A DNA stretch of 64,000 bases from Cellvibrio mixtus subsp. mixtus J3-8 (GTDB taxonomy: Bacteria > Pseudomonadota > Gammaproteobacteria > Pseudomonadales > Cellvibrionaceae). Position 1 is the stretch's first letter, and each line of letters starts with the position of its first letter. A program made the translations under genes and the position numbers. The DNA is taken from the NCBI RefSeq assembly GCF_000766945.1, contig NZ_KN266207.1, positions 999,898-1,063,897 on the forward strand, written 5' to 3'. The notes beneath the pieces are model-generated. The model saw only the letters and a list, made by a program, of their open reading frames with translations. It was not told where the DNA came from and searched no databases. Of the stretch, positions 1 to 64,000 are shown piece by piece.

Positions 1-407
1 ATGCCGGCGATTGGGTTCATGCGATTTAATTGCGGCGCCATGGCCTTGCCGCTAAAAATAAATCCACCCAGGGCAATTGGGCCGGCAATTGAGGCAATCA
101 CTAAAACGGCCATTAAAGGAGCAATACTAAATAAGCCATCATAGATTGCAGCGGCCAACAGGGCGATCATGGCATTGGTATCAAAAATAGTTTCGCGGGG
201 AATCACAAAACTGGCGCGGGTAATGCCGATTATTTTATCGGCCATGAAATCTGCAAAAATATAAAGGCCAATAGTCGCCAGTAATAATACAACAGTGGTA
301 GTTAAATCACGTGAACGGGGAATCTGGCCTTCTTCGCGCGCTTTTTCAATTTTGCGCGAACTGGCCTCTTCCGTTTTTTCCTGACCGCTGTCGTCTTCTT
401 CAGCCAT
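1..407 (-). CDS. flhB: flagellar export switch protein FlhB, N-terminal part
   Basis: This is the start of FlhB, the inner-membrane protein of the flagellar type III export gate that switches substrate from rod/hook proteins to filament proteins. Reading from the ATG at 407, the protein opens with an acidic stretch (MAEEDDSGQEKTEE), then the family's typical KIEKAREEGQIPRSRDL segment, then the first hydrophobic membrane segments. The frame stays open to base 1, so about 135 residues are seen and the autocleavage NPTH motif lies outside. A GGTGATCT sequence sits just before the ATG. It follows fliR by 12 bases and is the last visible gene of the fliL-flhB unit. Confidence 0.93.
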   Translation of the reverse strand, partial: MAEEDDSGQEKTEEASSRKIEKAREEGQIPRSRDLTTTVVLLLATIGLYIFADFMADKIIGITRASFVIPRETIFDTNAMIALLAAAIYDGLFSIAPLMAVLVIASIAGPIALGGFIFSGKAMAPQLNRMNPIAG

Positions 408-419
408 AGATCACCTTTG

Positions 420-1205
420 TCAGGGGCTCAATGCCAAAGTACGCAGCGTACCAATTCCCTCTTCCATAATGTCGTAATACACAGGAAGGAAATTGGCCAG
501 GGTAAACCACATCAGGATAAAACCAAAAATCAATGTGATCGGAAAACCAACGGTGAATACGTTTAGTTGCGGTGCGGAACGGCTCATTACACCAAAGGAC
601 ATATTCACAATCATCAATGATGTAAACAGTGGCAAGGTTACCAATAAACCGGCGCTAAACAACCAGGAACCCATATCCACAATCGTGGAAAAATGTGCAC
701 TGTTCATACCGTCGCCACCAATAGGAAAGGTAGCAAAGCTATCAATCAATAACTGTAATACCACCAAATGACCATTTGTACTTAAGAACAATAATGTTGA
801 TAGCAATAAATAAAATTGCGAGAGAATTGTTACGCTTACACCGCTGGAGGGATCATTCATCGCCGCAAATCCCAAACCCATTTTCATCGCCATAAATTGG
901 CCAGCCAGGATAAAAACATGCATAACGACTTGCATACAAAACCCAAGCGCCAACCCAATTAATACCTCCTGGATTACCATCACAAATCCTTGCATTGATA
1001 ATAAAGAAGTAATTGGTGCAGCAGGCAAAACCGGCGCTATCAACATAGTAGTGAAGAGGGTGAGAATAATCCGCAAGCGCGCCGGCACGGTACGCGCGCC
1101 AATCACAGGAACTGCAAAATAGAATGCACTGATACGCAACATCGGCCAAATATAAGTACCGATAAATTGACTGAGTTGCTCTTCACTGATGATCAGTTCT
1201 TGCAT
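420..1205 (-). CDS. fliR: flagellar biosynthesis protein FliR
   Basis: FliR is a polytopic inner-membrane component of the flagellar export gate, working with FliP and FliQ. The 261-residue protein is almost wholly hydrophobic with several membrane spans and matches the usual FliR length. It carries the recognisable early segment PVIGARTVPARLRIIL and the later MKMGLGFAAMNDPSSG loop. I chose the ATG at 1205 (MQELIISEEQ); a TTG three codons upstream at 1214 is possible, and neither has a strong ribosome binding site. It begins about 10 bases after the fliQ stop, which suggests translational coupling. Confidence 0.95.
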   Translation of the reverse strand: MQELIISEEQLSQFIGTYIWPMLRISAFYFAVPVIGARTVPARLRIILTLFTTMLIAPVLPAAPITSLLSMQGFVMVIQEVLIGLALGFCMQVVMHVFILAGQFMAMKMGLGFAAMNDPSSGVSVTILSQFYLLLSTLLFLSTNGHLVVLQLLIDSFATFPIGGDGMNSAHFSTIVDMGSWLFSAGLLVTLPLFTSLMIVNMSFGVMSRSAPQLNVFTVGFPITLIFGFILMWFTLANFLPVYYDIMEEGIGTLRTLALSP

Positions 1206-1215
1206 CGCGAGCAAC

Positions 1216-1485
1216 CTAGCCGATTAAACTGGGAACGCTGGAGAAAAGTCGATTGAACAAATCCATAAACTTGGTCAGCAACCAGGGGCCAGCAATCATC
1301 AAAGTAATCAGGGTTACAATTAAGCGAGGCAAAAAACTTAACGTTTGTTCGTTAATTTGCGTAGCGGCCTGAAACATACTGACGATCAAACCAACAATCA
1401 GGCCCGGGCCGATAATCACCAGCAGCATTAAAATAGTGAGATAAAAAGCATCTGCAAATAAATCCATAACGACTTCGGGTGTCAT
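1216..1485 (-). CDS. fliQ: flagellar biosynthesis protein FliQ
   Basis: FliQ is a small export-gate membrane protein with two transmembrane helices. The start at 1485 (MTPEVVMDLFADAFYL) gives 89 residues, the normal FliQ length, and is preceded by GGAGGT eight bases upstream. A longer open frame to 1533 would add an unlikely tail overlapping fliP. The first helix (TILMLLVIIGPGLIVGLIVS) and the following loop ATQINEQTLSFLPR are characteristic of the family. It lies between fliP and fliR in the conserved fliPQR-flhB order. Confidence 0.95.
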   Translation of the reverse strand: MTPEVVMDLFADAFYLTILMLLVIIGPGLIVGLIVSMFQAATQINEQTLSFLPRLIVTLITLMIAGPWLLTKFMDLFNRLFSSVPSLIG

Positions 1486-1498
1486 GATATTACCTCCG

Positions 1499-2374
1499 TC
1501 ATATGCCATAACTGGCAGCAAGTGTGCCAACAATCATGGCCCAGCCATCGACCAATACAAACAACATAATTTTAAATGGCAGGGAAATAATAAGTGGTGA
1601 CAGCATCATCATACCCATCGCCATCAGCACACTGGATACCACAATATCAATCACTAAAAAGGGAATGAAAATAATAAAACCAATCTGAAATGCCGTTTTT
1701 AATTCACTGATAATAAATGCCGGAACCAATATGTTGAACGGCGTTTCTTCCGGTGTTGCAATGGGTGGATGCTTGGCAATGCCGACAAAAAGTGCAATAT
1801 CGGATTCACGTGTTTGCGCCAGCATAAAACTATGAAAAGGTGCCGCCGTTTTTGCTAATGCATCCTGAGCAGTGATTTGCTGGTTGAGATAAGGTTGCAG
1901 CGCATCCTGGTTCACCTTATTTAATACCGGCTGCATGATAAATAACGTAAGGAATAACGCGAGGCCGATCAGAATCTGGTTTGATGGTGATTGTTGTAAA
2001 CCTAATGCCTGTCGCAAAATAGAAAACACAATAATGATGCGCGTGAATGAAGTCATCATCATTAAAATCGCTGGCAAAAATGTCAGCGCCGTCATGATGG
2101 CAAGAATTTGCAGGGTTACTGTGTATTCTTGCGTTCCATTTGGGTTGGTTTTTACGGTCAAAGCGGGCAAGCCGGGGATGGCCGGAAGGCTGCCAAGCTG
2201 GGATGCATTGGTTTGTGCCATGGGCAAACTACCAGAACCCGGGTCAGTAACCGGTGGCAAACTCGTTTGTGCTGCAACTACATTTGTGAATAACCACAGC
2301 AATAAAATAAAACCCAGGCTAATTAATTTTTTGCTATTTAATTTTTTAATTGTGGGTAATTGATAATTCACCAT
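1499..2374 (-). CDS. fliP: flagellar biosynthesis protein FliP
   Basis: FliP forms the core channel of the flagellar export gate. The 291-residue protein has an N-terminal hydrophobic leader ([19 protein letters not shown]) that is probably cleaved, a Pro/Ser/Gly-rich spacer of about 35 residues, and the conserved C-terminal membrane core with [18 protein letters not shown] and [20 protein letters not shown]. The spacer makes it somewhat longer than enteric FliP (about 245 residues). The ATG at 2374 is preceded by GCGGGAAT. It starts just three bases from the end of fliO and is followed by fliQ. Confidence 0.95.
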
Positions 2375-2376
2375 AA

Positions 2377-3045
2377 TTATTCCCGCTTTCCGGAATTATT
2401 ATTGCCACTCGATTGATCGGATTGGTCGCCAGCATCACTTGGCCGCTGTAATATTGCCATTAGTTTGCGGCCAAAATCGGAGGTGTTCATATCCGCTGAA
2501 TTTGCGGCGATAGGCGTATCAAACGTATGTAACGTATTGATGTGTGTTGGAGTAATACCTAACAACAATTGTTGGCCACCAACATCGATTAACGCGATAC
2601 GCTCACGCGTGCCCAATGGCATGGTGGCAATAATTTTTAAGTGTGAGTTACCGGAAAAATTTCCCTGGTTGAAACGTTTTACAAACCAGGAGAGACCAAA
2701 AATCAAACCGATTACCAACAACAAGCCCACCGTTACATTGAGCAAATGCCCACCACTACCAATAGGCGGGTTATTACCATTTGCATTTTTATAGTAGGGA
2801 TTCGTGTTATTCGCAGGTGTTTGCACATCGTTTTGTGGGGTAGCAGGAACAACGGCCGTATCCGGATTTTGTACCATCGGTGACGCTACGACTGAACTCG
2901 CCGACAATGTCGAGGCAACGGCGTTTGAAGAAACTTCTGCAGATGGTGACGCAGTGACATCATTAGCAGCCGAACAAGTCATCGCAGCTGCTAATAGCCC
3001 CGCCCCTGTCACCCTGTAAATTACTTTTTTAAATGCGGGGCTCAT
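2377..3045 (-). CDS. fliO: flagellar protein FliO
   Basis: FliO helps FliP assemble in the export gate. The 222-residue protein has an N-terminal signal-like hydrophobic stretch ([13 protein letters not shown]), a low-complexity Ser/Thr/Asn/Pro-rich region to about residue 95, one clear transmembrane helix ([22 protein letters not shown], split here by family convention), then a cytoplasmic domain with the FliO pattern [28 protein letters not shown]. Residue identity is low across the family, so the call relies on that C-terminal pattern and on position between fliN and fliP. The long linker is longer than in enteric FliO. Confidence 0.9.
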
Positions 3046-3068
3046 TATGCATTCCTAAATCAGTTCCA

Positions 3069-3476
3069 CTAACGTAATTTTTTAATCCGCTCGGCCGGGC
3101 TAATAACGTCGGTCATTCGAATTCCGAATTTTTCGTTAACTACAACCACTTCACCGTGCGCAATCAGGGTTCCGTTCACCAATACATCCAATGGCTCACC
3201 GGCAAGACGATCCAATTCAATGACTGAACCCTGATTTAATTGCAGCAAATTGCGAATCGTAATTGACGTGCGCCCTACCTCCATTGAAATGGAAACAGGG
3301 ATATCCAGAATTACATCCAGGTCCGGGCTGCCCGGCGCTGATTGTTTGGTTACTTCATTTTTTAATTCATCAAAACTCACCGCATGGGCCATGGCTGCAT
3401 CGACATCGGCTTGTTCAGCCATCGCCGCGGCCCAATCATCGGCCATTGAGTCCTGATCAATGTCATCATCTGCCAT
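3069..3476 (-). CDS. fliN: flagellar motor switch protein FliN
   Basis: FliN forms the lower C-ring of the flagellar motor with FliM and FliG and also takes part in export. The chosen start at 3476 (MADDDIDQDSM) gives 135 residues; AAGGTGATAAAA precedes it, while the open frame further upstream lies inside fliM. After an acidic N-terminal tail of about 55 residues, the SpoA domain is plain: LDVILDIPVSISMEVGRTSI, then IELDRLAGEPLDVLVNGTLI and the ending NEKFGIRMTDVISPAERIKKL. The start overlaps the end of fliM by 11 bases, so the two are probably translationally coupled. Confidence 0.96.
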   Translation of the reverse strand: MADDDIDQDSMADDWAAAMAEQADVDAAMAHAVSFDELKNEVTKQSAPGSPDLDVILDIPVSISMEVGRTSITIRNLLQLNQGSVIELDRLAGEPLDVLVNGTLIAHGEVVVVNEKFGIRMTDVISPAERIKKLR

Positions 3477-4497
3477 TTTTATCACCTTTGTTCGCGTTTG
3501 CATTTTCGCCTTTAGTACCAGTTATGTTGTAGGCACTACTGCGATCAATAAATTCTTTAACTTTTAATGAGAGAAAACCGTTGGATTGTCCTAGTTGTGT
3601 GCGAAACATCGGCACTCCGTTTGCGGTAAGTACATGGTAATCCGGAAATTCCACCGGAATTACATCACCTACTTTTAAATCAACAATATCGCGCAGGGTA
3701 ATATCGCGGCGGACGATATCGCACTCCAAATCCACTTTTGCGGAAAGTACATCTTCACGGAGCGCTTTTTCCCAACGCTCATCGTGTTCATCGCTGTCAC
3801 TTTGCAAACCGGCATCAAGTACTTCGCGAATGGGTTCAATCATTGAATAAGGAACGGTGATATGCATTTCACCGCCGCCACCATCCAGCTCAATATGGAA
3901 TGTACTTACCACAACCACTTCACTCGGGCTCACGATGTTAGCGAGTGAAGGGTTTACTTCAGAATGGACATATTCAAATGTAATTGGAAACACAGCTTTC
4001 CAGGCTTCTGTTAAATCCACAAAAGCCTGGTTCAAAACCATTTGCACAACGCGTAATTCTGTCGGCGTAAATTCGCGACCTTCAATTTTTGCATGGCGAC
4101 CATCACCACCAAAAAAATTATCCACCAATTTAAATACCAGGCGCGCATCCAGAATAATTAGTGCAGTACCGCGCAACGGACGAAATTTCACCATATTTAA
4201 ACTGGTAGGCACGTAAAGCGTGTGTACGTATTCGCCAAATTTCTGGATTTGAACACCACCAACAGATACATCCGCGGTTCTACGCAACAGGTTGAACATG
4301 CTAATACGGGTGTAACGCGCAAAACGTTCGTTGATCATCTCCAGCGTTGGCATGCGCCCACGCACAATACGATCCTGACTGGTCAGGTCATAATTTTTTA
4401 CCGTACCCGGCTCTACATCCGATTCGGTATCTATATCACCGTCATCAACGCCATGTAAGAGCGCATCAATTTCGTCTTGTGAGAGTAGATCTTGCAC
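3466..4497 (-). CDS. fliM: flagellar motor switch protein FliM
   Basis: FliM is the C-ring protein that binds phospho-CheY and sets the direction of motor rotation. The 343-residue protein starts with the CheY-binding segment LLSQDEIDALLHG. The middle CheC-like domain contains the GGxG-type segment FFGGDGRHAKIEGREFTPTE, and the C-terminal SpoA domain includes LKVGDVIPVEFPDYHVLTANG. Length is near the family's usual 320-350. It lies 10 bases downstream of fliL and overlaps fliN. Confidence 0.97.
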   Translation of the reverse strand: MQDLLSQDEIDALLHGVDDGDIDTESDVEPGTVKNYDLTSQDRIVRGRMPTLEMINERFARYTRISMFNLLRRTADVSVGGVQIQKFGEYVHTLYVPTSLNMVKFRPLRGTALIILDARLVFKLVDNFFGGDGRHAKIEGREFTPTELRVVQMVLNQAFVDLTEAWKAVFPITFEYVHSEVNPSLANIVSPSEVVVVSTFHIELDGGGGEMHITVPYSMIEPIREVLDAGLQSDSDEHDERWEKALREDVLSAKVDLECDIVRRDITLRDIVDLKVGDVIPVEFPDYHVLTANGVPMFRTQLGQSNGFLSLKVKEFIDRSSAYNITGTKGENANANKGDKNGR

Positions 4498-4507
4498 GAC
4501 GGATTCC

Positions 4508-5077
4508 TTATTGCATTACAAAATTGGTGAACAGCACTTGTTCAACAGTGGAAGGCGATTTTTTTTCATCATCTTCATTTTTTTCAGCGAGTGCTTGTTG
4601 CTCTTTCTTTAATTGGTTATTGATAATTTCCAAGGCTTCGGCCTTTAGAGTTTCTTTACCCTCGGTAGATTGCAATTCATCAAAATTCTTGCCGCTGAAT
4701 AGCATCACCAACCCGTTGCGAATCGCAGGCATGTGTAATTTTAATAATGCTTCTAACGCAGGGTCCCGATATAACAACGTGATCGCAGCCTGCAGATAAC
4801 GCTGCCGGCCATTCACATTAAAATTGATAGTAAAATTCGGGGCCATATCGAAATAAATAGCAGGCTCCAGCGGTGACTTTTCCTCGTCTTTCGCCGCCGA
4901 TTTTTCATCGGTCGCTGCGGGCGCCGGCGATAACATTTTGAGCGCAACCACCGTTCCACCAATGGAAACAGCGACCAACGCTACCGCCAAACCAATAATT
5001 AATAATAATTTTTTCTTTTTTTTACCGCCGGCTTCATCGCCTGCGTCATTAGTAGCTTTCTGGGGAGCAGCAGCCAT
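4508..5077 (-). CDS. fliL: flagellar basal body-associated protein FliL
   Basis: FliL surrounds the stator at the flagellar motor. The 189-residue protein has a lysine-rich cytoplasmic start (GGKKKKK), one transmembrane helix near residues 27-48 (LLLIIGLAVALVAVSIGGTV), an Ala/Glu/Lys-rich linker, and a periplasmic domain with YFDMAPNFTINFNV and the C-terminal VLFTNFVMQ typical of FliL. It is the first gene of the fliL-flhB unit: a sigma-54 promoter lies about 40 bases upstream and a strong hairpin separates it from fliK. Confidence 0.95.
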   Translation of the reverse strand: MAAAPQKATNDAGDEAGGKKKKKLLLIIGLAVALVAVSIGGTVVALKMLSPAPAATDEKSAAKDEEKSPLEPAIYFDMAPNFTINFNVNGRQRYLQAAITLLYRDPALEALLKLHMPAIRNGLVMLFSGKNFDELQSTEGKETLKAEALEIINNQLKKEQQALAEKNEDDEKKSPSTVEQVLFTNFVMQ

Positions 5078-5115
5078 GTCAAAACTCCGTCACTTTCAGA
5101 GATCAAAAGGGGTTG

Positions 5116-5131
5116 AGCAATACCTGTGCCA
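5116..5131 (-). promoter_or_regulatory. sigma-54 promoter upstream of fliL
   Basis: Read on the minus strand the site is TGGCAC, five bases (AGGTA), then TTGCT, a full match to the -24/-12 consensus with the required spacing of GG and GC. The expected start of transcription is near 5105, leaving a leader of roughly 28 bases to the fliL ATG at 5077. This implies RpoN control with an enhancer-binding activator such as FlrC, encoded in this window. Confidence 0.85.
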
Positions 5132-5202
5132 GTATCGCCTCTGAAAGCTTAGCAGTGGCTGTGCAGTTTGCGAGGGGAAATTCGATAAAAAACAAAGATG
5201 TA

Positions 5203-5231
5203 GAGAAGCTGAGCAATTCGCTCAGCTTCTC
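5203..5231 (-). terminator. hairpin after fliK, probable terminator
   Basis: Perfect 12-base inverted repeat (GAGAAGCTGAGC / GCTCAGCTTCTC) with a five-base loop, 38 bases beyond the fliK stop. On the minus strand it is followed after about eight bases by a T-rich run (TTTGTTTTTT). It lies upstream of the fliL sigma-54 promoter, so it likely separates the fliK transcript from fliL-flhB, at least partly. Confidence 0.7.
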
Positions 5232-5268
5232 GCCACTACAACGTTGTTGGGGAGGAAAATCTAAATAA

Positions 5269-6828
5269 TCAGGCGTAATGATCGACAAGACGAGTCGATG
5301 TGATGGTTGTCATTGCAACCGGGACCAGTTCATCATCATCCACATCACCCGACGTACCCGCGCTTCCGCCCTGTCCGCGTTCTTGCTCATGTTGTGCGAA
5401 GGATTTATCGGAAACATCTACATTCACCAGATTTAAACCTTGCTCGGAAAACATTTCGCGTAAACGGTTAAGTTGCTGGTCCAATGCGTCGCGTACCATT
5501 GGATGTGGGCTGGTAAATGTCACAGTTGCCTGGTCCTGGTTTACGCTGACTTTTACATGCAATTGCCCAAGATCCGGTGGATCAAGGCGAATTTCAGCAG
5601 CACTCACATTTTGCGCCGCCAACCACAATACTTTTTCACCAACAGCCTGATTCCATTGTGGTTGTCCAACAGCAACCGGAACACCGGTTTGCACTACAAA
5701 ATTTCTCGCAGCAGGAGATTGGGGTTCTGCCAAACGCGTTAAAGGTTCGGTCAACACAGTGGGGGTCAATGCAGGTTTTGCTGCATCAATTGTCGCAGCA
5801 GTTTTATCCGCTGAAACATTGGTATCCATTAGTTTTCCGAGCACCGCTTTACCACTTAACAGGAGGAAATCCGGGTTATCTGCCGATGTTTCCGGCGCTG
5901 GCTCACCCAGTAAACCGGCCTGCTCGTCAGGCTTGGAGGCCGCGGTATCTATTGGCATCTGATTAATCATTGGCGTGGTTAAAGGAGCATTGGCATTACC
6001 GTTATTTGTGCCTGAAACATTATTGAACGAAGAAGTCGTAACAGTTTTGAGTGAGGGAGTTGTAACAGCCGACGCACCAGACTGGGCTAACAATATAGAA
6101 GCATCTATATCGGATTCTGGTAAATCACTAGCATCCTCCTTACCGCTTCCACTTAGCACCTGAAGCACTGGAGCATTTTCGGGTGGTGTTGCGACCAAGG
6201 GATATACCAATGTGCCGTCAAGCGGCAGGAGTGCCGGATTTATTGAGGCATCATCGGGGGTAACCGCTTTTTTTGATGGGTCTTCAAGCGCCAAGCCGGG
6301 ATCTTCAGTGCTTACATCTGGTGAAACCTCTAATTCACCAGCCGCTAATAATGCATTAACAATGACAGGAACTTCTGTCTCTGCGGCATCAACTTCCCCG
6401 GTAGGCTTGGCCTGGGCTACCGCAGCCTGTTCAATATCATTGGATTCCTGGCGAACAACGTCTTTTGATTCGGGATTTTTTCCCGAATCGCCAGCCTTGC
6501 TGCAAGTGTTGGTTTCGCTTTTTTTGCTGGCACCAGTCGTTGAAACAGACCTTTCTATTTGACGATCTGCCGATGGTCGAGCATCTGCTTTGGTTTTAGC
6601 ACGAGAGTCTGCGGCATCAACGGAGCGTGGCTCTGCCCTGGGGGCGGGAGTCGGTGGCGCTTTTCGCGCAGCAGGCTTGGGAGCGGCAACTTCTGGCCGG
6701 GCCTGTTCCAATGCATTACGAAATTGCTCGCTGGTATCAATACGGATTTTAGGTGATGCATTTTTACTGGCGGCCGCATTGGCACCTGTTGCACCCAGCA
6801 AGCTATTAAGAAGATTGCCACTATTCAT
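5269..6828 (-). CDS. fliK: flagellar hook-length control protein FliK
   Basis: FliK is a secreted molecular ruler that sets hook length and triggers the FlhB substrate switch. The 519-residue protein is low-complexity for roughly its first 380 residues (Ala, Pro, Ser, Thr, Asp), as usual for the family. The C-terminal hook-control domain contains WLAAQNVSAAEIRLDPPDLG, LHVKVSVNQDQATVTFTS and RLREMFSEQGLNLVNVDVSD. The start at 6828 has AGGAG upstream. It has its own sigma-54 promoter and a terminator-like hairpin behind it, so it may be a separate transcription unit. Confidence 0.93.
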   Translation of the reverse strand: MNSGNLLNSLLGATGANAAASKNASPKIRIDTSEQFRNALEQARPEVAAPKPAARKAPPTPAPRAEPRSVDAADSRAKTKADARPSADRQIERSVSTTGASKKSETNTCSKAGDSGKNPESKDVVRQESNDIEQAAVAQAKPTGEVDAAETEVPVIVNALLAAGELEVSPDVSTEDPGLALEDPSKKAVTPDDASINPALLPLDGTLVYPLVATPPENAPVLQVLSGSGKEDASDLPESDIDASILLAQSGASAVTTPSLKTVTTSSFNNVSGTNNGNANAPLTTPMINQMPIDTAASKPDEQAGLLGEPAPETSADNPDFLLLSGKAVLGKLMDTNVSADKTAATIDAAKPALTPTVLTEPLTRLAEPQSPAARNFVVQTGVPVAVGQPQWNQAVGEKVLWLAAQNVSAAEIRLDPPDLGQLHVKVSVNQDQATVTFTSPHPMVRDALDQQLNRLREMFSEQGLNLVNVDVSDKSFAQHEQERGQGGSAGTSGDVDDDELVPVAMTTITSTRLVDHYA

Positions 6829-6850
6829 TTGCTGCTCCTGCCATAAGCGT

Positions 6851-6866
6851 CGGCAAGTATTTGCCG
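6851..6866 (-). repeat. small hairpin in the fliK leader
   Basis: CGGCAA and TTGCCG flank a four-base loop. The element lies between the predicted transcription start (near 6891) and the fliK ribosome binding site, so it would be part of the fliK mRNA leader. No regulatory role can be shown from sequence. Confidence 0.4.
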
Positions 6867-6901
6867 TTTGCCCAGTCGATAAGTAGGTTCAGCGGAGATA
6901 T

Positions 6902-6917
6902 TGCAAGGGAGGTGCCA
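6902..6917 (-). promoter_or_regulatory. sigma-54 promoter upstream of fliK
   Basis: Minus strand: TGGCAC, five bases (CTCCC), TTGCA, a complete -24/-12 match with correct spacing. It lies in the short gap between the Hpt gene and fliK; transcription would start near 6891, about 63 bases before the fliK ATG. Confidence 0.83.
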
Positions 6918-6932
6918 ATACCGGTTGGCAAA

Positions 6933-7265
6933 TTAATGGAACGCATCCAGTTGGGTTAGAACCAGTTGAAATTCCTGCTCGATGCGTGCCACATCCACAG
7001 TTAAATTTTCCAACTCTCCTGCAAGCGCTTTCTTTTCCAGCGCAGCGCACAGGGCCGATAACTGCTGGGCACCGATATTACTGCTACTTCCTTTAAAACT
7101 ATGGGCTGCCCGACGAATCAGGTCGGCGTCATTTCCCTGAATAAGCTCCTGCAATTTCTTAAGGCGTTCGGTGGAATCCTGCGTGAAGGTTTCAATCAAT
7201 AAATTGAAATCATCCTCCATTACTTGCTTCAGGGTGTTTAGGGTTTCGTAATCCAGGTGTTCCAT
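6933..7265 (-). CDS. Hpt domain phosphotransfer protein
   Basis: This is a 110-residue, single-domain histidine phosphotransfer protein. The motif RRAAHSFKGSSSNIGA places the phospho-accepting histidine at residue 55, with the usual helical bundle around it (LCAALEKKALAGELENL following). No other domain is present, so it must relay phosphate between separate proteins; the REC domain of the adjacent gene is the obvious partner. Comparable Hpt genes occur beside STAS and REC/phosphatase genes in pseudomonad motility loci (HptB/HsbR/HsbA type). It is 42 bases downstream of the phosphatase gene and just upstream of the fliK promoter. Confidence 0.9.
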   Translation of the reverse strand: MEHLDYETLNTLKQVMEDDFNLLIETFTQDSTERLKKLQELIQGNDADLIRRAAHSFKGSSSNIGAQQLSALCAALEKKALAGELENLTVDVARIEQEFQLVLTQLDAFH

Positions 7266-7307
7266 TGGTTGGCATCTCGATTGATATTATGTCGCGTCAA
7301 ATTTGCG

Positions 7308-9017
7308 TTAGTCATCCTTCAGCCAGGAAAAATCGACTTCCGCAATATTGCCACGGCCAGAGTATTTCACACCACCACAAAGCTTTTCCACCAAAGCAAT
7401 ACCACGCCCGCTATAGCCGAATGCTGACAGGTTATCGTGGCTGCGATTGGCAAAATCAAAACCGTCGCCACTGTCTTCAATACGCACTTTTAACAGGCCG
7501 CCATTTTCATTGGTTTTATGCAAGATATTGATGCGCACATAACCGCTACCGACGAGATTAATCCGCTCTTCACGCAAGCGATAATATTCAGAAAAACCAT
7601 CGGGTGTCTGCTTGAGCCCGGAGTCTAATTTAAGTACACCGTGCTCTAATGCATTGGTATAAAGCTCAGCCAAAATAGTGTAAAGCGTGCTGCTGAAGCC
7701 GCGCAGGCTGGGAACTTCCATAAGCACATTTAACAACATGGGCAGTGGATCAAATACTTTGAAGCTGGTAGGTTTTACTTCGAAACGCATGCTCCATTCA
7801 ATATCAGCATTGCCGAAACGGTCGCTGGCCTCTTTGGCATAGGCATTAACCCGCTCCGGTTCATCCATGCGAATTTCCAGTAGCGATAAATCATCATCTT
7901 TTTCTCCGCCACCGACAAATTGCTGAACTCCCTCGATAATTTCATCAAACAAGCGATTCTGGTTACGATTGTTGGCAAAGACCTGTTTCAACCGCGCTTC
8001 GCCGAACATTTCGCCCGCCGCATTACGCGCTTCGTGAATACCATCCGACCAGACAAAAATGCGGTCATTTTTTTCTAACTCAATATATTCACAATCGTCT
8101 TTGAATGCGCGATTTGATAAAACACCCAAAGGTAGATGAGTTGATTTAACAGGAGTAATGCTGCTGTCGGAGTGCCGGTGAACAAAGCAGTCCGGTAAAC
8201 CACCATTCCAGATTTTAATTTTTCGCTTACGAAAATTAATATCCATCATCACCGCACAGCAAAAAATGCCTACCGGCAGAATATTTTTTAATTTGCCATT
8301 GATTTCACGCAGGATATCGGTCATGGAAAACCCTTTGGGTACCATGCCATAGAATGTGGATGCCAATGGCATAGCGCCAATAGCAGCGGGCAAACCGTGA
8401 CCGGTGAAATCACCCAGCAATACCATCATGCTGCCTGAAGGTCGCATCGCCGCAACCAATACATCACCGTTAAATACGGCAAGTGACGACAAAAAATAGC
8501 GCACATTATTTGCATTCAAACAGCCGCTATGGGCAACGTTATCGAACACATGCTTGGCGACCATTTGTTCCTGCAACAAGCGATTGTTGTATTGCACAAT
8601 CTGGTCGCGCTGGGTCAGCATGGTGCTGTGCAGTTCGCGCATGCGATTGAAGGATTTTATTTTGGCCTGGAGAATGATGCGATTATAGGGTTTGGATAAA
8701 AAATCATCGCCCCCGGCATCCAGGCACTGCACCAGGGATTCGGTATCAGACAATGATGTGAGGAAAATAATAGGAACCAGCTCATCACCCGCCAGCTCTT
8801 TGATTTTTCGCGCCGCACCAAAGCCATCCAGCTCCGGCATCAACGCATCCAGCAAAACGATATCCGGACGCTCAGCGTTGTAAACTTCAATCGCCTGAAG
8901 GCCATTGCACGCAGAAACAACGGTGTGCCCTTCTTTGCGTACAATGCTCTCCAAAATAAGCCTGTCAGTATCTGTATCGTCAGCGACCAGAATTTTCAAA
9001 CGACGCACATCATTCAT
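7308..9017 (-). CDS. response regulator with PP2C phosphatase and anti-sigma-type kinase domains (HsbR-like)
   Basis: The 569-residue protein has three domains: an N-terminal receiver (acidic pair VADD at 12-14, phospho-acceptor Asp57 in VLLDALMPELDG), a central SpoIIE/PP2C serine phosphatase (FTGHGLPAAIGAMPL and IFVWSDGIHEARN carry its acidic metal ligands), and a C-terminal HATPase kinase domain of the RsbW kind (N box ELYTNALEHG, then EDSGDGFDF and GRGIALVEKL). The likely role is to switch between phosphorylating and dephosphorylating the downstream STAS protein according to receiver state, as described for HsbR of Pseudomonas aeruginosa. I chose the ATG at 9017 (GGAAG upstream) over a longer frame that would add a non-conserved tail. 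Confidence 0.9.
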   Translation of the reverse strand: MNDVRRLKILVADDTDTDRLILESIVRKEGHTVVSACNGLQAIEVYNAERPDIVLLDALMPELDGFGAARKIKELAGDELVPIIFLTSLSDTESLVQCLDAGGDDFLSKPYNRIILQAKIKSFNRMRELHSTMLTQRDQIVQYNNRLLQEQMVAKHVFDNVAHSGCLNANNVRYFLSSLAVFNGDVLVAAMRPSGSMMVLLGDFTGHGLPAAIGAMPLASTFYGMVPKGFSMTDILREINGKLKNILPVGIFCCAVMMDINFRKRKIKIWNGGLPDCFVHRHSDSSITPVKSTHLPLGVLSNRAFKDDCEYIELEKNDRIFVWSDGIHEARNAAGEMFGEARLKQVFANNRNQNRLFDEIIEGVQQFVGGGEKDDDLSLLEIRMDEPERVNAYAKEASDRFGNADIEWSMRFEVKPTSFKVFDPLPMLLNVLMEVPSLRGFSSTLYTILAELYTNALEHGVLKLDSGLKQTPDGFSEYYRLREERINLVGSGYVRINILHKTNENGGLLKVRIEDSGDGFDFANRSHDNLSAFGYSGRGIALVEKLCGGVKYSGRGNIAEVDFSWLKDD

Positions 9018-9125
9018 AAGATCGCTTCCATACAACACTCGCACACTCAACGTATAAAGAAGGTGGAAACAAACCTTTGCAACCGGAAAAGTGGAAACTA
9101 CAAACAATCAATTACTGTCAGGCAA

Positions 9126-9431
9126 TTATTGAATGTCAAATAGCTGCTCAAAATTGGAGATCAATAAAATCTTTTTCACATCAGGGGCGCAATTTACGAT
9201 CTGGATATTGGATTGCTCACCACCGGCGTAATCGCGCAACAGCAATAACATGCCCAATGCAGAACTATCGAGATACGAAGTACCTTGTAAATCGACTCGA
9301 TAATGAGTCGGTGCATGGGAAAGTTTTTCGTAGGCACTACGGAATTCCTGGTGGGAACTAAAATCAAAGCGGCCCTGGATATAAATTGTGACTTGATTAC
9401 CGTCAGGGGATACTGTTGACGTGATCGCCAT
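9126..9431 (-). CDS. STAS-domain anti-sigma factor antagonist
   Basis: The 101-residue protein is a single STAS domain. The pattern YLDSSALGMLLLLRDY around residues 53-68 holds the Ser56/Ser57 site that the kinase partner would phosphorylate in RsbV/SpoIIAA-type proteins. A GAGGT ribosome site lies before the ATG at 9431. It directly precedes the REC-phosphatase-kinase gene, and together with Hpt they form a partner-switching module placed between fliJ and fliK. In P. aeruginosa the equivalent HsbA binds the anti-sigma factor FlgM; whether this one does is inference. Confidence 0.9.
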   Translation of the reverse strand: MAITSTVSPDGNQVTIYIQGRFDFSSHQEFRSAYEKLSHAPTHYRVDLQGTSYLDSSALGMLLLLRDYAGGEQSNIQIVNCAPDVKKILLISNFEQLFDIQ

Positions 9432-9564
9432 GTCTTACCTCGTTAAAATACTTCAGATCATTCCCGGCTCTGGGGTGGCCCATCGGCAGGCACCCCCTAA
9501 GGATAGCCTATAACGCCTGACTTGCAGTAGGGACTTGTCCAGTTTTCCGGGTTAAATCAGCGAT

Positions 9565-10017
9565 TTATTCCTGATTGGACCTATGCCGTAACTGCAGCGA
9601 GCTTAGTTCATCCAATTCTTTCTGCAAACGCTTTTCAAGGATTACATCATCCTCATGTTGCAAACGTTTGATCAAATCCTCAATTGACTTGCGTTTTTGA
9701 TGTTTAATCTGCCACTGCTTCTGCATGTTAAGTAGCAGGGATTGCATACGCAGCACTTTACCTTCCTGCTCAGTGCAAGCCTCGTTCAGACGATGAATAA
9801 AACTACTGTAATTAATCAGTTCATGGGCAAGAATACCCTCACGCAATCCCCCCTGGGCTTGCAGATACTGGGCAGCGTAATCACGCAGATCCTGCAATTG
9901 GCGCTCCTCCTGCACAACCTGATCGCGAAATTGACGTAATTTCTCAGCGGCCTCGTCTTCCTGACGCACTGCCAACGTCAACACGACTTGCATGCGTTTT
10001 GCCCGCGATTCCGCCAT
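9565..10017 (-). CDS. fliJ: flagellar export protein FliJ
   Basis: FliJ is the coiled-coil stalk of the flagellar export ATPase FliI. The 150-residue protein is almost entirely charged alpha-helix (KRMQVVLTLAVRQEDEAAEKL at the start, many Gln/Glu/Arg heptads after) and fits the family's 145-150 residues. Its place immediately downstream of fliI (51 bases) supports the call. The 130 bases after it contain a GGGGTG/CACCCC hairpin and no gene. Confidence 0.92.
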   Translation of the reverse strand: MAESRAKRMQVVLTLAVRQEDEAAEKLRQFRDQVVQEERQLQDLRDYAAQYLQAQGGLREGILAHELINYSSFIHRLNEACTEQEGKVLRMQSLLLNMQKQWQIKHQKRKSIEDLIKRLQHEDDVILEKRLQKELDELSSLQLRHRSNQE

Positions 10018-10068
10018 TAATTAACGTCCTCCAATGTGAACTTCTGTATTTTTATAATTAAAAAGTAT

Positions 10069-11454
10069 TTATTTTTGACGATGCTGTGCAGCCAACGGGC
10101 TATTCGCCCTGGTATTTGCCGGAGGTTTTAACAGGGATTTCAGGTTGGCAACACATTCAGGCATATGCACTCCCTGTTTGATGCCCTGCTGGATGAACGC
10201 GCGCAAATGAGGAAAACGTTCAATCGCCATATCGGTATCCGGATCTGCGCCCGGGGTATAGGCACCGATGGAGATAAGGTCACGATTCTGTTGGTACCTG
10301 GCTAATAATTGCTTGAAACGCTGCATCATTTTCAGATGCTCATCATCAACAATATTCTGCATGGCCCGGCTGATGGATGCTTCCACATCAATGGCAGGAT
10401 AAACCCCTTCTTCCGCCAAACGGCGTGAGAGCACCACGTGACCATCGAGGATAGCGCGCGCGGAGTCCGCAATCGGATCTTGCAGGTCATCGCCCTCTGT
10501 CAACACGGTGTAAAACGCCGTAATGGACCCTTCCCCTTCTGCCGCATTACCGGCACGCTCAACCAACTGGGGAATCTTTGCAAAAACGGAAGGAGGATAA
10601 CCTTTAGTCGCTGGCGGTTCACCAATCGCCAGGGCAATTTCACGTTGCGCCTGGGCAAAACGGGTCAGTGAATCCATCAGCAACAATACATTCAAACCCT
10701 GATCCCGATAGTATTCGGCGATACGACTCGATAATTGCGATGCACGCAGACGCATCAAGGGGGCGTCATCAGCGGGTGATGCAACTACCACTGCGCGACG
10801 CAAACCTTCCTCACCCAGGATGTGGTCAATAAATTCTTTTACTTCACGGCCACGTTCACCAACCAATCCCACGACAACGACATCTGCCGTAGTAAAGCGG
10901 GTCATCATGCCCATCAACACACTTTTACCGACACCGGAACCTGCCATCAGCCCAAGGCGTTGCCCACGACCGACAGTAATCAGCGCATTAATCGCACGCA
11001 CACCTACATCCAATGGTTCGCTGATGGGATGACGCTGCAAAGGATTGATTGCCCGGGGGTGAAAGTCGAGGAATTCATCACCGATCAAAGGGCCCTTACC
11101 GTCAAGCGGCTGGCCAATGCCGTTAACAACACGTCCGAGTAATTGCGGTCCAACGCGCATGCCCATTTGCGTAGATACAGGTACAACGCGTGCGCCAGGT
11201 TGCAAGCCTTCTACTTGTTTGATGGGCATAAGGAAAACTTTATCACCCGCAAACCCCACGACTTCTGCTTCGATACGACGATTATCGTTATTAATAATTT
11301 CGCACTGGCGCCCCACGGATACATTCAACCCAACCGCTTCCAGTGTCAGGCCGACTGCGCGGGTAATGCGCCCTTCCGCCTGGGGTTCAACCAGGGTGGG
11401 TTTTCGTGGTGCGTAACTGCGAATGCGTGAAGTCAGGGATTGGCGTTCAGACAT
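10069..11454 (-). CDS. fliI: flagellum-specific ATP synthase FliI
   Basis: FliI is the hexameric ATPase that helps drive flagellar protein export. The 461-residue protein has Walker A AGSGVGKS at residues 171-178, the Walker B strand [19 protein letters not shown], and the hallmark [15 protein letters not shown]. Its N-terminal domain ([13 protein letters not shown]) and full length agree with the family. It begins six bases after fliH, consistent with coupled synthesis of FliH, its regulator. Confidence 0.97.
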
Positions 11455-11460
11455 AACAGC

Positions 11461-12315
11461 CTACTTTTCGTCATCGACAACAGCAACGGATGAGGAATCA
11501 ATACCCGACGATGATTCCCCTTCATCACTATCGTCATCAGTACCCGCCAATTGTTTGGTAAGAAATTGTTCCAGCACTGTTTGCAAACGGGAAGATACGG
11601 AAAAATCCACGCGACTTTCCGGCGTTTCTATACGGCAACCACCGGGTAATAATTCAGCATCGCCGAAAAACTTCCATTCCAGTTGTTGCTCGGCCGCGTA
11701 AGTTTCGATCGCCGCCAGATCATCCGGATTGACACAAACGCGAATATTTTTACTACCAATAGGCAATGCATCAATCGCATTGCGAACCAACGCCAGGGTT
11801 TGCGATGAATCGGTTTGCAGTTCGCGTTGCACTACGCTTTGGGTGAGTGTGCAGATTACATCCAGCAACATGTGCTCAATATCATCATCTTGTGCAGTCA
11901 GTGGATTCAATAACGCATTCGCCAACGCCTGGAAGCGCTGTTGCTCCGCGACTAATTGCGCGCGCATTTCTTTTAAACCTTGCTGGCGGCCTGCTTCATA
12001 ACCTTCGGTGTTGCCTTTAGCAAAACCTTCTTTATGACCTTGTTCAAAGCCTTCTTTTTCAGCTTCATCAAAAATCGCCTGCATTTCCTCCGCAGTCATT
12101 CCAACTTGCGGGGTTTGTTCAACGACAGGAATTTCAACAGTTTCGATTTTTTCCTGTTCGCGCCGAAGCAACCGTTCGCGCCGCTCACGCGCTTCTTTCT
12201 CCGCAGATGAAAGCACCCGCCCGTTGTCGCTCACCGGCGGCAACACCCAGGTCGTTGCTTGATCAACCGATTCAGCAGGAATACGGCTGGGTAAACTGGA
12301 ATCCGACATGCTCAT
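11461..12315 (-). CDS. fliH: flagellar assembly protein FliH
   Basis: FliH binds FliI, restrains its ATPase and docks it at the C-ring. The 284-residue protein has a charged N-terminal region, then a glycine-rich helical repeat at roughly residues 90-120 (EGFEQGHKEGFAKGNTEGYE, with GxxxG spacing) that is characteristic of FliH, then a C-terminal V-ATPase E-subunit-like domain (VRVCVNPDDLAAIE-like segment NIRVCVNPDDLAAIE and LLPGGCRIETPESRVDFS). Two in-frame ATGs lie close together (12315 and 12309); the choice is uncertain. Confidence 0.93.
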   Translation of the reverse strand: MSMSDSSLPSRIPAESVDQATTWVLPPVSDNGRVLSSAEKEARERRERLLRREQEKIETVEIPVVEQTPQVGMTAEEMQAIFDEAEKEGFEQGHKEGFAKGNTEGYEAGRQQGLKEMRAQLVAEQQRFQALANALLNPLTAQDDDIEHMLLDVICTLTQSVVQRELQTDSSQTLALVRNAIDALPIGSKNIRVCVNPDDLAAIETYAAEQQLEWKFFGDAELLPGGCRIETPESRVDFSVSSRLQTVLEQFLTKQLAGTDDDSDEGESSSGIDSSSVAVVDDEK

Positions 12316-12387
12316 CTAATCTCAACAGCGCACGCAAACAGCGCTTTATTTCAACAACACATTGCAATGAACTGGCGACCATGGCTT

Positions 12388-13425
12388 TTACACCATTTGG
12401 TCGCCGCCACCACCCAGCATAATTTCGCCCGCATCGGCCATGCGACGCGCAGTAATAAGAATTTCTTTTTGCGCCGCTTCCACATCGGCCAAACGCATTG
12501 GCGGTTTGGTTTCCAAATCGTCGCGCAACAATTCGGCAGCACGTTTGGACATATTTTTGAATATTTTTTCCTTGAGTTCGTCGTCGGCCCCTTTGAGAGC
12601 GACCACCAACACATCGGAAGAAACTTCGCGCAACAATGCCTGGATACCGCGGTCGTCCACCTCTTTGAGATTGTCGAATACGAACATGAGATCCTGGATC
12701 TGGTTACCCATGTCTTCGTCAATCTCTTTAATACCTTCCATCAATTCGGCTTCGATCGAACCATCCAGGTTATTCATAATTTCCGCAGCAACTTTATAAC
12801 CACCCATCGTTTTCGTTTGCGATGCGGCATTACCGGAAAATTGTTTTTCCAGGATATCATTCAGTTCTTGCAATGCACTCGGTTGAACTGTATCCAATGA
12901 TGCAACACGCATCATAATATCGAGGCGCACTTTTTCCGGAAAATAACCGAGGATTTCAGCCGATTGATCTGCGTCCAGATACGCGATAACAATCGCCTGG
13001 ATTTGGGGGTGTTCATTGCGAATAATATCGGCGACGGAACGCGCTTCCATCCACTTGAGTGTATCCAGGCCCGTGGTATTTCCACCGATCAGGATACGGT
13101 CAATCAGGCTGTTTGCTTTATCTTCACCTAACGCTGTCACCAGCATTTTGCGGATGTAATTATCAGCACCGACACCCAAACCGGTTAAGGTGCGGACTTC
13201 ATCCAAAAAATTACCAAGTACCGCTTGCACTTCGGATTGCTGCACGTTTTGCAATTGGGTCATGGCAGCGCCAATACGTTGCACTTCTTTTGGCCCCATG
13301 TGCTTTAAAATTTCTGCCGCATCAGATTCGCCCAGCGACATCAATAAAATCGCTGCCTGATCCACATAGCGCATTTTTAGCGCCGGTTTGGCGACCGCTT
13401 TATCGTTGGTATTTGCATCAGTCAT
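12388..13425 (-). CDS. fliG: flagellar motor switch protein FliG
   Basis: FliG is the C-ring protein that contacts the stator and converts ion flow to torque. The 345-residue protein has the N-terminal FliF-binding part (QAAILLMSLGESDAAEILKHMG), the middle EHPQ motif (NEHPQIQAIVIAYLD) and the C-terminal charged torque helix (DRGIQALLREVSSDVLVVALKGADDELKEK), whose first residues carry the conserved Asp/Arg set. Its start overlaps the end of fliF by eight bases. Confidence 0.97.
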   Translation of the reverse strand: MTDANTNDKAVAKPALKMRYVDQAAILLMSLGESDAAEILKHMGPKEVQRIGAAMTQLQNVQQSEVQAVLGNFLDEVRTLTGLGVGADNYIRKMLVTALGEDKANSLIDRILIGGNTTGLDTLKWMEARSVADIIRNEHPQIQAIVIAYLDADQSAEILGYFPEKVRLDIMMRVASLDTVQPSALQELNDILEKQFSGNAASQTKTMGGYKVAAEIMNNLDGSIEAELMEGIKEIDEDMGNQIQDLMFVFDNLKEVDDRGIQALLREVSSDVLVVALKGADDELKEKIFKNMSKRAAELLRDDLETKPPMRLADVEAAQKEILITARRMADAGEIMLGGGGDQMV

Positions 13426-15130
13426 CGCGATTTATCCACTTTTTAACAACTTGGGCAACACGGCCCGGATCATCGGCAATCAAACCTTTAATAGCATTAA
13501 TTTGTTCTTCGTAACCTTGCTCAGGCCCAGGCAGCATAAGCGCGTGGCCACCGGTAAGGGTTACTGTTTCATCTGACATATTTTCCAGGCCAGCCATACC
13601 ACCCGCAGCTTCAAGTGCAGCCAATTGACGGGCTTCCTCTTCCTCTGCCAGCCTGCCACCTTGTTTGGAAAGGCTCTTGAACATCGGTCGCAACAATCCA
13701 AATACAATCAGGAGTATAACCAACACGCTGGCAATGTATTTGATGTTGGGCATGATCCATTGTTCCCACCAGGGCGTTTCTTCAACACCGGCATTTGGGT
13801 CGAGGACACGCCCGGCAAACGGTGAGTTCAATACATTGACGCTATCACCACGCACAGCGCTGAAGCCCACCGCATCCCTCACCAGTATAGACAAGCGTTC
13901 CAATTCGTTTTCAGTCCATGGTGTTACGGTTTGGGTTCCGTCCGCATTTACGACCACTTTATCATCCACTACCACTGCAACCGTTAAACGCTTCAATGCG
14001 CCCTGCTGATGCTTGGTATAGCTTACGGTGCGATCCAATTCGTAATTGCGGGTTGCTTGTTCCCGATTATTCGTTGGTTCTGGCTTTGCTACCGGCTGAC
14101 CGGTAGCCGGGTCGATTTGTTCAGGAACCTGGGTTGTTGTCCCGGGGGGTTGATTAGTAAGTGCGCCGGGAATTCCCGCCGCAGTATCGCCTGCACGACG
14201 GGTTTCGTTTAAGGTTTGTTCGGAGCGAATTGCCGGTAGATCCGGATTAAACGTTTCAGCCGCTTGCTCCACCGCAGTGAAATCAACATCAGCGCTCACT
14301 TCCGCGCGGAATTTACCGCTACCAACAACCGGCTCCAAAATACTGTTAATACGTTTAATAACGCTGGACTCTACTTCCTGCGAATATTTGTGTTGTTTTT
14401 CGGCAAGCAGAAGATCAGCACTTTCTTCACCGGTTGATAACAAATTACCGTGCTGGTCAACGACTGTTACATCGGCCATTTTCATTCCGGGAACCGATGA
14501 GGCGACCAGGTTCATAATCGCCTTGACTTGCGCCGGCTCAACACCCCTGCCGGAAAATACTTCCACAAAAACGGATGCTGTCGGGTTAGTAGCGTCGCGC
14601 ACGAATACAGTTTTTTTCGGAATTGCCAAATGCACGCGCGCACTGCGAATACTGTTAATACTCGTGATGGTGCGTGCGAGTTCCCCTTCAATGCTGCGTT
14701 GGTAACGAGTGCCTTCTACAAACTGGCTGGTGCCTAATGGTTGCTCTTTATCCATAAGCTCAAACCCCTGGGTGGGGTTAGATGGCAAACCAAATTCAGC
14801 CAGCTTCAAACGCGCCATGTGTACATCTTCCGCGGCAACCAGAATTGCACCGGAATTTGCATCCACTTTAAATTTAATCTGGTTTTGCTCCAGCACTTCA
14901 ATCACGCTACCAGCATCCAGGTTATCCATGCGGCCATACAATGGACGATAATCATCACCCTGAATCCACATCACCACCGCAAAACCAATAGCAACACTGG
15001 CGGCAAGCGTGATCATCAAACCAACCTGACGCAACAAATTCAGGTTGCTCAAACCTTCTAAAAAATCACCGCCAATTTTACTTTTTTCGGCGGGCAGGTT
15101 TTCGTTATCAGCTGTGGCGGGAGTAGCCAT
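13418..15130 (-). CDS. fliF: flagellar MS-ring protein FliF
   Basis: FliF builds the MS ring in the inner membrane, the base on which the flagellum assembles. The 570-residue protein has an N-terminal transmembrane helix near residues 33-53 (VGLMITLAASVAIGFAVVMW), the periplasmic ring-building domains (RPLYGRMDNLDAGSVIEVLE; RVHLAIPKKTVFVRD), a long Pro/Thr linker, a second transmembrane helix (YIASVLVILLIVFGLLRPMF) and a short cytoplasmic tail that binds FliG. The ending VAQVVKKWINRDD is typical. Confidence 0.97.
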   Translation of the reverse strand: MATPATADNENLPAEKSKIGGDFLEGLSNLNLLRQVGLMITLAASVAIGFAVVMWIQGDDYRPLYGRMDNLDAGSVIEVLEQNQIKFKVDANSGAILVAAEDVHMARLKLAEFGLPSNPTQGFELMDKEQPLGTSQFVEGTRYQRSIEGELARTITSINSIRSARVHLAIPKKTVFVRDATNPTASVFVEVFSGRGVEPAQVKAIMNLVASSVPGMKMADVTVVDQHGNLLSTGEESADLLLAEKQHKYSQEVESSVIKRINSILEPVVGSGKFRAEVSADVDFTAVEQAAETFNPDLPAIRSEQTLNETRRAGDTAAGIPGALTNQPPGTTTQVPEQIDPATGQPVAKPEPTNNREQATRNYELDRTVSYTKHQQGALKRLTVAVVVDDKVVVNADGTQTVTPWTENELERLSILVRDAVGFSAVRGDSVNVLNSPFAGRVLDPNAGVEETPWWEQWIMPNIKYIASVLVILLIVFGLLRPMFKSLSKQGGRLAEEEEARQLAALEAAGGMAGLENMSDETVTLTGGHALMLPGPEQGYEEQINAIKGLIADDPGRVAQVVKKWINRDD

Positions 15131-15199
15131 AATGTTTACACCTTGGAATTACTTTTTAACGGTTAACAATTGTTTTAAATCGACAATCATCGCTACAAA

Positions 15200-15574
15200 C
15201 TAAATTGGCATATTCATTACATCGCGATAGGCATCAATCAATTTGTTGCGCACTTGCACGGTCGCCTGAAATGCGACTGACGCTTTTTGTGAAGCGACCA
15301 TTACATCGGTAATATCCACGCCCGCCACACCGCGTTCATACGCTTCCGCCATGGAACTGGAAGTTTTTTGTACGTCATTTACCTTATTGATCGCCTGCGT
15401 CATTAAATCGCCGAAGCTTGGGGTTTTAACTGTACCCTCAACCGGCAACGCACCCAGGCTGCGCAGGCCAGCAGGTGTATCACCAACACCTTGGGGTCTT
15501 TGAAATACTTGCGTTTGCGCCTTCAGGCTGCGCATATCGCCCAGTAAACGGTTGATATCTACACGATCAGTCAT
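15200..15574 (-). CDS. fliE: flagellar hook-basal body protein FliE
   Basis: FliE joins the MS ring to the rod. The start at 15574 ([14 protein letters not shown]) gives 124 residues and is preceded by AGGGGAACT; the upstream open frame adds six unlikely codons. The C-terminal half matches the family: [37 protein letters not shown] and [17 protein letters not shown]. It is the first gene of the fliEFGHIJ unit, with a candidate sigma-54 site about 100 bases upstream. Confidence 0.95.
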
Positions 15575-15676
15575 GATCCAGTTCCCCTTCACTTTATTCG
15601 CTGCCTATACCAACAAAAATTTGAACTGACAAAAAATTGGCAGAACAGCGAGAAAATTCGTCATTGCAGGGGATTT

Positions 15677-15693
15677 TGCACAAAGCAGGCCAA
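15677..15693 (-). promoter_or_regulatory. weak candidate sigma-54 promoter upstream of fliE
   Basis: Minus strand TTGGCCTGC, then GTGCA, with the correct 10-base separation of the invariant GG and GC. Three consensus positions are missed (two in the -24 box, one in the -12 box). Position suits fliE (about 90-base leader), and fliE operons of polar flagellates are RpoN-dependent, but the match alone is weak. Confidence 0.35.
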
Positions 15694-15702
15694 GATTTGC
15701 CG

Positions 15703-15718
15703 CATGGCAATCCATTGC
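15703..15718. repeat. small palindrome in the fliE upstream region
   Basis: TGGCAAT and ATTGCCA separated by two bases, giving near-perfect dyad symmetry just upstream of the candidate fliE promoter. It could be a regulator binding site; no protein can be named. Confidence 0.35.
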
Positions 15719-15846
15719 CAGAAAACGCCTGAAATGTGATCGGAAATCGTAATCAATTTGTCGCAGAGAGTTCACGCATCTGTCATTCGCGCGGAATAAG
15801 ATCCACTCGAAAATACCTGTAACGCCCTCGTCCAAAGGAGCTTTTC

Positions 15847-16047
15847 ATGAACAACGCTGAATTGATTAATGAGCAGGAATTATTAGAAAGTGCCATGGCA
15901 AGTTTCCTCGCCGATGTGGTGATTTCAAAAAGCAAACGCCAACAAATCCGTCGCAATATGGAATGCCGTCGTAAGTTGGAAGAAAAATGGGAGGCCAAAA
16001 AACTGGCGCGTGAAACTTGCGAGTATGAGTTTGATTTTATGCATTAA
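15847..16047 (+). CDS. small charged hypothetical protein
   Basis: A 66-residue soluble protein on the opposite strand between fliE and flrC. A good AAAGGAG site lies seven bases before the ATG. The sequence is helical and highly charged, with a lysine/arginine cluster in the middle (SKSKRQQIRRNMECRRKLEEKW), acidic ends and two cysteines. I do not recognise a family and give it no function. Its insertion between two flagellar units may make it part of flagellar control, or it may simply be a conserved small gene at this site. Confidence 0.6.
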   Translation: MNNAELINEQELLESAMASFLADVVISKSKRQQIRRNMECRRKLEEKWEAKKLARETCEYEFDFMH

Positions 16048-16055
16048 GCTTACAT

Positions 16056-16084
16056 AAAAATTGCCCCACAAACTCGTGGGGCAA
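16056..16084 (-). terminator. terminator of flrBC
   Basis: Perfect nine-base stem TTGCCCCAC / GTGGGGCAA with a six-base loop, followed on the minus strand by TTTTTAT. It lies 12 bases after the flrC stop codon and is shared, in the opposite sense, with the end of the small plus-strand gene at 15847. Confidence 0.8.
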
Positions 16085-16095
16085 ATTCGTCATAA

Positions 16096-17673
16096 TCACT
16101 CCGTAATTTCATAACCTTCTTCACGCAAGCGAGCGATCTTATAACGCAAGGTACGCGCACTAATCCCCAAACGCTCAGCGGTATTTTTGCGGCTGCCGCG
16201 CTCTATGCGCAAGGTATTCATAATAATTTCGTATTCGCGCTGTTTTAAATCATTACCCAATGCCGGATTATTCAACGAGGAGTGATGCACGGGCGTATTG
16301 CTAATCAATGCAATATTATCGCCCGCCAGATTACCAACAGAAAATTGGCTGGCGCGATACGCAGTGCTAGCGTAAGCCGGTGCAGCAATAACCGGTTGAT
16401 AGTGCGACTCAGCCGCGATTGGAGCAACCGATTCCACAGAACCGCCAATCACTTGCGCCGCTTCCAGCAAATTAGGTTTCTGGCTGTAGTGCGTTGGGCT
16501 TTGTGAATAAGTTCCGTGTCCACCTAGCCCCAAATCCTCTGCCTGGATAGATTTTCCCGGCTGTAAAATTAACGCGCGCTGCATAATATTATCCAATTCA
16601 CGCACATTACCCGGCCACGGATAAGCCAGTAATTGTTGCTGCGCAGAAGGCGACAAACTTACACCGCGACGGTTTTGCTTGTGCGCGTGCTTTTGCAACA
16701 ATTTATCGGCGAGCGGAATAATATCTTCCAGGCGATCACGCAGGGGTGCCCATTGCAATGGCAATACACTCAAACGGTAATACAAGTCTTCGCGGAATTT
16801 TGCAGCAACGACTTCGCTGCGCATGTCGCGGTTGGACGTCGCAATAACACGCACATCAAGCTTAATTGTTTTACGTCCACCCAAACGTTCCACTTCGCGC
16901 TCTTGCAGTACCCGCAATAATTTTGCTTGCAGGCCGATATCCATTTCCGAAATTTCATCCAGTAACAATGTTCCGCCATTAGCCTGTTCAAATTTACCGG
17001 GGCTGCTGGTGTGCGCGCCGGTGTAAGCCCCTTTTTCATGGCCGAACAACATCGCTTCCAGCATGTTTTCCGGAATAGCCGCACAGTTAATAGCAATAAA
17101 AGGTTGATTGCGACGCGGAGAATGATCGTGAATATAACGCGCCAACACCTCTTTACCCGTGCCCGATTCACCCACGATTAATACCGTTGAATCTGATTGC
17201 GCAACACGCTGCGCCAATAGCAATAATTGTTTGCTGGATGGCGCCATGGCCACGGGTTCATCACCGGAGAATTGCGCAACACCCAAATGGCGCGCAACAG
17301 TTTCCACCAGCGTTTGCGGTGCGAATGGTTTAACCAGGTAATCCACCGCGCCATGCTTCATTGCATCGACCGATTCACTGATACTGGCATAAGCAGTAAT
17401 CAGCATCATCGGAATATGCGGATATTCTTTTTTAACGATTTTTAATAAATCGTGCCCGCTCATTGCCCCCATATTCACATCGGAAACAATCATACGGATA
17501 TCGTTGTAATCAGCCAGTTGCTTGATAGCTTCTTCCGCACTATTAACAGCGACAACAGAATAATCTGCCAATTGCAGCGTATCGGTTAAGGCTTCGCGCA
17601 AATTGTTGTCATCTTCAACAACCAGCACTTTGATTGCACTTTCAAACGATGCTTGTTGCAATGCAAGGGCCAT
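16096..17673 (-). CDS. flrC: sigma-54 dependent flagellar response regulator FlrC/FleR
   Basis: FlrC activates RpoN-dependent class III flagellar promoters after phosphorylation by FlrB. The 525-residue protein has an N-terminal receiver with Asp65 (MIVSDVNMG), the AAA+ domain with Walker A GESGTGKE at 168-175 and the sigma-54 contact loop GAYTGA at 215-220, then a linker rich in Ser/Ala, and a Fis-type helix-turn-helix at the end (NTAERLGISARTLRYKIARL). GGAGAAT precedes the start. Partner of the upstream kinase gene; its likely targets include the sigma-54 promoters before fliK and fliL. Confidence 0.95.
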   Translation of the reverse strand: MALALQQASFESAIKVLVVEDDNNLREALTDTLQLADYSVVAVNSAEEAIKQLADYNDIRMIVSDVNMGAMSGHDLLKIVKKEYPHIPMMLITAYASISESVDAMKHGAVDYLVKPFAPQTLVETVARHLGVAQFSGDEPVAMAPSSKQLLLLAQRVAQSDSTVLIVGESGTGKEVLARYIHDHSPRRNQPFIAINCAAIPENMLEAMLFGHEKGAYTGAHTSSPGKFEQANGGTLLLDEISEMDIGLQAKLLRVLQEREVERLGGRKTIKLDVRVIATSNRDMRSEVVAAKFREDLYYRLSVLPLQWAPLRDRLEDIIPLADKLLQKHAHKQNRRGVSLSPSAQQQLLAYPWPGNVRELDNIMQRALILQPGKSIQAEDLGLGGHGTYSQSPTHYSQKPNLLEAAQVIGGSVESVAPIAAESHYQPVIAAPAYASTAYRASQFSVGNLAGDNIALISNTPVHHSSLNNPALGNDLKQREYEIIMNTLRIERGSRKNTAERLGISARTLRYKIARLREEGYEITE

Positions 17674-17774
17674 GACTATTCTCCAGAAAAATAACGTTAG
17701 GATTAATTACGTTAATAAAAAATATATTTAAAACCGGCATCAATAAGTAGTGACGCTGCCACTACCAAAACAAA

Positions 17775-19058
17775 TTAAAACTTCGCAAAAGGTAATAGCA
17801 TACTGGCGCAGGTGCCTTTGCCTGCGGTGGACTGCAGCAAAAATTTACCCTTGTGCGCGCGCGCTACCGCCTTTACGACACTCAATCCCAGACCTGTGCC
17901 CTGGGCTTTGGTAGTAACAAACAAATCACCGACATTCGCTAACATTTCTGCGGGAATTCCCGGCCCTTTATCGCAAACACGAATCCACAGTTGCGGCACT
18001 TCGTTTGCTAACTTGCTATCGTTCAATGCTTGCGGATAACTATTAAATTCAATGCGCAAATGCGCTTTTTTCTCTACGGCTTGAATGGCGTTATTAACCA
18101 GATTCAGCAACGCGCCAACTAATGCATCACGATTGCATTGGATATAATTTTCCCGGCAATGGATCACCCACTCGCAGGTGGATTCACTGGTCATCAAGGG
18201 GACTTCCATTGCTTCAGCAAGTTCCGCCTGTAATTGCGCCACGCTAATCACATCGTTTAATGCCAATTCACCTTTGACATAAAAGAGCATGTCCTGAACT
18301 TGTCGCTCGATGTTATTCAAACGTCCGAGGATTTTTTCAGAAAATTGTTGGCGGCGTTCTTCATCCAGTTTGCCACTGCATAAATGCCCGGCGTACAACA
18401 TCGCGGATGACAAGGGCGTGCGGATTTGATGGGCCAGTGCGCTCATCATTTTGCCCAATGCAGACAAGCGTTCATGCCGGCTCAACTCACCTTGCAAACG
18501 GCGGGTTTCGGTTTGGTCAGTCAGTAAAATAATCTGGCCATCTTCGCCCAGGTTACGTGTCTGGATACTGATACGGCGACCATCCCGTAATGACACTTCA
18601 TGGCCATCATCCTGGCGCGGGGCAAAACTGCGCTTGATCACGTCGCGCCACAATTGCCCCTGTAATGGCTCGCCCAATAAATCTTTCGCGGCCGGATTAC
18701 ATTCGGAAACATAACCGGAGGAATCCAGCACCACGACTCCACCGGGCAAAAAATTAAGCAGGCTTTCCAGGCGATTCGCGAGCTTCTCTTTCTCCGCCAG
18801 TTCTTGCAAACGGCGGTCACTGAGGTGATTCAGCTCCTGGTTTAACTCCGCAACACGGTTTTCCAGCAAGTGGTACGAATCGGCCAATTGTTCGGACATT
18901 TCGTTAAACAGCGTGTGTAATTCCTGTCCTTTATCGGCGACAAGTAAATCGGGGCCGTGAATTACCGAAGGGCTGGTATCACTGTCTGGCAGTAACAAAC
19001 TCAACCGACGACTGTTACCGGCAGGTGCTTTTACCAGACTGAATGCTGCTTGCGTCAT
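17775..19058 (-). CDS. flrB: flagellar sensor histidine kinase FlrB/FleS
   Basis: The 427-residue kinase has no transmembrane segment, as expected for the cytosolic FlrB/FleS. A coiled region (residues 45-100) leads into a PAS domain (LLNFLPGGVVVLDSSGYVSECN), then the HisKA helix with phospho-accepting His210 in ALAHQIRTPLSS, and the HATPase domain (LLNLVNNAIQAVEKK, VCDKGPGIP, GTGLGLSVVKAVARAH). It lies 101 bases upstream of flrC and is preceded by a sigma-54 promoter, matching the FleQ/FlrA-driven class II position. Confidence 0.95.
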   Translation of the reverse strand: MTQAAFSLVKAPAGNSRRLSLLLPDSDTSPSVIHGPDLLVADKGQELHTLFNEMSEQLADSYHLLENRVAELNQELNHLSDRRLQELAEKEKLANRLESLLNFLPGGVVVLDSSGYVSECNPAAKDLLGEPLQGQLWRDVIKRSFAPRQDDGHEVSLRDGRRISIQTRNLGEDGQIILLTDQTETRRLQGELSRHERLSALGKMMSALAHQIRTPLSSAMLYAGHLCSGKLDEERRQQFSEKILGRLNNIERQVQDMLFYVKGELALNDVISVAQLQAELAEAMEVPLMTSESTCEWVIHCRENYIQCNRDALVGALLNLVNNAIQAVEKKAHLRIEFNSYPQALNDSKLANEVPQLWIRVCDKGPGIPAEMLANVGDLFVTTKAQGTGLGLSVVKAVARAHKGKFLLQSTAGKGTCASMLLPFAKF

Positions 19059-19154
19059 AGATACCCCGAGTGACCTTTTCTTGTTCGCAATTCAGAAGCG
19101 AGCGTCAATAATCCATCGGATTGTTGACGTTTTATCTGTGAATACCGGGGTAAT

Positions 19155-19171
19155 TGCAATCGCAATGCCAA
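19155..19171 (-). promoter_or_regulatory. sigma-54 promoter upstream of flrBC
   Basis: Minus strand TTGGCAT, then TTGCA after the proper spacing (GG and GC ten bases apart). Transcription would start near 19143, giving a leader of about 85 bases to the flrB ATG. In Vibrio and Pseudomonas this operon is driven by FlrA/FleQ with RpoN. Confidence 0.75.
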
Positions 19172-19276
19172 TCTAATTTTTTCTTTTATTTCAATAAGTT
19201 AAAAAGAATAAGCACAACTGCAGTCAAATCATTGGCTGGAAAATACAAATAGATTCCTTTATTCACCGTACCGGGG

Positions 19277-19305
19277 TTGTCGCATTTATTTACCCTCTCT
19301 ATAAT
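19277..19305 (+). promoter_or_regulatory. sigma-70 promoter of the riboswitch-Mn exporter unit
   Basis: A perfect -10 box TATAAT (19300-19305) with -35 TTGTCG (19277-19282) at 17-base spacing. Transcription would start near 19312, only a few bases before the first paired strand of the riboswitch. Confidence 0.75.
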
Positions 19306-19315
19306 GCGCGCACCC

Positions 19316-19526
19316 TCTCGGGGGAGTAATCTGCTCCGGCATTAACGTTAAATGCCGAGCGCTTTTGTCAACAAACTTATCGCTCAATCGATATGGCAAA
19401 AGCGTCCTCTGTGCGGCGATCACGCATCGCTCACCACACCGGATTGATGAGACCTGAGATACCACTGTGGCCCCGGGCGGGACACGGTTGTATCTCATGT
19501 ATTCATCCCGCCCTGGTACTTTAATA
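19316..19526 (+). promoter_or_regulatory. yybP-ykoY manganese riboswitch and expression platform
   Basis: The leader holds the yybP-ykoY hallmarks: GGGGAGTAA (19321-19329) in the first loop, a GGCATT/AATGCC hairpin after it, and GAGACCT in the partner loop near 19450. The closing stem P1 can be drawn between TCTCGG (19316-19321) and CCTGAGA (19453-19459). Downstream, GTATCTCA (19490-19497) is an exact complement of TGAGATAC (19455-19462), so it can open P1; a second stem GGGCGGGA/TCCCGCCC (19475-19482, 19506-19513) lies just before the start codon. These alternatives form a plausible switch. The following gene is a GDT1-family exporter, the commonest cargo of this Mn2+ sensor. Confidence 0.85.
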
Positions 19527-20096
19527 ATGGAAGCATTCCTCAGTTCAACGCTTGCCGTCTCTATCGCGGAAATCGGCGATAAAACCCAGCTACTTGCCCT
19601 CTTCCTTGCCGCACGCTACGGTCGCCCCTGGGTCATTAGCTTAGGAGTATTGGTTGCAACGCTGGTTAACCATGCCCTCTCTGCCTGGTTGGGCGCCGTG
19701 TTAGCTGATGTAATTCCACCGCATTGGATTCCGTGGATCATAGGCGGAAGTTTTATCGCTATCGGCCTTTGGTTATTAATTCCCGATAAAGAAGATGGCG
19801 ACATGGGCCGCTTCGCCAACTACGGTCCCTTTATGGCCACATTGGTATTATTTTTTCTCGCTGAAATTGGCGATAAAACCCAAATCGCCACCGTTATTCT
19901 CGCAGCAAAATATTCTGCCGATATGTTGATGACCATAGCCGTCATTGCCGGAACAACGTTCGGAATGCTGCTCGCCAATGTGCCCGTTATTTTTGCAGGC
20001 AAATGGCTGATGGATAAATTACCGCTGGGTTTTGCGCACAAAGCTGCATGCATTATTTTTATCGGTATGGGTATCGTCACACTGATTAATGCGTAA
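19527..20096 (+). CDS. GDT1/TMEM165-family (UPF0016) manganese exporter
   Basis: A 189-residue inner-membrane protein with about six helices. It has both family signature motifs, IAEIGDKTQ near residue 12 and LAEIGDKTQ near residue 113, in two homologous halves; these acidic motifs bind cations. Family members export Mn2+ (MntX/MneA type), and the riboswitch upstream supports Mn2+ here. I chose the ATG at 19527 (MEAFLSSTLAV) because family members begin this way. Alternative starts at 19497 and 19467 would fall within the riboswitch platform. No clear Shine-Dalgarno sequence precedes 19527. Confidence 0.9.
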   Translation: MEAFLSSTLAVSIAEIGDKTQLLALFLAARYGRPWVISLGVLVATLVNHALSAWLGAVLADVIPPHWIPWIIGGSFIAIGLWLLIPDKEDGDMGRFANYGPFMATLVLFFLAEIGDKTQIATVILAAKYSADMLMTIAVIAGTTFGMLLANVPVIFAGKWLMDKLPLGFAHKAACIIFIGMGIVTLINA

Positions 20097-20140
20097 AATG
20101 CCCTGCATTCGAAAACAATAATTCTTAAAAGGCCAACAAT

Positions 20141-21247
20141 ATGCACAATACAACCATCTACAAAGAGTTGCGTATTATTGGCGTTGTCGGACTACTCATT
20201 ATTGTTTTATCCAGTACAATTTTCTGGATTTTTCCCAACGCAAATATTCAGCCAGCCATGTATTTTCCAATTGCCACCAGCATCTGGTTTTTTTGCTGGT
20301 GGCAAACCTGGAAGCGCGCTACGTTAAATCGCCCTGAAAAAAATTCGCCCGCATTTCCAAACCTGGGTTGGGCGAATAACCTTACGCTACTACGCGGTGG
20401 ATTAATCGCGTTAACCGGCGGCTTTTTATTCCAACCCGATCCCATCGGCATCATCGCCTGGTTACCGGGTTTACTGTATAGCGCCGCTGCGATACTGGAC
20501 CGCGTCGATGGTTTTATCGCACGCCGCACGGGCAGGACGAGTTTGCTCGGCAGCGAACTCGATACACTGTTTGATGCATTGGGTTTATTGATTGCGCCAT
20601 TACTTGCGATTCAGTTAGGCAAATTACACTGGAGTTTTTTTGCGGTCAGCCTCGCCTATTACGTATTTATTTTTGGGATTTATTGGCGACATAAACACAA
20701 CCTTCCTACCTACCCACTCTTACCCAGCCAATTACGTCGCGCGTTCGCCGGATTTCAAATGGGGTTTGTCGCTGTGATTTTATTACCTGTATTTCCAGCA
20801 GATGCCACGGTATTACTCGGCGCAGCTTTTATGCTGCCCATCCTGATTGGATTCGTAGTAGATTGGCTAGTGGTTTCCGGTCGCATTGATGGAACACAAA
20901 CGAAAACCCTGGAGTTTTTTTTCGAACTCGATGCAATGAGTAAATACCTCTTTCAACCCGCCTTGCGGATCATTATCTCAACGCTGATTTTTTTTCTGAT
21001 TTATGTCGACGATTTATTATCGTCCATCAGCGCCGTGGCGATTGCCATATTCGCTATTCTGATTTTGTTGGGTGCAGGCGCGCGTATTGCAGCACTTTTA
21101 TTATTAATGCTCTGCAGTTATTTAATGAATGAATGGCATCAACCTGCGCTCTTGTTCACCTGCAGCTGGTTACTATTGCTGGGACCGGGTAATTATGCGT
21201 TATGGCGTGGTGACGATGTTTGGGTAAATCGTCAGGATGGAGCTTAA
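20141..21247 (+). CDS. CDP-alcohol phosphatidyltransferase family membrane protein
   Basis: This 368-residue polytopic protein has the full CDP-alcohol phosphotransferase signature starting near residue 119: DRVDG, AR, then G, D and D at the required spacing (DRVDGFIARRTG ... LLGSELDTLFDA). Such enzymes transfer a phospho-alcohol group from a CDP-linked donor to a second alcohol, making phospholipid or inositol-phosphate-type products. It is longer than PgsA/CdsA-type enzymes (about 180-230), with an extra C-terminal membrane region of four or so helices that I do not recognise. AAGGCC precedes the ATG. Its stop overlaps the next start (TAATG), so the two are coupled. Substrate unknown. Confidence 0.85.
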   Translation: MHNTTIYKELRIIGVVGLLIIVLSSTIFWIFPNANIQPAMYFPIATSIWFFCWWQTWKRATLNRPEKNSPAFPNLGWANNLTLLRGGLIALTGGFLFQPDPIGIIAWLPGLLYSAAAILDRVDGFIARRTGRTSLLGSELDTLFDALGLLIAPLLAIQLGKLHWSFFAVSLAYYVFIFGIYWRHKHNLPTYPLLPSQLRRAFAGFQMGFVAVILLPVFPADATVLLGAAFMLPILIGFVVDWLVVSGRIDGTQTKTLEFFFELDAMSKYLFQPALRIIISTLIFFLIYVDDLLSSISAVAIAIFAILILLGAGARIAALLLLMLCSYLMNEWHQPALLFTCSWLLLLGPGNYALWRGDDVWVNRQDGA

Positions 21248-22278
21248 TGTCTAAAGCAAAATTGCTGATTGCCTTACTGTGGGTTTCTGCACTGATTCTT
21301 GCAGGCTGGACTTTATCGCAATTACCCTTTGGTGAAATACTTACCAACCTGGAAAACCTGCCTGCCCGTGATTACATCATCCTGTTTGGTGCAAACCTTG
21401 CCATCATTCTTGTATTCAATCTGCGCTGGTTAATACTCGGCAACGCTATTCAAGCACCGGTTAATTTTTTCCAATTGCTCCTGATTCGCCAGGCTGGGCA
21501 AACCGTTAGTTTTATTACACCCGGACCACAATTTGGTGGCGAACCATTGCAAATATTCTGGCTCTGGCGCAATGCAAAATTACCATTGCACAAAGCGCTG
21601 CTTTCGTTGGGGCTGGATCGTTTCTATGAGCTCTGGGTAAATTTTACGGTGTTAGTGTTGGGTGTTTTGTTATTACTTACCTCCTCCGCTAACACCACTG
21701 CCAATTGGGGTTCCATCCTCATAGCGCTTGTTATTGTGCTTATATTGCTCTCAACCCTGGGCACACTCGTATTTAAACAACCCGGCTGGCTCGCTCAACG
21801 TTTTAATAACATCACCCATCGCTGGCAAGCGCACCGCTATTTATGCAACATAAAAACCCAATGGAACTTATTAAGCGAAGATTTACGCCGCTGTTTATAC
21901 CATCAAAAAAAGCGTTTGCTCTATGCTGCTTTATTATCAGTGCTCGGCTGGGCCGGCCTCATCGCTGAACTCCACCTCATTCTTTGGTTAACTGATACCC
22001 CGCTACCTCTCACCGGATTTCTTTTATTATTTGTCGCATTGCGCCTCGCTTTATTACTTCCGCTCCCCGGAGGAATAGGCACGATGGAAGCCGCCGTATT
22101 CTGGACCTTTCAGTATTTAAATTTACCGATGGAGTCAGCATTGGCGATGATTGCATTGATGCGTTTGCGTGATGTAGTGGTGTTAGTCTTTGGATTAGGA
22201 TGTCTGGGTTTTACTAAAAAACGTGTAGATACCAAAGAGGAAGAATTAATTGCAGACACCGGAACAAACAAAAAATAA
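21247..22278 (+). CDS. YbhN/AglD-family membrane protein (LPG synthase TM-like, UPF0104)
   Basis: A 343-residue membrane protein with about eight helices. The segment FITPGPQFGGEPLQIFWLWR and the C-terminal LALLLPLPGGIGTMEAAVFW are hallmarks of the lysylphosphatidylglycerol-synthase transmembrane family, which includes MprF flippase domains and AglD/YbhN. There is no aminoacyltransferase domain, so a lipid translocation or lipid-binding role is more likely than lysyl transfer. It is translationally coupled to the CDP-alcohol phosphatidyltransferase (start shares the A of its TAA stop; GGATGGAG upstream), suggesting that it acts on that enzyme's lipid product. Confidence 0.82.
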   Translation: MSKAKLLIALLWVSALILAGWTLSQLPFGEILTNLENLPARDYIILFGANLAIILVFNLRWLILGNAIQAPVNFFQLLLIRQAGQTVSFITPGPQFGGEPLQIFWLWRNAKLPLHKALLSLGLDRFYELWVNFTVLVLGVLLLLTSSANTTANWGSILIALVIVLILLSTLGTLVFKQPGWLAQRFNNITHRWQAHRYLCNIKTQWNLLSEDLRRCLYHQKKRLLYAALLSVLGWAGLIAELHLILWLTDTPLPLTGFLLLFVALRLALLLPLPGGIGTMEAAVFWTFQYLNLPMESALAMIALMRLRDVVVLVFGLGCLGFTKKRVDTKEEELIADTGTNKK

Positions 22279-22335
22279 TTTCACGTAAACATTAATTGAA
22301 AATATAACGTCTGAAGCATCAACAATACTTTGACC

Positions 22336-22352
22336 GGGTATTTTACATACCC
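22336..22352 (+). repeat. hairpin between the YbhN-like gene and nhaD
   Basis: GGGTA and TACCC with a seven-base loop, followed by CATTTTAC. It could be a weak terminator of the upstream pair or part of the nhaD leader. The T run is broken, so I do not call a terminator. Confidence 0.35.
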
Positions 22353-22433
22353 CATTTTACTAGCCCGTTTGAGCATGGTAGCCTTTGCGCAAATATAACG
22401 CTATTAAACACCAAAAGCCTCGAAGCAGTTATT

Positions 22434-23714
22434 ATGCTAACAACCCTCATCGTCATATTTATCATTGCTTACATTCTCATTGCACTTGAACATCCATTCA
22501 GAATTAATAAAGCCGCCACGGCACTCTTAAGTGCGGGGCTTATGTGGACTGTTTATGCGTTGCTATCCAATAGTGGGCACATATCAGAAGAATTAGCAGA
22601 GACACTGGTAAATACGGCCCAGATTGTATTTTTCCTGATAGGTGCAATGACAATTGTAGAGGTGATTGATGCCCACAATGGCTTCCAGGTAATTACCGAC
22701 AGAATCAAAACAACAAAACTATCAACGCTCATGGTGCTGGTTGGTACGGTGACATTTTTTCTTAGTGCAATTCTCGATAATCTCACCACCACTATTGTCA
22801 TGGTCTCACTCATGAAAAAATTGCTGGCGAAACGTGAGGATCGTTTATTTTTTGCCGGCATGATTGTTATTGCCGCCAATGCTGGTGGAGCCTGGTCACC
22901 GATTGGCGATGTGACAACCACCATGCTATGGATTGGCGGCCAGATCACACCAGTCAATATAATTACCAATGTATTTCTTGCATCTGCAGTAAACCTGTTA
23001 GTCCCGCTGCTCATCACCGCTTATGTGTTGCGCGGAAAAACAGCCGAAGCCCCTGTAGCTAAAATTATGAACACTAAAAGCTCAACTACTCCACAAGAAA
23101 GAAATATTGTATTTTTTCTGGGGCTTGGCGTGTTGATTGCAGTTCCCGTCTTCAAGGCAATTACCCACTTGCCTCCCTTTATGGGGATTCTCTTTGGACT
23201 GGGCATTCTTTGGTTAGTCGCCGATTTGATGCATAAAAATAAAGATGAGGAACATAAAGATCACTTAAGTATCAGCCATGCGTTAAGCCGCATAGACACC
23301 TCATCGATTATATTTTTTATTGGAATTTTATTAGCGATTGCGACGCTGGAACATTCGCAAATTCTGAAAAGCCTTGCGGGCTGGCTCGATGACACCGTAG
23401 GCCGTTTGGACGTAATCGTACTATTGATTGGTTTTGCTAGCGCTGTTGTCGACAACGTTCCATTGGTAGCCGCATCAATGGGAATGTATAGCCTCGAACA
23501 GTATCCTGCCGATAGTTTTATTTGGGAGTTTTTGGCTTATTGTGCGGGCACCGGGGGATCAATATTGATCATAGGTTCGGCAGCAGGTGTAGCCGCCATG
23601 GGCCTGGAAAAAATCGATTTTCTCTGGTATTTGAAAAAAATAAGTGCGCTAGCGACGATCGGATATGTTGCCGGGGCACTTGTTTATATTTTGCAATTTC
23701 ACCTTATGCACTAA
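22434..23714 (+). CDS. nhaD: sodium/proton antiporter NhaD
   Basis: NhaD exchanges Na+ (and Li+) for H+ at the inner membrane, helping with alkaline pH and salt. The 426-residue protein has about 12 hydrophobic segments and the ion-transporter pattern FLSAILDNLTTTIVMVSLM, then NAGGAWSPIGDVTTTMLW, and a repeat-related second half SAVVDNVPLVAASMGMYS. Length fits NhaD without a cleaved leader. Translation starts at the ATG at 22434; no strong ribosome site is visible. It stands alone on the plus strand. Confidence 0.92.
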   Translation: MLTTLIVIFIIAYILIALEHPFRINKAATALLSAGLMWTVYALLSNSGHISEELAETLVNTAQIVFFLIGAMTIVEVIDAHNGFQVITDRIKTTKLSTLMVLVGTVTFFLSAILDNLTTTIVMVSLMKKLLAKREDRLFFAGMIVIAANAGGAWSPIGDVTTTMLWIGGQITPVNIITNVFLASAVNLLVPLLITAYVLRGKTAEAPVAKIMNTKSSTTPQERNIVFFLGLGVLIAVPVFKAITHLPPFMGILFGLGILWLVADLMHKNKDEEHKDHLSISHALSRIDTSSIIFFIGILLAIATLEHSQILKSLAGWLDDTVGRLDVIVLLIGFASAVVDNVPLVAASMGMYSLEQYPADSFIWEFLAYCAGTGGSILIIGSAAGVAAMGLEKIDFLWYLKKISALATIGYVAGALVYILQFHLMH

Positions 23715-23764
23715 TTGAAAAATAAAGTGAATTAATGTGGAATCGATCAACAAAAATAAACACA

Positions 23765-24004
23765 TCAATGCTGTTGAAGTTTTCGTTCCCGGCTGGGCAA
23801 GGTTTTGTGGACAATCTGGTCATGCAACGCTGTTAATCGCATCATTTCCATTTTTGCCGCTTCTGCCGTTGCAAAAATACCGATGCATTTAAATGGGCGA
23901 TTAATAAGTTCGAAATACGCATCCAACAAATGCCCATCACTTTTAAAAAACTCTACAAACCGAATAGAGTAAAGCGCATTGCCACAAACCTGGGTGATTT
24001 TCAT
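23765..24004 (-). CDS. small hypothetical protein
   Basis: A 79-residue soluble protein, MKITQVCGNALYSIRF at the start, with FNRPFKCIG-like segment ELINRPFKCIGIFATAEAAKMEMMRL suggesting an alpha/beta fold. It is not recognised. The frame could start at GTG 24034, ten codons upstream; neither start has a convincing ribosome site. It lies tail-to-tail with nhaD. The stretch from 24035 to 24258 holds no gene that I can support. Confidence 0.5.
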   Translation of the reverse strand: MKITQVCGNALYSIRFVEFFKSDGHLLDAYFELINRPFKCIGIFATAEAAKMEMMRLTALHDQIVHKTLPSRERKLQQH

Positions 24005-24258
24005 GGGAGTCTGCTCAAAAAGGATGAATCCCACTGTAACACAGGAAAAACACTCAAAAAGAACTCAATTAAACTTAAAAAGAAAATCCTTAGACACATT
24101 CATACTCAACTGTAATTCAAGCCAAATGAAGCGACAAAATGATGATGATTTAGAAAATTAAACATGTATTCAACGCCAAAATAATAGTTGTTATTACCTT
24201 AAATAATCCCTTTAGTCGCTTTTCATCTACATCAGCGAGCAAATCACCGCAACAACAT

Positions 24259-24867
24259 CTAACAAAATGGTTGTCGGATAATTGTTTTCCATTTTTCCGG
24301 CGCTGCCTTTCGAATATCACTTAAATAAATTTCGTGGTGTTTTCCAGCAAGGTTACCGTTTGCCTGGATGTATTGATGAAGATGCTCAATAGTAGGGCCT
24401 TCTTCTGTAAATGGGCCAATATGTAGAATTTGTGCACAGCGCCCCTCAGCAAAAGATTCAAAACGTAATTGAGATAAAGCCGGTAATTTTTTCTTTTTGG
24501 TTACCTCTGCGATTGCAGAGTGGATGATGGATTGAGTTACAAACAATGGCTGCATAATCATCATGGTCCATTTCCATTGTGATTTATCGTTGCCAGCAAA
24601 TACCGACATATCATCAGCCCACCAGAGCCCTTCCAATGGCATAACCGTATAATCAATCGCTTGAGGTCCTTTTTTAAGCATAAATTTGGCGGTATAGGAT
24701 ACAGAAAACAACGCTTCCACTGCCTCAGCATATACTTGCGTTGTGTTCGGATCTCCCTTTCCGTCAATCATCAAATAATTAAGCGCAGGAACATCAACCT
24801 CAGCAATTTTTTTTGCAGATGTTTGATATAAATGCTTAAACTCTTTTTTGAGATCAATTTTTTCCAC
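24259..24867 (-). CDS. GyrI-like small-molecule-binding domain protein
   Basis: A 202-residue cytosolic protein of the GyrI/SOUL-like family. It starts MEKIDLKKEFKHLYQTSAKK and carries the domain pattern ALNYLMIDGKGDPNTTQVYAEAVEALFSV near residues 28-56, a Trp-rich middle (WWADDMSV) and the later RCAQILHIGPFTEEGPTI. Stand-alone GyrI-like domains bind and sometimes hydrolyse small hydrophobic or cationic compounds; no DNA-binding domain is present. It lies 57 bases downstream of the PTPS-like gene on the same strand and may bind that pathway's product, but that is inference only. Confidence 0.8.
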   Translation of the reverse strand: MEKIDLKKEFKHLYQTSAKKIAEVDVPALNYLMIDGKGDPNTTQVYAEAVEALFSVSYTAKFMLKKGPQAIDYTVMPLEGLWWADDMSVFAGNDKSQWKWTMMIMQPLFVTQSIIHSAIAEVTKKKKLPALSQLRFESFAEGRCAQILHIGPFTEEGPTIEHLHQYIQANGNLAGKHHEIYLSDIRKAAPEKWKTIIRQPFC

Positions 24868-24924
24868 GATTAGCCTCAGACCAGAATCTGCCGCGCAATA
24901 ATTACAAGGTTAACTCTCTTGTTT

Positions 24925-25302
24925 TTAAAAATCTTTCCTGTAAGACGCCCAGCAGTATTCATTTTCCCAAAGTTTTACCGTGAAAGATCCGGTTCCGGGA
25001 GGATTAATCGCTACCAATAATTTTTCACTGATAATACGGCTGAAATGTTCAATGCTTGGGTTAAGGCCAGCGAATTCCGGTTTTTCATTGAGCAGTGAGT
25101 CGCGAAAGTAAGCAATGGTGTTATTTAAAGCCGCTTCAATTTCTACAATATCCACTAAATAACCGTGCTTATCCAACTGGGTACTTTCGATGATAACTTC
25201 GGCGATAAAATGATGCGCATGGGGAAAATTTTCAGAACCCCAATCGCCGCCAACCAGAAAATGATTGGCAATAAAGTCTCGTCTTACGGCTACGCTGTAC
25301 AT
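24925..25302 (-). CDS. 6-pyruvoyl-tetrahydropterin synthase/QueD-like protein with altered active site
   Basis: The 125-residue protein has the PTPS fold pattern: zinc ligands His14, His28 and His30 (ANHFL ... PHAHHF), PSIEHF at 82-87, and the pterin-anchoring Glu113 in WENEY. Two catalytic residues of PTPS and QueD are changed: the Cys four places before the second zinc His is Glu24, and the Asp-His pair is Asp68-Ser69. So the standard elimination is unlikely and the enzyme may act differently on a dihydroneopterin-triphosphate-like substrate, or only bind a pterin. GGGAAC precedes the ATG. It lies just downstream of a dehydrogenase and a RibD-type reductase. Confidence 0.85.
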   Translation of the reverse strand: MYSVAVRRDFIANHFLVGGDWGSENFPHAHHFIAEVIIESTQLDKHGYLVDIVEIEAALNNTIAYFRDSLLNEKPEFAGLNPSIEHFSRIISEKLLVAINPPGTGSFTVKLWENEYCWASYRKDF

Positions 25303-25333
25303 AATAGTTCCCGATTAATTTTTTAACTTGATA

Positions 25334-26350
25334 TTAGTAAACAAACAACGCCTGGATTAGCGCTTCAGGTTGTTGATCCAATTGTTGATAAATCATTTGC
25401 GCTTGCACAAGTGTTGAACGCTGCGAAATAAAGCGCGATGGTTTAATGCGGCGGATCATATCCCAGGTAACATCAAAGCGGCGTGCCTTATCCCAACGTC
25501 CGGATAAATCCGGTGCAATACTGCTCACCTGGCTGGTAATTATTTGCAGGCGATTGCGATGCGCCGCGCCGCCTAAATAAACCGGTGCAGATTTAACGCC
25601 ATACCAACTGCCGATAACAATACGACTGTGGAATCCACTTAAGTCAATTGCAAGGTTCAATGCCTCCGGCACACCGGTTAGCTCATAAATCAGATCGGCG
25701 CCCTGCACGGCATTCAAATGCGTTTGCTGTGCGATCCGCTCGTGATCAATAAGCGGATCAAATGTGTTTGCGCCGAATTTTTCTGCATGTTCGCGGCGCA
25801 ATGGCCATTTGTCGGCTACGAGCAAATCCGTTAACGGCAATTGCCCCAGCAAACTGGTGAGTAACAAGCCAACAATGCCCTGCCCTAACACCACTACACG
25901 CTCACCCAGCAACGGTTTTCCATCGTGAATAAGATTTACGGCGGTTTCCATATTCGCGAGGAACACTGCATCTTCCGCAGCAATATCAGTGGGAATAATA
26001 ATTACATTTTCAATACGGCTAACAAAATGACTGGCATGAGGTTGAAATGCAAAGACATTTTTCCCCAACCAGGATTCATCGACACCAGCGCCTGACTGAA
26101 TCACTTTGCCAACGCTGGCGTAGCCATATTGCAAGGGATAACCTTGTTGCTGCAAATTTTCTATCGTGGCATCCAGCGCGATTTCCGCTGGCAATTGCCC
26201 GCGATAAACCAGCATTTCTGTTCCGGCACTAATCGCCGAGCAAATCACTTCAACCAACAATTCACCGGCGGCGGGTTTGGAAATTTGTTGTTCGCGAATT
26301 TCCAATTGATGGGGACCAGTGAACCAGAGTTGTTGCGCGCTATTTTTCAT
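25334..26350 (-). CDS. MDR-family dehydrogenase, BchC-like, zinc sites absent
   Basis: The 338-residue medium-chain dehydrogenase/reductase has a GroES-like N-terminal domain and a Rossmann domain with VVVLGQGIVGLLLTSLLG near residue 150. The segment SAISAGTEMLVYRGQLP resembles BchC-type oxidoreductases. The usual catalytic-zinc GHE motif and the four structural-zinc cysteines are missing, so it is probably zinc-independent. It would oxidise or reduce an alcohol/ketone using NAD(P)H. The start overlaps the end of the RibD-type gene by four bases, so the two are coupled, and the PTPS-like gene follows by 31 bases. Confidence 0.85.
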   Translation of the reverse strand: MKNSAQQLWFTGPHQLEIREQQISKPAAGELLVEVICSAISAGTEMLVYRGQLPAEIALDATIENLQQQGYPLQYGYASVGKVIQSGAGVDESWLGKNVFAFQPHASHFVSRIENVIIIPTDIAAEDAVFLANMETAVNLIHDGKPLLGERVVVLGQGIVGLLLTSLLGQLPLTDLLVADKWPLRREHAEKFGANTFDPLIDHERIAQQTHLNAVQGADLIYELTGVPEALNLAIDLSGFHSRIVIGSWYGVKSAPVYLGGAAHRNRLQIITSQVSSIAPDLSGRWDKARRFDVTWDMIRRIKPSRFISQRSTLVQAQMIYQQLDQQPEALIQALFVY

Positions 26351-27060
26351 TCGGCACCTTTGCGATAATCCAGTGTGCCCCAGAGAATCAAGTCATCACC
26401 GAGACGCTCACTGTGAAATGGATTTATCGCGGGCAAATCCACGCGCGCATTGATTTCCAAATCACCCACCGCTTTATAACCGCCCACAATTCGCGGAACG
26501 AGTGTGATTACAACCGCGTCCACCAATTGCGCTTTCAAAAAAGCCGTGATGACATGGGCACCACCTTCCACCATCAAATGCCGGATGCCTTTTTCATAAA
26601 GCAGCGCCAGTGCATTTTTCAAACAGACACGGCCATCGCTACCCGGTTGCGACTGGCAAATTTCGATACCATCCTGGTTTGGCCATTCACTTTCCTGTGT
26701 GGTTAAAATCCAGCAAGGTTTTTCAGTGCATTGACGTAAGCGCGCATCACTGGGCATACGTAATTGACTGTCCAATACAATCGGTTGCGGATTACTACCG
26801 GTCCAATGCCGCACATTTAATTGCGGATCGTCACTCAACACAGTGCCGATACCGACCAAAATACCATCATGCATGCTACGCAATTGATGGGTTAAACGCA
26901 GGGATTCACTCCCGCTCAGCGCCATCGGCTCGGACGAACGCAGGGCAATACTGCCATCCAGACTCTGGGCATAGCTGAGCGTGACGAAAGGTCGATTGGC
27001 GGGAGACAGGGATTTTTGCGCACCGGTTAACCAGTGTTCGATAGTGTTATTCAGATTCAT
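26347..27060 (-). CDS. RibD C-terminal-type reductase
   Basis: A 237-residue stand-alone reductase domain of the RibD/dihydrofolate-reductase fold. It shows RPFVTLSYAQSLDGSIA, MHDGILVGIGTVLSDDP, and EGGAHVITAFLKAQLVDAVVITLVPRIVGG, all typical. There is no deaminase domain, so it is not full RibD; stand-alone members reduce ribosylated pyrimidines or related compounds with NADPH. The start is ambiguous (ATG 27060 or GTG 27069). It is the first gene of the minus-strand group and diverges from the glycosyltransferase gene across 127 bases. Confidence 0.85.
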   Translation of the reverse strand: MNLNNTIEHWLTGAQKSLSPANRPFVTLSYAQSLDGSIALRSSEPMALSGSESLRLTHQLRSMHDGILVGIGTVLSDDPQLNVRHWTGSNPQPIVLDSQLRMPSDARLRQCTEKPCWILTTQESEWPNQDGIEICQSQPGSDGRVCLKNALALLYEKGIRHLMVEGGAHVITAFLKAQLVDAVVITLVPRIVGGYKAVGDLEINARVDLPAINPFHSERLGDDLILWGTLDYRKGAE

Positions 27061-27187
27061 GCAGGTCACTGGAATCAGGGCCCGATAAACAGGGCCTTAT
27101 ATTTGTGGTCTTTATTGTGTCAGTGATGGTGATCTTAAGGCAGAATTAGCACCTGACTCAACCGCCCTGACACAACTCTCGGATTAA

Positions 27188-28282
27188 ATGCGAACTGCAC
27201 CGGCAATGATTGATTCCATAACCCCCAATAACAGCACTTTCACTCTGTATTTTGCAGTGCCCGGCAATATTAACAGCCTCACCGGCGGTTATGGGTATGA
27301 CCGTGAATTAATCAAAGAGTTGAAAAGCGCTGGCATTCATGTGCAACTGTTATCACTCTCTGCTGAATTTCCTGCGCCCGGTTCCACGGCGTTAGTAGAC
27401 GCAGCAACAATATTTGCCAACCTTCCGGACGGAGCGATAGTGATTGCGGATGGCCTGGCCTTTGGCGTTATGGATGAAATCGCCACACGCGAATCGCAGC
27501 GATTAACTCTTGTTGCTTTGTGCCATCATCCCCTGGCGCTGGAAACCGGTATTAGCGCGAAGCAATCAAATGCATTAAAAATTTCCGAAACCCGCGCACT
27601 GGCCGCAGCAAAAGCGGTAATTGTTACCAGTGCCATGACGGGCAGAATTATTGCGCGTGATTTTGCAGTTGCTCCGGAAAAAATTATTCTTGCCTGTCCG
27701 GGGACCCGGGCACAAGTGTTTGCGCCGGGCAATCATCCCATCCCGCAATTACTCACGGTCGCTACGCTGACAAAACGTAAAGGCCACGATGTATTAATCA
27801 ATGCGCTTGCACGAATCGCGCATTTACACTGGCATGCACGGTTTGTTGGCGGAGCGGGATTTGATCCGTTGTGGGTTGCGCATCTACAACAGTTGGTGCA
27901 ACAACATAATCTCGAGCAACGTATTACCTTCGTCGGCAATGTTGACGATATTTCCATTGAGTTTTCCAATGCTGACGCATTTGTATTACCTTCACATTTT
28001 GAAGGCTACGGAATGGCCTTCGCCGAAGCGCTCTCGTTTGGATTGCCGGTTATCGCCACCAACGCAGGTGCTGTACCGGATCTTGTTCCAGCGAATGCAG
28101 GAATTTTAATTTCACCGGGTGATGTTGATGCTTTAACAAAAGCACTTGAACAATTACTGACAAATCCTGATTATCGCCAGCAACTGCAAGCAGGCGCGCA
28201 ACAGGCTGCAACCACACTGCCCACCTGGGCAGATTGTGCAAATAGTATTATCGATTTAATTATTCGTTTGAGGAATGTATGA
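27188..28282 (+). CDS. GT4-family glycosyltransferase
   Basis: The 364-residue protein is a GT-B fold retaining glycosyltransferase. The N-terminal half opens with PGNINSLTGGYGYDRELIKEL; the C-terminal half has LLTVATLTKRKGHDVLINAL and the donor-binding motif FVLPSHFEGYGMAFAEALSFGLPVIA, with the two glutamates expected in GT4. No signal or membrane segment is seen, so it acts in the cytosol or at the inner leaflet. Its stop overlaps the methyltransferase start as ATGA. Sugar donor and acceptor cannot be told; the neighbouring pterin-type genes make a pteridine-like acceptor attractive. Confidence 0.87.
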   Translation: MRTAPAMIDSITPNNSTFTLYFAVPGNINSLTGGYGYDRELIKELKSAGIHVQLLSLSAEFPAPGSTALVDAATIFANLPDGAIVIADGLAFGVMDEIATRESQRLTLVALCHHPLALETGISAKQSNALKISETRALAAAKAVIVTSAMTGRIIARDFAVAPEKIILACPGTRAQVFAPGNHPIPQLLTVATLTKRKGHDVLINALARIAHLHWHARFVGGAGFDPLWVAHLQQLVQQHNLEQRITFVGNVDDISIEFSNADAFVLPSHFEGYGMAFAEALSFGLPVIATNAGAVPDLVPANAGILISPGDVDALTKALEQLLTNPDYRQQLQAGAQQAATTLPTWADCANSIIDLIIRLRNV

Positions 28283-29091
28283 GTAGCTTTTCCATCGCCT
28301 GGCTGGATTTACGTGAACCCGCCGATTTTTCTGCGCGCGATAAATCATTGGTAAATCATGCGCTGAATTGGCTCGGACAAAAAGAAGATCCCATTTCACC
28401 AGACCGTATATTGGTTGATCTGGGCTCGGGCACCGGTTCAACGTTGCGTGCACTCACCAAACTCGGCGCCAGTAATTTTGTATGGCGCCTGGTGGATCTG
28501 GATGGAAAATTATTGGATGAAGCGCTTAAACGCCATGGCAAGCAATTATTGATTGAAGATTATCAAGCCGATTTAACGGTCGTAAATGAATTGCCCTTGA
28601 CCGGCGCCAATATTGTTACTGCATCCGCATTATTTGATTTGGCCTCGCGCGAATTTTGCGATGCATTAATTGCGCGTATCGATTCACGCAAAACAGCTAT
28701 TTATGCGGCACTCAATTACGATGGAACTACACAGTGGTCGCCACAACATCCGTTGGATGAAGCGGTATTAGCGGCATTTAATAAAGACCAGTTACGCGAT
28801 AAGGGCTTCGGCCCTGCCCTTGGCCCGGCAGCGACGGCGTATTTAAAAACACAACTGGAAAACGCAGGTTATACAGTACAAATCGCCGCCAGCCCATGGC
28901 AACTACATGGCCAGCAACAGCAACTGGTTGAAGCGTTAATTGATGGAGTAGCCAATGCCGTCGCGCACGATTACGGTATCGATCAAAACGCGTTAGACGA
29001 ATGGAAACAATTCCGTTTGCAACATGCCGCTACCGGAAACTGCACTATCGGCCATTGGGATTTATTAGCGCTACCGGCGACCAAATCCTGA
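28279..29091 (+). CDS. SAM-dependent methyltransferase
   Basis: A 270-residue class I methyltransferase. Motif I is ILVDLGSGTGSTLRAL near residue 46, motif II WRLVDLDGKLL follows, then NIVTASALFDLAS. The C-terminal part (FRLQHAATGNCTIGHWDLLALP) resembles small-molecule methyltransferases. It is coupled to the glycosyltransferase by a four-base ATGA overlap, so both probably modify the same compound. The gene ends 22 bases before the convergent sulfatase-fold gene. Confidence 0.83.
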   Translation: MSSFSIAWLDLREPADFSARDKSLVNHALNWLGQKEDPISPDRILVDLGSGTGSTLRALTKLGASNFVWRLVDLDGKLLDEALKRHGKQLLIEDYQADLTVVNELPLTGANIVTASALFDLASREFCDALIARIDSRKTAIYAALNYDGTTQWSPQHPLDEAVLAAFNKDQLRDKGFGPALGPAATAYLKTQLENAGYTVQIAASPWQLHGQQQQLVEALIDGVANAVAHDYGIDQNALDEWKQFRLQHAATGNCTIGHWDLLALPATKS

Positions 29092-29113
29092 TTAACAGGC
29101 TAATGAATTACAA

Positions 29114-30706
29114 TCAGGGTGCGGAAAACGTAGTAATAAAACGCTCACGCACCTGATCCATTGTCCATACCGGACCTGTATCAGCCGGGATCATTCCCTC
29201 TGCCCAATTCCAGCCGGCAATAGCATCAAGGATGTTGGGATCGCGCGCAAAAAAATGCACGGGTACATCGCGATTATCACTGTCGCCGGTTACCAGGGGC
29301 GCTGGCTGATGATCGCCAAATGCCATTACTACCAAATTCTCATCACCGTACTTCAGCACATAATCAACCACGGTCTGCAAGGTATATTCAATAGATAAAC
29401 GGAATTGTAAACGAATGCGTTCAGGATTTTTCCACACTGTTTCCGGGCTATCGCCACGCGTGGCTTGCTCGTTAAAAATTTCGCCGTTACCAACCAGATT
29501 CCAATCCACTAATTCCGGCACCGGCGTCCAGGGCGCGTGGGAGGAAATCAATGCAATTTCTGCCATTACCGGCGAACGATTTTCAGGCCGCAATTCATGA
29601 CGTTGAAATGCCGCTAACGTAAATTGATCCGGCATGGTAATCCAGTTAAATGGTTTGCCCTCATAGCCAAGGTTGTAAGCGTGATAAATATGGTCGTAAC
29701 CATAATAATTACCCTCCGGCCACGCCAGGGTTATGGCTGGCATCACACCAACCGCGCGCCAACCGGCGCGATGAAATAAGCGGTTTAACGATTCGCGCTT
29801 GCTCATCACCAATGAATCGTAACGAACTTGCGAATTTACCCATAAACCGGACATGGCAGTGCCGTGGGCTAACCAGCTTAATCCACCCACTGTTGGCGAT
29901 GTAAAATACGCGCTACGCACACCGATTCCAGCCGCTTGCAATTGTTCAGCTTGCGCTTGCAGTAACGGCCGAATGTGTTCAGAAAATTCCGGTTTATCCA
30001 GCGCTGTACGCCCGTACGACTCCATAAAAATAATCAATACATCTTTGCCCTGCAGCGTTTGAAATAAACCTTGATCAGGTATTTTTGCCTCATCACTTTG
30101 TGCCAGCAGTTGCTCGAAATCCTTCATGTCGTTAATGCTATTGCGAGTATTGGTAACATGCATTGCAAGCTGGTCATAAAATTGTGTGGATAAGCGCGGT
30201 GAACCTGCCCACCACAATGCGCCCCAGATACACACTAATACCAGCAGCGAAATCACACCGGCTTTTGGCTGGATTGTCAGGAGTTTACGTACGCGTTCCA
30301 TTAATAAAAATGCCAGTACAATAATGGCCAGTGAAACCACAACCAGCATTGCAACAATCAACACTGCCGCAAACTTTCCCACCGCACCATTTAATAAATC
30401 CTTGCCATTCACCAACAAATAAGCATCAAAGATAGGGTTAAACGGACGCGCAAAAATATTGAAGGTTGCCATATCGGCAATTTTGAAAATCAATCCTACA
30501 GCAAGCAAGCTCGCCGCTAACCAACGCAAGACTTTCCCCACTGATCCGGGGATCAGCAATAACAGGCCCAATAGTAAAAATTCGAGGGGAAAACGAAAAA
30601 AGCTATCAAGGTAAATATCCGATAAACGATTGGGAATAACCAATACAACGAATATCACAAGCAGAGCAATAACATTACGGAAGAACGAGAATATTTTTCG
30701 GGTCAT
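29114..30706 (-). CDS. sulfatase-fold membrane protein (LTA synthase/phosphoethanolamine transferase-like)
   Basis: The protein (about 530 residues) has an N-terminal region with around five membrane helices (to residue 165), then an extracytoplasmic alkaline-phosphatase-superfamily domain. The nucleophile region is IIFMESYGRTAL, where this group usually has Ser or Thr after a short spacer, and the metal site includes VVMAFGDHQPAP. Members transfer phosphoglycerol or phosphoethanolamine to lipids or glycans. I chose the ATG at 30706; TTG 30718 is possible. It follows the CbiM-like gene by 32 bases and converges on the methyltransferase. Substrate unknown. Confidence 0.8.
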   Translation of the reverse strand: MTRKIFSFFRNVIALLVIFVVLVIPNRLSDIYLDSFFRFPLEFLLLGLLLLIPGSVGKVLRWLAASLLAVGLIFKIADMATFNIFARPFNPIFDAYLLVNGKDLLNGAVGKFAAVLIVAMLVVVSLAIIVLAFLLMERVRKLLTIQPKAGVISLLVLVCIWGALWWAGSPRLSTQFYDQLAMHVTNTRNSINDMKDFEQLLAQSDEAKIPDQGLFQTLQGKDVLIIFMESYGRTALDKPEFSEHIRPLLQAQAEQLQAAGIGVRSAYFTSPTVGGLSWLAHGTAMSGLWVNSQVRYDSLVMSKRESLNRLFHRAGWRAVGVMPAITLAWPEGNYYGYDHIYHAYNLGYEGKPFNWITMPDQFTLAAFQRHELRPENRSPVMAEIALISSHAPWTPVPELVDWNLVGNGEIFNEQATRGDSPETVWKNPERIRLQFRLSIEYTLQTVVDYVLKYGDENLVVMAFGDHQPAPLVTGDSDNRDVPVHFFARDPNILDAIAGWNWAEGMIPADTGPVWTMDQVRERFITTFSAP

Positions 30707-30738
30707 TATTGTTGTCAAATTGCTAGCGGGTTAACTAC

Positions 30739-31446
30739 TTAGTCACGGGTATACCAATCATCGCGATAGGTTTTTACCAGCTCGGGATAAAATACGGTCA
30801 TTACAGTGGCGAGGATACCGTTAAGGAAACCTTCGGGAAAGGTGAGCAAGACAAATATCCAGAAATGTTCACGCACCGCCTCAAGCTGGATTTCACTGCC
30901 AGTAATGTAAAACAACAACCACGAGCACGCACCAATTAGCGAACAACTGATCATTGCGCCAAAAAAACCCACGCCCCAAAAGTAGGTAAACGGGTTTTTA
31001 AACTTCCAATGATCAACCAGCCAGATCATTAACCAGGCCCAACTCGCCGGCACTAATACACTTAAAACAAAATCCACGGGAAATGTGCGCAAATCAAATT
31101 GCGCCAGCGCCATATCCCAATCCATATTGGCAGTGCGCAATGGCAATTGGAAAATCTCCAGAACGACAAGCGCCCCGCCACCAATCAATAAAGCAAAACT
31201 CCATCCGAAAACCATAGTGGTAACAATCATCATCAACGGATGTATGGCAATTGCGCTCCATACCGAAACCTGTAATAACCAGATAATCGCCAATCCTAAT
31301 ATCGCCGCAAAAAAAGCGTGTTGGCGCAGTGACTCTGTCAATAGCATACGCCAGGGAGCCGTGATCGCCGCGATAAGTAATGCCGGGCTGGCAATGGCAC
31401 AACTGGTCCAGAACAAGTTGGCGCCGGGAGCGAAAAGCAGGTTCAT
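30739..31446 (-). CDS. CbiM-like membrane protein (COG3235 type)
   Basis: A 235-residue polytopic protein with about seven hydrophobic segments. The segment AIAIHPLMMIVTTMVFGWSFALLIGGGALV and FPEGFLNGILATVMTVFYPE recall the CbiM/energy-coupling permease family, in which such proteins take up Co2+ or Ni2+, but the canonical N-terminal MHIPDG-type metal site is absent. No ATPase or CbiN/Q partner is nearby, so metal transport is doubtful. It lies six bases after the HIT gene and is likely co-transcribed with it and with the sulfatase-fold gene. Confidence 0.7.
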   Translation of the reverse strand: MNLLFAPGANLFWTSCAIASPALLIAAITAPWRMLLTESLRQHAFFAAILGLAIIWLLQVSVWSAIAIHPLMMIVTTMVFGWSFALLIGGGALVVLEIFQLPLRTANMDWDMALAQFDLRTFPVDFVLSVLVPASWAWLMIWLVDHWKFKNPFTYFWGVGFFGAMISCSLIGACSWLLFYITGSEIQLEAVREHFWIFVLLTFPEGFLNGILATVMTVFYPELVKTYRDDWYTRD

Positions 31447-31452
31447 GCGGGA

Positions 31453-31872
31453 TTACACGTGTGCTTCCTGGTGACCTTGCGCCTGCAAGGTGGCGCGAAT
31501 TTTTTCGGCAGTTTGTTTGAGTACATCACCATCAGCATTTTTGGCGTGATCAAAACTTAAGTCGCCCATATGATCCACTGGCACGATATGAAGATGCGTA
31601 TGAGGAACTTCCAAACCGGCAATCATTAAACCTACACGTTTTGCGGGATAAGCCACTTTCAACGCATTGGCAATTTTATGGCTGACTTGCATCAGGTGCG
31701 CAGCAAGATCCAGGGGCAAATCATTCCAGTGATCAATTTCCTCACGCGGGATTACCAATACGTGCCCCTGACGAATAGGTTGGATAGTCAGTATTGCGAT
31801 TGCCTTGTCATCCTTCCAGACAAAATTGCCGGGAATTTTGCCTTCCATAATCAGGGTAAATACGCTTGCCAT
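31453..31872 (-). CDS. HIT-family nucleotide hydrolase
   Basis: A 139-residue cytosolic protein of the histidine-triad superfamily. The catalytic motif is VPHTHLHIVPVD near residues 94-105 (H-x-H-x-H), preceded by VIPREEIDHWNDLP. Such enzymes hydrolyse nucleotide-phosphoramidate or dinucleoside-polyphosphate bonds. An AAGGAG site lies at proper distance from the ATG. It heads the three-gene minus-strand group reaching 29114. Confidence 0.9.
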   Translation of the reverse strand: MASVFTLIMEGKIPGNFVWKDDKAIAILTIQPIRQGHVLVIPREEIDHWNDLPLDLAAHLMQVSHKIANALKVAYPAKRVGLMIAGLEVPHTHLHIVPVDHMGDLSFDHAKNADGDVLKQTAEKIRATLQAQGHQEAHV

Positions 31873-31903
31873 AAAAACTCCTTACAAAATTGGATAAATA
31901 AAA

Positions 31904-32749
31904 TTAATAAACGGCAATGCCACGCCGCAGTAATTCACGCGCAAGCATTTCGTCAATTTGATGAATGGTTTCATTGTGGAATTCGATATAGGCGACTTTA
32001 TGTTTTTTATAAAGCTGTTGCTTTTCAAGTTCGCCGCTGATTACGGCCGCACGATTTTTTTCCTGCGCCAGTTGATCAGCCCAACACTCAATGCATAAAT
32101 CTGCTTCCGGTAGATAAAAATCGGCAATCGCCGATTCCGTATCCCACATTAATAAATAATCGCGCGCATGAACGATGCGCGCCAGATACAACCAGTTATT
32201 GATCCGGCGCTGCACTGCGTTGTTTACGCGGTGGCCATCCAGCGCCGGTTGCCCATCCAAACCGGGATCGCCCTTAACTTGCAATAATGAAGCGATCAAT
32301 TCCGCTTCATCCACAATCGTTTCAGGCCAGGTGACAAATGGAATCCCGGATTCAGCCTCCTGCTGTTGCCCGCCCAATGATTTACCTTTGGCGCTTAACA
32401 GCCAGCCGCGGATATGTTTTTTAATCAGGCCTTTTTCGGCGAGCAATAAATTCACCAGGCGCGCGGGAATATCCCATTTATGCGCAAGATTTGTCGCACT
32501 GAGTGGCGCCTCAGGTAAAAGTTTTAATAATGGATGGTGCTGGATGGATTCAGGCCAGGCGATATATTCGCCGTATTTGGGATGATTCACATAAACCCCA
32601 CCCTCGAATTTTCCTTTTTCGGTGAGCTGCCAATGATTATCCACTTTGACTATCCAGCCACCGGAGGTCAGCAGAATAAATAGCTCCTTGCTCTCTTTAC
32701 CCAGCAAGCGCGCTAAAGCAGTTGTGGAAATGTGTTTTTCTGCCATCAT
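31904..32749 (-). CDS. unknown protein with winged-helix-like repeats and a PD-(D/E)XK-like nuclease domain
   Basis: The 281-residue protein has two related N-terminal segments: LARLLGKESKELFILLTSGGWIVKVDNHWQLTEKGKFEGG and LAHKWDIPARLVNLLLAEKGLIKKHIRGWLLSAKGKSLGG, each followed by a YIAWPESI or FVTWPETI strand. That suggests duplicated winged-helix domains. The C-terminal part has ADFYLPEADLCIECW, then a K-Q-x-x-Y-K-K-H-K helix and VAYIEFHNE, close to stand-alone PD-(D/E)XK nuclease domains, with Asp and Glu where metal ligands would be. AGGA precedes the first ATG. I infer a DNA- or RNA-processing enzyme; I cannot name it. Confidence 0.6.
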   Translation of the reverse strand: MMAEKHISTTALARLLGKESKELFILLTSGGWIVKVDNHWQLTEKGKFEGGVYVNHPKYGEYIAWPESIQHHPLLKLLPEAPLSATNLAHKWDIPARLVNLLLAEKGLIKKHIRGWLLSAKGKSLGGQQQEAESGIPFVTWPETIVDEAELIASLLQVKGDPGLDGQPALDGHRVNNAVQRRINNWLYLARIVHARDYLLMWDTESAIADFYLPEADLCIECWADQLAQEKNRAAVISGELEKQQLYKKHKVAYIEFHNETIHQIDEMLARELLRRGIAVY

Positions 32750-32796
32750 GCCGATCCTGAATTAAGTTTGGCCATTCTACTGCCTTAGAGAGATTT

Positions 32797-33264
32797 ATGC
32801 CTATTTGGGTTGATGGTGACGCCTGCCCTAAAGTCGTCAAGGAAATTTTGTTCCGCGCCGCGCACCAGCGGCAAATTCCGCTCACGTTAGTGGCCAATCA
32901 ATATATTGCGGTGCCCGCTTCACCTTTTATCAAGAGCTTGCAAGTCAGTAGCGGCTTTGATGTGGCGGATAACTACATCGTCGACTCACTGCAACCCGAT
33001 GATTTGGTGATCACTGCGGATATTCCGCTCGCTGCCGATGCATTAGCCAAAGGTGCTGCCGTCATCAACCCGCGCGGGCAAGAATATACCCGTGAAAATA
33101 TTGGCGCGCGCCTGAATATGCGCGATTTTATGGAGACCATGCGTGCCAGCGGCACAATATTGAACGATGGCCCGCTACCCTTCAGCCAGCAAGATCGCCA
33201 GTCATTTGCCAATGCATTGGACCGCTGGATTGCCCGCACCATTGCAGCAAAGCGCAAAATTTAA
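32797..33264 (+). CDS. DUF188/YaiI-YqxD family protein (UPF0178)
   Basis: A 155-residue cytosolic protein of the UPF0178 family. It opens with the signature [22 protein letters not shown] and has [17 protein letters not shown] and [24 protein letters not shown]. The fold is PIN-like with conserved acidic residues, suggesting a nuclease, but no activity is established for the family. An AGAGAG site precedes the ATG. It diverges from the nuclease-like gene at 31904. Confidence 0.9.
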
Positions 33265-33826
33265 CTGGCATCCCGGCGTGCAAGCCCCTATACTTCGCGC
33301 ACTTTCAGTGACCCCCTTCCTTGATCGTGAATGTCTTGCCGGGGTAATGCTGAACAGACTGGATGTCTGAGGGCTGCCGGACCATTTGCTGGACTTCTGA
33401 ATACTGGATTTCCAACCACCTGGTAGATATTGACGCTGATCGATTCTGTTTATCAAATCACTTCAGCCTGCCCCATAGTATGCAATCGGTTATATGAATT
33501 GGAGTTTGTGGATTGCATAAGTGTCTGCTTTGCAGATGACGCGGGAATTCGTTGATTAAATCGCCTTTTACGGTTGCAATCGTGCCCTGGCTCTCCGAGT
33601 TATTTTCACGCGCTGCCGAACCTTGTATGTAGTTCATACGCTTAGCGATCAATCATCGCCCCCACTTTATTGTGTTTGCCCATTCACGTTTGCTTTTTTT
33701 GGCAATTTTTCGCAAACACCTATTAAAAAACCAATAAAAATCACATCGTAAAAAGACAAGATGCAGCACTGCTGTTATCTCGTAGTTTTTTGCGTGCGAT
33801 TTTTATGTTTAAACACAGGTTATTAC
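33265..33826 (+). other. 562-base intergenic region, probable deaD leader
   Basis: No convincing gene lies here. The nine-base inverted repeat TATGCAATC (33479-33487) / GATTGCATA (33511-33519) with a 23-base loop is the clearest structure; a short GTCTGC/GCAGAT hairpin follows near 33522. The last 170 bases are AT-rich. Long structured leaders are common for cold-induced deaD-type helicase mRNAs, so part of it is probably transcribed. Confidence 0.45.
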
Positions 33827-35680
33827 ATGTCTGAACCCATTTTGTTTTCCGATTTAGCCCTCTCTGAACCCGTTATGCGCGCCATCCAAAAAGTTGGCTA
33901 CGAACAACCATCCCCGATCCAGGCCGCTGCTATTCCAGTACTGCTGGCAGGTGGCGATATTCTGGGTATGGCACAGACCGGCACCGGTAAAACAGCGGCA
34001 TTTGCGTTGCCATTGTTGTCACGCATCGACACCAAACAAGCAGATCCACAAATTCTGGTATTGGCACCGACGCGCGAACTCGCGATCCAGGTTGCTGAAG
34101 CCTTCCAAAAATACGCCAGCGAAATCCCTGGCTTCCATGTACTGCCGATTTACGGCGGTCAGGAAATGACTACCCAATTACGGCAATTAAAGCGTGGAGC
34201 TCACGTTGTTGTTGGTACTCCCGGTCGCGTAATGGATCACTTGCGTCGCGGTAGCTTGAACCTGAACAATTTAAAAGCATTGGTACTCGACGAAGCCGAC
34301 GAAATGCTGCGTATGGGCTTCATCGATGATGTTGAATGGATTTTGGAACATACGCCGAAAACCCGTCAAACCGCATTATTCTCTGCAACAATGCCGAAAG
34401 AAATCCGCAATGTCTGCAACAACTACTTAACTGATGCCAAAGAAATTAAAATCGCCAGCAGCCAATCTACCGATGCCAATATTGAGCAGGTTTACTGGAT
34501 GGTGAGCGGCACCAACAAACTCGATGCACTGACCCGCATCCTGGAAGTTGAGCCGTTCGACGGCATGATTATTTTCGTGCGCACCAAAACCGCTACGGTT
34601 GAGCTTGCCGAAAAACTGGAAGCGCGCGGTTATTCTGCTTCTGCACTTAACGGTGACATGAATCAGCAATTACGTGAGCGCACTATTGAGCGGTTGAAAA
34701 CCGGAAAGCTGGATATTGTTATTGCCACCGACGTTGCGGCCCGTGGTATTGACGTTGAGCGTGTAAGCCACGTTGTGAACTACGACATCCCTTACGATAG
34801 CGAAGCTTATGTTCACCGCATTGGTCGTACTGGCCGCGCTGGTCGCAGCGGTAAAGCCATTTTGTTTGTTGCCCCACGTGAAAAGCGCTTGCTTTACACC
34901 ATCGAAAAGGCCACTAAAAAACCTATTACTTTGATGGAATTGCCGAGCGGTGCAACGGTGACCAAACATCGTATCGATCAATTTACCCAGCAAATCACCA
35001 ATGCTTTGCAAGAGCAACCTGATCTGAGCTTCTTCAATGATTTATTGGCTGAATACAGCCACTCAAATGATGTGTCACCAGAGCAAATCGCTTCTGCCCT
35101 CGCCTTCCTGTTGCAACGCGAGCGTCCGCTGCAAGTGAAATTTACCGATGTAAAACCCGAGCGCAGCGAACGTCGCGACCGTGATGACCGCGGTGGTCGT
35201 GATCGCGATGATCGTGGCGGACGTGATCGCGGCCCGCGTGAAGATCGTCCGCGCCGTGAACGCAACGATGAAAACATGGATCGCTACCGTATTGAAGTGG
35301 GCCGCAACCATGAAGCGCGTCCCGGTGATATCGTTGGCGCTATCGCCAACGAAGCAGGAATTGAAAGCCGTTTCATTGGCCACATCAAATTGCACGATGA
35401 ATTTTCTACCGTCGATTTGCCAACCGGTATTTCAAAAGACATTCTGGCCAAACTGAAAAAAGTGCGCGTGCGCAACCGCCCACTGGAAATTTCTTTGGAT
35501 ACCGGCCCACGTGGTGGCGATGACTTCCCTGGTCGAGGAAAACCAAAGCGTGACTTTGGCCCAAGGGATGGAGCTCCTCGCGAAGGTGGTTACAGAGATG
35601 GCGGTCGTGACAAACCACGCTTTAATGACCGTGACAATGCCAGCAAAAAATCAGGCTATCGCCCTAAAAAATTTGATTAA
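33827..35680 (+). CDS. deaD: DEAD-box RNA helicase DeaD/CsdA
   Basis: DeaD unwinds RNA in ribosome assembly and cold adaptation. The 617-residue protein has the Q motif (GYEQPSPIQ), AQTGTGKT, PTRELAIQ, DEAD, SAT and HRIGRTGRAGR. It then has an Arg/Asp/Gly repeat tract coded near 35160-35270 (DRDDRGGRDRDDRGG), a DbpA-type RNA-binding domain (YRIEVGRNHEARPGDIVGAI) and a Gly/Arg/Asp/Lys-rich tail. I chose the ATG at 33827 (MSEPILFSDLAL) because the longer frame from 33761 adds a hydrophobic, Cys-rich tail not seen in the family. A strong terminator follows. Confidence 0.96.
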   Translation: MSEPILFSDLALSEPVMRAIQKVGYEQPSPIQAAAIPVLLAGGDILGMAQTGTGKTAAFALPLLSRIDTKQADPQILVLAPTRELAIQVAEAFQKYASEIPGFHVLPIYGGQEMTTQLRQLKRGAHVVVGTPGRVMDHLRRGSLNLNNLKALVLDEADEMLRMGFIDDVEWILEHTPKTRQTALFSATMPKEIRNVCNNYLTDAKEIKIASSQSTDANIEQVYWMVSGTNKLDALTRILEVEPFDGMIIFVRTKTATVELAEKLEARGYSASALNGDMNQQLRERTIERLKTGKLDIVIATDVAARGIDVERVSHVVNYDIPYDSEAYVHRIGRTGRAGRSGKAILFVAPREKRLLYTIEKATKKPITLMELPSGATVTKHRIDQFTQQITNALQEQPDLSFFNDLLAEYSHSNDVSPEQIASALAFLLQRERPLQVKFTDVKPERSERRDRDDRGGRDRDDRGGRDRGPREDRPRRERNDENMDRYRIEVGRNHEARPGDIVGAIANEAGIESRFIGHIKLHDEFSTVDLPTGISKDILAKLKKVRVRNRPLEISLDTGPRGGDDFPGRGKPKRDFGPRDGAPREGGYRDGGRDKPRFNDRDNASKKSGYRPKKFD

Positions 35681-35712
35681 TTAGTTAATTAAATTCTTTT
35701 GGATATTCAGTG

Positions 35713-35750
35713 AAAACCGCCATAGCATGAAAATGTTATGGCGGTTTTTT
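35713..35750 (+). terminator. terminator of deaD
   Basis: AAAACCGCCATA pairs with TATGGCGGTTTT around a short loop, and TTTTTT follows the stem. A textbook factor-independent terminator 33 bases after the deaD stop. Confidence 0.92.
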
Positions 35751-35893
35751 ATTTTTCAATCACACAAACGTTTGTTGCGCCCTTACAGATCTATCAAATT
35801 GCATCACAACGACATCATTCCCGTAGTAGTTCAATTTATTGAACCCTTTTCATTGCAAAAAATATACGACACGCACCTGATGGCACAGCCCTG

Positions 35894-36559
35894 TTATTTG
35901 AATTTCAACGTCCCGTTCACCGCCTCATCAATTCGATCCATCACTTTTTCGCTTTCGTTTTTTCCGGCGCAGGGAATCATATACCAATTCCTTGGCTCTC
36001 CAATTTTAGTCGCAGGTGAACTCAAGCAACTGCCGCTTGCAGACACAACAATAGTCGCCCCTGAAGGGTCTATGTAAGTTTCCAATCCCCTGTCTTCCAC
36101 GCGTGCAAGCACAGGCTTATTTGCCTCGTCCGTTAATTGTTTACGCAAGCCCGGATGAAAAACATTTTTAGCAATATCCGCGGAATTATTTTGCGACGGA
36201 AAATCATCACCACCCAAAAGCTCTCTTAACTCCTGTGGCGAAAGAGGTTCTGCTTGCATAGTTATTTCTGGCAGCGGATGCAGGGTGATTGCCGATGATT
36301 TAAAATCGACAAAAGGCGACTCTATTTGCGACACAACTGGCTCTTCCAGTGTGGGAAGCTCGACATATCGTAGATGAGGCTCGATGGGATCCGAGGGAAA
36401 TAATGTTTTGCTTTCAATAGCCACCCGGAAAACCAATAAGTGAAGCAAAAGCGTGATAGCAATTGCTATTGGCCGTGGTGAATTGAGATAAGTTTTAGTA
36501 AAAGAAAAAAACCGGCCATAACCGGCCGGCTCTTTAATTTCAGAAGATATAGCTAACAT
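35894..36559 (-). CDS. hypothetical membrane-anchored protein
   Basis: This protein (about 221 residues) has one N-terminal transmembrane helix (PIAIAITLLLHLLVFRVAI) and a periplasmic remainder. The arrangement, with a Pro-rich segment (PSDPIEPHLRYVELPTLEEP) after the helix, looks TonB-like, but the C-terminal TonB fold is not evident. The end contains two cysteines (GSCLSSPATK and MIPCAGKNESEK) that may form a disulfide. I do not recognise the family. The ATG at 36559 is chosen over a TTG at 36604. Confidence 0.6.
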   Translation of the reverse strand: MLAISSEIKEPAGYGRFFSFTKTYLNSPRPIAIAITLLLHLLVFRVAIESKTLFPSDPIEPHLRYVELPTLEEPVVSQIESPFVDFKSSAITLHPLPEITMQAEPLSPQELRELLGGDDFPSQNNSADIAKNVFHPGLRKQLTDEANKPVLARVEDRGLETYIDPSGATIVVSASGSCLSSPATKIGEPRNWYMIPCAGKNESEKVMDRIDEAVNGTLKFK

Positions 36560-36659
36560 ACTTGTAGTGCCATTGTAAAAAGTTCTTACTAGACACAATG
36601 GCAAAGAAAAAGTTCGAGGCTCGCGTTATATTTACATCACCTGAACCGCAAGAGAAGTA

Positions 36660-36941
36660 TCACTCATCAAACATTTGAATCATATAGCCATCTTTTATGG
36701 CTTCAGCCATGGCTTTGTCCGCAGCAATTACCCGTGGATCACTGGTTAAATTACTCGGCACCAGCTTGCGATTTTCAATATCAATTTCAGTGAAACCGGC
36801 GCGCATTAAATAAAGTTTACATAAGTGTTCCGCACCAAATAGATCCTTGAAATTAATGTACACAATAAAGGGCACCATTTGCCCCTCTTTAATATCATCA
36901 AATGCTTTCTTGGCACGGCCATTGGCAGAGAATATATACAT
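36660..36941 (-). CDS. small hypothetical protein downstream of rapA
   Basis: A 93-residue soluble protein starting MYIFSANGRAKKAFDDIKEG, with FIVYINFKDLFGAEHLCKLYLMRAGFTEIDIENRKLV in the middle. An alpha/beta pattern is likely. Not recognised. AAGGC precedes the ATG. It begins 21 bases after the rapA stop on the same strand and is probably co-transcribed with it. Confidence 0.65.
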   Translation of the reverse strand: MYIFSANGRAKKAFDDIKEGQMVPFIVYINFKDLFGAEHLCKLYLMRAGFTEIDIENRKLVPSNLTSDPRVIAADKAMAEAIKDGYMIQMFDE

Positions 36942-36962
36942 AATATTTGCCTTTTTATTGGA

Positions 36963-39911
36963 TTAAATTGTCATCACTACACGCAATGCATCCAGACGAA
37001 TGCTTGCCTGCCCCAGGAAATGCTGGCTGGCGGCCAAACGTTGCTGCAAGTAATCAATCTCTTCCTGGCGCACATTTGGATTAACCGCCTTCAAGGCCTT
37101 CATACGCGATAATTCGCCATTGAGTTGCTCAGTGACTTTGGCAGTGGCTTCGGCAATTAATTCCGCTTGTTTTGCTGCTGTAATATCTTCTGCTTTTTGC
37201 ACCATGGTGGTTAAGGTCGGGCGCGCATGGCGCACCAGATCCTGTGCATTATTACGCGGTACTTTTTGTAATAGTTTACTAAGCTGGCTAATACCTAATA
37301 CGGCAGACAAGTCTTTCCCTTTATCATCCAGCAATACACGCAATAAAGATTGTGGCATATAACGGAACAACTGCAACTCAGCGGGAGCCGGACAATGCAA
37401 TACAAACAGCGCCTCCAACATTAATGTTCCCGGCTTCAACGGTGGCAACTTCAACGTACATAATGCGGTATTACCAAACTCGCTGAGGGAAATTAAATCC
37501 TGTGCACCAACAACCAACGGATGCTCCCATGAAAGAAATTGAATATCCTCACGCGATAATGCTTGCTGGCGATCATAGGTAATCGTTAAACCGCTTTCCG
37601 GCAAACCGGGAAACTCTGCGACCCGCATATGATCGCTGGGGTGTAACACCAAACTTTTTTCACTGTGTTTTTCATAGTCGATACCAAAGCTATCAAACAC
37701 TTGCTCCATGTAATTTGGCAACGCAGCGTTCGCGTCGTTTTCTGCCAACTTATCAACCAATGCCTGCGCCTGCTCGGGCTTGCAGGAATTTAACTCAAGC
37801 AAGCGATCGCGCCCCTGCTGTAATTGTTCTACCAAATTACTGGCAAATGCATTAGTTTCTCCAGTGAGTTTTGCAAACGCAACCTCGTCATTGTTTATCA
37901 ATGCAGGCAACAATTTTTCCGCAAACTGAACATATACTGCTTGACCAATTGCACAGGTTTTTTCAAATGCGTTCAACCCCTGGTGATACCAGTTCAACAT
38001 TTTTTCCTGTGCAGAATGCTGATAGAAAGGCACATGAACATTCACAGTAGCAGTTTGGCCGATACGATCCAGACGACCAATACGCTGCTCCAATAAATCA
38101 GGGTTGGTAGGCAAGTCAAAGAGCACCAGATCTTGTGCGAATTGGAAGTTGCGGCCTTCACTGCCGATCTCCGAACACACCAATACCTGTGCACCATCTT
38201 CTGCTTCCGCAAAGTAAGCCGCTGCACGATCGCGCTCAATCAGGCTCAAACCTTCATGGAATACTGCGGTAGTAAAACCTTTGCGCAGGCGCAAGAACTC
38301 TTCAATTGATTGCGCTGAATCAGCACTCGCACAAATCACTACCGTTTTTTTACGGCGATGCTGACGCAACCATTCAGCCAACCAGGTTACACGCGGATCT
38401 TGCAACCACCAATCGCTATCTGTTTTTTGTTGCCAGAATTGTTCTGCACAAATTTGTACTGCGAGAGGTTGGGTTTGTAGTGCTTGAGTATCTTCATCAG
38501 AAAGTGTCAATGAATGCGCATGTAATTTACGATCAGGGAAACCTGCCACCGAGTTGCGGGTATTACGGAATAGAACGCGGCCAGTACCGTGGCGATCCAG
38601 CAAATAATGCACAGCAGTGTCCAGCGCAACAGCAAGGCTTTGGCTTTCTGCTTGTGCTTGCAACTCGTTAAGCGTTTCTTTCGGCAAATAATCTGCCAAT
38701 GCTTTTAATAACGTCGTTGGAATCGTTACGGCGGTGTCTTGCTGTTGTTGCAACAATTCCTGCACCAACTCGTTTAAGGGCTGATAGGCTTTTTGTTCAG
38801 CGATAAATGTTTCCAAATCGTAATAGCGATCCGGATCAAGCAAGCGCAAACGTGCAAAGTGGCTTTCCAGTCCGAGTTGTTCAGGTGTTGCTGTCAACAA
38901 CAATAATCCCTTGGATTTTTTTGCCAGTCCTTCGATGCAATTGTAAGCCTTGCTTGGTTTTTTCTCTGACCATTGCAAATGATGCGCTTCGTCTACCAAT
39001 AATAAATCCCACTCAGCTTGTACAGCCTGTTCATAGCGATAATTATTCCTGGTGAGAAAATCCAATGAGCAAATAATCAATTGCGCCGTTTCAAAAGGAT
39101 TGCTTGTGTCTGCAGATTTTTCGGTGTCATCTTCAAAATCGTCAACATAATCGATGGATTCTTCAACGCTATCCAAACCTACCAATGCATTGCAACGCGC
39201 TTCATCCAATAGAGTAAATGCCAAATTAAAACGACGCAGCATTTCTACCAGCCATTGGTGCTGCAAACTCGCCGGGACGACAATCAATGCACGCTGCACA
39301 CGGCCACTCATTAATTGCTGGTGTAATACCAAACCGGCCTCAATGGTTTTTCCCAAACCGACTTCATCAGCAAGTAAAACGCGCGGTGCATGGCGCCGGG
39401 ATACTTCACTGGCGATATATAACTGGTGCGGCAACAATTGCACACGCGGGCCAGCCAAACCAAATATCGGCGATTGGCGATGCTGGTTTTGATAATGCAG
39501 CGTCTGGTAACGCAGCGTGAAATGGTCGTGCTTATCAATTTGACCGGCAAACAAGCGGTCACGTGGAGTGCTGAACTGCACAAAACTATCGAGTTCAAAT
39601 TCGGGAATAGAAAGTGTTTCATTGTCTTTAGTGAGACCGATATACAACAGGCAACCAGCCTGCTCTATCACTTCCGTAATAACAACCTTAGTGCCATCCT
39701 GATGACGCACCTTCTCACCCACTTCGTATTTAACACGGCTCACCGGGGCATTATCCATCGCATAGGTGCGGCGCTCGCCAGCTGCCGGAAAACTCAGGGT
39801 TAAGCGGCGGTTGGATACATCCAGTACGATACCCAACCCCAAATCCGCTTCCGATTCACTTATCCAGCGTTGTCCAATTACAAAACCATCAGCTAACTGC
39901 GACTTTCTCAC
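36963..39911 (-). CDS. rapA: RNA polymerase-associated helicase RapA (HepA)
   Basis: RapA is a Swi2/Snf2-type ATPase that recycles RNA polymerase from post-termination complexes. The 982-residue protein starts with the Tudor-like N-terminal domains (GQRWISESEADLGLGIVLDV) and has LLADEVGLGKTIEAG (Walker A near residue 183), LLVDEAHHLQW, LLLTATPEQLG, VLVCSEIGSEGRNFQFA and the family motif LEQRIGRLDRIGQ. The C-terminal RapA domain follows. Length matches the family. The start is GTG with AGGTG closely upstream; the neighbouring ATG at 39915 is out of frame. Confidence 0.95.
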   Translation of the reverse strand: MRKSQLADGFVIGQRWISESEADLGLGIVLDVSNRRLTLSFPAAGERRTYAMDNAPVSRVKYEVGEKVRHQDGTKVVITEVIEQAGCLLYIGLTKDNETLSIPEFELDSFVQFSTPRDRLFAGQIDKHDHFTLRYQTLHYQNQHRQSPIFGLAGPRVQLLPHQLYIASEVSRRHAPRVLLADEVGLGKTIEAGLVLHQQLMSGRVQRALIVVPASLQHQWLVEMLRRFNLAFTLLDEARCNALVGLDSVEESIDYVDDFEDDTEKSADTSNPFETAQLIICSLDFLTRNNYRYEQAVQAEWDLLLVDEAHHLQWSEKKPSKAYNCIEGLAKKSKGLLLLTATPEQLGLESHFARLRLLDPDRYYDLETFIAEQKAYQPLNELVQELLQQQQDTAVTIPTTLLKALADYLPKETLNELQAQAESQSLAVALDTAVHYLLDRHGTGRVLFRNTRNSVAGFPDRKLHAHSLTLSDEDTQALQTQPLAVQICAEQFWQQKTDSDWWLQDPRVTWLAEWLRQHRRKKTVVICASADSAQSIEEFLRLRKGFTTAVFHEGLSLIERDRAAAYFAEAEDGAQVLVCSEIGSEGRNFQFAQDLVLFDLPTNPDLLEQRIGRLDRIGQTATVNVHVPFYQHSAQEKMLNWYHQGLNAFEKTCAIGQAVYVQFAEKLLPALINNDEVAFAKLTGETNAFASNLVEQLQQGRDRLLELNSCKPEQAQALVDKLAENDANAALPNYMEQVFDSFGIDYEKHSEKSLVLHPSDHMRVAEFPGLPESGLTITYDRQQALSREDIQFLSWEHPLVVGAQDLISLSEFGNTALCTLKLPPLKPGTLMLEALFVLHCPAPAELQLFRYMPQSLLRVLLDDKGKDLSAVLGISQLSKLLQKVPRNNAQDLVRHARPTLTTMVQKAEDITAAKQAELIAEATAKVTEQLNGELSRMKALKAVNPNVRQEEIDYLQQRLAASQHFLGQASIRLDALRVVMTI

Positions 39912-40074
39912 TCATGCACCTATTTATTAATGCCCACTTGGTTGGGAAAAATCAAAATTGTCGAAAAGGCGCGCATGATACTGTTTAACGGCCACAAAAC
40001 CAAAAATTTTGGCTGTTTGCTTGCATGGTTTTCTATAAAATCCCGTCATACTTGTCCCGAATTTGGTAGATCCC

Positions 40075-41004
40075 ATGCATATCAATACTCCTACTGCCGC
40101 TAGCACCCAACAACTCCAGCAACTGGTTGCGAAATCGCCATTTTTAACATTAACAAATAGCAGGGAAGTTTATCCTGATGCACCGGGCACCGGCCTTCCC
40201 TTGCTGACCGTTGAAACCTCACTTTGCTCCGCTGTGATCTCTCTGCAAGGTGCGCACCTGTTGGAATTCAAAACGGTTAATGGAGACCCGTTGCTCTGGT
40301 TAAGCCCTAATTGCGATTTCACTCCCGGTACAGCCTTGCGCGGTGGAGTGCCATTATGTTTACCCTGGTTTGGCGTTAACCAGGCAGACCCGGCAAAACC
40401 CAAACATGGTTTTGCGCGCAATCAGTTTTGGGAATTTAGTGGTGCACGCGAACAAGCAGATGGTAGTGTTGAATTAGAGTTCTTATACCAAAGTGACGCC
40501 AATGATTTATTTGCTCATGATTTTTCTGCAGAAGTTCGCATGACATTAGCCAATAGCGCAAAAATTGAATTAACTATTAACAATACCGACACCGCAGACT
40601 TTGATTGCAGTTGGGCAATGCATAATTACCACCGCATCAGTTCATTAACGGATGTACGGGTTGAAGGTTTATCGGGTAGAAATTATTTCGATAATTTTGA
40701 AAATTACGCTGTGAAAAGCCAATCCGGTAATGTGAATTTTCCAGGACCGGTTGACCGCGTTTATCCGGCAATTGAAAATCCAGTTATCATCAAGGGATCA
40801 CCTTCCATTGAAATCACGCACCATAATTGCCCCAGTGTTGTCGTGTGGAATCCAGGCACTGAAGCAGCCGCTAAAATTGCGGACATAGGCGCAGGCAATG
40901 AGCAGTTTTATATTTGTGTGGAGCGCGGGGCGGTGCTGGGAGAAAAATGGCACTTACCCGCAGGGACACGATTAAGCGCATGGATGGAGTTCAAACAAAT
41001 TTAA
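40075..41004 (+). CDS. D-hexose-6-phosphate mutarotase (YeaD family aldose 1-epimerase)
   Basis: The 309-residue protein is a galactose-mutarotase-fold enzyme that interconverts the anomers of glucose-6-phosphate and similar sugars. Features are SLQGAHLLEFKTVNGDPLLWLSP, GTALRGGVPLCLPWFG, the catalytic His in KPKHGFARNQFWE, the second His in SWAMHNYHRIS, and the Glu in YICVERGAVLG. I chose the ATG at 40075; a TTG at 40063 is also open. No clear ribosome site is visible. rapA is divergent on the left. Confidence 0.9.
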   Translation: MHINTPTAASTQQLQQLVAKSPFLTLTNSREVYPDAPGTGLPLLTVETSLCSAVISLQGAHLLEFKTVNGDPLLWLSPNCDFTPGTALRGGVPLCLPWFGVNQADPAKPKHGFARNQFWEFSGAREQADGSVELEFLYQSDANDLFAHDFSAEVRMTLANSAKIELTINNTDTADFDCSWAMHNYHRISSLTDVRVEGLSGRNYFDNFENYAVKSQSGNVNFPGPVDRVYPAIENPVIIKGSPSIEITHHNCPSVVVWNPGTEAAAKIADIGAGNEQFYICVERGAVLGEKWHLPAGTRLSAWMEFKQI

Positions 41005-41076
41005 TCTGCCGCGAACGATTATTTAACCTGATTGTCTAGCAATATAGATATCAAAAATTACACCAGGAGATAAATT

Positions 41077-41253
41077 ATGGACGTACAAGTTGGCGGATTT
41101 TTTGGTTTTATTCTGTTGGTCTGCGTCATTTACGCAATTGTTAAAACGGTTCAAAGCAGTGCGAGCACAGGGACAAAAGTTGTCTGGACGCTAGTGCTAC
41201 TGTTACTTCCATTGTTAGGATTTATTTTATGGCTGATATTCGGCCCCAAGTGA
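41077..41253 (+). CDS. 58-residue PLDc_N-like membrane protein
   Basis: A small protein missed by length cut-offs. AGGAG lies seven bases before the ATG. Translation gives MDVQVGGFFGFILLVCVIYA, then a short loop (KTVQSSASTGTKVVW), then TLVLLLLPLLGFILWLIFGPK. The two transmembrane helices and the W-x-x-x-x-x-x-x-P-x-x-G-x-I-x-W-x-x-x-GP pattern match the phospholipase D N-terminal (PLDc_N) small-protein family, whose function is unknown. A strong terminator follows 18 bases after the stop. Confidence 0.83.
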   Translation: MDVQVGGFFGFILLVCVIYAIVKTVQSSASTGTKVVWTLVLLLLPLLGFILWLIFGPK

Positions 41254-41270
41254 TGTAATTTATTTTGAAT

Positions 41271-41300
41271 AAAAAAAGGGAGCAAGTGCTCCCTTTTTTT
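41271..41300. terminator. bidirectional terminator between PLDc_N-like gene and mdh
   Basis: GGGAGCA and TGCTCCC around a two-base loop, flanked by seven A's and seven T's, so it works on both strands. It ends the small membrane protein gene and the convergent mdh. Confidence 0.92.
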
Positions 41301-41315
41301 ATTGCGCAACGAAAA

Positions 41316-42299
41316 TTACGCTGGCAACAATTCTTTCACTGCATCACGCTCTTCTTGCAATTCTTTTTCAGTTGCAGTCATACGTGCGCGTGAGAATTCA
41401 TTAATCTCAACACCTTGAACGATTTCCCAATCACCGTTTTTGCACACAACCGGGAATGAATAGATCAAACCTTTTTCGATGCCGTAAGAACCATCGCTGT
41501 ACACACCCATGCTCACCCAATCGTTCGCTGGAGTGCCCAGAGCCCAATCGCGGATGTGGTTGATTGCAGCGTTAGCCGCAGACGCAGCAGATGAAGCACC
41601 ACGAGCAGCGATAATTGCAGCACCGCGTTGCTGTACGGTTGGGATGTAATCGCCTTCGTACCATGCCTGGTCAACCAGGCTCAGGGCTGGCTTGCCATCA
41701 ACCAACGTGTTGTGCAGGTCTGGATATTGGGTAGAAGAGTGGTTGCCCCAGATCAGTGCCTTGGTGATGTTGTTGATGCTGGTACCGGTTTTGGTGGCCA
41801 GTTGTGACAACGCGCGGTTGTGGTCCAGGCGGGTCATCGCAGTGAATTGGCGTGGGTTGATGTCCGGGGCGTTGCGTTGTGCGATCAATGCGTTGGTGTT
41901 TGCCGGGTTGCCCACTACCAACACTTTGATGTTGCGTGAAGCGTGGTCGTTGATTGCTTTACCTTGTACCGAGAAAATCGCGGCGTTAGCAGCCAGCAGG
42001 TCTTTACGCTCCATACCCGGGCCACGTGGGCGCGCACCAACCAGCAAGGCGTAATCGGTATCCTTGAAGGCAACAGCCGGGTCATCAGTAGTCACAATGC
42101 CAGCCAACAATGGGAATGCGCAATCGTCCAATTCCATCGCCACGCCTTGCAGCGCTTTCAGGGCCGGGGTGATTTCCAGCAATTGCAGGATTACTGGTTG
42201 GTCTTTACCCAACATGTCGCCAGCAGCAATGCGGAACAACAATGAGTAGCTGATTTGGCCAGCGGCGCCAGTGACGGTAACTCTTACAGGTGCTTTCAC
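41316..42299 (-). CDS. mdh: malate dehydrogenase
   Basis: Malate dehydrogenase converts malate to oxaloacetate with NAD+ in the TCA cycle. The 327-residue protein is of the group found in many proteobacteria and eukaryotic cytosol: [21 protein letters not shown] at the start, [28 protein letters not shown], and the catalytic-His region [13 protein letters not shown]. The start is GTG with GGAG upstream. It lies behind a TATAAT-containing promoter and a terminator of the upstream gene. Confidence 0.96.
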
Positions 42300-42387
42300 G
42301 ATGAGACTCCATTTATTCGGGTGATATTGGAAAGGAAACGAAAGTTCGGCATTGTGTGCCAGGATTTGTTACATAGGACGGGTGGGC

Positions 42388-42393
42388 ATTATA
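42388..42393 (-). promoter_or_regulatory. -10 box of a likely mdh promoter
   Basis: A perfect TATAAT on the minus strand, with a poor -35 (GTGAAT-like) at 17-base spacing that falls within the terminator of the upstream gene. Transcription would start near 42381, about 82 bases before the mdh GTG. Confidence 0.45.
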
Positions 42394-42402
42394 GGCATTT
42401 GC

Positions 42403-42451
42403 CTGAAAAATTCACCCCAAGAATGACAGTAAATACCCTTGGGGATGAATT
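42403..42451 (-). terminator. terminator of the dihydrolipoamide dehydrogenase-like gene
   Basis: On the minus strand AATTCA plus CCCCAAG pairs with CTTGGGG plus TGAATT, with one bulged base and a 16-base loop, and the stem runs into TTTTTC. It lies about 93 bases after the stop at 42544. Confidence 0.7.
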
Positions 42452-42543
42452 AATTGAGAATGATTCGCGAAATTAACCGGATATTTACACCTGGACTGCA
42501 GACAAGCAATTTAAGGACAGCCAATATTTGCACAAACTGATCG

Positions 42544-44013
42544 TTACGCACCCGGCCCCGAATCAAGGCAGGAATTCCCGCTTGAAGCCCCCGTCTTTAA
42601 TTTGCGGTTCAAATCGCGCAATGCTGTTCGGACCCCTTCTTCAAGCACCGGATGATAAAACGGTAGCTCAAGTACTTGCTGGACCGTTAACCGCAATTGG
42701 ATAACCCATGCCAATTGATGGGCGATATGTTCGGCTGCCGGGCCAAACATCTCGGCGCCTAGCAAGAGGCCAGTACCCTGCTCCCCATAGACCCGCAACA
42801 AGCCACGATTTTTATTAATGACCCGTGCACGCCCCTGATCCTCAAAATTCACTTCACCAATCGCGTAACAATCATTGCAACCTTTTCTGATTGACTCCAG
42901 ATTCTGCCCGACACTGGCAATTTGCGGATCAGTAAACACTACACTGAGTGGCGTCCTGCGCACACCCGCACGAATATCTTCCGGATCGCGTAATGAACGC
43001 GCTGCATTGGCGCCCGCAATTCGTCCCTCATCCACAGCTTCGTGTAGCAAGGGCACATCGCTGGATACATCGCCAGCAATATAAATAGATGAATTACCAC
43101 ACTGACCGGTGTAACGGTTGTAGAGTGGAATGCCTTTAGCATCCAATGCCAAATCTGTATTTTCCAATGCGAGAAATTCAATATTCGGGCGCCGCCCCGT
43201 TGCCGCTAATACGTAATCAAATTGCTCTTCAACCATCCCTTTTTCACGATGGCGATATTGAATAGTTACCCCATGTTCTTCCTGGCGAATATTTTCGATT
43301 TCGGCATTCAGATCCAAATAAAATTCGCGATTGAATTCAATATCAGCACAATGGCTAATCGCCGGATCACTAATCGCCGCCAACTCGCCGCTCTTGCCAA
43401 AAACCGCCACTTTTATTCCGAGGCGACTTAATGCTTGACCGAGCTCCAAACCAATAACACCCGGTCCAAAAATCGCAATTGACGCTGGTAAGTCATACCA
43501 CTCGAACACATCATCGCTTACCAAAAGACGCGAACCCGCAGCATTTAAAAATTCAGGAATGGAAGGTGATGAACCGGTTGCGATGATAATTCGCTTCGCG
43601 TGAACTATTTCCAGAGACCCATCTTCTTTTGTCACTTCCAATTCATGCGCCGATATAAACCTGGCGCGTCCTTCAAGTTTATTGTCGATGGGAAATTCAT
43701 TAACGGATTCAATAACAGAACCCACAAAACGGTCCCGCTCCTTGCGAATCCTTTGCATAATAGCGACGCCATTTATGAGTGGAGCCGCGTAAGTAATACC
43801 GAATACATCTGCGCCCTGCTGGCCATGATGGGCATAGTCAGCAGCAGCGATCAATAATTTACTGGGCATACAACCAACGCGGGCACAGGTAGTTCCATAT
43901 TTACCAGCCTCAATGATAAGAATATCGTCGGTATATTTTTTCGCCGCATTGTAAGCGCTCAACCCGGCTGTACCGGCGCCAATAATTGCAACATCAACCT
44001 TACGCGTGGGCAT
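42544..44013 (-). CDS. dihydrolipoamide dehydrogenase-like FAD disulfide oxidoreductase
   Basis: The 489-residue protein has the FAD motif VAIIGAGTAGLSAYNAAKK, the redox-active pair CARVGC followed by MPSKLL, a NAD-binding motif IAIFGPGVIGLELGQALSRLG, AATGRRPNIEFL, and the C-terminal catalytic YHPVLEEG. Length and motifs fit dihydrolipoyl dehydrogenase, but no dehydrogenase complex gene is nearby, so its partner could be another disulfide or lipoyl protein. The start at 44013 has AAGGAGG upstream. It ends with an extra Ser/Gly/Pro-rich tail of about 20 residues. Confidence 0.88.
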   Translation of the reverse strand: MPTRKVDVAIIGAGTAGLSAYNAAKKYTDDILIIEAGKYGTTCARVGCMPSKLLIAAADYAHHGQQGADVFGITYAAPLINGVAIMQRIRKERDRFVGSVIESVNEFPIDNKLEGRARFISAHELEVTKEDGSLEIVHAKRIIIATGSSPSIPEFLNAAGSRLLVSDDVFEWYDLPASIAIFGPGVIGLELGQALSRLGIKVAVFGKSGELAAISDPAISHCADIEFNREFYLDLNAEIENIRQEEHGVTIQYRHREKGMVEEQFDYVLAATGRRPNIEFLALENTDLALDAKGIPLYNRYTGQCGNSSIYIAGDVSSDVPLLHEAVDEGRIAGANAARSLRDPEDIRAGVRRTPLSVVFTDPQIASVGQNLESIRKGCNDCYAIGEVNFEDQGRARVINKNRGLLRVYGEQGTGLLLGAEMFGPAAEHIAHQLAWVIQLRLTVQQVLELPFYHPVLEEGVRTALRDLNRKLKTGASSGNSCLDSGPGA

Positions 44014-44261
44014 CGCGCATCCTCCTTTGGACAACTGTATAACTGTGACGAATCAAACCGTATTTGGTTTCAGAAAATCTGTACGCAAAAATCTGGCCAT
44101 CAAAAGCAAATAACCTTGTCACCACATATAACTGCAAATAATGAAGAATATTTAATCGACGAACGAGTAGTTTTCTTGAAAAAAAGTAAGGAATTTGCAA
44201 ATTCGACATTGCGAAAGGTGCTAACTTAATCGCAACCTTCGCTATTTATGAGGATGAGGGG

Positions 44262-44366
44262 GTGAACGAAGCCTGTACAAGGGGGCGGGCGACTTATGGA
44301 TTGCCCGCACCCCCCTTTGAAATTATTGAAATACACTTTACTGAGGTTGAGCCTTTAATATCATAA
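44262..44366 (+). CDS. possible 34-residue small ORF
   Basis: A GTG preceded by GAGGATGAGGG opens a frame of 34 codons ending TAA. Translation includes RGRATYGLPAPPFEIIEIHF and then TEVEPLIS. It has no membrane segment. The GC-rich hairpin 44281-44317 lies inside it, so the frame may be a by-product of that structure. No family recognised. Low confidence. Confidence 0.25.
   Translation: MNEACTRGRATYGLPAPPFEIIEIHFTEVEPLIS
44281..44314 (-). terminator. GC-rich hairpin after the dUTPase gene
   Basis: GCGGGC pairs with GCCCGC, extended by GGGG with CCCC beyond a one-base bulge. No T run follows on the minus strand (CTTGTACAGG), so termination is uncertain. Confidence 0.4.
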
Positions 44367-44432
44367 AGCGACTACATAGATTCATGTTTTCGCCAACACT
44401 CAAAACAAAAACCACCTAAGCAATCCCTGATC

Positions 44433-45056
44433 TTATTTTTTATATCGAGTAACCAACGCCTGATACAACTCATCTTTAAATTCAGGTTTGCTCGCATCCA
44501 GCGACTGCACCGCTTCTACCAGGTGTTCATTATCTTCACGACCATCGTGCCAATGCTTGCGGTAAGTGCCGTCTTTGTAACCATGGTCCTGGCGAAAAAA
44601 ATTCAATACGTTTTTGCCAACGTAACCGCGATAGAGTTGATCGAAACTCATATCCACACCAGCCATTAAACGCGCAAACAAATCGATATGAAATTGTTTA
44701 TCTACAAGAGTCGCGCCAGCGAATTTTTCCAGGTCAAGACGGAAATCTTTTTCGTCAGTAGCAATTACCAATTCTTTTTGAATGCGCGCGATAATATCTT
44801 CTTGTGATATTCCTGATTGCAACAGGATACTCAAACCGAAATGCCAAATATCAATCAATTCCAGTGCAACTTGTTCGGTGTCAGGCGATTGTTTTTTCCA
44901 CCATTTCCAACCGTAGTGATCCATCAGCTCGGCGCATTCAACCCAGATCGCGCGATACCATTCATAGCCCTGTGCTTGCCAATTTGCAGTGACTTTAGTG
45001 TTCATGCCATCTTGCAGTTCGAGCATAATTCTAATTTGTTGATGTTGTGCAGACAT
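44433..45056 (-). CDS. dimeric dUTP diphosphatase
   Basis: This 207-residue enzyme belongs to the all-alpha dimeric dUTPase/MazG-like superfamily, hydrolysing dUTP to dUMP and keeping uracil out of DNA. The metal-binding pattern ExxE ... ExxD is seen in WVECAELMDHYGWKWWKK and ALELIDIWHFGLS. The later segment LYRGYVGKNVLNFFRQDHGYKDGTY is typical of the family. It starts nine bases from the stop of tatD and is probably co-transcribed with it. Confidence 0.9.
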   Translation of the reverse strand: MSAQHQQIRIMLELQDGMNTKVTANWQAQGYEWYRAIWVECAELMDHYGWKWWKKQSPDTEQVALELIDIWHFGLSILLQSGISQEDIIARIQKELVIATDEKDFRLDLEKFAGATLVDKQFHIDLFARLMAGVDMSFDQLYRGYVGKNVLNFFRQDHGYKDGTYRKHWHDGREDNEHLVEAVQSLDASKPEFKDELYQALVTRYKK

Positions 45057-45065
45057 GTGTTGGCC

Positions 45066-45857
45066 TTATTGAGGTAGATATTGTTTGGCTTTGCTAAATA
45101 AGCGATAAAAATTTTCAGTGGTTTTTTCGGCAAGCTCTTCCAGCGGAATACCACGCACATCCGCTACAAACTGCGCGACTTCACGCACGTATTTGGGTTC
45201 GTTGGGTTTGCCGCGATAGGGAATGGGGGCGAGATAAGGAGAATCGGTTTCTACTAACAATCGATCAATTGGCATATTGCGTACAACATCGCGAATTTGA
45301 TCGGCGTTTTTAAAGGTGACGATACCGGAGATGGAAACATAGTAATTTAAATCCAGTGCAGATTTAGCCATTTCCCAATCTTCGGTGAAGCAATGCAGTA
45401 CACCGCTATGCTCAAGGCTGCCGTGCTCTTTAATCAGCGCAAGCGTATCTGCTTTGGCTTCACGCGTGTGTACAACAACCGGCAAACCAATTTGTTTTCC
45501 AACGCGCAGATGTAAAGCAAAACTTTCGTGCTGCAATGCTTTGCTTTCTGTTTCGTAGTGATAATCCAGGCCAGTCTCACCCAGCGCAACCACCTTGGGT
45601 TGCGCGGCCCAATTAATTAATTGCGCTTCAGTTGCTGCGCCTTCTTTTACATCGCATGGATGAACCCCTACCGAAGCCACCACTCGTGGATGAGCTTGGG
45701 CAATATCAATAACAGTTTGGATATTTTCCAAACTAATACCAATACACAACATTTGCTGGATACCGCGCTCATGCGCAGCGGCGATGGCAGTACTTAAATC
45801 ACCGTTATAGGGATCGAGCTTGATACGATCCAAATGGCAGTGGGAGTCAATTAACAT
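45066..45857 (-). CDS. TatD-family metal-dependent hydrolase (YcfH type)
   Basis: The 263-residue TIM-barrel hydrolase has HCHLD near the start, GVHPCDVKEG, ALGETGLDYHYE, VVHTREAKADTL, CFTEDWEMAKSAL and LLVETDSPYLAPIPYRGKPNEP, all TatD metal-site motifs. Members are 3'-to-5' DNA exonucleases or D-tyrosyl-tRNA-related enzymes. It sits in the conserved holB-pilZ-tatD order, as in Pseudomonas. Three 15-base repeats lie in its 5' region. Confidence 0.93.
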   Translation of the reverse strand: MLIDSHCHLDRIKLDPYNGDLSTAIAAAHERGIQQMLCIGISLENIQTVIDIAQAHPRVVASVGVHPCDVKEGAATEAQLINWAAQPKVVALGETGLDYHYETESKALQHESFALHLRVGKQIGLPVVVHTREAKADTLALIKEHGSLEHSGVLHCFTEDWEMAKSALDLNYYVSISGIVTFKNADQIRDVVRNMPIDRLLVETDSPYLAPIPYRGKPNEPKYVREVAQFVADVRGIPLEELAEKTTENFYRLFSKAKQYLPQ

Positions 45858-45869
45858 AAACAGCTCGCT

Positions 45870-45907
45870 CTAAAAACGCTCATTCTAAAAACGTCCATTC
45901 TAAAAAC
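45870..45907 (-). repeat. three 15-base repeats in the tatD leader
   Basis: CTAAAAAC occurs at 45870, 45885 and 45900, each 15 bases apart, within CATTCTAAAAACG units. On the minus strand this gives three GTTTTTAG blocks between the pilZ terminator and tatD. The first block doubles as the T run of the terminator. Confidence 0.6.
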
Positions 45908-45934
45908 AACGAAGCCAGGCATAACCTGGCTTCG
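45900..45934 (-). terminator. terminator after pilZ
   Basis: Perfect ten-base stem CGAAGCCAGG / CCTGGCTTCG with a five-base loop. On the minus strand it is followed by TTGTTTTTAG. It ends the holB-pilZ transcript 28 bases past the pilZ stop. Confidence 0.8.
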
Positions 45935-45961
45935 GGGAAACTCGGTGGGGCGAATTTTACA

Positions 45962-46315
45962 TTACATCGTGTGGGTAGGCTTGTCCGAATTGAGCATACC
46001 GGCGAGATAAGTTTCGATTTTGCTGATCGCGGTGTTGTCCTGGTCGCTAAATTGCACGCCGATTCCCGCCGCACGATTACCTTGCGCGCCTTTTGGGGTA
46101 ACCCACACTACCTTGCCTGCAACCGGAATCTTTTCCGGCTCGTCCATCAGGCTTAACAACATGAACACTTCATCGCCCAATTTGTAGTTTTTACTGGTAG
46201 GAATAAACATGCCGCCATTTTTCACGAAGGGCATGTAGGCTGCGTATAAAACAGCTTTATCTTTGATTGTGAGGGAAAGTATGCCGTTACGGGCACCGCC
46301 ACCAATGGGTTGCAT
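45962..46315 (-). CDS. pilZ: type IV pilus protein PilZ
   Basis: A 117-residue single PilZ domain needed for type IV pilus assembly in pseudomonads and xanthomonads. It starts with IGGGARNGILSLTIKDKAVLY and has GGMFIPTSKNYKLGDEVFMLL and RAAGIGVQFSDQD. The RxxxR motif used by other PilZ domains for cyclic-di-GMP is missing, as in the classical PilZ protein, so it probably does not bind the nucleotide. It follows holB. Confidence 0.9.
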   Translation of the reverse strand: MQPIGGGARNGILSLTIKDKAVLYAAYMPFVKNGGMFIPTSKNYKLGDEVFMLLSLMDEPEKIPVAGKVVWVTPKGAQGNRAAGIGVQFSDQDNTAISKIETYLAGMLNSDKPTHTM

Positions 46316-46352
46316 AACCGATCCTGCTTCCTGATTTTTATAGAGCCAACGT

Positions 46353-46374
46353 CATAACCAATCGATTGGTTATG
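46353..46374. repeat. 22-base perfect palindrome upstream of pilZ
   Basis: Two 11-base arms (CATAACCAATC / GATTGGTTATG) meet with no spacer and centre on ATCGAT. It is 38 bases before the pilZ ATG, between holB and pilZ. Such a site could bind a dimeric regulator; as RNA its loop would be too tight for a normal hairpin at the centre. Confidence 0.7.
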
Positions 46375-46388
46375 GGGGCCAAGGTTGA

Positions 46389-46416
46389 GACACTAATAGA
46401 TTAGCTCACTAGTGTC
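46389..46416 (-). repeat. inverted repeat spanning the holB stop
   Basis: GACACTA and TAGTGTC are separated by 14 bases and include the holB stop codon. No T run follows, so it is recorded as a hairpin only. Confidence 0.4.
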
Positions 46417-47449
46417 CAGACGCCATCGCGCGATTCGTGCTCGCGCGCAACAAAGCGCCCCAATCGAGCAATAATTCCTCCAATAACAATTGCTTATTGG
46501 GATTTGCCCCACTTAATAATTGACGCTTGGATAATAAAATCTTTTCAATGTAACGGTGCAAAAGTGGCAAATTCAAGTTATTCAGCCGCTCACGCCATTC
46601 AACCGGCGCCAGTTCAATTTGTGGATCATTAGCCCCCGCACGCCAACGCGCAAGGCTATGCAATAAACCCAACAACCACTCAACCAGCCCTGTTACATCG
46701 CCACTTTGCCAATTGGCCGCGACTTCAATGGCAGAAACCTGCCCCAGCGTTAAGCGCACAAACTGCTGTAACGTTTGTTCGCGCTGCTCCAACGCATCCC
46801 CCTGCAACAATGCCAACGCGGTCAGGGGCGCACCACGCGCAGCAACCAATAAGGCATCCGGCGTGGTATTGCTGCCAACCACCAACGGCGAAAGCCAGTG
46901 GAGGACTTGTTCGGTGCGCGGCATCGGTAATTTGCGCATCTGGCAGCGACTACGGATAGTGGGCAATACTGAACTTGGTGCGTGGGTAACCAGTACTAGC
47001 ATTGTGTTTGCAGCCGGTTCTTCCAACGATTTAAGTAGCGCATTCGCAGCATTGCCATTCATGGCTTCCGCAGGCTCGATAATCACTACCTTATACCCAC
47101 CCTGTTGCGCAGTTTTACTGAGGGACTCCGTAAGTTCGCGAACCTGGTCCACTTTAATCGCCTTGCCTTCTTCCTCAGGCTCCAGCCACAACAAATCCGG
47201 GTGGGTTTGGGATTTATTCAGCTCGCAGCCACGGCACCTACCGCAAGCCGTTCCCTCAATAGGCGCCGCACATAACAGCAATTGCGCCAAGGCATCGGCC
47301 AAATGGCGTTTACCAATTCCCCTTGGGCCGGCAATCATCATGGCATGGGGCAATTTTTGCGCAGCAATTTGCTGCACTAAATGCTGCCAATCATTGAGTT
47401 GCCAGGGGTATGGATGGATAGGGAAGTCGCTCATTGAATAATCAACCAC
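46409..47449 (-). CDS. holB: DNA polymerase III delta-prime subunit HolB
   Basis: HolB is part of the clamp loader. The 346-residue protein has the degenerate P-loop AGPRGIGKRHLADALAQ near residue 40, the zinc-binding cysteines CAAPIEGTACGRCRGCELN, PAEAMNGNAANALLKSLEEPAANTMLVLVTH (SRC motif RSRCQMRKLP follows), as expected for delta-prime. The start varies: ATG at 47449 or the internal MSDFPIHPYPWQ. It lies between the convergent-neighbour rluA and pilZ. Confidence 0.94.
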   Translation of the reverse strand: MVDYSMSDFPIHPYPWQLNDWQHLVQQIAAQKLPHAMMIAGPRGIGKRHLADALAQLLLCAAPIEGTACGRCRGCELNKSQTHPDLLWLEPEEEGKAIKVDQVRELTESLSKTAQQGGYKVVIIEPAEAMNGNAANALLKSLEEPAANTMLVLVTHAPSSVLPTIRSRCQMRKLPMPRTEQVLHWLSPLVVGSNTTPDALLVAARGAPLTALALLQGDALEQREQTLQQFVRLTLGQVSAIEVAANWQSGDVTGLVEWLLGLLHSLARWRAGANDPQIELAPVEWRERLNNLNLPLLHRYIEKILLSKRQLLSGANPNKQLLLEELLLDWGALLRASTNRAMASGH

Positions 47450-47529
47450 GGATCACTGAACAAAAGTTTGGGCAAGCTTAGCAAATTTGCGATAATCCGC
47501 GCCCGCTTAAATTCCATTCCAGGCTTGAT

Positions 47530-48168
47530 ATGACAGATTTGCCTCTCGATATTTTGCACCTCGACGACGACCTGCTCATCGCCAATAAGCCGGCTGGCCT
47601 GCTATGTGTACCCGGCAAAGGGCCGGAAAAACAGGATTGTTTGTATAACCGCGCGCTGAAATTCAACCCTAATGCGCGCGTCGTCCATCGCCTTGACCAG
47701 GGAACATCGGGTATTGTGATGTTTCCACTGAATTATCTAACCCTTAGAAATCTCACTCACAAATTCGAAGCGCGCGAAGTTCACAAACGCTATGTCGCCG
47801 TAGTGGAAGGGCTGGTGGAAAACGATGAAGGTGAAATCAAATTACCGCTAATTTGCGACTGGCCCAACCGCCCGCTGCAAAAAGTCTGTTTTGAGCACGG
47901 CAAGTCGGCCCATACACGCTATCAGGTTATCGAGCGCAATACCGGACAAAATACAACCCGTGTTTTACTGGAGCCTGTAAGTGGGCGCACTCATCAACTG
48001 CGCGTGCATATGTTGAGCCTGGGCCATCCGATGCTCGGCGACGGGCTATACGCCCCGGCACCAGTGCTCGCCAAATCACCACGCCTGCTTTTACATGCCC
48101 AGGAACTTTGGTTAAACCATCCGATTACCGGTGCAGAAATCAGGATCAAAGCCAACGCTGATTTTTAA
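47530..48168 (+). CDS. rluA: RluA pseudouridine synthase
   Basis: RluA makes pseudouridine 746 in 23S rRNA and 32 in some tRNAs. The 212-residue protein has the catalytic HRLDQGTSG with its Asp, and the RluA-specific stretch LPLICDWPNRPLQKVCFEHG plus PVSGRTHQLRVHMLSLGHPMLGD. Its short length, with no S4 domain, fits RluA rather than RluC/D. It sits on the plus strand inside the otherwise minus-strand tmk-holB-pilZ series, diverging from holB and converging on tmk. Confidence 0.93.
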   Translation: MTDLPLDILHLDDDLLIANKPAGLLCVPGKGPEKQDCLYNRALKFNPNARVVHRLDQGTSGIVMFPLNYLTLRNLTHKFEAREVHKRYVAVVEGLVENDEGEIKLPLICDWPNRPLQKVCFEHGKSAHTRYQVIERNTGQNTTRVLLEPVSGRTHQLRVHMLSLGHPMLGDGLYAPAPVLAKSPRLLLHAQELWLNHPITGAEIRIKANADF

Positions 48169-48194
48169 GCGTGATTTACCACATGGATAACTTC

Positions 48195-48851
<657 letters not shown>

Positions 48852-48948
48852 TTACGATTCCTTCCCCTTCGGGGAGCGCGTATCATACCGGCTTTTTGAC
48901 CACTTACTCGATTAATTCACACCGCGTTACCCTTAAGGGAGACTTATC

Positions 48949-49440
48949 ATGATCACATTACACACCAACTACGGCGATATTGTTATCGAACTGGATTTCG
49001 AAAAAGCGCCTAAAACTGCCGCAAACTTCAAGCAATATGTTGAAGAAGGTTTTTACAACGGCACTATTTTCCATCGTGTTATCGACGGATTTATGATTCA
49101 GGGCGGCGGTTTTACCGAAGACTTTGAACAGAAAAAAACCCGCGACCAAATTGAGAACGAAGCGGACAACGGCTTACAAAATTTGACCGGTACTTTAGCG
49201 ATGGCGCGCACTAATGATCCACACAGTGCCACCGCGCAATTTTTTATCAACGTAAAAGATAACTCCTTCCTGAACCACACAGCTAAAAACTCATCCGGCT
49301 GGGGCTACTGCGTATTTGGCAAAGTTACTGGAGGCATGGACGTTGTTAACAAAATCAAAGGCGTGAAAACCGGCAGCAAAGGTTTTCATCAAGACGTACC
49401 AAAAGAAGCGGTGATTATTCAATCCGCTACTATTGCGTAA
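48949..49440 (+). CDS. ppiB: peptidyl-prolyl cis-trans isomerase B
   Basis: A cytoplasmic cyclophilin of 163 residues without a signal peptide. It shows [63 protein letters not shown] and [14 protein letters not shown], the standard active site (Arg and Phe of FHRVI; QFFIN). AAGGGAG precedes the ATG. lpxH begins two bases after its stop, so the two form one unit. Confidence 0.95.
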
Positions 49441-49441
49441 G

Positions 49442-50164
49442 ATGTCGACATTATTTATTTCTGATTTACATCTTCACGAATCACGCCCGCTTATTACGCG
49501 GGCGTTTTTTCATTTCTTGCATCACCAGGCCAGCAAATCTGAAGCACTTTATATCCTCGGTGATTTTTTTGACACCTGGATTGGCGATGACGACGATTCT
49601 GATTTACCCCGTGAAGTTGCGCGCGAATTGTTTGCACTCAACCAGAAAGGCATAACGATTTATTTTCAGCACGGCAATCGCGACTTTTTATTAGGCGATG
49701 ATTACGCACACAAATCCGGCATGGTCTTATTGCCGGAAAGTCATGTCATTGATTTATACGGCACACCAACATTATTACTACACGGCGACACCTTGTGTAC
49801 TGCCGATAAGGATTACCAGCAATTCCGTAACACGGTGCGCAACCCTCAATGGCAACAGCAAATCCTTGCGCAACCACTGAACGCACGCCGTGCGTTAGCC
49901 GCACAATTACGCGAAAAAAGCCAAAGCATTAACAGCATGAAAGCGGAAGATATTATGGACGTAACCCCTGCTGACGTTATCGATCAAATGGAAAAAGCAC
50001 AGGTAACACGCCTCATCCATGGCCACACCCATCGCCCTGCGCGCCACCCACTGGTGATCAACAACAAACCCGCCGAACGAATTGTACTTGGCGACTGGCA
50101 TTCCCACGGCTGGTGTATAAAAGCAGACCAGAATAATTGCGATTTAATCAATTGGCCCATTTAG
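49442..50164 (+). CDS. lpxH: UDP-2,3-diacylglucosamine diphosphatase LpxH
   Basis: LpxH cleaves UDP-2,3-diacylglucosamine to lipid X in lipid A synthesis, at the inner membrane surface. The 240-residue calcineurin-type phosphatase has FISDLHLHESRP, LGDFFDTWIGDDD, QHGNRDFLLGDDY, LLHGDTLCTAD and LIHGHTHRPARH, giving all metal ligands. The ATG at 49442 lies two bases after the ppiB stop; the upstream frame in front would overlap ppiB. A shared terminator follows. Confidence 0.96.
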   Translation: MSTLFISDLHLHESRPLITRAFFHFLHHQASKSEALYILGDFFDTWIGDDDDSDLPREVARELFALNQKGITIYFQHGNRDFLLGDDYAHKSGMVLLPESHVIDLYGTPTLLLHGDTLCTADKDYQQFRNTVRNPQWQQQILAQPLNARRALAAQLREKSQSINSMKAEDIMDVTPADVIDQMEKAQVTRLIHGHTHRPARHPLVINNKPAERIVLGDWHSHGWCIKADQNNCDLINWPI

Positions 50165-50183
50165 AAGTTCTGTTACAGACAAT

Positions 50184-50220
50184 AAAAAAGCCCTCAAACT
50201 ATTCCGCTTGAGGGCTTTTT
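50184..50220. terminator. bidirectional terminator after lpxH
   Basis: AAAAAGCCCTCAA pairs with TTGAGGGCTTTTT around a short loop, with A's on one side and T's on the other. It serves lpxH and the convergent gene ending at 50235. Confidence 0.93.
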
Positions 50221-50234
50221 GTTAAACAGTAAAA

Positions 50235-50627
50235 TTAATTATTGCGACTGGTCATCATATAAAGGCCGCCAATGATAATAAATGCAGGCCACCAGGTTCC
50301 GAAGGATAGGTCCAACAAAAAGATCAATGCAATAAAAATAATTGAGGCTGCTGTTACCAGTGCATTTAACATGGCGACACCAACACCTTCACGGCAGTAA
50401 CAACGGTAGGCTAATTGTAAGGGGCCTATTGCAGCGAGCAAAATAAAAAATGCCCACCAATTATGGAAATCCAGAAAAAACAAATCCATTCCGAGATTTT
50501 TTGCCAGCAACAACCCGCCAATCAATGCCACAGCCAAACCCAACGCCCAACTGGATGGAGACACTTTGGCAACAGGTTTGCCGGGTACCGGTGCTTCTAT
50601 TTTGGATTTTTCATCAATCGATGACAT
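50235..50627 (-). CDS. four-helix membrane protein (LiaF/LiaI-like TM region)
   Basis: A 130-residue membrane protein with a short cytosolic Lys/Pro-rich start and four hydrophobic segments: LGLAVALIGGLLLAKNLGM, WWAFFILLAAIGPLQLAYRC, NALVTAASIIFIALIFLLDL and WWPAFIIIGGLYMM. Spacing and the NWWAFFILLAAIGPL and WWPAFIIIGG motifs resemble the LiaF/LiaI transmembrane module and related DUF5668 proteins. Function unknown. No enzyme or sensor domain. GGAGTC-like site near the start. Confidence 0.65.
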   Translation of the reverse strand: MSSIDEKSKIEAPVPGKPVAKVSPSSWALGLAVALIGGLLLAKNLGMDLFFLDFHNWWAFFILLAAIGPLQLAYRCYCREGVGVAMLNALVTAASIIFIALIFLLDLSFGTWWPAFIIIGGLYMMTSRNN

Positions 50628-50896
50628 AACTGACTCCTTGGCGCTGGATAAATAAAAACAAGCTCTTGATCATCTTTTATCAATGCTCTGCTACCAACCT
50701 GGGACACCATAAAACCAGATTCGGATTCATTTCGCCATCAATTTTCGTCATTTTTCGAGAGAAGCCGGCAATTACACGCCCACTTTTAAATAATGTAAGC
50801 CAATACGCGTATCCCAGCGATGTGCGGTATAACCGGTATAAGGCAATCATGTTGATCCAATGTTTCCTCCTGGTATTCCGAACACTGTTTAGAGCC
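50628..50896. other. intergenic region without a supported gene
   Basis: Between the membrane protein and the terminator of the GH9 gene. A 78-codon plus-strand frame (50666-50902) has no ribosome site and low-complexity content and ends inside the terminator stem, so I do not call it. Confidence 0.5.
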
Positions 50897-50935
50897 GCCT
50901 AAAAAGAACCGGCATAACGCCGGTCCTTTTTAGGC
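50897..50935. terminator. bidirectional terminator after the GH9 gene
   Basis: GCCTAAAAAG (50897-50906) pairs with CTTTTTAGGC (50926-50935), and inside it ACCGGC pairs with GCCGGT. A double-tiered hairpin with T-rich side in both directions, 29 bases past the stop of the GH9 gene. Confidence 0.85.
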
Positions 50936-50963
50936 GCTTATATGAAGATATTGCAACAATAAT

Positions 50964-53438
50964 TTAATTTTTCAGAACATCTTCTGCGGCGTTTACCAGG
51001 AAAATATAACTCGCAGCCAGATTCACGACATATTCGTTTTCACCCCAAAAGAATGGCCAGTCTTCGTGGTTTTCGGGGTAATCCGGTTTCAGGATTAAAA
51101 TTCCCGGGACGATACCGCCAGAAATAAAAGAGAAATCCGCGCGGTTCATACCATACGCCACCTCTTTTGAGCGTGTCCCCACATTTGATACCAGTGATAA
51201 ATTATGTGCTGGATGAGTGCCATATAAAAAATTCAAACCCTGTAACACTGATTCACGATTTACTAAATCCGGAAAGGCTTTATGGATATAGTAATTATTA
51301 ATCGCATGGCGGATTACCCAGCCACTGCCAGCCCAGCCACCGTCAGTAATCGGTACTCCAAACGGATTTTTACTTTCAATATCAGCAAGCTTTTTTTGGT
51401 AACTTTGGGTTTTTGTTTTTAATTGTTGCTTAAAATCGGCATTCATGTAGGGAATGGCACGCACAAACCAGGACGCATTACCCGCAAACTCCACTTGTCC
51501 CAGCAATGTCGTAATCGCTTGCGCATATTTCGCTTCACCAGTAGTGATCAACAATTCAGTTGCGGCTTTTAATTGTTCGTGCTCAAGCTTCCCACCAGTA
51601 GTATTGCCATATTTAAATGAATCGGGTTTTGGTTTAGCTTGCTCGTCTGCCCACACTTTTTTAGCAGTATCAATACTTTCTTTCGCTAGTGAATCATTAA
51701 AACCTTTCAGTGCACGACTCGCTGCAGCCAACGCCGCTGCCGAACCATAATTTAATGATGACGATTTACTGGTGAACGCCCAACGGTCATCAAACTTCCC
51801 GCTTTTAAATCCATCACTTTCCAGTTCAGATTTTTTGGGGTCGTAAATTAAATTATCTGTTTTAGTAACGCCATCGCCCAAGTGGGTATATTGATCAATA
51901 TGTGCTTCTACTATACCGGGAATCGCATGACCCACAGCGCGATGTTGTGCAATTAATGCGAGTGTACCGTGTTCAATTTGTTGCAATACATCCGGCTTAC
52001 CATCAGCAGTATGCAGATCCACAAATTTCCTGGCGTAATCCACGCTGGTAGTATCGCGCTTTAAACCAAAGGTTTCCCACGCAGTAACCAATGTGTTTAC
52101 AACATCGTATTGGGTTTGGGTGCGGATGTCGTAATCACCTGCATCGTACCAACCACCAATATTTAAACCGGGAATATGTTCGCCGGGCTTATAAGGAGTA
52201 TCGGTTGTTGGACCCTGCGCATATAAATCGAAATGCTCGTGATTCACAGGGGCTTGCAATGCATCATCCAGATGCGACGCTCCATGCCATACGCGATAAG
52301 CTTCATTCACCGTCATATGATCCATTTGCACCGGCAAATACATATCGAGCGTTGGATGCCATGCATTTTGATAAACCGATTGATCAATGCGGAAACTATG
52401 GGTTTCCTGATCACCATAAGCAATCAGATACAAGCCCGGCTCTTGAACGTTGGTGAAATCGAACTGGCGATATTCATAACGCAAATATTTTCCCCAGCTT
52501 TTCGGTTTTTCACTGAGGATTGTTTTGCGTGTGCCATCGGCATTAATTTTTAGCAAACTGGCCTTGCCAATTTTTTTATCGCGTGCATCCAGCTCAATAA
52601 CCGCTACTTTTTTCTGCGCCGGGTGATATCCCACTTGTGAATGGGCGATCATAGGTTTGCGGATCCAGTTTTTTACGGTTGCCGCATCGATTTGCCATTC
52701 AATCACCGCACCGGTTTTATTCGCCGGAATTTTACTGCGTACGACAAACCAACCATTTTGTGCTTTACCACGGCCATCATAAAGTTCCAGTGCGCTACCG
52801 CTGGATTGGATACTAATCCGCCGCTCCGTATCTTCCGGAGCCAGTACCAAATGCTGCCCCTGTGCTAATGCAACGGGATTCGCCTTGCCGTTAATTTCTT
52901 TCAGGCCTGAAGGATAAACCGGAAAATTACCGCTTTGGGTATCCATAATAAATGATTTATGAAAATACGCCGCCGGTAAGAACTCCAGATTAAAACCAGC
53001 TTTGCCTTCGAGTGATTTCGGTAACGCCTGCGGTAAATTAACCGTTAATAAAACTCCCTTACTGTTCTTGATTACTTTGATAGAAAAATCAAATTGCTGA
53101 TCGGGATAATGCAAAAATGCTTCAATCGACTGTTCCGCACGATTAACTTTGCGCTCTTTAAACATGGGCGTTAAATCCCACTGTTCCGGCGTTGCATTCA
53201 AACGTACATCGCCATTAGTCACAGTGCGCTCACCGTGATGGATTAGTTCTACACCACTGGTTTTGGAATCGCTAAATAGCCCGTCGTACCAATTACTAAA
53301 CACCAGCACATTGAGGCCGGGCTTTTCGAAATAGTCTTTGTCGTTAAGGGTTAAATCGTCTTTTGCCAGAACCGGCAACGCGAGGAAAATGGAAAACGCA
53401 GCGAGTAAACCCCGCCACTGACCGAGTTGATATGCCAT
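50964..53438 (-). CDS. secreted glycoside hydrolase family 9 enzyme (cellulase type)
   Basis: The 824-residue protein has a Sec signal (LLAAFSIFLALPVLA, cut before KDD). Residues of about 25-260 form a beta-rich region I do not recognise, about 265-355 an Ig-like domain (HSQVGYHPAQKKVAVIEL), and about 360-820 the GH9 catalytic domain. The acid/base region is GGWYDAGDYD with the two Asp residues at 432 and 435; the general acid is the Glu in FWGENEYVVN near the end. GH9 enzymes hydrolyse beta-1,4-glucans such as cellulose, but this long N-terminal region is atypical and substrate cannot be fixed. GGAGAT precedes the ATG at 53438; the open frame beyond adds no signal-like sequence. Confidence 0.9.
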   Translation of the reverse strand: MAYQLGQWRGLLAAFSIFLALPVLAKDDLTLNDKDYFEKPGLNVLVFSNWYDGLFSDSKTSGVELIHHGERTVTNGDVRLNATPEQWDLTPMFKERKVNRAEQSIEAFLHYPDQQFDFSIKVIKNSKGVLLTVNLPQALPKSLEGKAGFNLEFLPAAYFHKSFIMDTQSGNFPVYPSGLKEINGKANPVALAQGQHLVLAPEDTERRISIQSSGSALELYDGRGKAQNGWFVVRSKIPANKTGAVIEWQIDAATVKNWIRKPMIAHSQVGYHPAQKKVAVIELDARDKKIGKASLLKINADGTRKTILSEKPKSWGKYLRYEYRQFDFTNVQEPGLYLIAYGDQETHSFRIDQSVYQNAWHPTLDMYLPVQMDHMTVNEAYRVWHGASHLDDALQAPVNHEHFDLYAQGPTTDTPYKPGEHIPGLNIGGWYDAGDYDIRTQTQYDVVNTLVTAWETFGLKRDTTSVDYARKFVDLHTADGKPDVLQQIEHGTLALIAQHRAVGHAIPGIVEAHIDQYTHLGDGVTKTDNLIYDPKKSELESDGFKSGKFDDRWAFTSKSSSLNYGSAAALAAASRALKGFNDSLAKESIDTAKKVWADEQAKPKPDSFKYGNTTGGKLEHEQLKAATELLITTGEAKYAQAITTLLGQVEFAGNASWFVRAIPYMNADFKQQLKTKTQSYQKKLADIESKNPFGVPITDGGWAGSGWVIRHAINNYYIHKAFPDLVNRESVLQGLNFLYGTHPAHNLSLVSNVGTRSKEVAYGMNRADFSFISGGIVPGILILKPDYPENHEDWPFFWGENEYVVNLAASYIFLVNAAEDVLKN

Positions 53439-53614
53439 GTGTATCTCCAGATTTATTATGTATCGCATTACTCACACAGACTTATAGTCTAGATACACAT
53501 AACACACTGGTATACCAGATTTACATTTAATAACGGATGCCTTATGGAAAGCTCCGAATGCAAATCAATTGGGAGATACTGAACAATCAATCGCTGATAA
53601 AATTTTTTAGATGG

Positions 53615-53646
53615 TAAAAAATAACACGCACCTTGTAAGTGCACGT
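53615..53646 (-). terminator. terminator of the PEP-CTERM gene
   Basis: On the minus strand ACGTGCAC pairs with GTGCGTGT (two wobble pairs) around a seven-base loop, followed by TTATTTTTT. It lies 29 bases past the stop at 53675. Confidence 0.65.
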
Positions 53647-53674
53647 TAAAAATACAGTCGAAAAAAAAAGATAA

Positions 53675-54507
53675 TTAACAAATACGCTTACGCATTCCCA
53701 CCAACGCCATGAGTGATACCAGCATCAACCCCAAAGAGCCAGGCTCTGGAACATTCGCCTCCGTGAGATGTGATTTTACATTGAGCGAATCATTGATTTG
53801 GGTGAAAAACGTCGAGTAATCAAGACCAACAATATCAGTTACACGCAACACGTTGAAAATCTGCCCATCAACAAAATTACTACCGTTAAAATTCAACTGA
53901 AAAATACTGGAATCCAGCAAGGTCAACAAACCATGTATGGACAATCCATCCTGATCGCCATTATCAAAGAAATCCAGATATGTTGTGCCCGCCAAACTGA
54001 CATTTGAGAAGAGCTCAAGATTTCCAACGCTATCTGCCAGAGCACCAATAGCTAAAGTGGAACCGTTTAATAAACTAATGGAGTCAACATGCAAACTGCC
54101 GAAGCCCGTTAAATTTTCCAGTGATTGCGCACCGCTAAGGGTCCAGTTACCACCATCAACTTGTATTGATTCAAATTCTTTCGTCACGCCAAGTTGACCA
54201 ACACCAGAACCCGCAAGAATTAACTGATCTTTTCCGCTACCACCTTGTATAGCGCCTTCGGTAACAGATGCGGTCACAACAACTAACGTATCGCTACCAG
54301 CGCCCAAATCAATCGCGGTATCACCCGTGCGGCTGCGAATAGTGCCCGTATTTTGAATGACAGTATATTACCAGCCTGTGCCGCCCCCATAAGAAGCCGG
54401 ATACCAGCTTCAGAGTTTTGCTGATTTGCAATTATCCTTAACCGTTCATAATTAAAAATACAATTGTGTTGCAAGAAAATGATTGGTAACAACCAAGGCA
54501 GCTTCAT
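53675..54507 (-). pseudogene. frameshifted PEP-CTERM exported protein gene
   Basis: The 3' part encodes a beta-rich protein ending with the PEP-CTERM sorting signal VPEPGSLGLMLVSLMALVGM then RKRIC, recognised by exosortase. Its frame has no ATG start and extends upstream to 54367 (reading VIQNTGTIRSRTGDTAIDLGA), where TAA stops it at 54368-54370. In the next frame an ATG at 54507 opens a sequence starting MKLPWLLPIIFLQH, a signal-like stretch, and reaching this point as GAAQAGNIL. Joining AAQAGN to TVIQNTGTI reads naturally, so a two-base gain or one-base loss near 54365-54370 likely broke the gene. A sequencing error is the alternative. Confidence 0.65.
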
Positions 54508-54563
54508 GATTTCTTAATCTCTCTTCTAAATACTCAATGCGGATCAATAGCACGCCATTAAAT

Positions 54564-54610
54564 TTGAAACATTGAATTTAGGTGCTTCTGCCTAAACCCC
54601 AATGTTTCAA
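54564..54610. repeat. composite inverted repeat in the intergenic region
   Basis: Outer arms TTGAAACATT (54564-54573) / AATGTTTCAA (54601-54610) enclose inner arms TTTAGG (54577-54582) / CCTAAA (54591-54596). As a unit it forms a long two-stage hairpin just upstream of the PEP-CTERM gene. No T run follows either side. It does not match integron attC sites. Confidence 0.65.
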
Positions 54611-54894
54611 TTCGTTGTTGAATATTTTCCAACTGGTTAAATGTATAAGGGCACTATCAATAGACATTCATCCAGGCCATGGCTCTAATAGGAATTGAGG
54701 CACCTCGTAACCTCACGCAAGCAACTCAACGCACACCTGCGCACGCACAGAAATTTTTGTTACTATTAGCCTATCAAATAGATAAACTTACGCCCCCGTC
54801 AGCAGGAATTAAATATTCCTCAATTACTAAGTAATGATGTAATTTATTGTAAGTAACTCATCAACAACCCAATTTTTACCAGGGACATTTAGAA
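54611..54894 (+). other. intergenic leader region of the RCC1-repeat gene
   Basis: No gene is supported. The stretch is AT-rich (notably 54760-54870) and probably holds the promoter of the lipoprotein gene, but no -10/-35 pair stands out. An AGGGAC site lies 11 bases before the ATG. Confidence 0.4.
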
Positions 54895-57800
54895 ATGAAC
54901 TTCTCCACAACCAAATCGAAATATTGCATTTTATTCTACTTTTTGATTCTACTTTTAATTGCAGGTTGCGGTGGCGGTGGCGGTGGCGGTGGCGGTGGCG
55001 GTGGCAAGTCAACTGCTAGTTTTTCATCTCTTGCAAGCTCATCTCAATTATCTTCGCAAGATAACGCAAGCTCATCTCAATTATCTTCGCAAGATAACGC
55101 AAGCTCCACCTCAATTTCCGCCTCCCCTAAAATAATGTGGCTGGATAAAGGAAACACAGCAATTATCCCTGGCAACACATTAACCGCCAATTCACATTGT
55201 ATTGATTGTATCCCTGAAAAAACTCAATATGAGTGGCATGTAGAAGGACAGGCGAGCCCCGTTTCTTTAAGTCCAACCTACACGATACAGCTCAACGATA
55301 AAGCCAAGGAAATCACCCTAAAAGCAACGCCCTATTCAGCCGACGGGATTGCAGGTAACACTGAACAGCTAGTTTTTCAACGCAACCAAGTGGTAGATCT
55401 CATATTAGGAAATTCGTTAAGCGCTGCGTTAAAAGCAAATGGCGACGTAATCACTTGGGAAAGTTTGAATCCACCGTATAACTCCGGCTTCAGCAATATA
55501 AGCAAAGTAATACCCTTATTAAGTGGCTATGCAGCAATTAAAAACGATGAAACGATGGTCACTTGGGGGAAAACCTATTATCCCGGCAGCCAAACCAACC
55601 CAATTAAGGTGATTGATGTTATTGAGTCTAAAGGCGCCTTTGCGGCATTGAAAACTGACGGATCAGCTGTGACATGGGGAAACAGCACAACAGGAGGGGT
55701 GAGCACAGGTAAAGATCTGACCAACATTAAAAAAATTTACAGCAACGACTACGCATTTGCCGCATTGAAAAATGATGGCTCTGTTGTGGTTTGGGGCGAC
55801 GCTGCCAATGGTGGTGATGCCACAGGCAAAGATCTAACTAACGTAACTGAGATATATGGAGGCATGGGTGGAACATTTGTGGCCATAAAAGCCGATGGAA
55901 CAGCATCAGTCTGGGGTCAAAAAACAATATCGAGCAATAACCTTCCCCTGAAAAATATAAAAAAGATTTACAACAATAACGGAAAAGCATTTGCGGCCCT
56001 AAGCTGGGACGGAACGGTAGTGAGCTGGGGTCATATCAATTATGGCGGCCACAGCGCAGATAAAAACCTAACAGACGTTAAAGAAGTATATAGCACCACC
56101 AACGAAGACTCTGCTGCTTTTGCTGCATTAAAACACGATGGTACAGTTGTAACTTGGGGAGATGAATGGGCTGGCGGCGACAGCACAAAAGTAAAACTCA
56201 ACAACGTAAATAAAGTTTATAGCACTACTAAAGCATTTGCCGCTCTAAAAAAAGATGGGACGGTCGTAATCTGGGGAGGCCACGCCGCGCAAGAATCCAC
56301 TATTTCAAACCTGACTAATGTAAAAAAAATTTACAGTAATGCAAGGGATTTCGCAACACTCAAAGATGACAACACATTAGTGATCTTGGATAACGGACTC
56401 CCCTCTGTACCAGTGATAATGGATAATGTTAAAGAAGTCTATACATTTCCCTACGGCTTCACCGCTTTAAAAATGGATGGCACTATAGATAGCTGGAGAC
56501 AGAGTTCCGAGGGTGGCGCTGACAGTGGTCGCGGGATCACAAATGTAAAAAAAATATATAGCAATAATCATGGATTTGCCGCGTTGAAAATGGATGGCAC
56601 TGTAGCAATCTGGGATGGTACAAAAAACGGATACAGCGCTAGCAAAACCTTAAGTGAGGTTAAAGAAATTTACAGTAATACTGATTCATTTGTCGCATTA
56701 AAAAATAATGGTGAACTGGTAAACTTACAGCGCTTTGCCCACAACTTAAACTCCGATGGAAAAGACCTAAGTAACATCAAAAAGATTTACAACAACAACA
56801 TACCGACATGGGATTACGACAGAGAAAAAACGGCTTTTGCGGCATTGAAAAAAGATGGATCCGTCGTAACTTGGGGTGACCCATCAATAGGCGGAGACAG
56901 TACAGACAAAGATTTAACCAATGTAAAAGAGATTTATCACAACGATTATGCATTTGCTGCCTTAAAAGAAGATGGCACGGTAGTAACTTGGGGCAACTCT
57001 GCACAAGGTGGAGACAGTACCGGAAAAAATTTAACCAATGTAATAAAGGTTCACGGCGATAATGGTGTGTTTTTAGCTATCAAGGCAGATAACACCGCAG
57101 TGTCATGGGGAAACAAAAATGCGGTGGGATATTGGGGATATGAATATCGATGGGGAGAACAGCCACTGACTAATGTGAAGGAGATTTATAGTAACGGAAA
57201 GGCATTTGCAGCATTAAAAAATGACGGCACAGTACAAACCTGGGCAGGGAGATATATAGATGGAGACTACGGTCAATATGCTGACGAAGAAAACTTACGC
57301 AATGTAGAGAAAATTATTACTGCCCCTTATGCAATGGCTGCACTAAAAAAAGATGGAACCGTTGTGACCTGGGGAGGATTCTTTCCAATCGCCGACTCTA
57401 GTTATGGAACAATTCCTAAACCTCCTTCTGATTTGGCACATGTAAGGGAAATATACAGTACTGAGCATTCATTTGCGGCCTTAAAAACAGATGGTTCTGT
57501 TGCCAGCTGGGGATTGTCATGGATCGCAAGCATTCGCAATGACGTTACCAATGTGAAAGAGATATATAGCAATGGTAACGCTTTCGCTGCATTAAAAACC
57601 GATGGCGCTGTCGAGACATGGGGTCAATCAGAATTTGGGGGAGATAGTACCGGTAAAGATCTGAGCAACGTAGCAAAAATTTATAGTAGCTATAATGCCT
57701 TTGCTGCCCTGAAAACCGACGGATCGGTAGTGACATGGGGGAATATGATTAATGGTGGAGACGGCCCCGAACAGTATTTAAAAGATGTAACCGAAGTTTA

Positions 57801-57984
57801 TAGTGGAAAGAATGCATTTTTTGCATTAAAAGCGGATGGTACTATCACAACCTGGGGGAAAAATTCGTTCCTTGGTGACATAGCAAATGCTCTTGAATCC
57901 AAAGACATTATTATTTATAACAGTCTTGAGCAAAGCTCATCGAGTTCAAGTAACGCCATTTCAAAAACATCGAATATTGACTAA
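54895..57984 (+). CDS. RCC1-repeat surface lipoprotein with polyglycine start
   Basis: The 1029-residue protein has a lipoprotein signal (ILFYFLILLLIAGC, cysteine at 25), then 12 glycines, a Ser/Gln/Asn-rich linker including two exact 11-residue copies (ASSSQLSSQDN), and a region of about 85 residues before the repeats. Then about 21 RCC1-type repeats follow, each about 45 residues, with the consensus FAALKxDGTVVTWGxxxxGG and a KEIYSN link. Three seven-bladed beta-propellers would fit. RCC1 repeats in bacteria are usually surface adhesive or interaction modules. No enzymatic motif is seen. It ends with a Ser-rich tail. Confidence 0.85.
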   Translation: MNFSTTKSKYCILFYFLILLLIAGCGGGGGGGGGGGGKSTASFSSLASSSQLSSQDNASSSQLSSQDNASSTSISASPKIMWLDKGNTAIIPGNTLTANSHCIDCIPEKTQYEWHVEGQASPVSLSPTYTIQLNDKAKEITLKATPYSADGIAGNTEQLVFQRNQVVDLILGNSLSAALKANGDVITWESLNPPYNSGFSNISKVIPLLSGYAAIKNDETMVTWGKTYYPGSQTNPIKVIDVIESKGAFAALKTDGSAVTWGNSTTGGVSTGKDLTNIKKIYSNDYAFAALKNDGSVVVWGDAANGGDATGKDLTNVTEIYGGMGGTFVAIKADGTASVWGQKTISSNNLPLKNIKKIYNNNGKAFAALSWDGTVVSWGHINYGGHSADKNLTDVKEVYSTTNEDSAAFAALKHDGTVVTWGDEWAGGDSTKVKLNNVNKVYSTTKAFAALKKDGTVVIWGGHAAQESTISNLTNVKKIYSNARDFATLKDDNTLVILDNGLPSVPVIMDNVKEVYTFPYGFTALKMDGTIDSWRQSSEGGADSGRGITNVKKIYSNNHGFAALKMDGTVAIWDGTKNGYSASKTLSEVKEIYSNTDSFVALKNNGELVNLQRFAHNLNSDGKDLSNIKKIYNNNIPTWDYDREKTAFAALKKDGSVVTWGDPSIGGDSTDKDLTNVKEIYHNDYAFAALKEDGTVVTWGNSAQGGDSTGKNLTNVIKVHGDNGVFLAIKADNTAVSWGNKNAVGYWGYEYRWGEQPLTNVKEIYSNGKAFAALKNDGTVQTWAGRYIDGDYGQYADEENLRNVEKIITAPYAMAALKKDGTVVTWGGFFPIADSSYGTIPKPPSDLAHVREIYSTEHSFAALKTDGSVASWGLSWIASIRNDVTNVKEIYSNGNAFAALKTDGAVETWGQSEFGGDSTGKDLSNVAKIYSSYNAFAALKTDGSVVTWGNMINGGDGPEQYLKDVTEVYSGKNAFFALKADGTITTWGKNSFLGDIANALESKDIIIYNSLEQSSSSSSNAISKTSNID
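54970..55005 (+). repeat. six GGTGGC hexamers coding polyglycine
   Basis: Directly after the lipobox Cys codon lie six perfect GGTGGC copies (12 Gly codons). Loss or gain of units would change the number of glycines without a frameshift. Perfect identity at the third position suggests slippage-driven expansion. Confidence 0.9.
55033..55098 (+). repeat. perfect 33-base tandem duplication in the linker
   Basis: Two identical copies of 33 bases (55033-55065 and 55066-55098) encode ASSSQLSSQDN twice. Complete DNA identity implies a recent duplication. Confidence 0.92.
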
Positions 57985-57996
57985 CTGAACACACTC

Positions 57997-58019
57997 AGGT
58001 GTGCGGCTGCCGCACACCT
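57997..58019 (+). terminator. hairpin after the RCC1-repeat gene
   Basis: AGGTGTGCGG and CCGCACACCT around a three-base loop, 12 bases past the stop. A very stable stem, followed by TACCTTGG rather than a T run, so intrinsic termination is not certain. Confidence 0.55.
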
Positions 58020-58098
58020 TACCTTGGTGATTTCAAGCAATGCAGTATTGCTATTCAGTCAAAAGTATAGGCTAGAAGAGAGCCCTATAAAAATCAAA

Positions 58099-58701
58099 TC
58101 AGACAACTCCCGAATGAAACCGAAACTCCTCATCACCACCTTCAATCAACGTTTTTTCCAGCGCTAAAAACTCCTGCACACGCGCAGAAATATCGGCACC
58201 ATCAGCAGCGCGTTTGGCGAGGGTTAAATAATCTTCGTAGTGGCGGGCTTCAGATTTAAGCAGCGAGAGATAAAATTTTTGCAGAGCTTCATCAAGGTGC
58301 GGTGCAAGTTTGGCGAAGCGTTCACATGAGCGAGCTTCAATAATAGCGCCGACAATTAATGTATCTATGTAACGCCCCGGCTCTGATGTGCGCACAAGTT
58401 TGCGCAGTTCACCGGCGTAACGGCCCGGAGTAATTTGATCGTAAGAAACACCCCGCGCCTCCATGATATCCATCACCTGTTCGTAATGGCGTAATTCTTC
58501 ACGGGCGAGGCGCGACATTTTTTGCATCATGTCAAAGTCACCTACGTAACGAAACATGAGATTTAATGCAGTTGATGCGGCTTTCTTTTCGCAGTTCGCG
58601 TGATCGAGCAATAACAATGCTTGATTATCCAACGCATTTTTTATCCAGGCATCAGGCGTTTCACAATGAAGGAATTCGTTTATTCGGGCGAGTGCGTTCA
58701 T
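58099..58701 (-). CDS. miaE: tRNA 2-methylthio-cis-ribozeatin hydroxylase MiaE
   Basis: MiaE is a diiron monooxygenase that hydroxylates the isopentenyl group of ms2i6A37 in tRNA. The 200-residue all-helical protein has HANCEKKAASTALNLMFRYV, REELRHYEQVMDIM and the second iron-site pair EARSCERFA and KSEARHYEDYL. That gives the EX28-30DEXXH-like pattern of the family. It stands with the DUF1289 gene on the minus strand, 15 bases downstream of it. Confidence 0.93.
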   Translation of the reverse strand: MNALARINEFLHCETPDAWIKNALDNQALLLLDHANCEKKAASTALNLMFRYVGDFDMMQKMSRLAREELRHYEQVMDIMEARGVSYDQITPGRYAGELRKLVRTSEPGRYIDTLIVGAIIEARSCERFAKLAPHLDEALQKFYLSLLKSEARHYEDYLTLAKRAADGADISARVQEFLALEKTLIEGGDEEFRFHSGVV

Positions 58702-58716
58702 AAAAATTAAAATTGG

Positions 58717-59199
58717 CTATTTGTGAAGATCGAGTGTTTCTGTCGTTACAAAACACGGGGAAATGTAGCGTTCGTAATGGGCACAACTGAGTGCATAATA
58801 ATCCTTATCAATATTCTCACGAATAACTCCGAGCGAAGCGCCCTGCCACGCCGGTTGCAACGCCAAACCATAAGCGGATAAATCCTGGATCTGGCTCGCG
58901 CCGGCGCGTAGCAAATCGAACACCCAGCAATACGGATTTTGCTCCTGCTTGAATTGTATTTGTTGGTGTTTAATTTGGGTGAGCAAGAGTTTTTCATCAT
59001 TGATCTGGATCATGTTCTGCACGATTCGCGCGAGGAAATTTTCCAGGCGCTGGGCGATCAATAATTTCTGTTCGTGAGAATAGGAATTCCAGTCGATAAC
59101 TTCATGGGCAAAACGTTTGCAGCCACGGCAGACACTGTCACCAATGCCGGTGGAGCAAATACCTACACAGGGTGTTTTTACGGGTTTTAATACAAGCAT
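58717..59199 (-). CDS. DUF1289 domain protein
   Basis: A 160-residue protein. Its N-terminal DUF1289 domain has the cysteine pattern CVGICSTGIGDSVCRGC, likely binding a metal, followed by KRFAHEVIDWNSYSHEQKLLI. The C-terminal 90 residues are soluble and not assigned; they contain FDLLRAGASQIQDLSAYGLAL and ALSCAHYERYISPCF. It precedes miaE, 15 bases apart, probably co-transcribed. Confidence 0.82.
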   Translation of the reverse strand: MLVLKPVKTPCVGICSTGIGDSVCRGCKRFAHEVIDWNSYSHEQKLLIAQRLENFLARIVQNMIQINDEKLLLTQIKHQQIQFKQEQNPYCWVFDLLRAGASQIQDLSAYGLALQPAWQGASLGVIRENIDKDYYALSCAHYERYISPCFVTTETLDLHK

Positions 59200-59214
59200 A
59201 ATTTTTTAACGCAA

Positions 59215-59234
59215 CGGGCCGATTACTCGGCCCG
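59215..59234. repeat. hairpin downstream of the SMP-30-like gene
   Basis: CGGGCCGA and TCGGCCCG with a four-base loop, between the lipoprotein gene stop and the DUF1289 start. No T run follows on the minus strand. Confidence 0.45.
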
Positions 59235-59267
59235 CTCAAGTTACATCTTTAAAAAATGAATAACGAA

Positions 59268-60287
59268 TTAATAAGGTGAACCTGTTACGGCCAAATCAAT
59301 TTTCCACAGCGCACCAGCACCAGTCAGGAATAATGTTTTTCCATCAGCGCCGCCAAAGGCAACGTTCGTTAAATTTGCATCGGTATTTGCTTGAGCGATT
59401 TGCTGGCCCTGCGGATTATATACACGAAGCTTGCGCTCGATATGTTCGGTCACGTAAATATTACCTTTGCAATCTATTGCCATGCCATCAGGAATTTTTA
59501 AACCGGTAACCAGATTTTTCCCAGCTTGCGGAATACCATCAACAATTGGATAGGCACGCAATAACCCCTGATCACCGCCGCCATTAACATAGAGCACATC
59601 ACCCGCTGGCGATAACGCAATACCATTGGGATTTGAAATGGTGTCATCAACCAGAGTCACAGTACCATCAATGGCTACACGGTAAACGCCGGTTTTTTCC
59701 TGGCCGCCGGGAGCTGCATCACGCTGGAATGCCGGGTCAGTAAAATAAATAGTACCGTCATTCGCGATTGCGATATCGTTGGGGGAATTAAATACATTGC
59801 CCGCAAATTGCGCGGCCACGGATGTGCGCTCACCGGTCGCAGGATTAAAACGGGAAAGGCTTTTGTATTTGTGTGTACCGGCAATCAGGAAGCCATCTTT
59901 ATCAACAGCAAGGCCGTTACTACCCGAATCATCAATTGCAGTAGTGACATTACCACTCGCATCCAGTTTTAAAATGCGCGATGGGAAACCGGTGCTGAAA
60001 GTGAAATCAGAAAAATAGAGTGAATCCTTGATCCACACTGGGCCTTCATATAAACCCTCTTCGTTACGTGTGCTATTGGCAGCGTCAATACGTACCGGAA
60101 TTAAATCGCCTGCCGGCGCAACTCCATCACACACAGGTGCAGTAGCAACCGGAACGGCATCCGCAATAGGCACTGCGGAATGGGCAGTTGTCGATGGCAC
60201 ATCTGCAACTTTTTGTTCGCAGCCAGCCATGGCCAATAAGCTGGCCATAAGCCCTGAAATCAATAGGCATTGCCGTGTCTGTTTCAT
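59268..60287 (-). CDS. SMP-30/gluconolactonase-like lipoprotein
   Basis: The protein starts at the ATG at 60287 (AGAGGAAC upstream) and has 339 residues. It carries a lipoprotein signal MKQTRQCLLISGLMASLLAM then AGC, a Pro/Ala/Val-rich linker, and a six-bladed beta-propeller of the SMP-30 family: EGPVWIKDSLYFSDF, GNVFNSPNDIAIANDGTIYFTDPAF, NPNGIALSPAGDVLYVN and IPDGMAIDCKGNIYVTEH, the last two providing the metal-site Asn and Asp. Such enzymes hydrolyse sugar lactones, but an exported one may act on other esters. An open frame further upstream gives no signal sequence. Confidence 0.9.
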   Translation of the reverse strand: MKQTRQCLLISGLMASLLAMAGCEQKVADVPSTTAHSAVPIADAVPVATAPVCDGVAPAGDLIPVRIDAANSTRNEEGLYEGPVWIKDSLYFSDFTFSTGFPSRILKLDASGNVTTAIDDSGSNGLAVDKDGFLIAGTHKYKSLSRFNPATGERTSVAAQFAGNVFNSPNDIAIANDGTIYFTDPAFQRDAAPGGQEKTGVYRVAIDGTVTLVDDTISNPNGIALSPAGDVLYVNGGGDQGLLRAYPIVDGIPQAGKNLVTGLKIPDGMAIDCKGNIYVTEHIERKLRVYNPQGQQIAQANTDANLTNVAFGGADGKTLFLTGAGALWKIDLAVTGSPY

Positions 60288-60711
60288 AAGTTCCTCTTCT
60301 AGGCAGGTCTTCAATATTGTTTTTTTGTCGGGCTTGTTGTGCTGTGCAGTCGTAGTATTTTTATCTGCTTGGATAACCAAACAAGCTCTCACCGTGTTTT
60401 TCATTTATGCGACCAGACAGGCCCGCCACCTTACCACAATCCGCCGTAAATACCGAAGGCGCTCACAATACTGGAAATGCTTATATCGATAGCTGGAAAT
60501 AAACCGGCGTAATGACTAAAGCCGGTGATTCATGCATTAACAGCTATGATTGCTTAATGTATACTTTGCGCCCGAATTACCGCTCTCTCGCGAGCATCTT
60601 TAAGGACGTTTATTTTTTAAGCGCCCTTTAGCATCCATGATGGCCATGGATAGTCTCCTGAAACAGAGATCCTGTTGATGGAGTAACCCCTACACTAATG
60701 AGGATAAAACC
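60288..60711 (+). other. intergenic region with acnB promoter and leader
   Basis: No gene is supported here. An ACCGGC/GCCGGT hairpin lies near 60502-60526, the acnB promoter at 60537-60565, and a TCCATG/CATGGA hairpin within the leader near 60634-60652. Confidence 0.5.
60537..60565 (+). promoter_or_regulatory. sigma-70 promoter of acnB
   Basis: TTAACA (-35, 60537-60542) and TATACT (-10, 60560-60565) separated by exactly 17 bases, each one mismatch from consensus. Transcription would start near 60572, giving a leader of about 140 bases. Confidence 0.7.
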
Positions 60712-63330
60712 GTGCTTGAAGCCTATCGTAAACAGGTCGCAGAACGCGCCGCAGAAGGTATCCCGCCAAAACCGTTAAACGCTGAACAAGTTGCCGGGTT
60801 GGTTGAGTTACTGAAGAATCCCCCCGCTGGTGAAAACGAAGTATTACTGGATTTGATCACCAACCGCGTTCCGCCAGGCGTTGATGAAGCCGCCTATGTT
60901 AAAGCCGCTTTCCTAAGCGCGATTCTAAAAGACGAAGCAAGCTCCCCCCTCATTGATAAACCCCTCGCGATTAAACTGCTCGGCATGATGCTCGGCGGCT
61001 ACAACATCGAACCACTGGTAAACCTGCTCGACGACGCCACCCTGGCACCATTGGCTGCCGAAGAACTCAAACACACCTTGCTGATGTTTGATGCATTCCA
61101 CGACGTGGAAGAAAAAGTGAAAGCGGGCAATGTCCACGCGAAAGCGCTGATGCAATCCTGGGCCGATGGCGAGTGGTTCACCAGCAAGCCAAAAGTTGCC
61201 GAGAGCACCAAGCTCACCGTATTCAAAGTCACCGGCGAAACCAATACCGATGACCTGTCACCTGCGCCTGATGCCTGGTCACGCCCTGATATCCCCCTGC
61301 ACGCCCTGGCCATGTTTAAAATGGCGCGCGACGGCATTACTCCTGATCAACCTGGTTCAATCGGCCCGATCAAACAAATCGAAGCCCTGAAAACCAAAGG
61401 TTTCCCATTGGTATTTGTGGGCGACGTGGTGGGCACCGGCTCTTCACGCAAGTCAGCGACCAACTCTGTGCTGTGGTTCATCGGTGACGACATTCCCGGT
61501 GTACCTAACAAGCGTACCGGCGGTGTGTGTATCGGTGGCAAAGTCGCCCCGATTTTCTACAACACCATGGAAGACGCTGGCGCATTGGTATTTGAAGCCC
61601 CTGTCGACAACCTGAACATGGGCGATGTGATTGAGATTCGCCCATACGAAGGCAAAATCCTTAACGGCGAAACCGGCGCGGTGATTTCCGAATTTGAATT
61701 GAAATCCGATGTATTGCTGGACGAAGTTCAAGCCGGCGGCCGTATCCCCCTGATCGTTGGTCGTGGTTTAACCAGCAAAGCGCGTGAATCGCTGGGTTTG
61801 CCAGCAAGCGATTTGTTCCGCTTGCCACAAGCCCCCGCCGATACAGGCAAAGGCTATACCCTCGCGCAAAAAATGGTAGGTAAAGCCTGCGGTACCACCG
61901 GTATTCGCCCAGGTACTTACTGCGAACCCAAAATGACTACCGTAGGTTCACAGGACACCACCGGTCCAATGACCCGTGACGAATTGAAAGACCTGGCATG
62001 CCTTGGCTTCTCTGCCGATTTGACCATGCAGTCTTTCTGCCACACCGCTGCGTATCCAAAGCCGGTTGATATTGAAACCCAACACACCCTGCCCGACTTC
62101 ATCATGACCCGCGGCGGTGTTTCCCTGCGTCCGGGCGACGGTATCATCCACTCATGGTTGAACCGTATGTTGCTGCCTGACACCGTAGGTACCGGTGGCG
62201 ACTCACACACCCGTTTCCCGATTGGCATTTCTTTCCCTGCCGGTTCCGGTCTCGTAGCGTTTGCTGCTGCAACTGGTGTTATGCCACTCGATATGCCGGA
62301 ATCCGTTCTGGTTCGCTTCAAAGGCGACTTGCAACCCGGTATTACTTTGCGCGATCTGGTTAACGCCATTCCGCTGTATGCAATCAAAGCCGGTTTGCTG
62401 ACTGTTGAGAAAAAAGGCAAGAAGAACATTTTCTCTGGCCGCATCCTTGAAGTTGAGGGCCTACCAAACCTGAAAGTAGAACAAGCGTTTGAAATCTCTG
62501 ACGCATCTGCTGAGCGCTCCGCTGCTGGCTGTACTATCAAGCTGGACAAAGAACCCATCATTGAATACTTGAAATCCAACATCACCATGCTGCGCTGGAT
62601 GATTGAACAAGGTTACGGCGATGTTCGTACCATTGAACGTCGTGCACGCAAAATGGAAGAGTGGCTGGCCAATCCGGTATTGATGGAAGCAGATGCGGAT
62701 GCGGAATACGCGGCGATTATCGACATCGATCTGGCCGATATCAAAGAACCAATTCTCGCTTGTCCGAACGACCCTGACGATGTGAAAGTCTTGTCCGACG
62801 TACAAGGTGCGAAAATCGATGAAGTATTCATTGGTTCTTGTATGACCAACATTGGTCACTTCCGCGCTGCCGGTAAATTGTTGGCTGCAACCAAAGATGC
62901 ATTAACCACTCGCCTGTGGATTGCACCACCAACAAAAATGGACGCGCACCAATTGATGGAAGAAGGTTATTACAGCATTTATGGTGTTAAAGGTGCCCGT
63001 ACCGAAATGCCAGGTTGTTCATTGTGTATGGGTAACCAGGCGCGTGTAGCCAGCAATTCAACTGTGGTATCTACCTCCACACGCAACTTCCCTAACCGTT
63101 TGGGTGAAGGTGCAAATGTATACCTGGCATCTGCCGAATTAGCGGCAATCGCTGCGGTACTCGGCAAATTACCAACGCCTGAGGAATACCTGAACTACGC
63201 ACAGAAGATCGACAGCATGTCTGCTGACATTTATCGTTACCTCAACTTCAACGAAATTGAAAGCTATCAAAACGCAGCCAATGAAGGGAAGCGTATTGCA
63301 GCGGTAGAAATCCAGACTGTTGCAATATAA
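60712..63330 (+). CDS. acnB: aconitate hydratase B
   Basis: AcnB interconverts citrate and isocitrate in the TCA cycle, using a 4Fe-4S cluster. The 872-residue protein has the AcnB-type N-terminal HEAT-like domain ([16 protein letters not shown]), [20 protein letters not shown], the swivel domain before the catalytic part, [17 protein letters not shown] and [12 protein letters not shown], giving the three cluster cysteines. Length fits AcnB (about 865). The start is GTG with TGAGGAT upstream. Promoter and terminator bracket it as a single-gene unit. AcnB apo-protein can also bind mRNA in other bacteria. Confidence 0.97.
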
Positions 63331-63358
63331 TTCGAAGTTGCTGTAATCAAGCTCCAAT

Positions 63359-63388
63359 AAAAAAGCCCGCACTAAAAAGCGGGTTTTT
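63359..63388 (+). terminator. terminator of acnB
   Basis: CCCGC and GCGGG around an eight-base loop, with six A's before and TTTTTTT after. It lies 28 bases past the acnB stop and can also serve the convergent gene. Confidence 0.85.
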
Positions 63389-63446
63389 TTATTGGGCATT
63401 TATTTATTACCAACAGTGGCACAATGAAATATATTACGGATTTGTA

Positions 63447-64000
63447 TTACCAATGAGCTGCATAAATATCATCAAAGCCGGGTACTTTTATAATTTCACA
63501 GCCCACACTTTTTAAAAAAATTCGCTGCCCCAATGAAATTTCTTTTCCTGCATATACATACCAGGCATTACATTTTCGTGCAGGAAACGCTTTGAAATAT
63601 TTGGCCCGCTCAATCAGCAACCACCGCAAAAACACTTCCGAAGTGTCCAGCCCCAGGCCAACAAAGAGTAAATCGCGATGAAAGATACAATCCAGCCAGG
63701 TATTGCGGCCATTCCATTCACCGTGGTTGGCTTCCGCAAACAAACGCCCCTTATTTCCCTTATGAATCAACGTGCGCGCACGCTCTACAGAACCCATATA
63801 GTGGCTCAATCCAAGGCGAATACTGCGCGAATAACGTTGGATGCCGTTGATATGCCAGATAGCAAATTCTTTTGTCGGATCACTGATTCGACGCGCTGCA
63901 AAATAACTGGCCCACGGATAAAAGTCGGTAAAACTCATCGCATCCCAATGATGCAACGACAGGTTTGCAGCATCAGAAAGCGTTTCATCAAAATTAGTGG
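63447..64000 (-). CDS. SIR2-like domain protein, C-terminal part (cut by window edge)
   Basis: The frame stays open to the right edge (about 184 residues seen). At the edge it reads TNFDETLSDAANLSLHHWDA, which resembles the TTNYD-type motif of SIR2-like (SIR2_2) NAD-binding domains. Then come IWHINGIQRYSRSIRLGLSHY, a later VGLGLDTSEVFLRWLL strand and the ending GCEIIKVPGFDDIYAAHW, matching the usual late pattern of a nucleotide-fold domain. SIR2-like proteins can deplete NAD+ in antiphage systems, but other roles exist. Identity and partners lie outside the window. Confidence 0.65.
   Translation of the reverse strand, partial: TNFDETLSDAANLSLHHWDAMSFTDFYPWASYFAARRISDPTKEFAIWHINGIQRYSRSIRLGLSHYMGSVERARTLIHKGNKGRLFAEANHGEWNGRNTWLDCIFHRDLLFVGLGLDTSEVFLRWLLIERAKYFKAFPARKCNAWYVYAGKEISLGQRIFLKSVGCEIIKVPGFDDIYAAHW

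Follow-up and report, generated by a model that had tools for sequence, protein, structure and literature searches.

A conserved bacterial and haloarchaeal gene cluster encoding a PTPS-like protein, a stand-alone RibD_C reductase and an MDR oxidoreductase suggests a dedicated pathway from the riboflavin precursor DARPP

The window analyzed here is a 64,000-nucleotide stretch of the Cellvibrio mixtus subsp. mixtus J3-8 genome, and all coordinates refer to that whole stretch. An ORF read-out of the window confirmed six open reading frames between 24259 and 29091. Four lie on the minus strand: a GyrI-like gene (24259-24867, from a family search) and genes for a PTPS-like T-fold protein (24925-25302; 81.6 bits), a BchC-like oxidoreductase of the MDR superfamily (25334-26350) and a stand-alone RibD_C reductase (26347-27069; 153 bits to PF01872). 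The plus strand carries genes for a GT4 glycosyltransferase (27188-28282, also from a family search) and a class I SAM methyltransferase of a cluster-specific family (28279-29091), for which the Pfam match is weak and below the cut-off. The RibD_C and MDR genes overlap by 4 bases (26347-26350), as do the GT4 and methyltransferase genes (28279-28282), and 31 bases separate the MDR and PTPS genes; these coordinates bear out the two divergent coupled groups, with overlaps and short gaps, described in a previous sequence-only reading. The six family calls of that reading were likewise upheld, with the qualification that the resemblance to BchC lies below threshold: the MDR protein falls below Pfam cut-offs, and its best match, the NCBIfam BchC equivalog, scores 80.9 bits against a cut-off of 291.25. 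No Rfam riboswitch match was found at gathering thresholds in 19000-33000.

The gene set reaches past these six genes. On the plus strand, the gene for a CDP-alcohol phosphotransferase (20141-21247) overlaps that for a flippase-like membrane protein, LPG_synthase_TM (LPG_TM; 21220-22278), both recurrent members of the system, and a less frequent member on the minus strand (29114-30718) encodes a putative membrane enzyme of the alkaline-phosphatase superfamily resembling PbgA, EptA and LtaS. A second copy of GTP cyclohydrolase II (GCH II), L114, belongs to the set as well, although it is not linked to it. The sequence-only reading therefore had the core of the cluster right and missed these further members. 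The CDP-alcohol phosphotransferase contains, as read by eye, DxxDGxxAR...GxxxDxxxD, which we take to be the family pattern. The 29114-30718 protein has no Pfam match, shares 44% identity with a plasmid-borne alphaproteobacterial protein adjoining the same cluster, and gives a profile match to LtaP (E=0.0024); a Foldseek search with its structural model (pLDDT 73) matched 6v8q with an E value of 4e-7, with TM scores of 0.25-0.41 among the top PbgA/MCR-1/LtaS rows.

We examined the genomic context of relatives of the MDR protein, which is the most specific marker of the system. Out of 393 such relatives 80 loci were kept, and loci with at least 7 kb on both sides (n=44) are referred to as complete. 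RibD_C, PTPS-like and GT4 genes are each present in 42/44 complete loci, GCH II and the CDP-alcohol phosphotransferase each in 35/44, the methyltransferase and LPG_TM each in 33/44, and the PbgA/EptA/LtaS-like gene in 11/44. The sequence-only reading had proposed a neighborhood comparison for joint conservation, and the families do co-occur, with all eight together in 23 of the 44. Where the ORF caller found the MDR gene (78 loci), RibD_C immediately precedes it in 71 and PTPS immediately follows it in 64, positions that place the association far beyond chance. Among Pseudomonadota genomes other than that of J3-8, PTPS adjoins MDR in 18/18 with an MDR family match above 250 bits, compared with 0/3 for weaker matches to other MDRs. 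Related gene sets are also found in Alphaproteobacteria, Actinomycetota, Chloroflexota and haloarchaea. RibD_C is present in 5/7 bacterial plasmid loci and 0/8 haloarchaeal loci; the latter is expected if archaea use a housekeeping reductase for DARPP (2,5-diamino-6-ribosylamino-4(3H)-pyrimidinone 5'-phosphate). Several observations count against a dedicated pathway: two Anaerolineae loci (L091 and L099; 2/44 complete loci) have MDR without RibD_C, PTPS or GT4, the methyltransferase is found in 10/15 loci of the order, and LPG_TM matches are weak (31-69 bits) in a Halomonas-like sister group. On balance, the conserved neighborhoods support the conclusion that the genes form one biosynthetic unit, kept across phyla and both prokaryote domains.

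Membership of the GyrI-like gene, which the earlier reading had included, was not borne out: blastp gave no match in the 80 loci and phmmer (E<=1e-3) none in 110 related loci, and the gene was excluded from the system. A candidate NhaD gene was also rejected, as strong matches were limited to the two closest relatives, with one weak match (28.7 bits) in L101. A YceI gene occurs in 12/44 complete loci, and a cytochrome b561-family gene in 2/44 complete, 3/15 order and 2/15 plasmid loci.

The 240-residue RibD_C protein matches its fold family and has no deaminase domain match. The catalytic and cofactor residues of ScRIB7, given in an excerpt of PMC3631187 as Thr79, Asp83, Glu180 and Gly182, are kept as Thr76, Asp80, Glu168 and Gly170, and are conserved across the aligned rows, one of which is gapped at 168-170. 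According to the same excerpt, the position of Lys151 in BsRibG sets the preference between 2-amino and 2-oxo substrates. This position, Thr35 in ScRIB7, is Ser32 in the window protein; lysine occupies it in 0/92 aligned RibD_C rows, and the genome's own RibD carries lysine there. The replacing residue varies among Ser, Ala, Thr, Cys, Gln and His, beyond the fungal Thr and archaeal Asn, a point against the pathway proposed below. From these residues, the protein is predicted to be a DARPP (2-amino) reductase.

The closest solved structure to the PTPS-like protein is 3d7j (TM 0.88), the orphan crystal structure of SCO6650 from the PTPS-IV group. The protein carries the motif ENxPH[AS]H (E24-N-F-P-H28-A-H30 in the window) and keeps the zinc ligands His14/28/30; in the alignment, the positions of Cys27, Asp70 and His71, the catalytic residues of QueD, hold Glu24, Arg67 and Asp68. 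The QueD (PTPS-I) motif CxxxHGH is absent, and the NCBIfam QueD score is 36.6 bits against a cut-off of 89. Also absent are CxxxxxHGH and ExxHGH, the signatures of PTPS-II and PTPS-III in an excerpt of PMC5041015. The PTPS-IV signature FGPAQ, as defined in a portion of PMC5445326 that also places PF00925 and RibD_C in the PTPS-IV neighborhood, is missing from both the window protein and the consensus of 67 window-type rows; FGPAQ proteins in L122 and L125 occupy the same kind of cluster. The protein resembles PTPS-IV in fold and in its PF00925 and RibD_C neighbors, but differs in having His14/28/30 and ENxPH[AS]H instead of FGPAQ, with about 27-32% identity. With PTPS-I, PTPS-II and PTPS-III it shares the T-fold, three metal-binding histidines and a glutamate near the C-terminus, but not their signatures. 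It might belong to PTPS-V, whose motif was reportedly defined by Phillips et al. in 2012. A queuosine or folate context was rejected, given the absent QueD, PTPS-II and PTPS-III signatures and the lack of recognizable queuosine or folate genes in the neighborhoods read.

In zinc-dependent MDR alcohol dehydrogenases, a cysteine and the histidine of GHE are the catalytic zinc ligands. The GHE of 6ie0 aligns with GYA in the window protein, in a stretch that scores only 6.3 bits, and Tyr75-Gly76-Tyr77 is invariant in 24 rows. The usual zinc ligands thus appear to have been lost, which lowers confidence that the protein acts as an ordinary polyol dehydrogenase. For this reason, the idea that the MDR protein oxidizes the ribityl C2 hydroxyl, to give the Amadori intermediate also formed by GTP cyclohydrolase I, is speculation.

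GCH II is encoded two open reading frames upstream of MDR in 52 loci. In C. mixtus J3-8 it is not at the cluster; the unlinked L114 shares 59.6-60.0% identity with two cluster-encoded GCH IIs, versus 46.0-48.5% for the housekeeping RibA of the same genome. Phylogenetically, L114, although flagged as a long branch, falls inside a 56-row clade of cluster GCH IIs that a 100/100 split separates from 28 generic RibAs and from the genome's own RibA (L115), which lies with the generic rows. L114 therefore groups with the cluster-linked enzymes, apart from RibA, as a pathway-specific GCH II would. Within the order, at least two strong GCH II matches were found in 12/16 MDR-positive versus 6/129 MDR-negative genomes (Fisher p 2.5e-10), and a stricter count gave 10/16 versus 5/129 (p 2.4e-8). 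Counting against this association, 4/16 MDR-positive genomes have a single strong GCH II, no such gene lies within 8 kb in 9/44 complete loci, and one was found in 3/7 bacterial plasmid loci. A linked GTP cyclohydrolase III (GCH III) replaces GCH II in haloarchaeal loci, though only in 3/8.

These observations appear to suggest, with somewhat better than even confidence on our part, a dedicated pathway that takes GTP through DARPP to DARIPP with no deamination step and ends in a pterin- or pyrimidine-like compound that bears sugar and methyl groups and may be lipid-linked. The pathway-specific GCH II, here L114, would convert GTP to DARPP, and the RibD_C protein would reduce this to the ribitylamino compound DARIPP, skipping deamination. 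The zinc-free MDR and the PTPS-like protein, with its metal site kept and the QueD/PTPS catalytic residues not, could then produce a pterin-like or modified pyrimidine compound, which GT4 would glycosylate and the methyltransferase would methylate. The CDP-alcohol phosphotransferase, LPG_TM and, at some loci, the PbgA/EptA/LtaS-like enzyme may join the product to a lipid and carry it to the other side of the membrane; lipid attachment is possible, with family membership as its sole basis. The gene set, its conservation, the GCH II clade and the active-site residues are read from the sequences, and from them we infer every reaction, in particular how and in which order MDR and PTPS act and the lipid step. 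The conserved gene set supports the earlier suggestion that these families point to a reduced, glycosylated and methylated pteridine- or pyrimidine-like product. A bolder reading, which we consider doubtful, is that the product represents a widespread but unrecognized kind of cofactor anchored in the membrane. Its head group would be pterin-like, derived from GTP without deamination; it would be reduced, carry a sugar and a methyl group, and be attached by its ribityl or polyol chain to a phospholipid built on diacylglycerol in bacteria and on archaeol in archaea. Once flipped outward, it would support redox chemistry at the membrane together with cytochrome b561 and lipid-binding proteins of the YceI type.

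The membrane genes (CDP-alcohol phosphotransferase, LPG_TM, PbgA/LtaS-like) could alternatively constitute an envelope-lipid module that has nothing to do with its neighbor, a module for a soluble pterin-like glycoside (RibD_C-MDR-PTPS-GT4-MT); we give this possibility a minor but real share. With MDR set to plus, the CDP-alcohol phosphotransferase is on the minus strand in 48/52 and LPG_TM in 46/51 gammaproteobacterial cases, membrane genes are missing in about 9-11/44 loci, and LPG_TM is found in 0/8 haloarchaeal loci, all as separate modules would allow. Against such a division, the CDP-alcohol phosphotransferase is near in 35/44 complete, 14/15 order, 4/8 haloarchaeal and 4/7 bacterial plasmid loci, and in haloarchaeal L134, L142 and L140 it lies co-directionally just upstream of GCH III or MDR. 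A chance neighborhood, for which only the divergent strands speak, is effectively ruled out by the conserved positions and the PTPS-MDR adjacency (18/18 versus 0/3).

The remaining alternatives concern the precursor. The sequence-only reading had pointed to dihydroneopterin triphosphate. In a pterin pathway of that sense, GTP cyclohydrolase I would supply it, the PTPS-like protein would act as a true PTPS, RibD_C and MDR would be sepiapterin or dihydropterin reductases, and the product would resemble a biopterin glycoside. The J3-8 genome does contain FolE, the PTPS-like protein retains both the fold and the lWE-motif Glu, and a cyanobacterial GT4 acts on tetrahydrobiopterin. Nevertheless, a single-sequence query, with FolE2/MptA outside its reach, found FolE in 0/110 loci, whereas GCH II or GCH III recurs, the GCH II paralogue tracks the cluster, and none of the QueD Cys, Asp and His residues is retained; this substrate, and the scheme built on it, are therefore unlikely. 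Marginally less likely still is a second source of precursors for riboflavin or deazaflavin, in which the additional genes would act on a flavin. GCH II and RibD_C are indeed riboflavin-pathway families, but RibD_C lacks the deaminase domain and carries Ser at the position where Lys selects the deaminated substrate, a search of 110 loci found no RibE, RibBA matches in these loci are weak (<=34 bits) and, where listed, fall at GCH II positions, and the genome encodes its own RibD, RibE, RibA and RibBA elsewhere.

The proposed route from DARPP has its closest counterpart in the early riboflavin pathway of archaea and fungi (GCH III/ArfB or GCH II, then Rib7/ArfC), which has the same GTP to DARPP to DARIPP sequence, with reduction ahead of deamination, the same GCH II/III and RibD_C families, and likewise a non-Lys residue at the reductase specificity position. 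The cluster differs in having, as far as tested, no deaminase, RibB, RibH or RibE, in the separate riboflavin set of its genome, and in its additional MDR, PTPS-like, GT4, methyltransferase and lipid-type genes. Halobacterial phosphohalopterin and cyanobacterial pterin glycosides were also weighed as comparisons. In cyanobacteria and green sulfur bacteria, the pathways to tetrahydrobiopterin glycosides, like the cluster, pair a PTPS family protein with a glycosyltransferase acting on a pterin; to our knowledge, they start at GTP cyclohydrolase I and include no GCH II, RibD_C, MDR or CDP-alcohol phosphotransferase. As the earlier reading had surmised, no described pathway with this gene set was found in open-access PMC text, within which an excerpt of PMC5445326 shows part of the neighborhood for the sister PTPS group.

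The neighborhood and residues argue that a large bacterial and haloarchaeal group of PTPS-type proteins serves a separate pathway from the riboflavin precursor DARPP. Such proteins are often annotated by default as biopterin or queuosine enzymes. If correct, the proposal would define a new metabolite, explain second GCH II copies, and give roles to stand-alone RibD_C, the zinc-free MDR and the PTPS-IV-like group with the orphan structure SCO6650. Methylomonas sp. LW13, Haloarcula marismortui and Streptomyces are cultured, tractable organisms suited to testing it.

Creatininase-family genes are found in 3/15 order and 2/15 plasmid loci and in 0/80 window-type loci. Those tested best match MftE (141-147 bits, below the cut-off of 172), and an ArfB identity was rejected (20-37 bits against a cut-off of 180). 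BrbF, described in an excerpt of PMC9478397 as a creatininase-family formamidase that deformylates AFRPP to DARPP, belongs to the same family as these proteins, which are nearer to MftE than to ArfB.

The six open reading frames grouped by the sequence-only reading were all found in place, with families as it had named them: a RibD_C-type reductase (26347-27069, reverse strand), a BchC-like oxidoreductase (MDR; 25334-26350, reverse), a PTPS-like protein (24925-25302, reverse), a GT4 glycosyltransferase (27188-28282, forward), a methyltransferase (28279-29091, forward) and a GyrI-like protein (24259-24867). A 4-base overlap joins RibD_C to MDR and likewise GT4 to the methyltransferase gene, and 31 bases separate MDR from PTPS, again as described. 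We scanned genome contigs with the MDR and used the best 80 of 393 relatives as loci. The host is gammaproteobacterial and resembles Cellvibrio: its nearest MDRs, from JAGKWO010000038 and Cellvibrio sp. 79, share 92% and 84% identity with that of the window. The MDR was called as an open reading frame in 78 of these 80 loci. RibD_C immediately precedes it in 71 of the 78, PTPS immediately follows it in 64, and a 218-aa frame two positions ahead of it in 52 is a GTP cyclohydrolase II (GCH II). A profile scan covered six-frame open reading frames at most 8 kb from the MDR, with counts taken over the 44 loci having at least 7 kb on each side. RibD_C, PTPS and GT4 each occur in 42/44 and the methyltransferase in 33/44, which bears out the proposal that these families and the MDR occur together. 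GCH II and a CDP-alcohol phosphotransferase are each present in 35/44, a flippase-like membrane protein (LPG_TM) in 33/44, and the complete eight-family set in 23/44. YceI (12/44), PbgA/LtaS-like (11/44) and cytochrome b561 (2/44) genes are rarer, and creatininase and GTP cyclohydrolase III (GCH III) were each found within 8 kb in 0/44. Two Anaerolineae loci (L091 and L099) have the MDR with no RibD_C, PTPS or GT4 inside 8 kb, and are the sole loci of the 44 lacking both PTPS and RibD_C. A window-type cluster, 55-59% identical, also lies in a record titled as a Klebsiella pneumoniae MAG (L052, CAMCRC010000072.1); either this name is wrong or the contig is misbinned, probably.

Recurrence adds to the set the CDP-alcohol phosphotransferase (20141-21247) and LPG_TM (21220-22278), whose genes overlap, and, seen less often, a protein at 29114-30718. 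The latter is 44% identical to a homologue adjoining the same cluster on an alphaproteobacterial plasmid; its fold class is probably PbgA/EptA/LtaS, though the structural match is weak. The GyrI-like gene does not belong to the cluster, as it had 0 matches in 110 related loci. It stands between PTPS and NhaD in the window only, is absent from the two nearest relatives (L034 and L035), and is a strain-specific insertion. NhaD was rejected as a member, its strong matches among the 110 loci being limited to the two nearest relatives.

Among 145 genomes of the order, the MDR was present at 128 bits or more in 16, including our own, and the next match scored 56 bits. The 15 other loci (up to 19.5 kb each) contain PTPS and GT4 in 15/15, RibD_C and CDP-alcohol phosphotransferase in 14/15, LPG_TM in 14/15 (several weak), methyltransferase in 10/15, GCH II in 8/15 and YceI in 6/15. 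In 299 Pseudomonadota genomes, the MDR profile exceeded 250 bits in 19 (counting our own genome, and overlapping in part with the order sample); in the 18 others, examined as loci of about 4 kb, PTPS adjoins the MDR in 18/18, with GT4 in 17/18. Three weaker matches in this sample (112-213 bits) have neither PTPS nor GT4 and are other MDRs. Matches were also found in 31 plasmid records, and the 15 examined, eight haloarchaeal and seven bacterial, widen the range to Alphaproteobacteria, Actinomycetota, another gammaproteobacterium and haloarchaea. Because annotation of plasmid records is incomplete by design, counts were taken from our own family scan. The haloarchaeal loci have PTPS and methyltransferase in 7/8, GT4 and CDP-alcohol phosphotransferase in 4/8, GCH III in 3/8, creatininase in 1/8, and RibD_C and LPG_TM in 0/8. 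The bacterial ones have PTPS and GT4 in 7/7, methyltransferase in 6/7, RibD_C in 5/7, CDP-alcohol phosphotransferase in 4/7, and GCH II and LPG_TM in 3/7. The frequent presence of the cluster on large plasmids (L132-L146; haloarchaea, Rhizobiaceae, Methylosinus, Streptomyces, Microbacterium) suggests transfer as one unit.

The window itself has no GCH II adjoining RibD_C. The genome encodes three PF00925 proteins: RibBA; L115, a housekeeping RibA adjoining thiL/pgpA-like genes; and L114 (G000:C4:232613-233104), a second stand-alone GCH II, unlinked to the cluster, with a PepSY-like membrane gene on one side and an efflux adaptor gene on the other (neighbours of both L114 and L115 named by eye). 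Two cluster-linked GCH IIs share 59.6 and 60.0% identity with L114, and 48.5 and 46.0% with L115. A maximum-likelihood tree with 85 rows groups L115 with 28 generic RibAs and places L114 within a 56-row cluster-linked clade (split 100/100). Its place in a gammaproteobacterial subgroup (98/92) is unsure in detail because the branch is flagged as long; the 100/100 split carries the point. At least two PF00925 matches (E<=1e-40) occur in 12/16 MDR-positive versus 6/129 MDR-negative order genomes (Fisher p=2.5e-10), and a second match of at least 145 bits, a rule that removes RibBA-like second matches in G060 and G093 plus one in G069, in 10/16 versus 5/129 (p=2.4e-8), p-values that overstate independence since the genomes are related. 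Within our genome's own family, the five sampled relatives without the cluster have one match each (E<=1e-40).

In RIB7-type enzymes, according to PMC3631187, a single residue, which is Lys in the RibD/RibG of bacteria, Thr in yeast and Asn in archaea, decides between 2-amino and 2-oxo substrates, and T35K turns yeast RIB7 toward the deaminated substrate. The window RibD_C has Ser32 at this position and retains the residues required for activity, and the genome's bifunctional RibD has Lys. Lys was found in none of the aligned RibD_C rows, neither the 73 of the family (Ser 37, Ala 17, Thr 12, Cys 7) nor 19 further ones, four of them window-type (Gln 13, Ser 4, His 2). RibD_C is therefore predicted to convert DARPP to DARIPP without deamination. 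Its absence from haloarchaeal loci is weak evidence, and fits use of a housekeeping reductase, since archaea already have one for riboflavin by an established pathway (as described in PMC3631187).

Three cluster families, GCH II, GCH III and creatininase, include enzymes that make or feed the same intermediate, DARPP. DARPP is the product of GCH II, and AFRPP that of GCH III, which is encoded in haloarchaeal locus L134 (PF05165, 276 bits). Some loci encode a creatininase-family protein, which may act at this step; those tested matched MftE and creatininase models best, all below cut-off. BrbF, of this family, converts AFRPP to DARPP, as stated in PMC9478397. With FolE and RibE of our genome as queries, the 110 loci gave 0 homologues; RibBA had weak matches alone (at most 34 bits), and the ones listed all fall where GCH II is encoded.

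The PTPS-like protein is a confident T-fold in AlphaFold (pLDDT 96), closest to 3d7j/SCO6650 and QueD. Its metal histidines are retained in nearly all 67 window-type rows (His14 66, His28 65, His30 66). Of the QueD residues Cys27, Asp70 and His71, which we take to be catalytic, the first aligns with Glu24 (66/67), the second with position 67 (mostly Arg, Gly, Lys or Ser) and the third with position 68 (mostly Asp or Glu). Nine Halomonas-like rows have an FGPAQ region, and Ala at both Glu24 and His30. Clusters of this kind are thus served by at least two PTPS types, of which one retains the metal site and the other has lost part of it; neither can be a normal QueD or PTPS. L002 (G000:C1:305463-306230), a separate PTPS-family protein of the genome, has two PTPS-like matches in its 294-aa frame. 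PF00925 and RibD_C were already noted beside PTPS-IV in the AGeNNT work, where PF00925 is labelled 'GTP cyclohydrolase I / FolE2' (PMC5445326); under its Pfam name, GTP cyclohydrolase II, that neighbourhood reads differently. PMC5041015 gives the function of PTPS-V as unclear and PTPS-IV as unpublished (F420).

The component families are known and the neighbourhood has partly been seen before; the system is best read as a branch of riboflavin and pterin precursor pathways. As anticipated, a search of open-access full text found no described pathway with this gene set. Gene set, conservation, residues and GCH II clade are direct observations; with fair confidence, the route would run from GTP through DARPP to DARIPP. 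Three further proposals have low confidence: MDR and PTPS may form a pterin-like ring or modified side chain; GT4 and the methyltransferase might decorate it; and the CDP-alcohol phosphotransferase and LPG_TM might attach the result to a lipid and then flip the conjugate. The compound made may belong to a new class. Genes for YceI, a lipid-binding family, recur next to the cluster in two separate groups (17 of the best 80 genome-contig loci, and L120, L121, L123, L124, L126 and L127), and each collection has a few loci with cytochrome b561-family genes, suggesting a periplasmic or membrane redox role.
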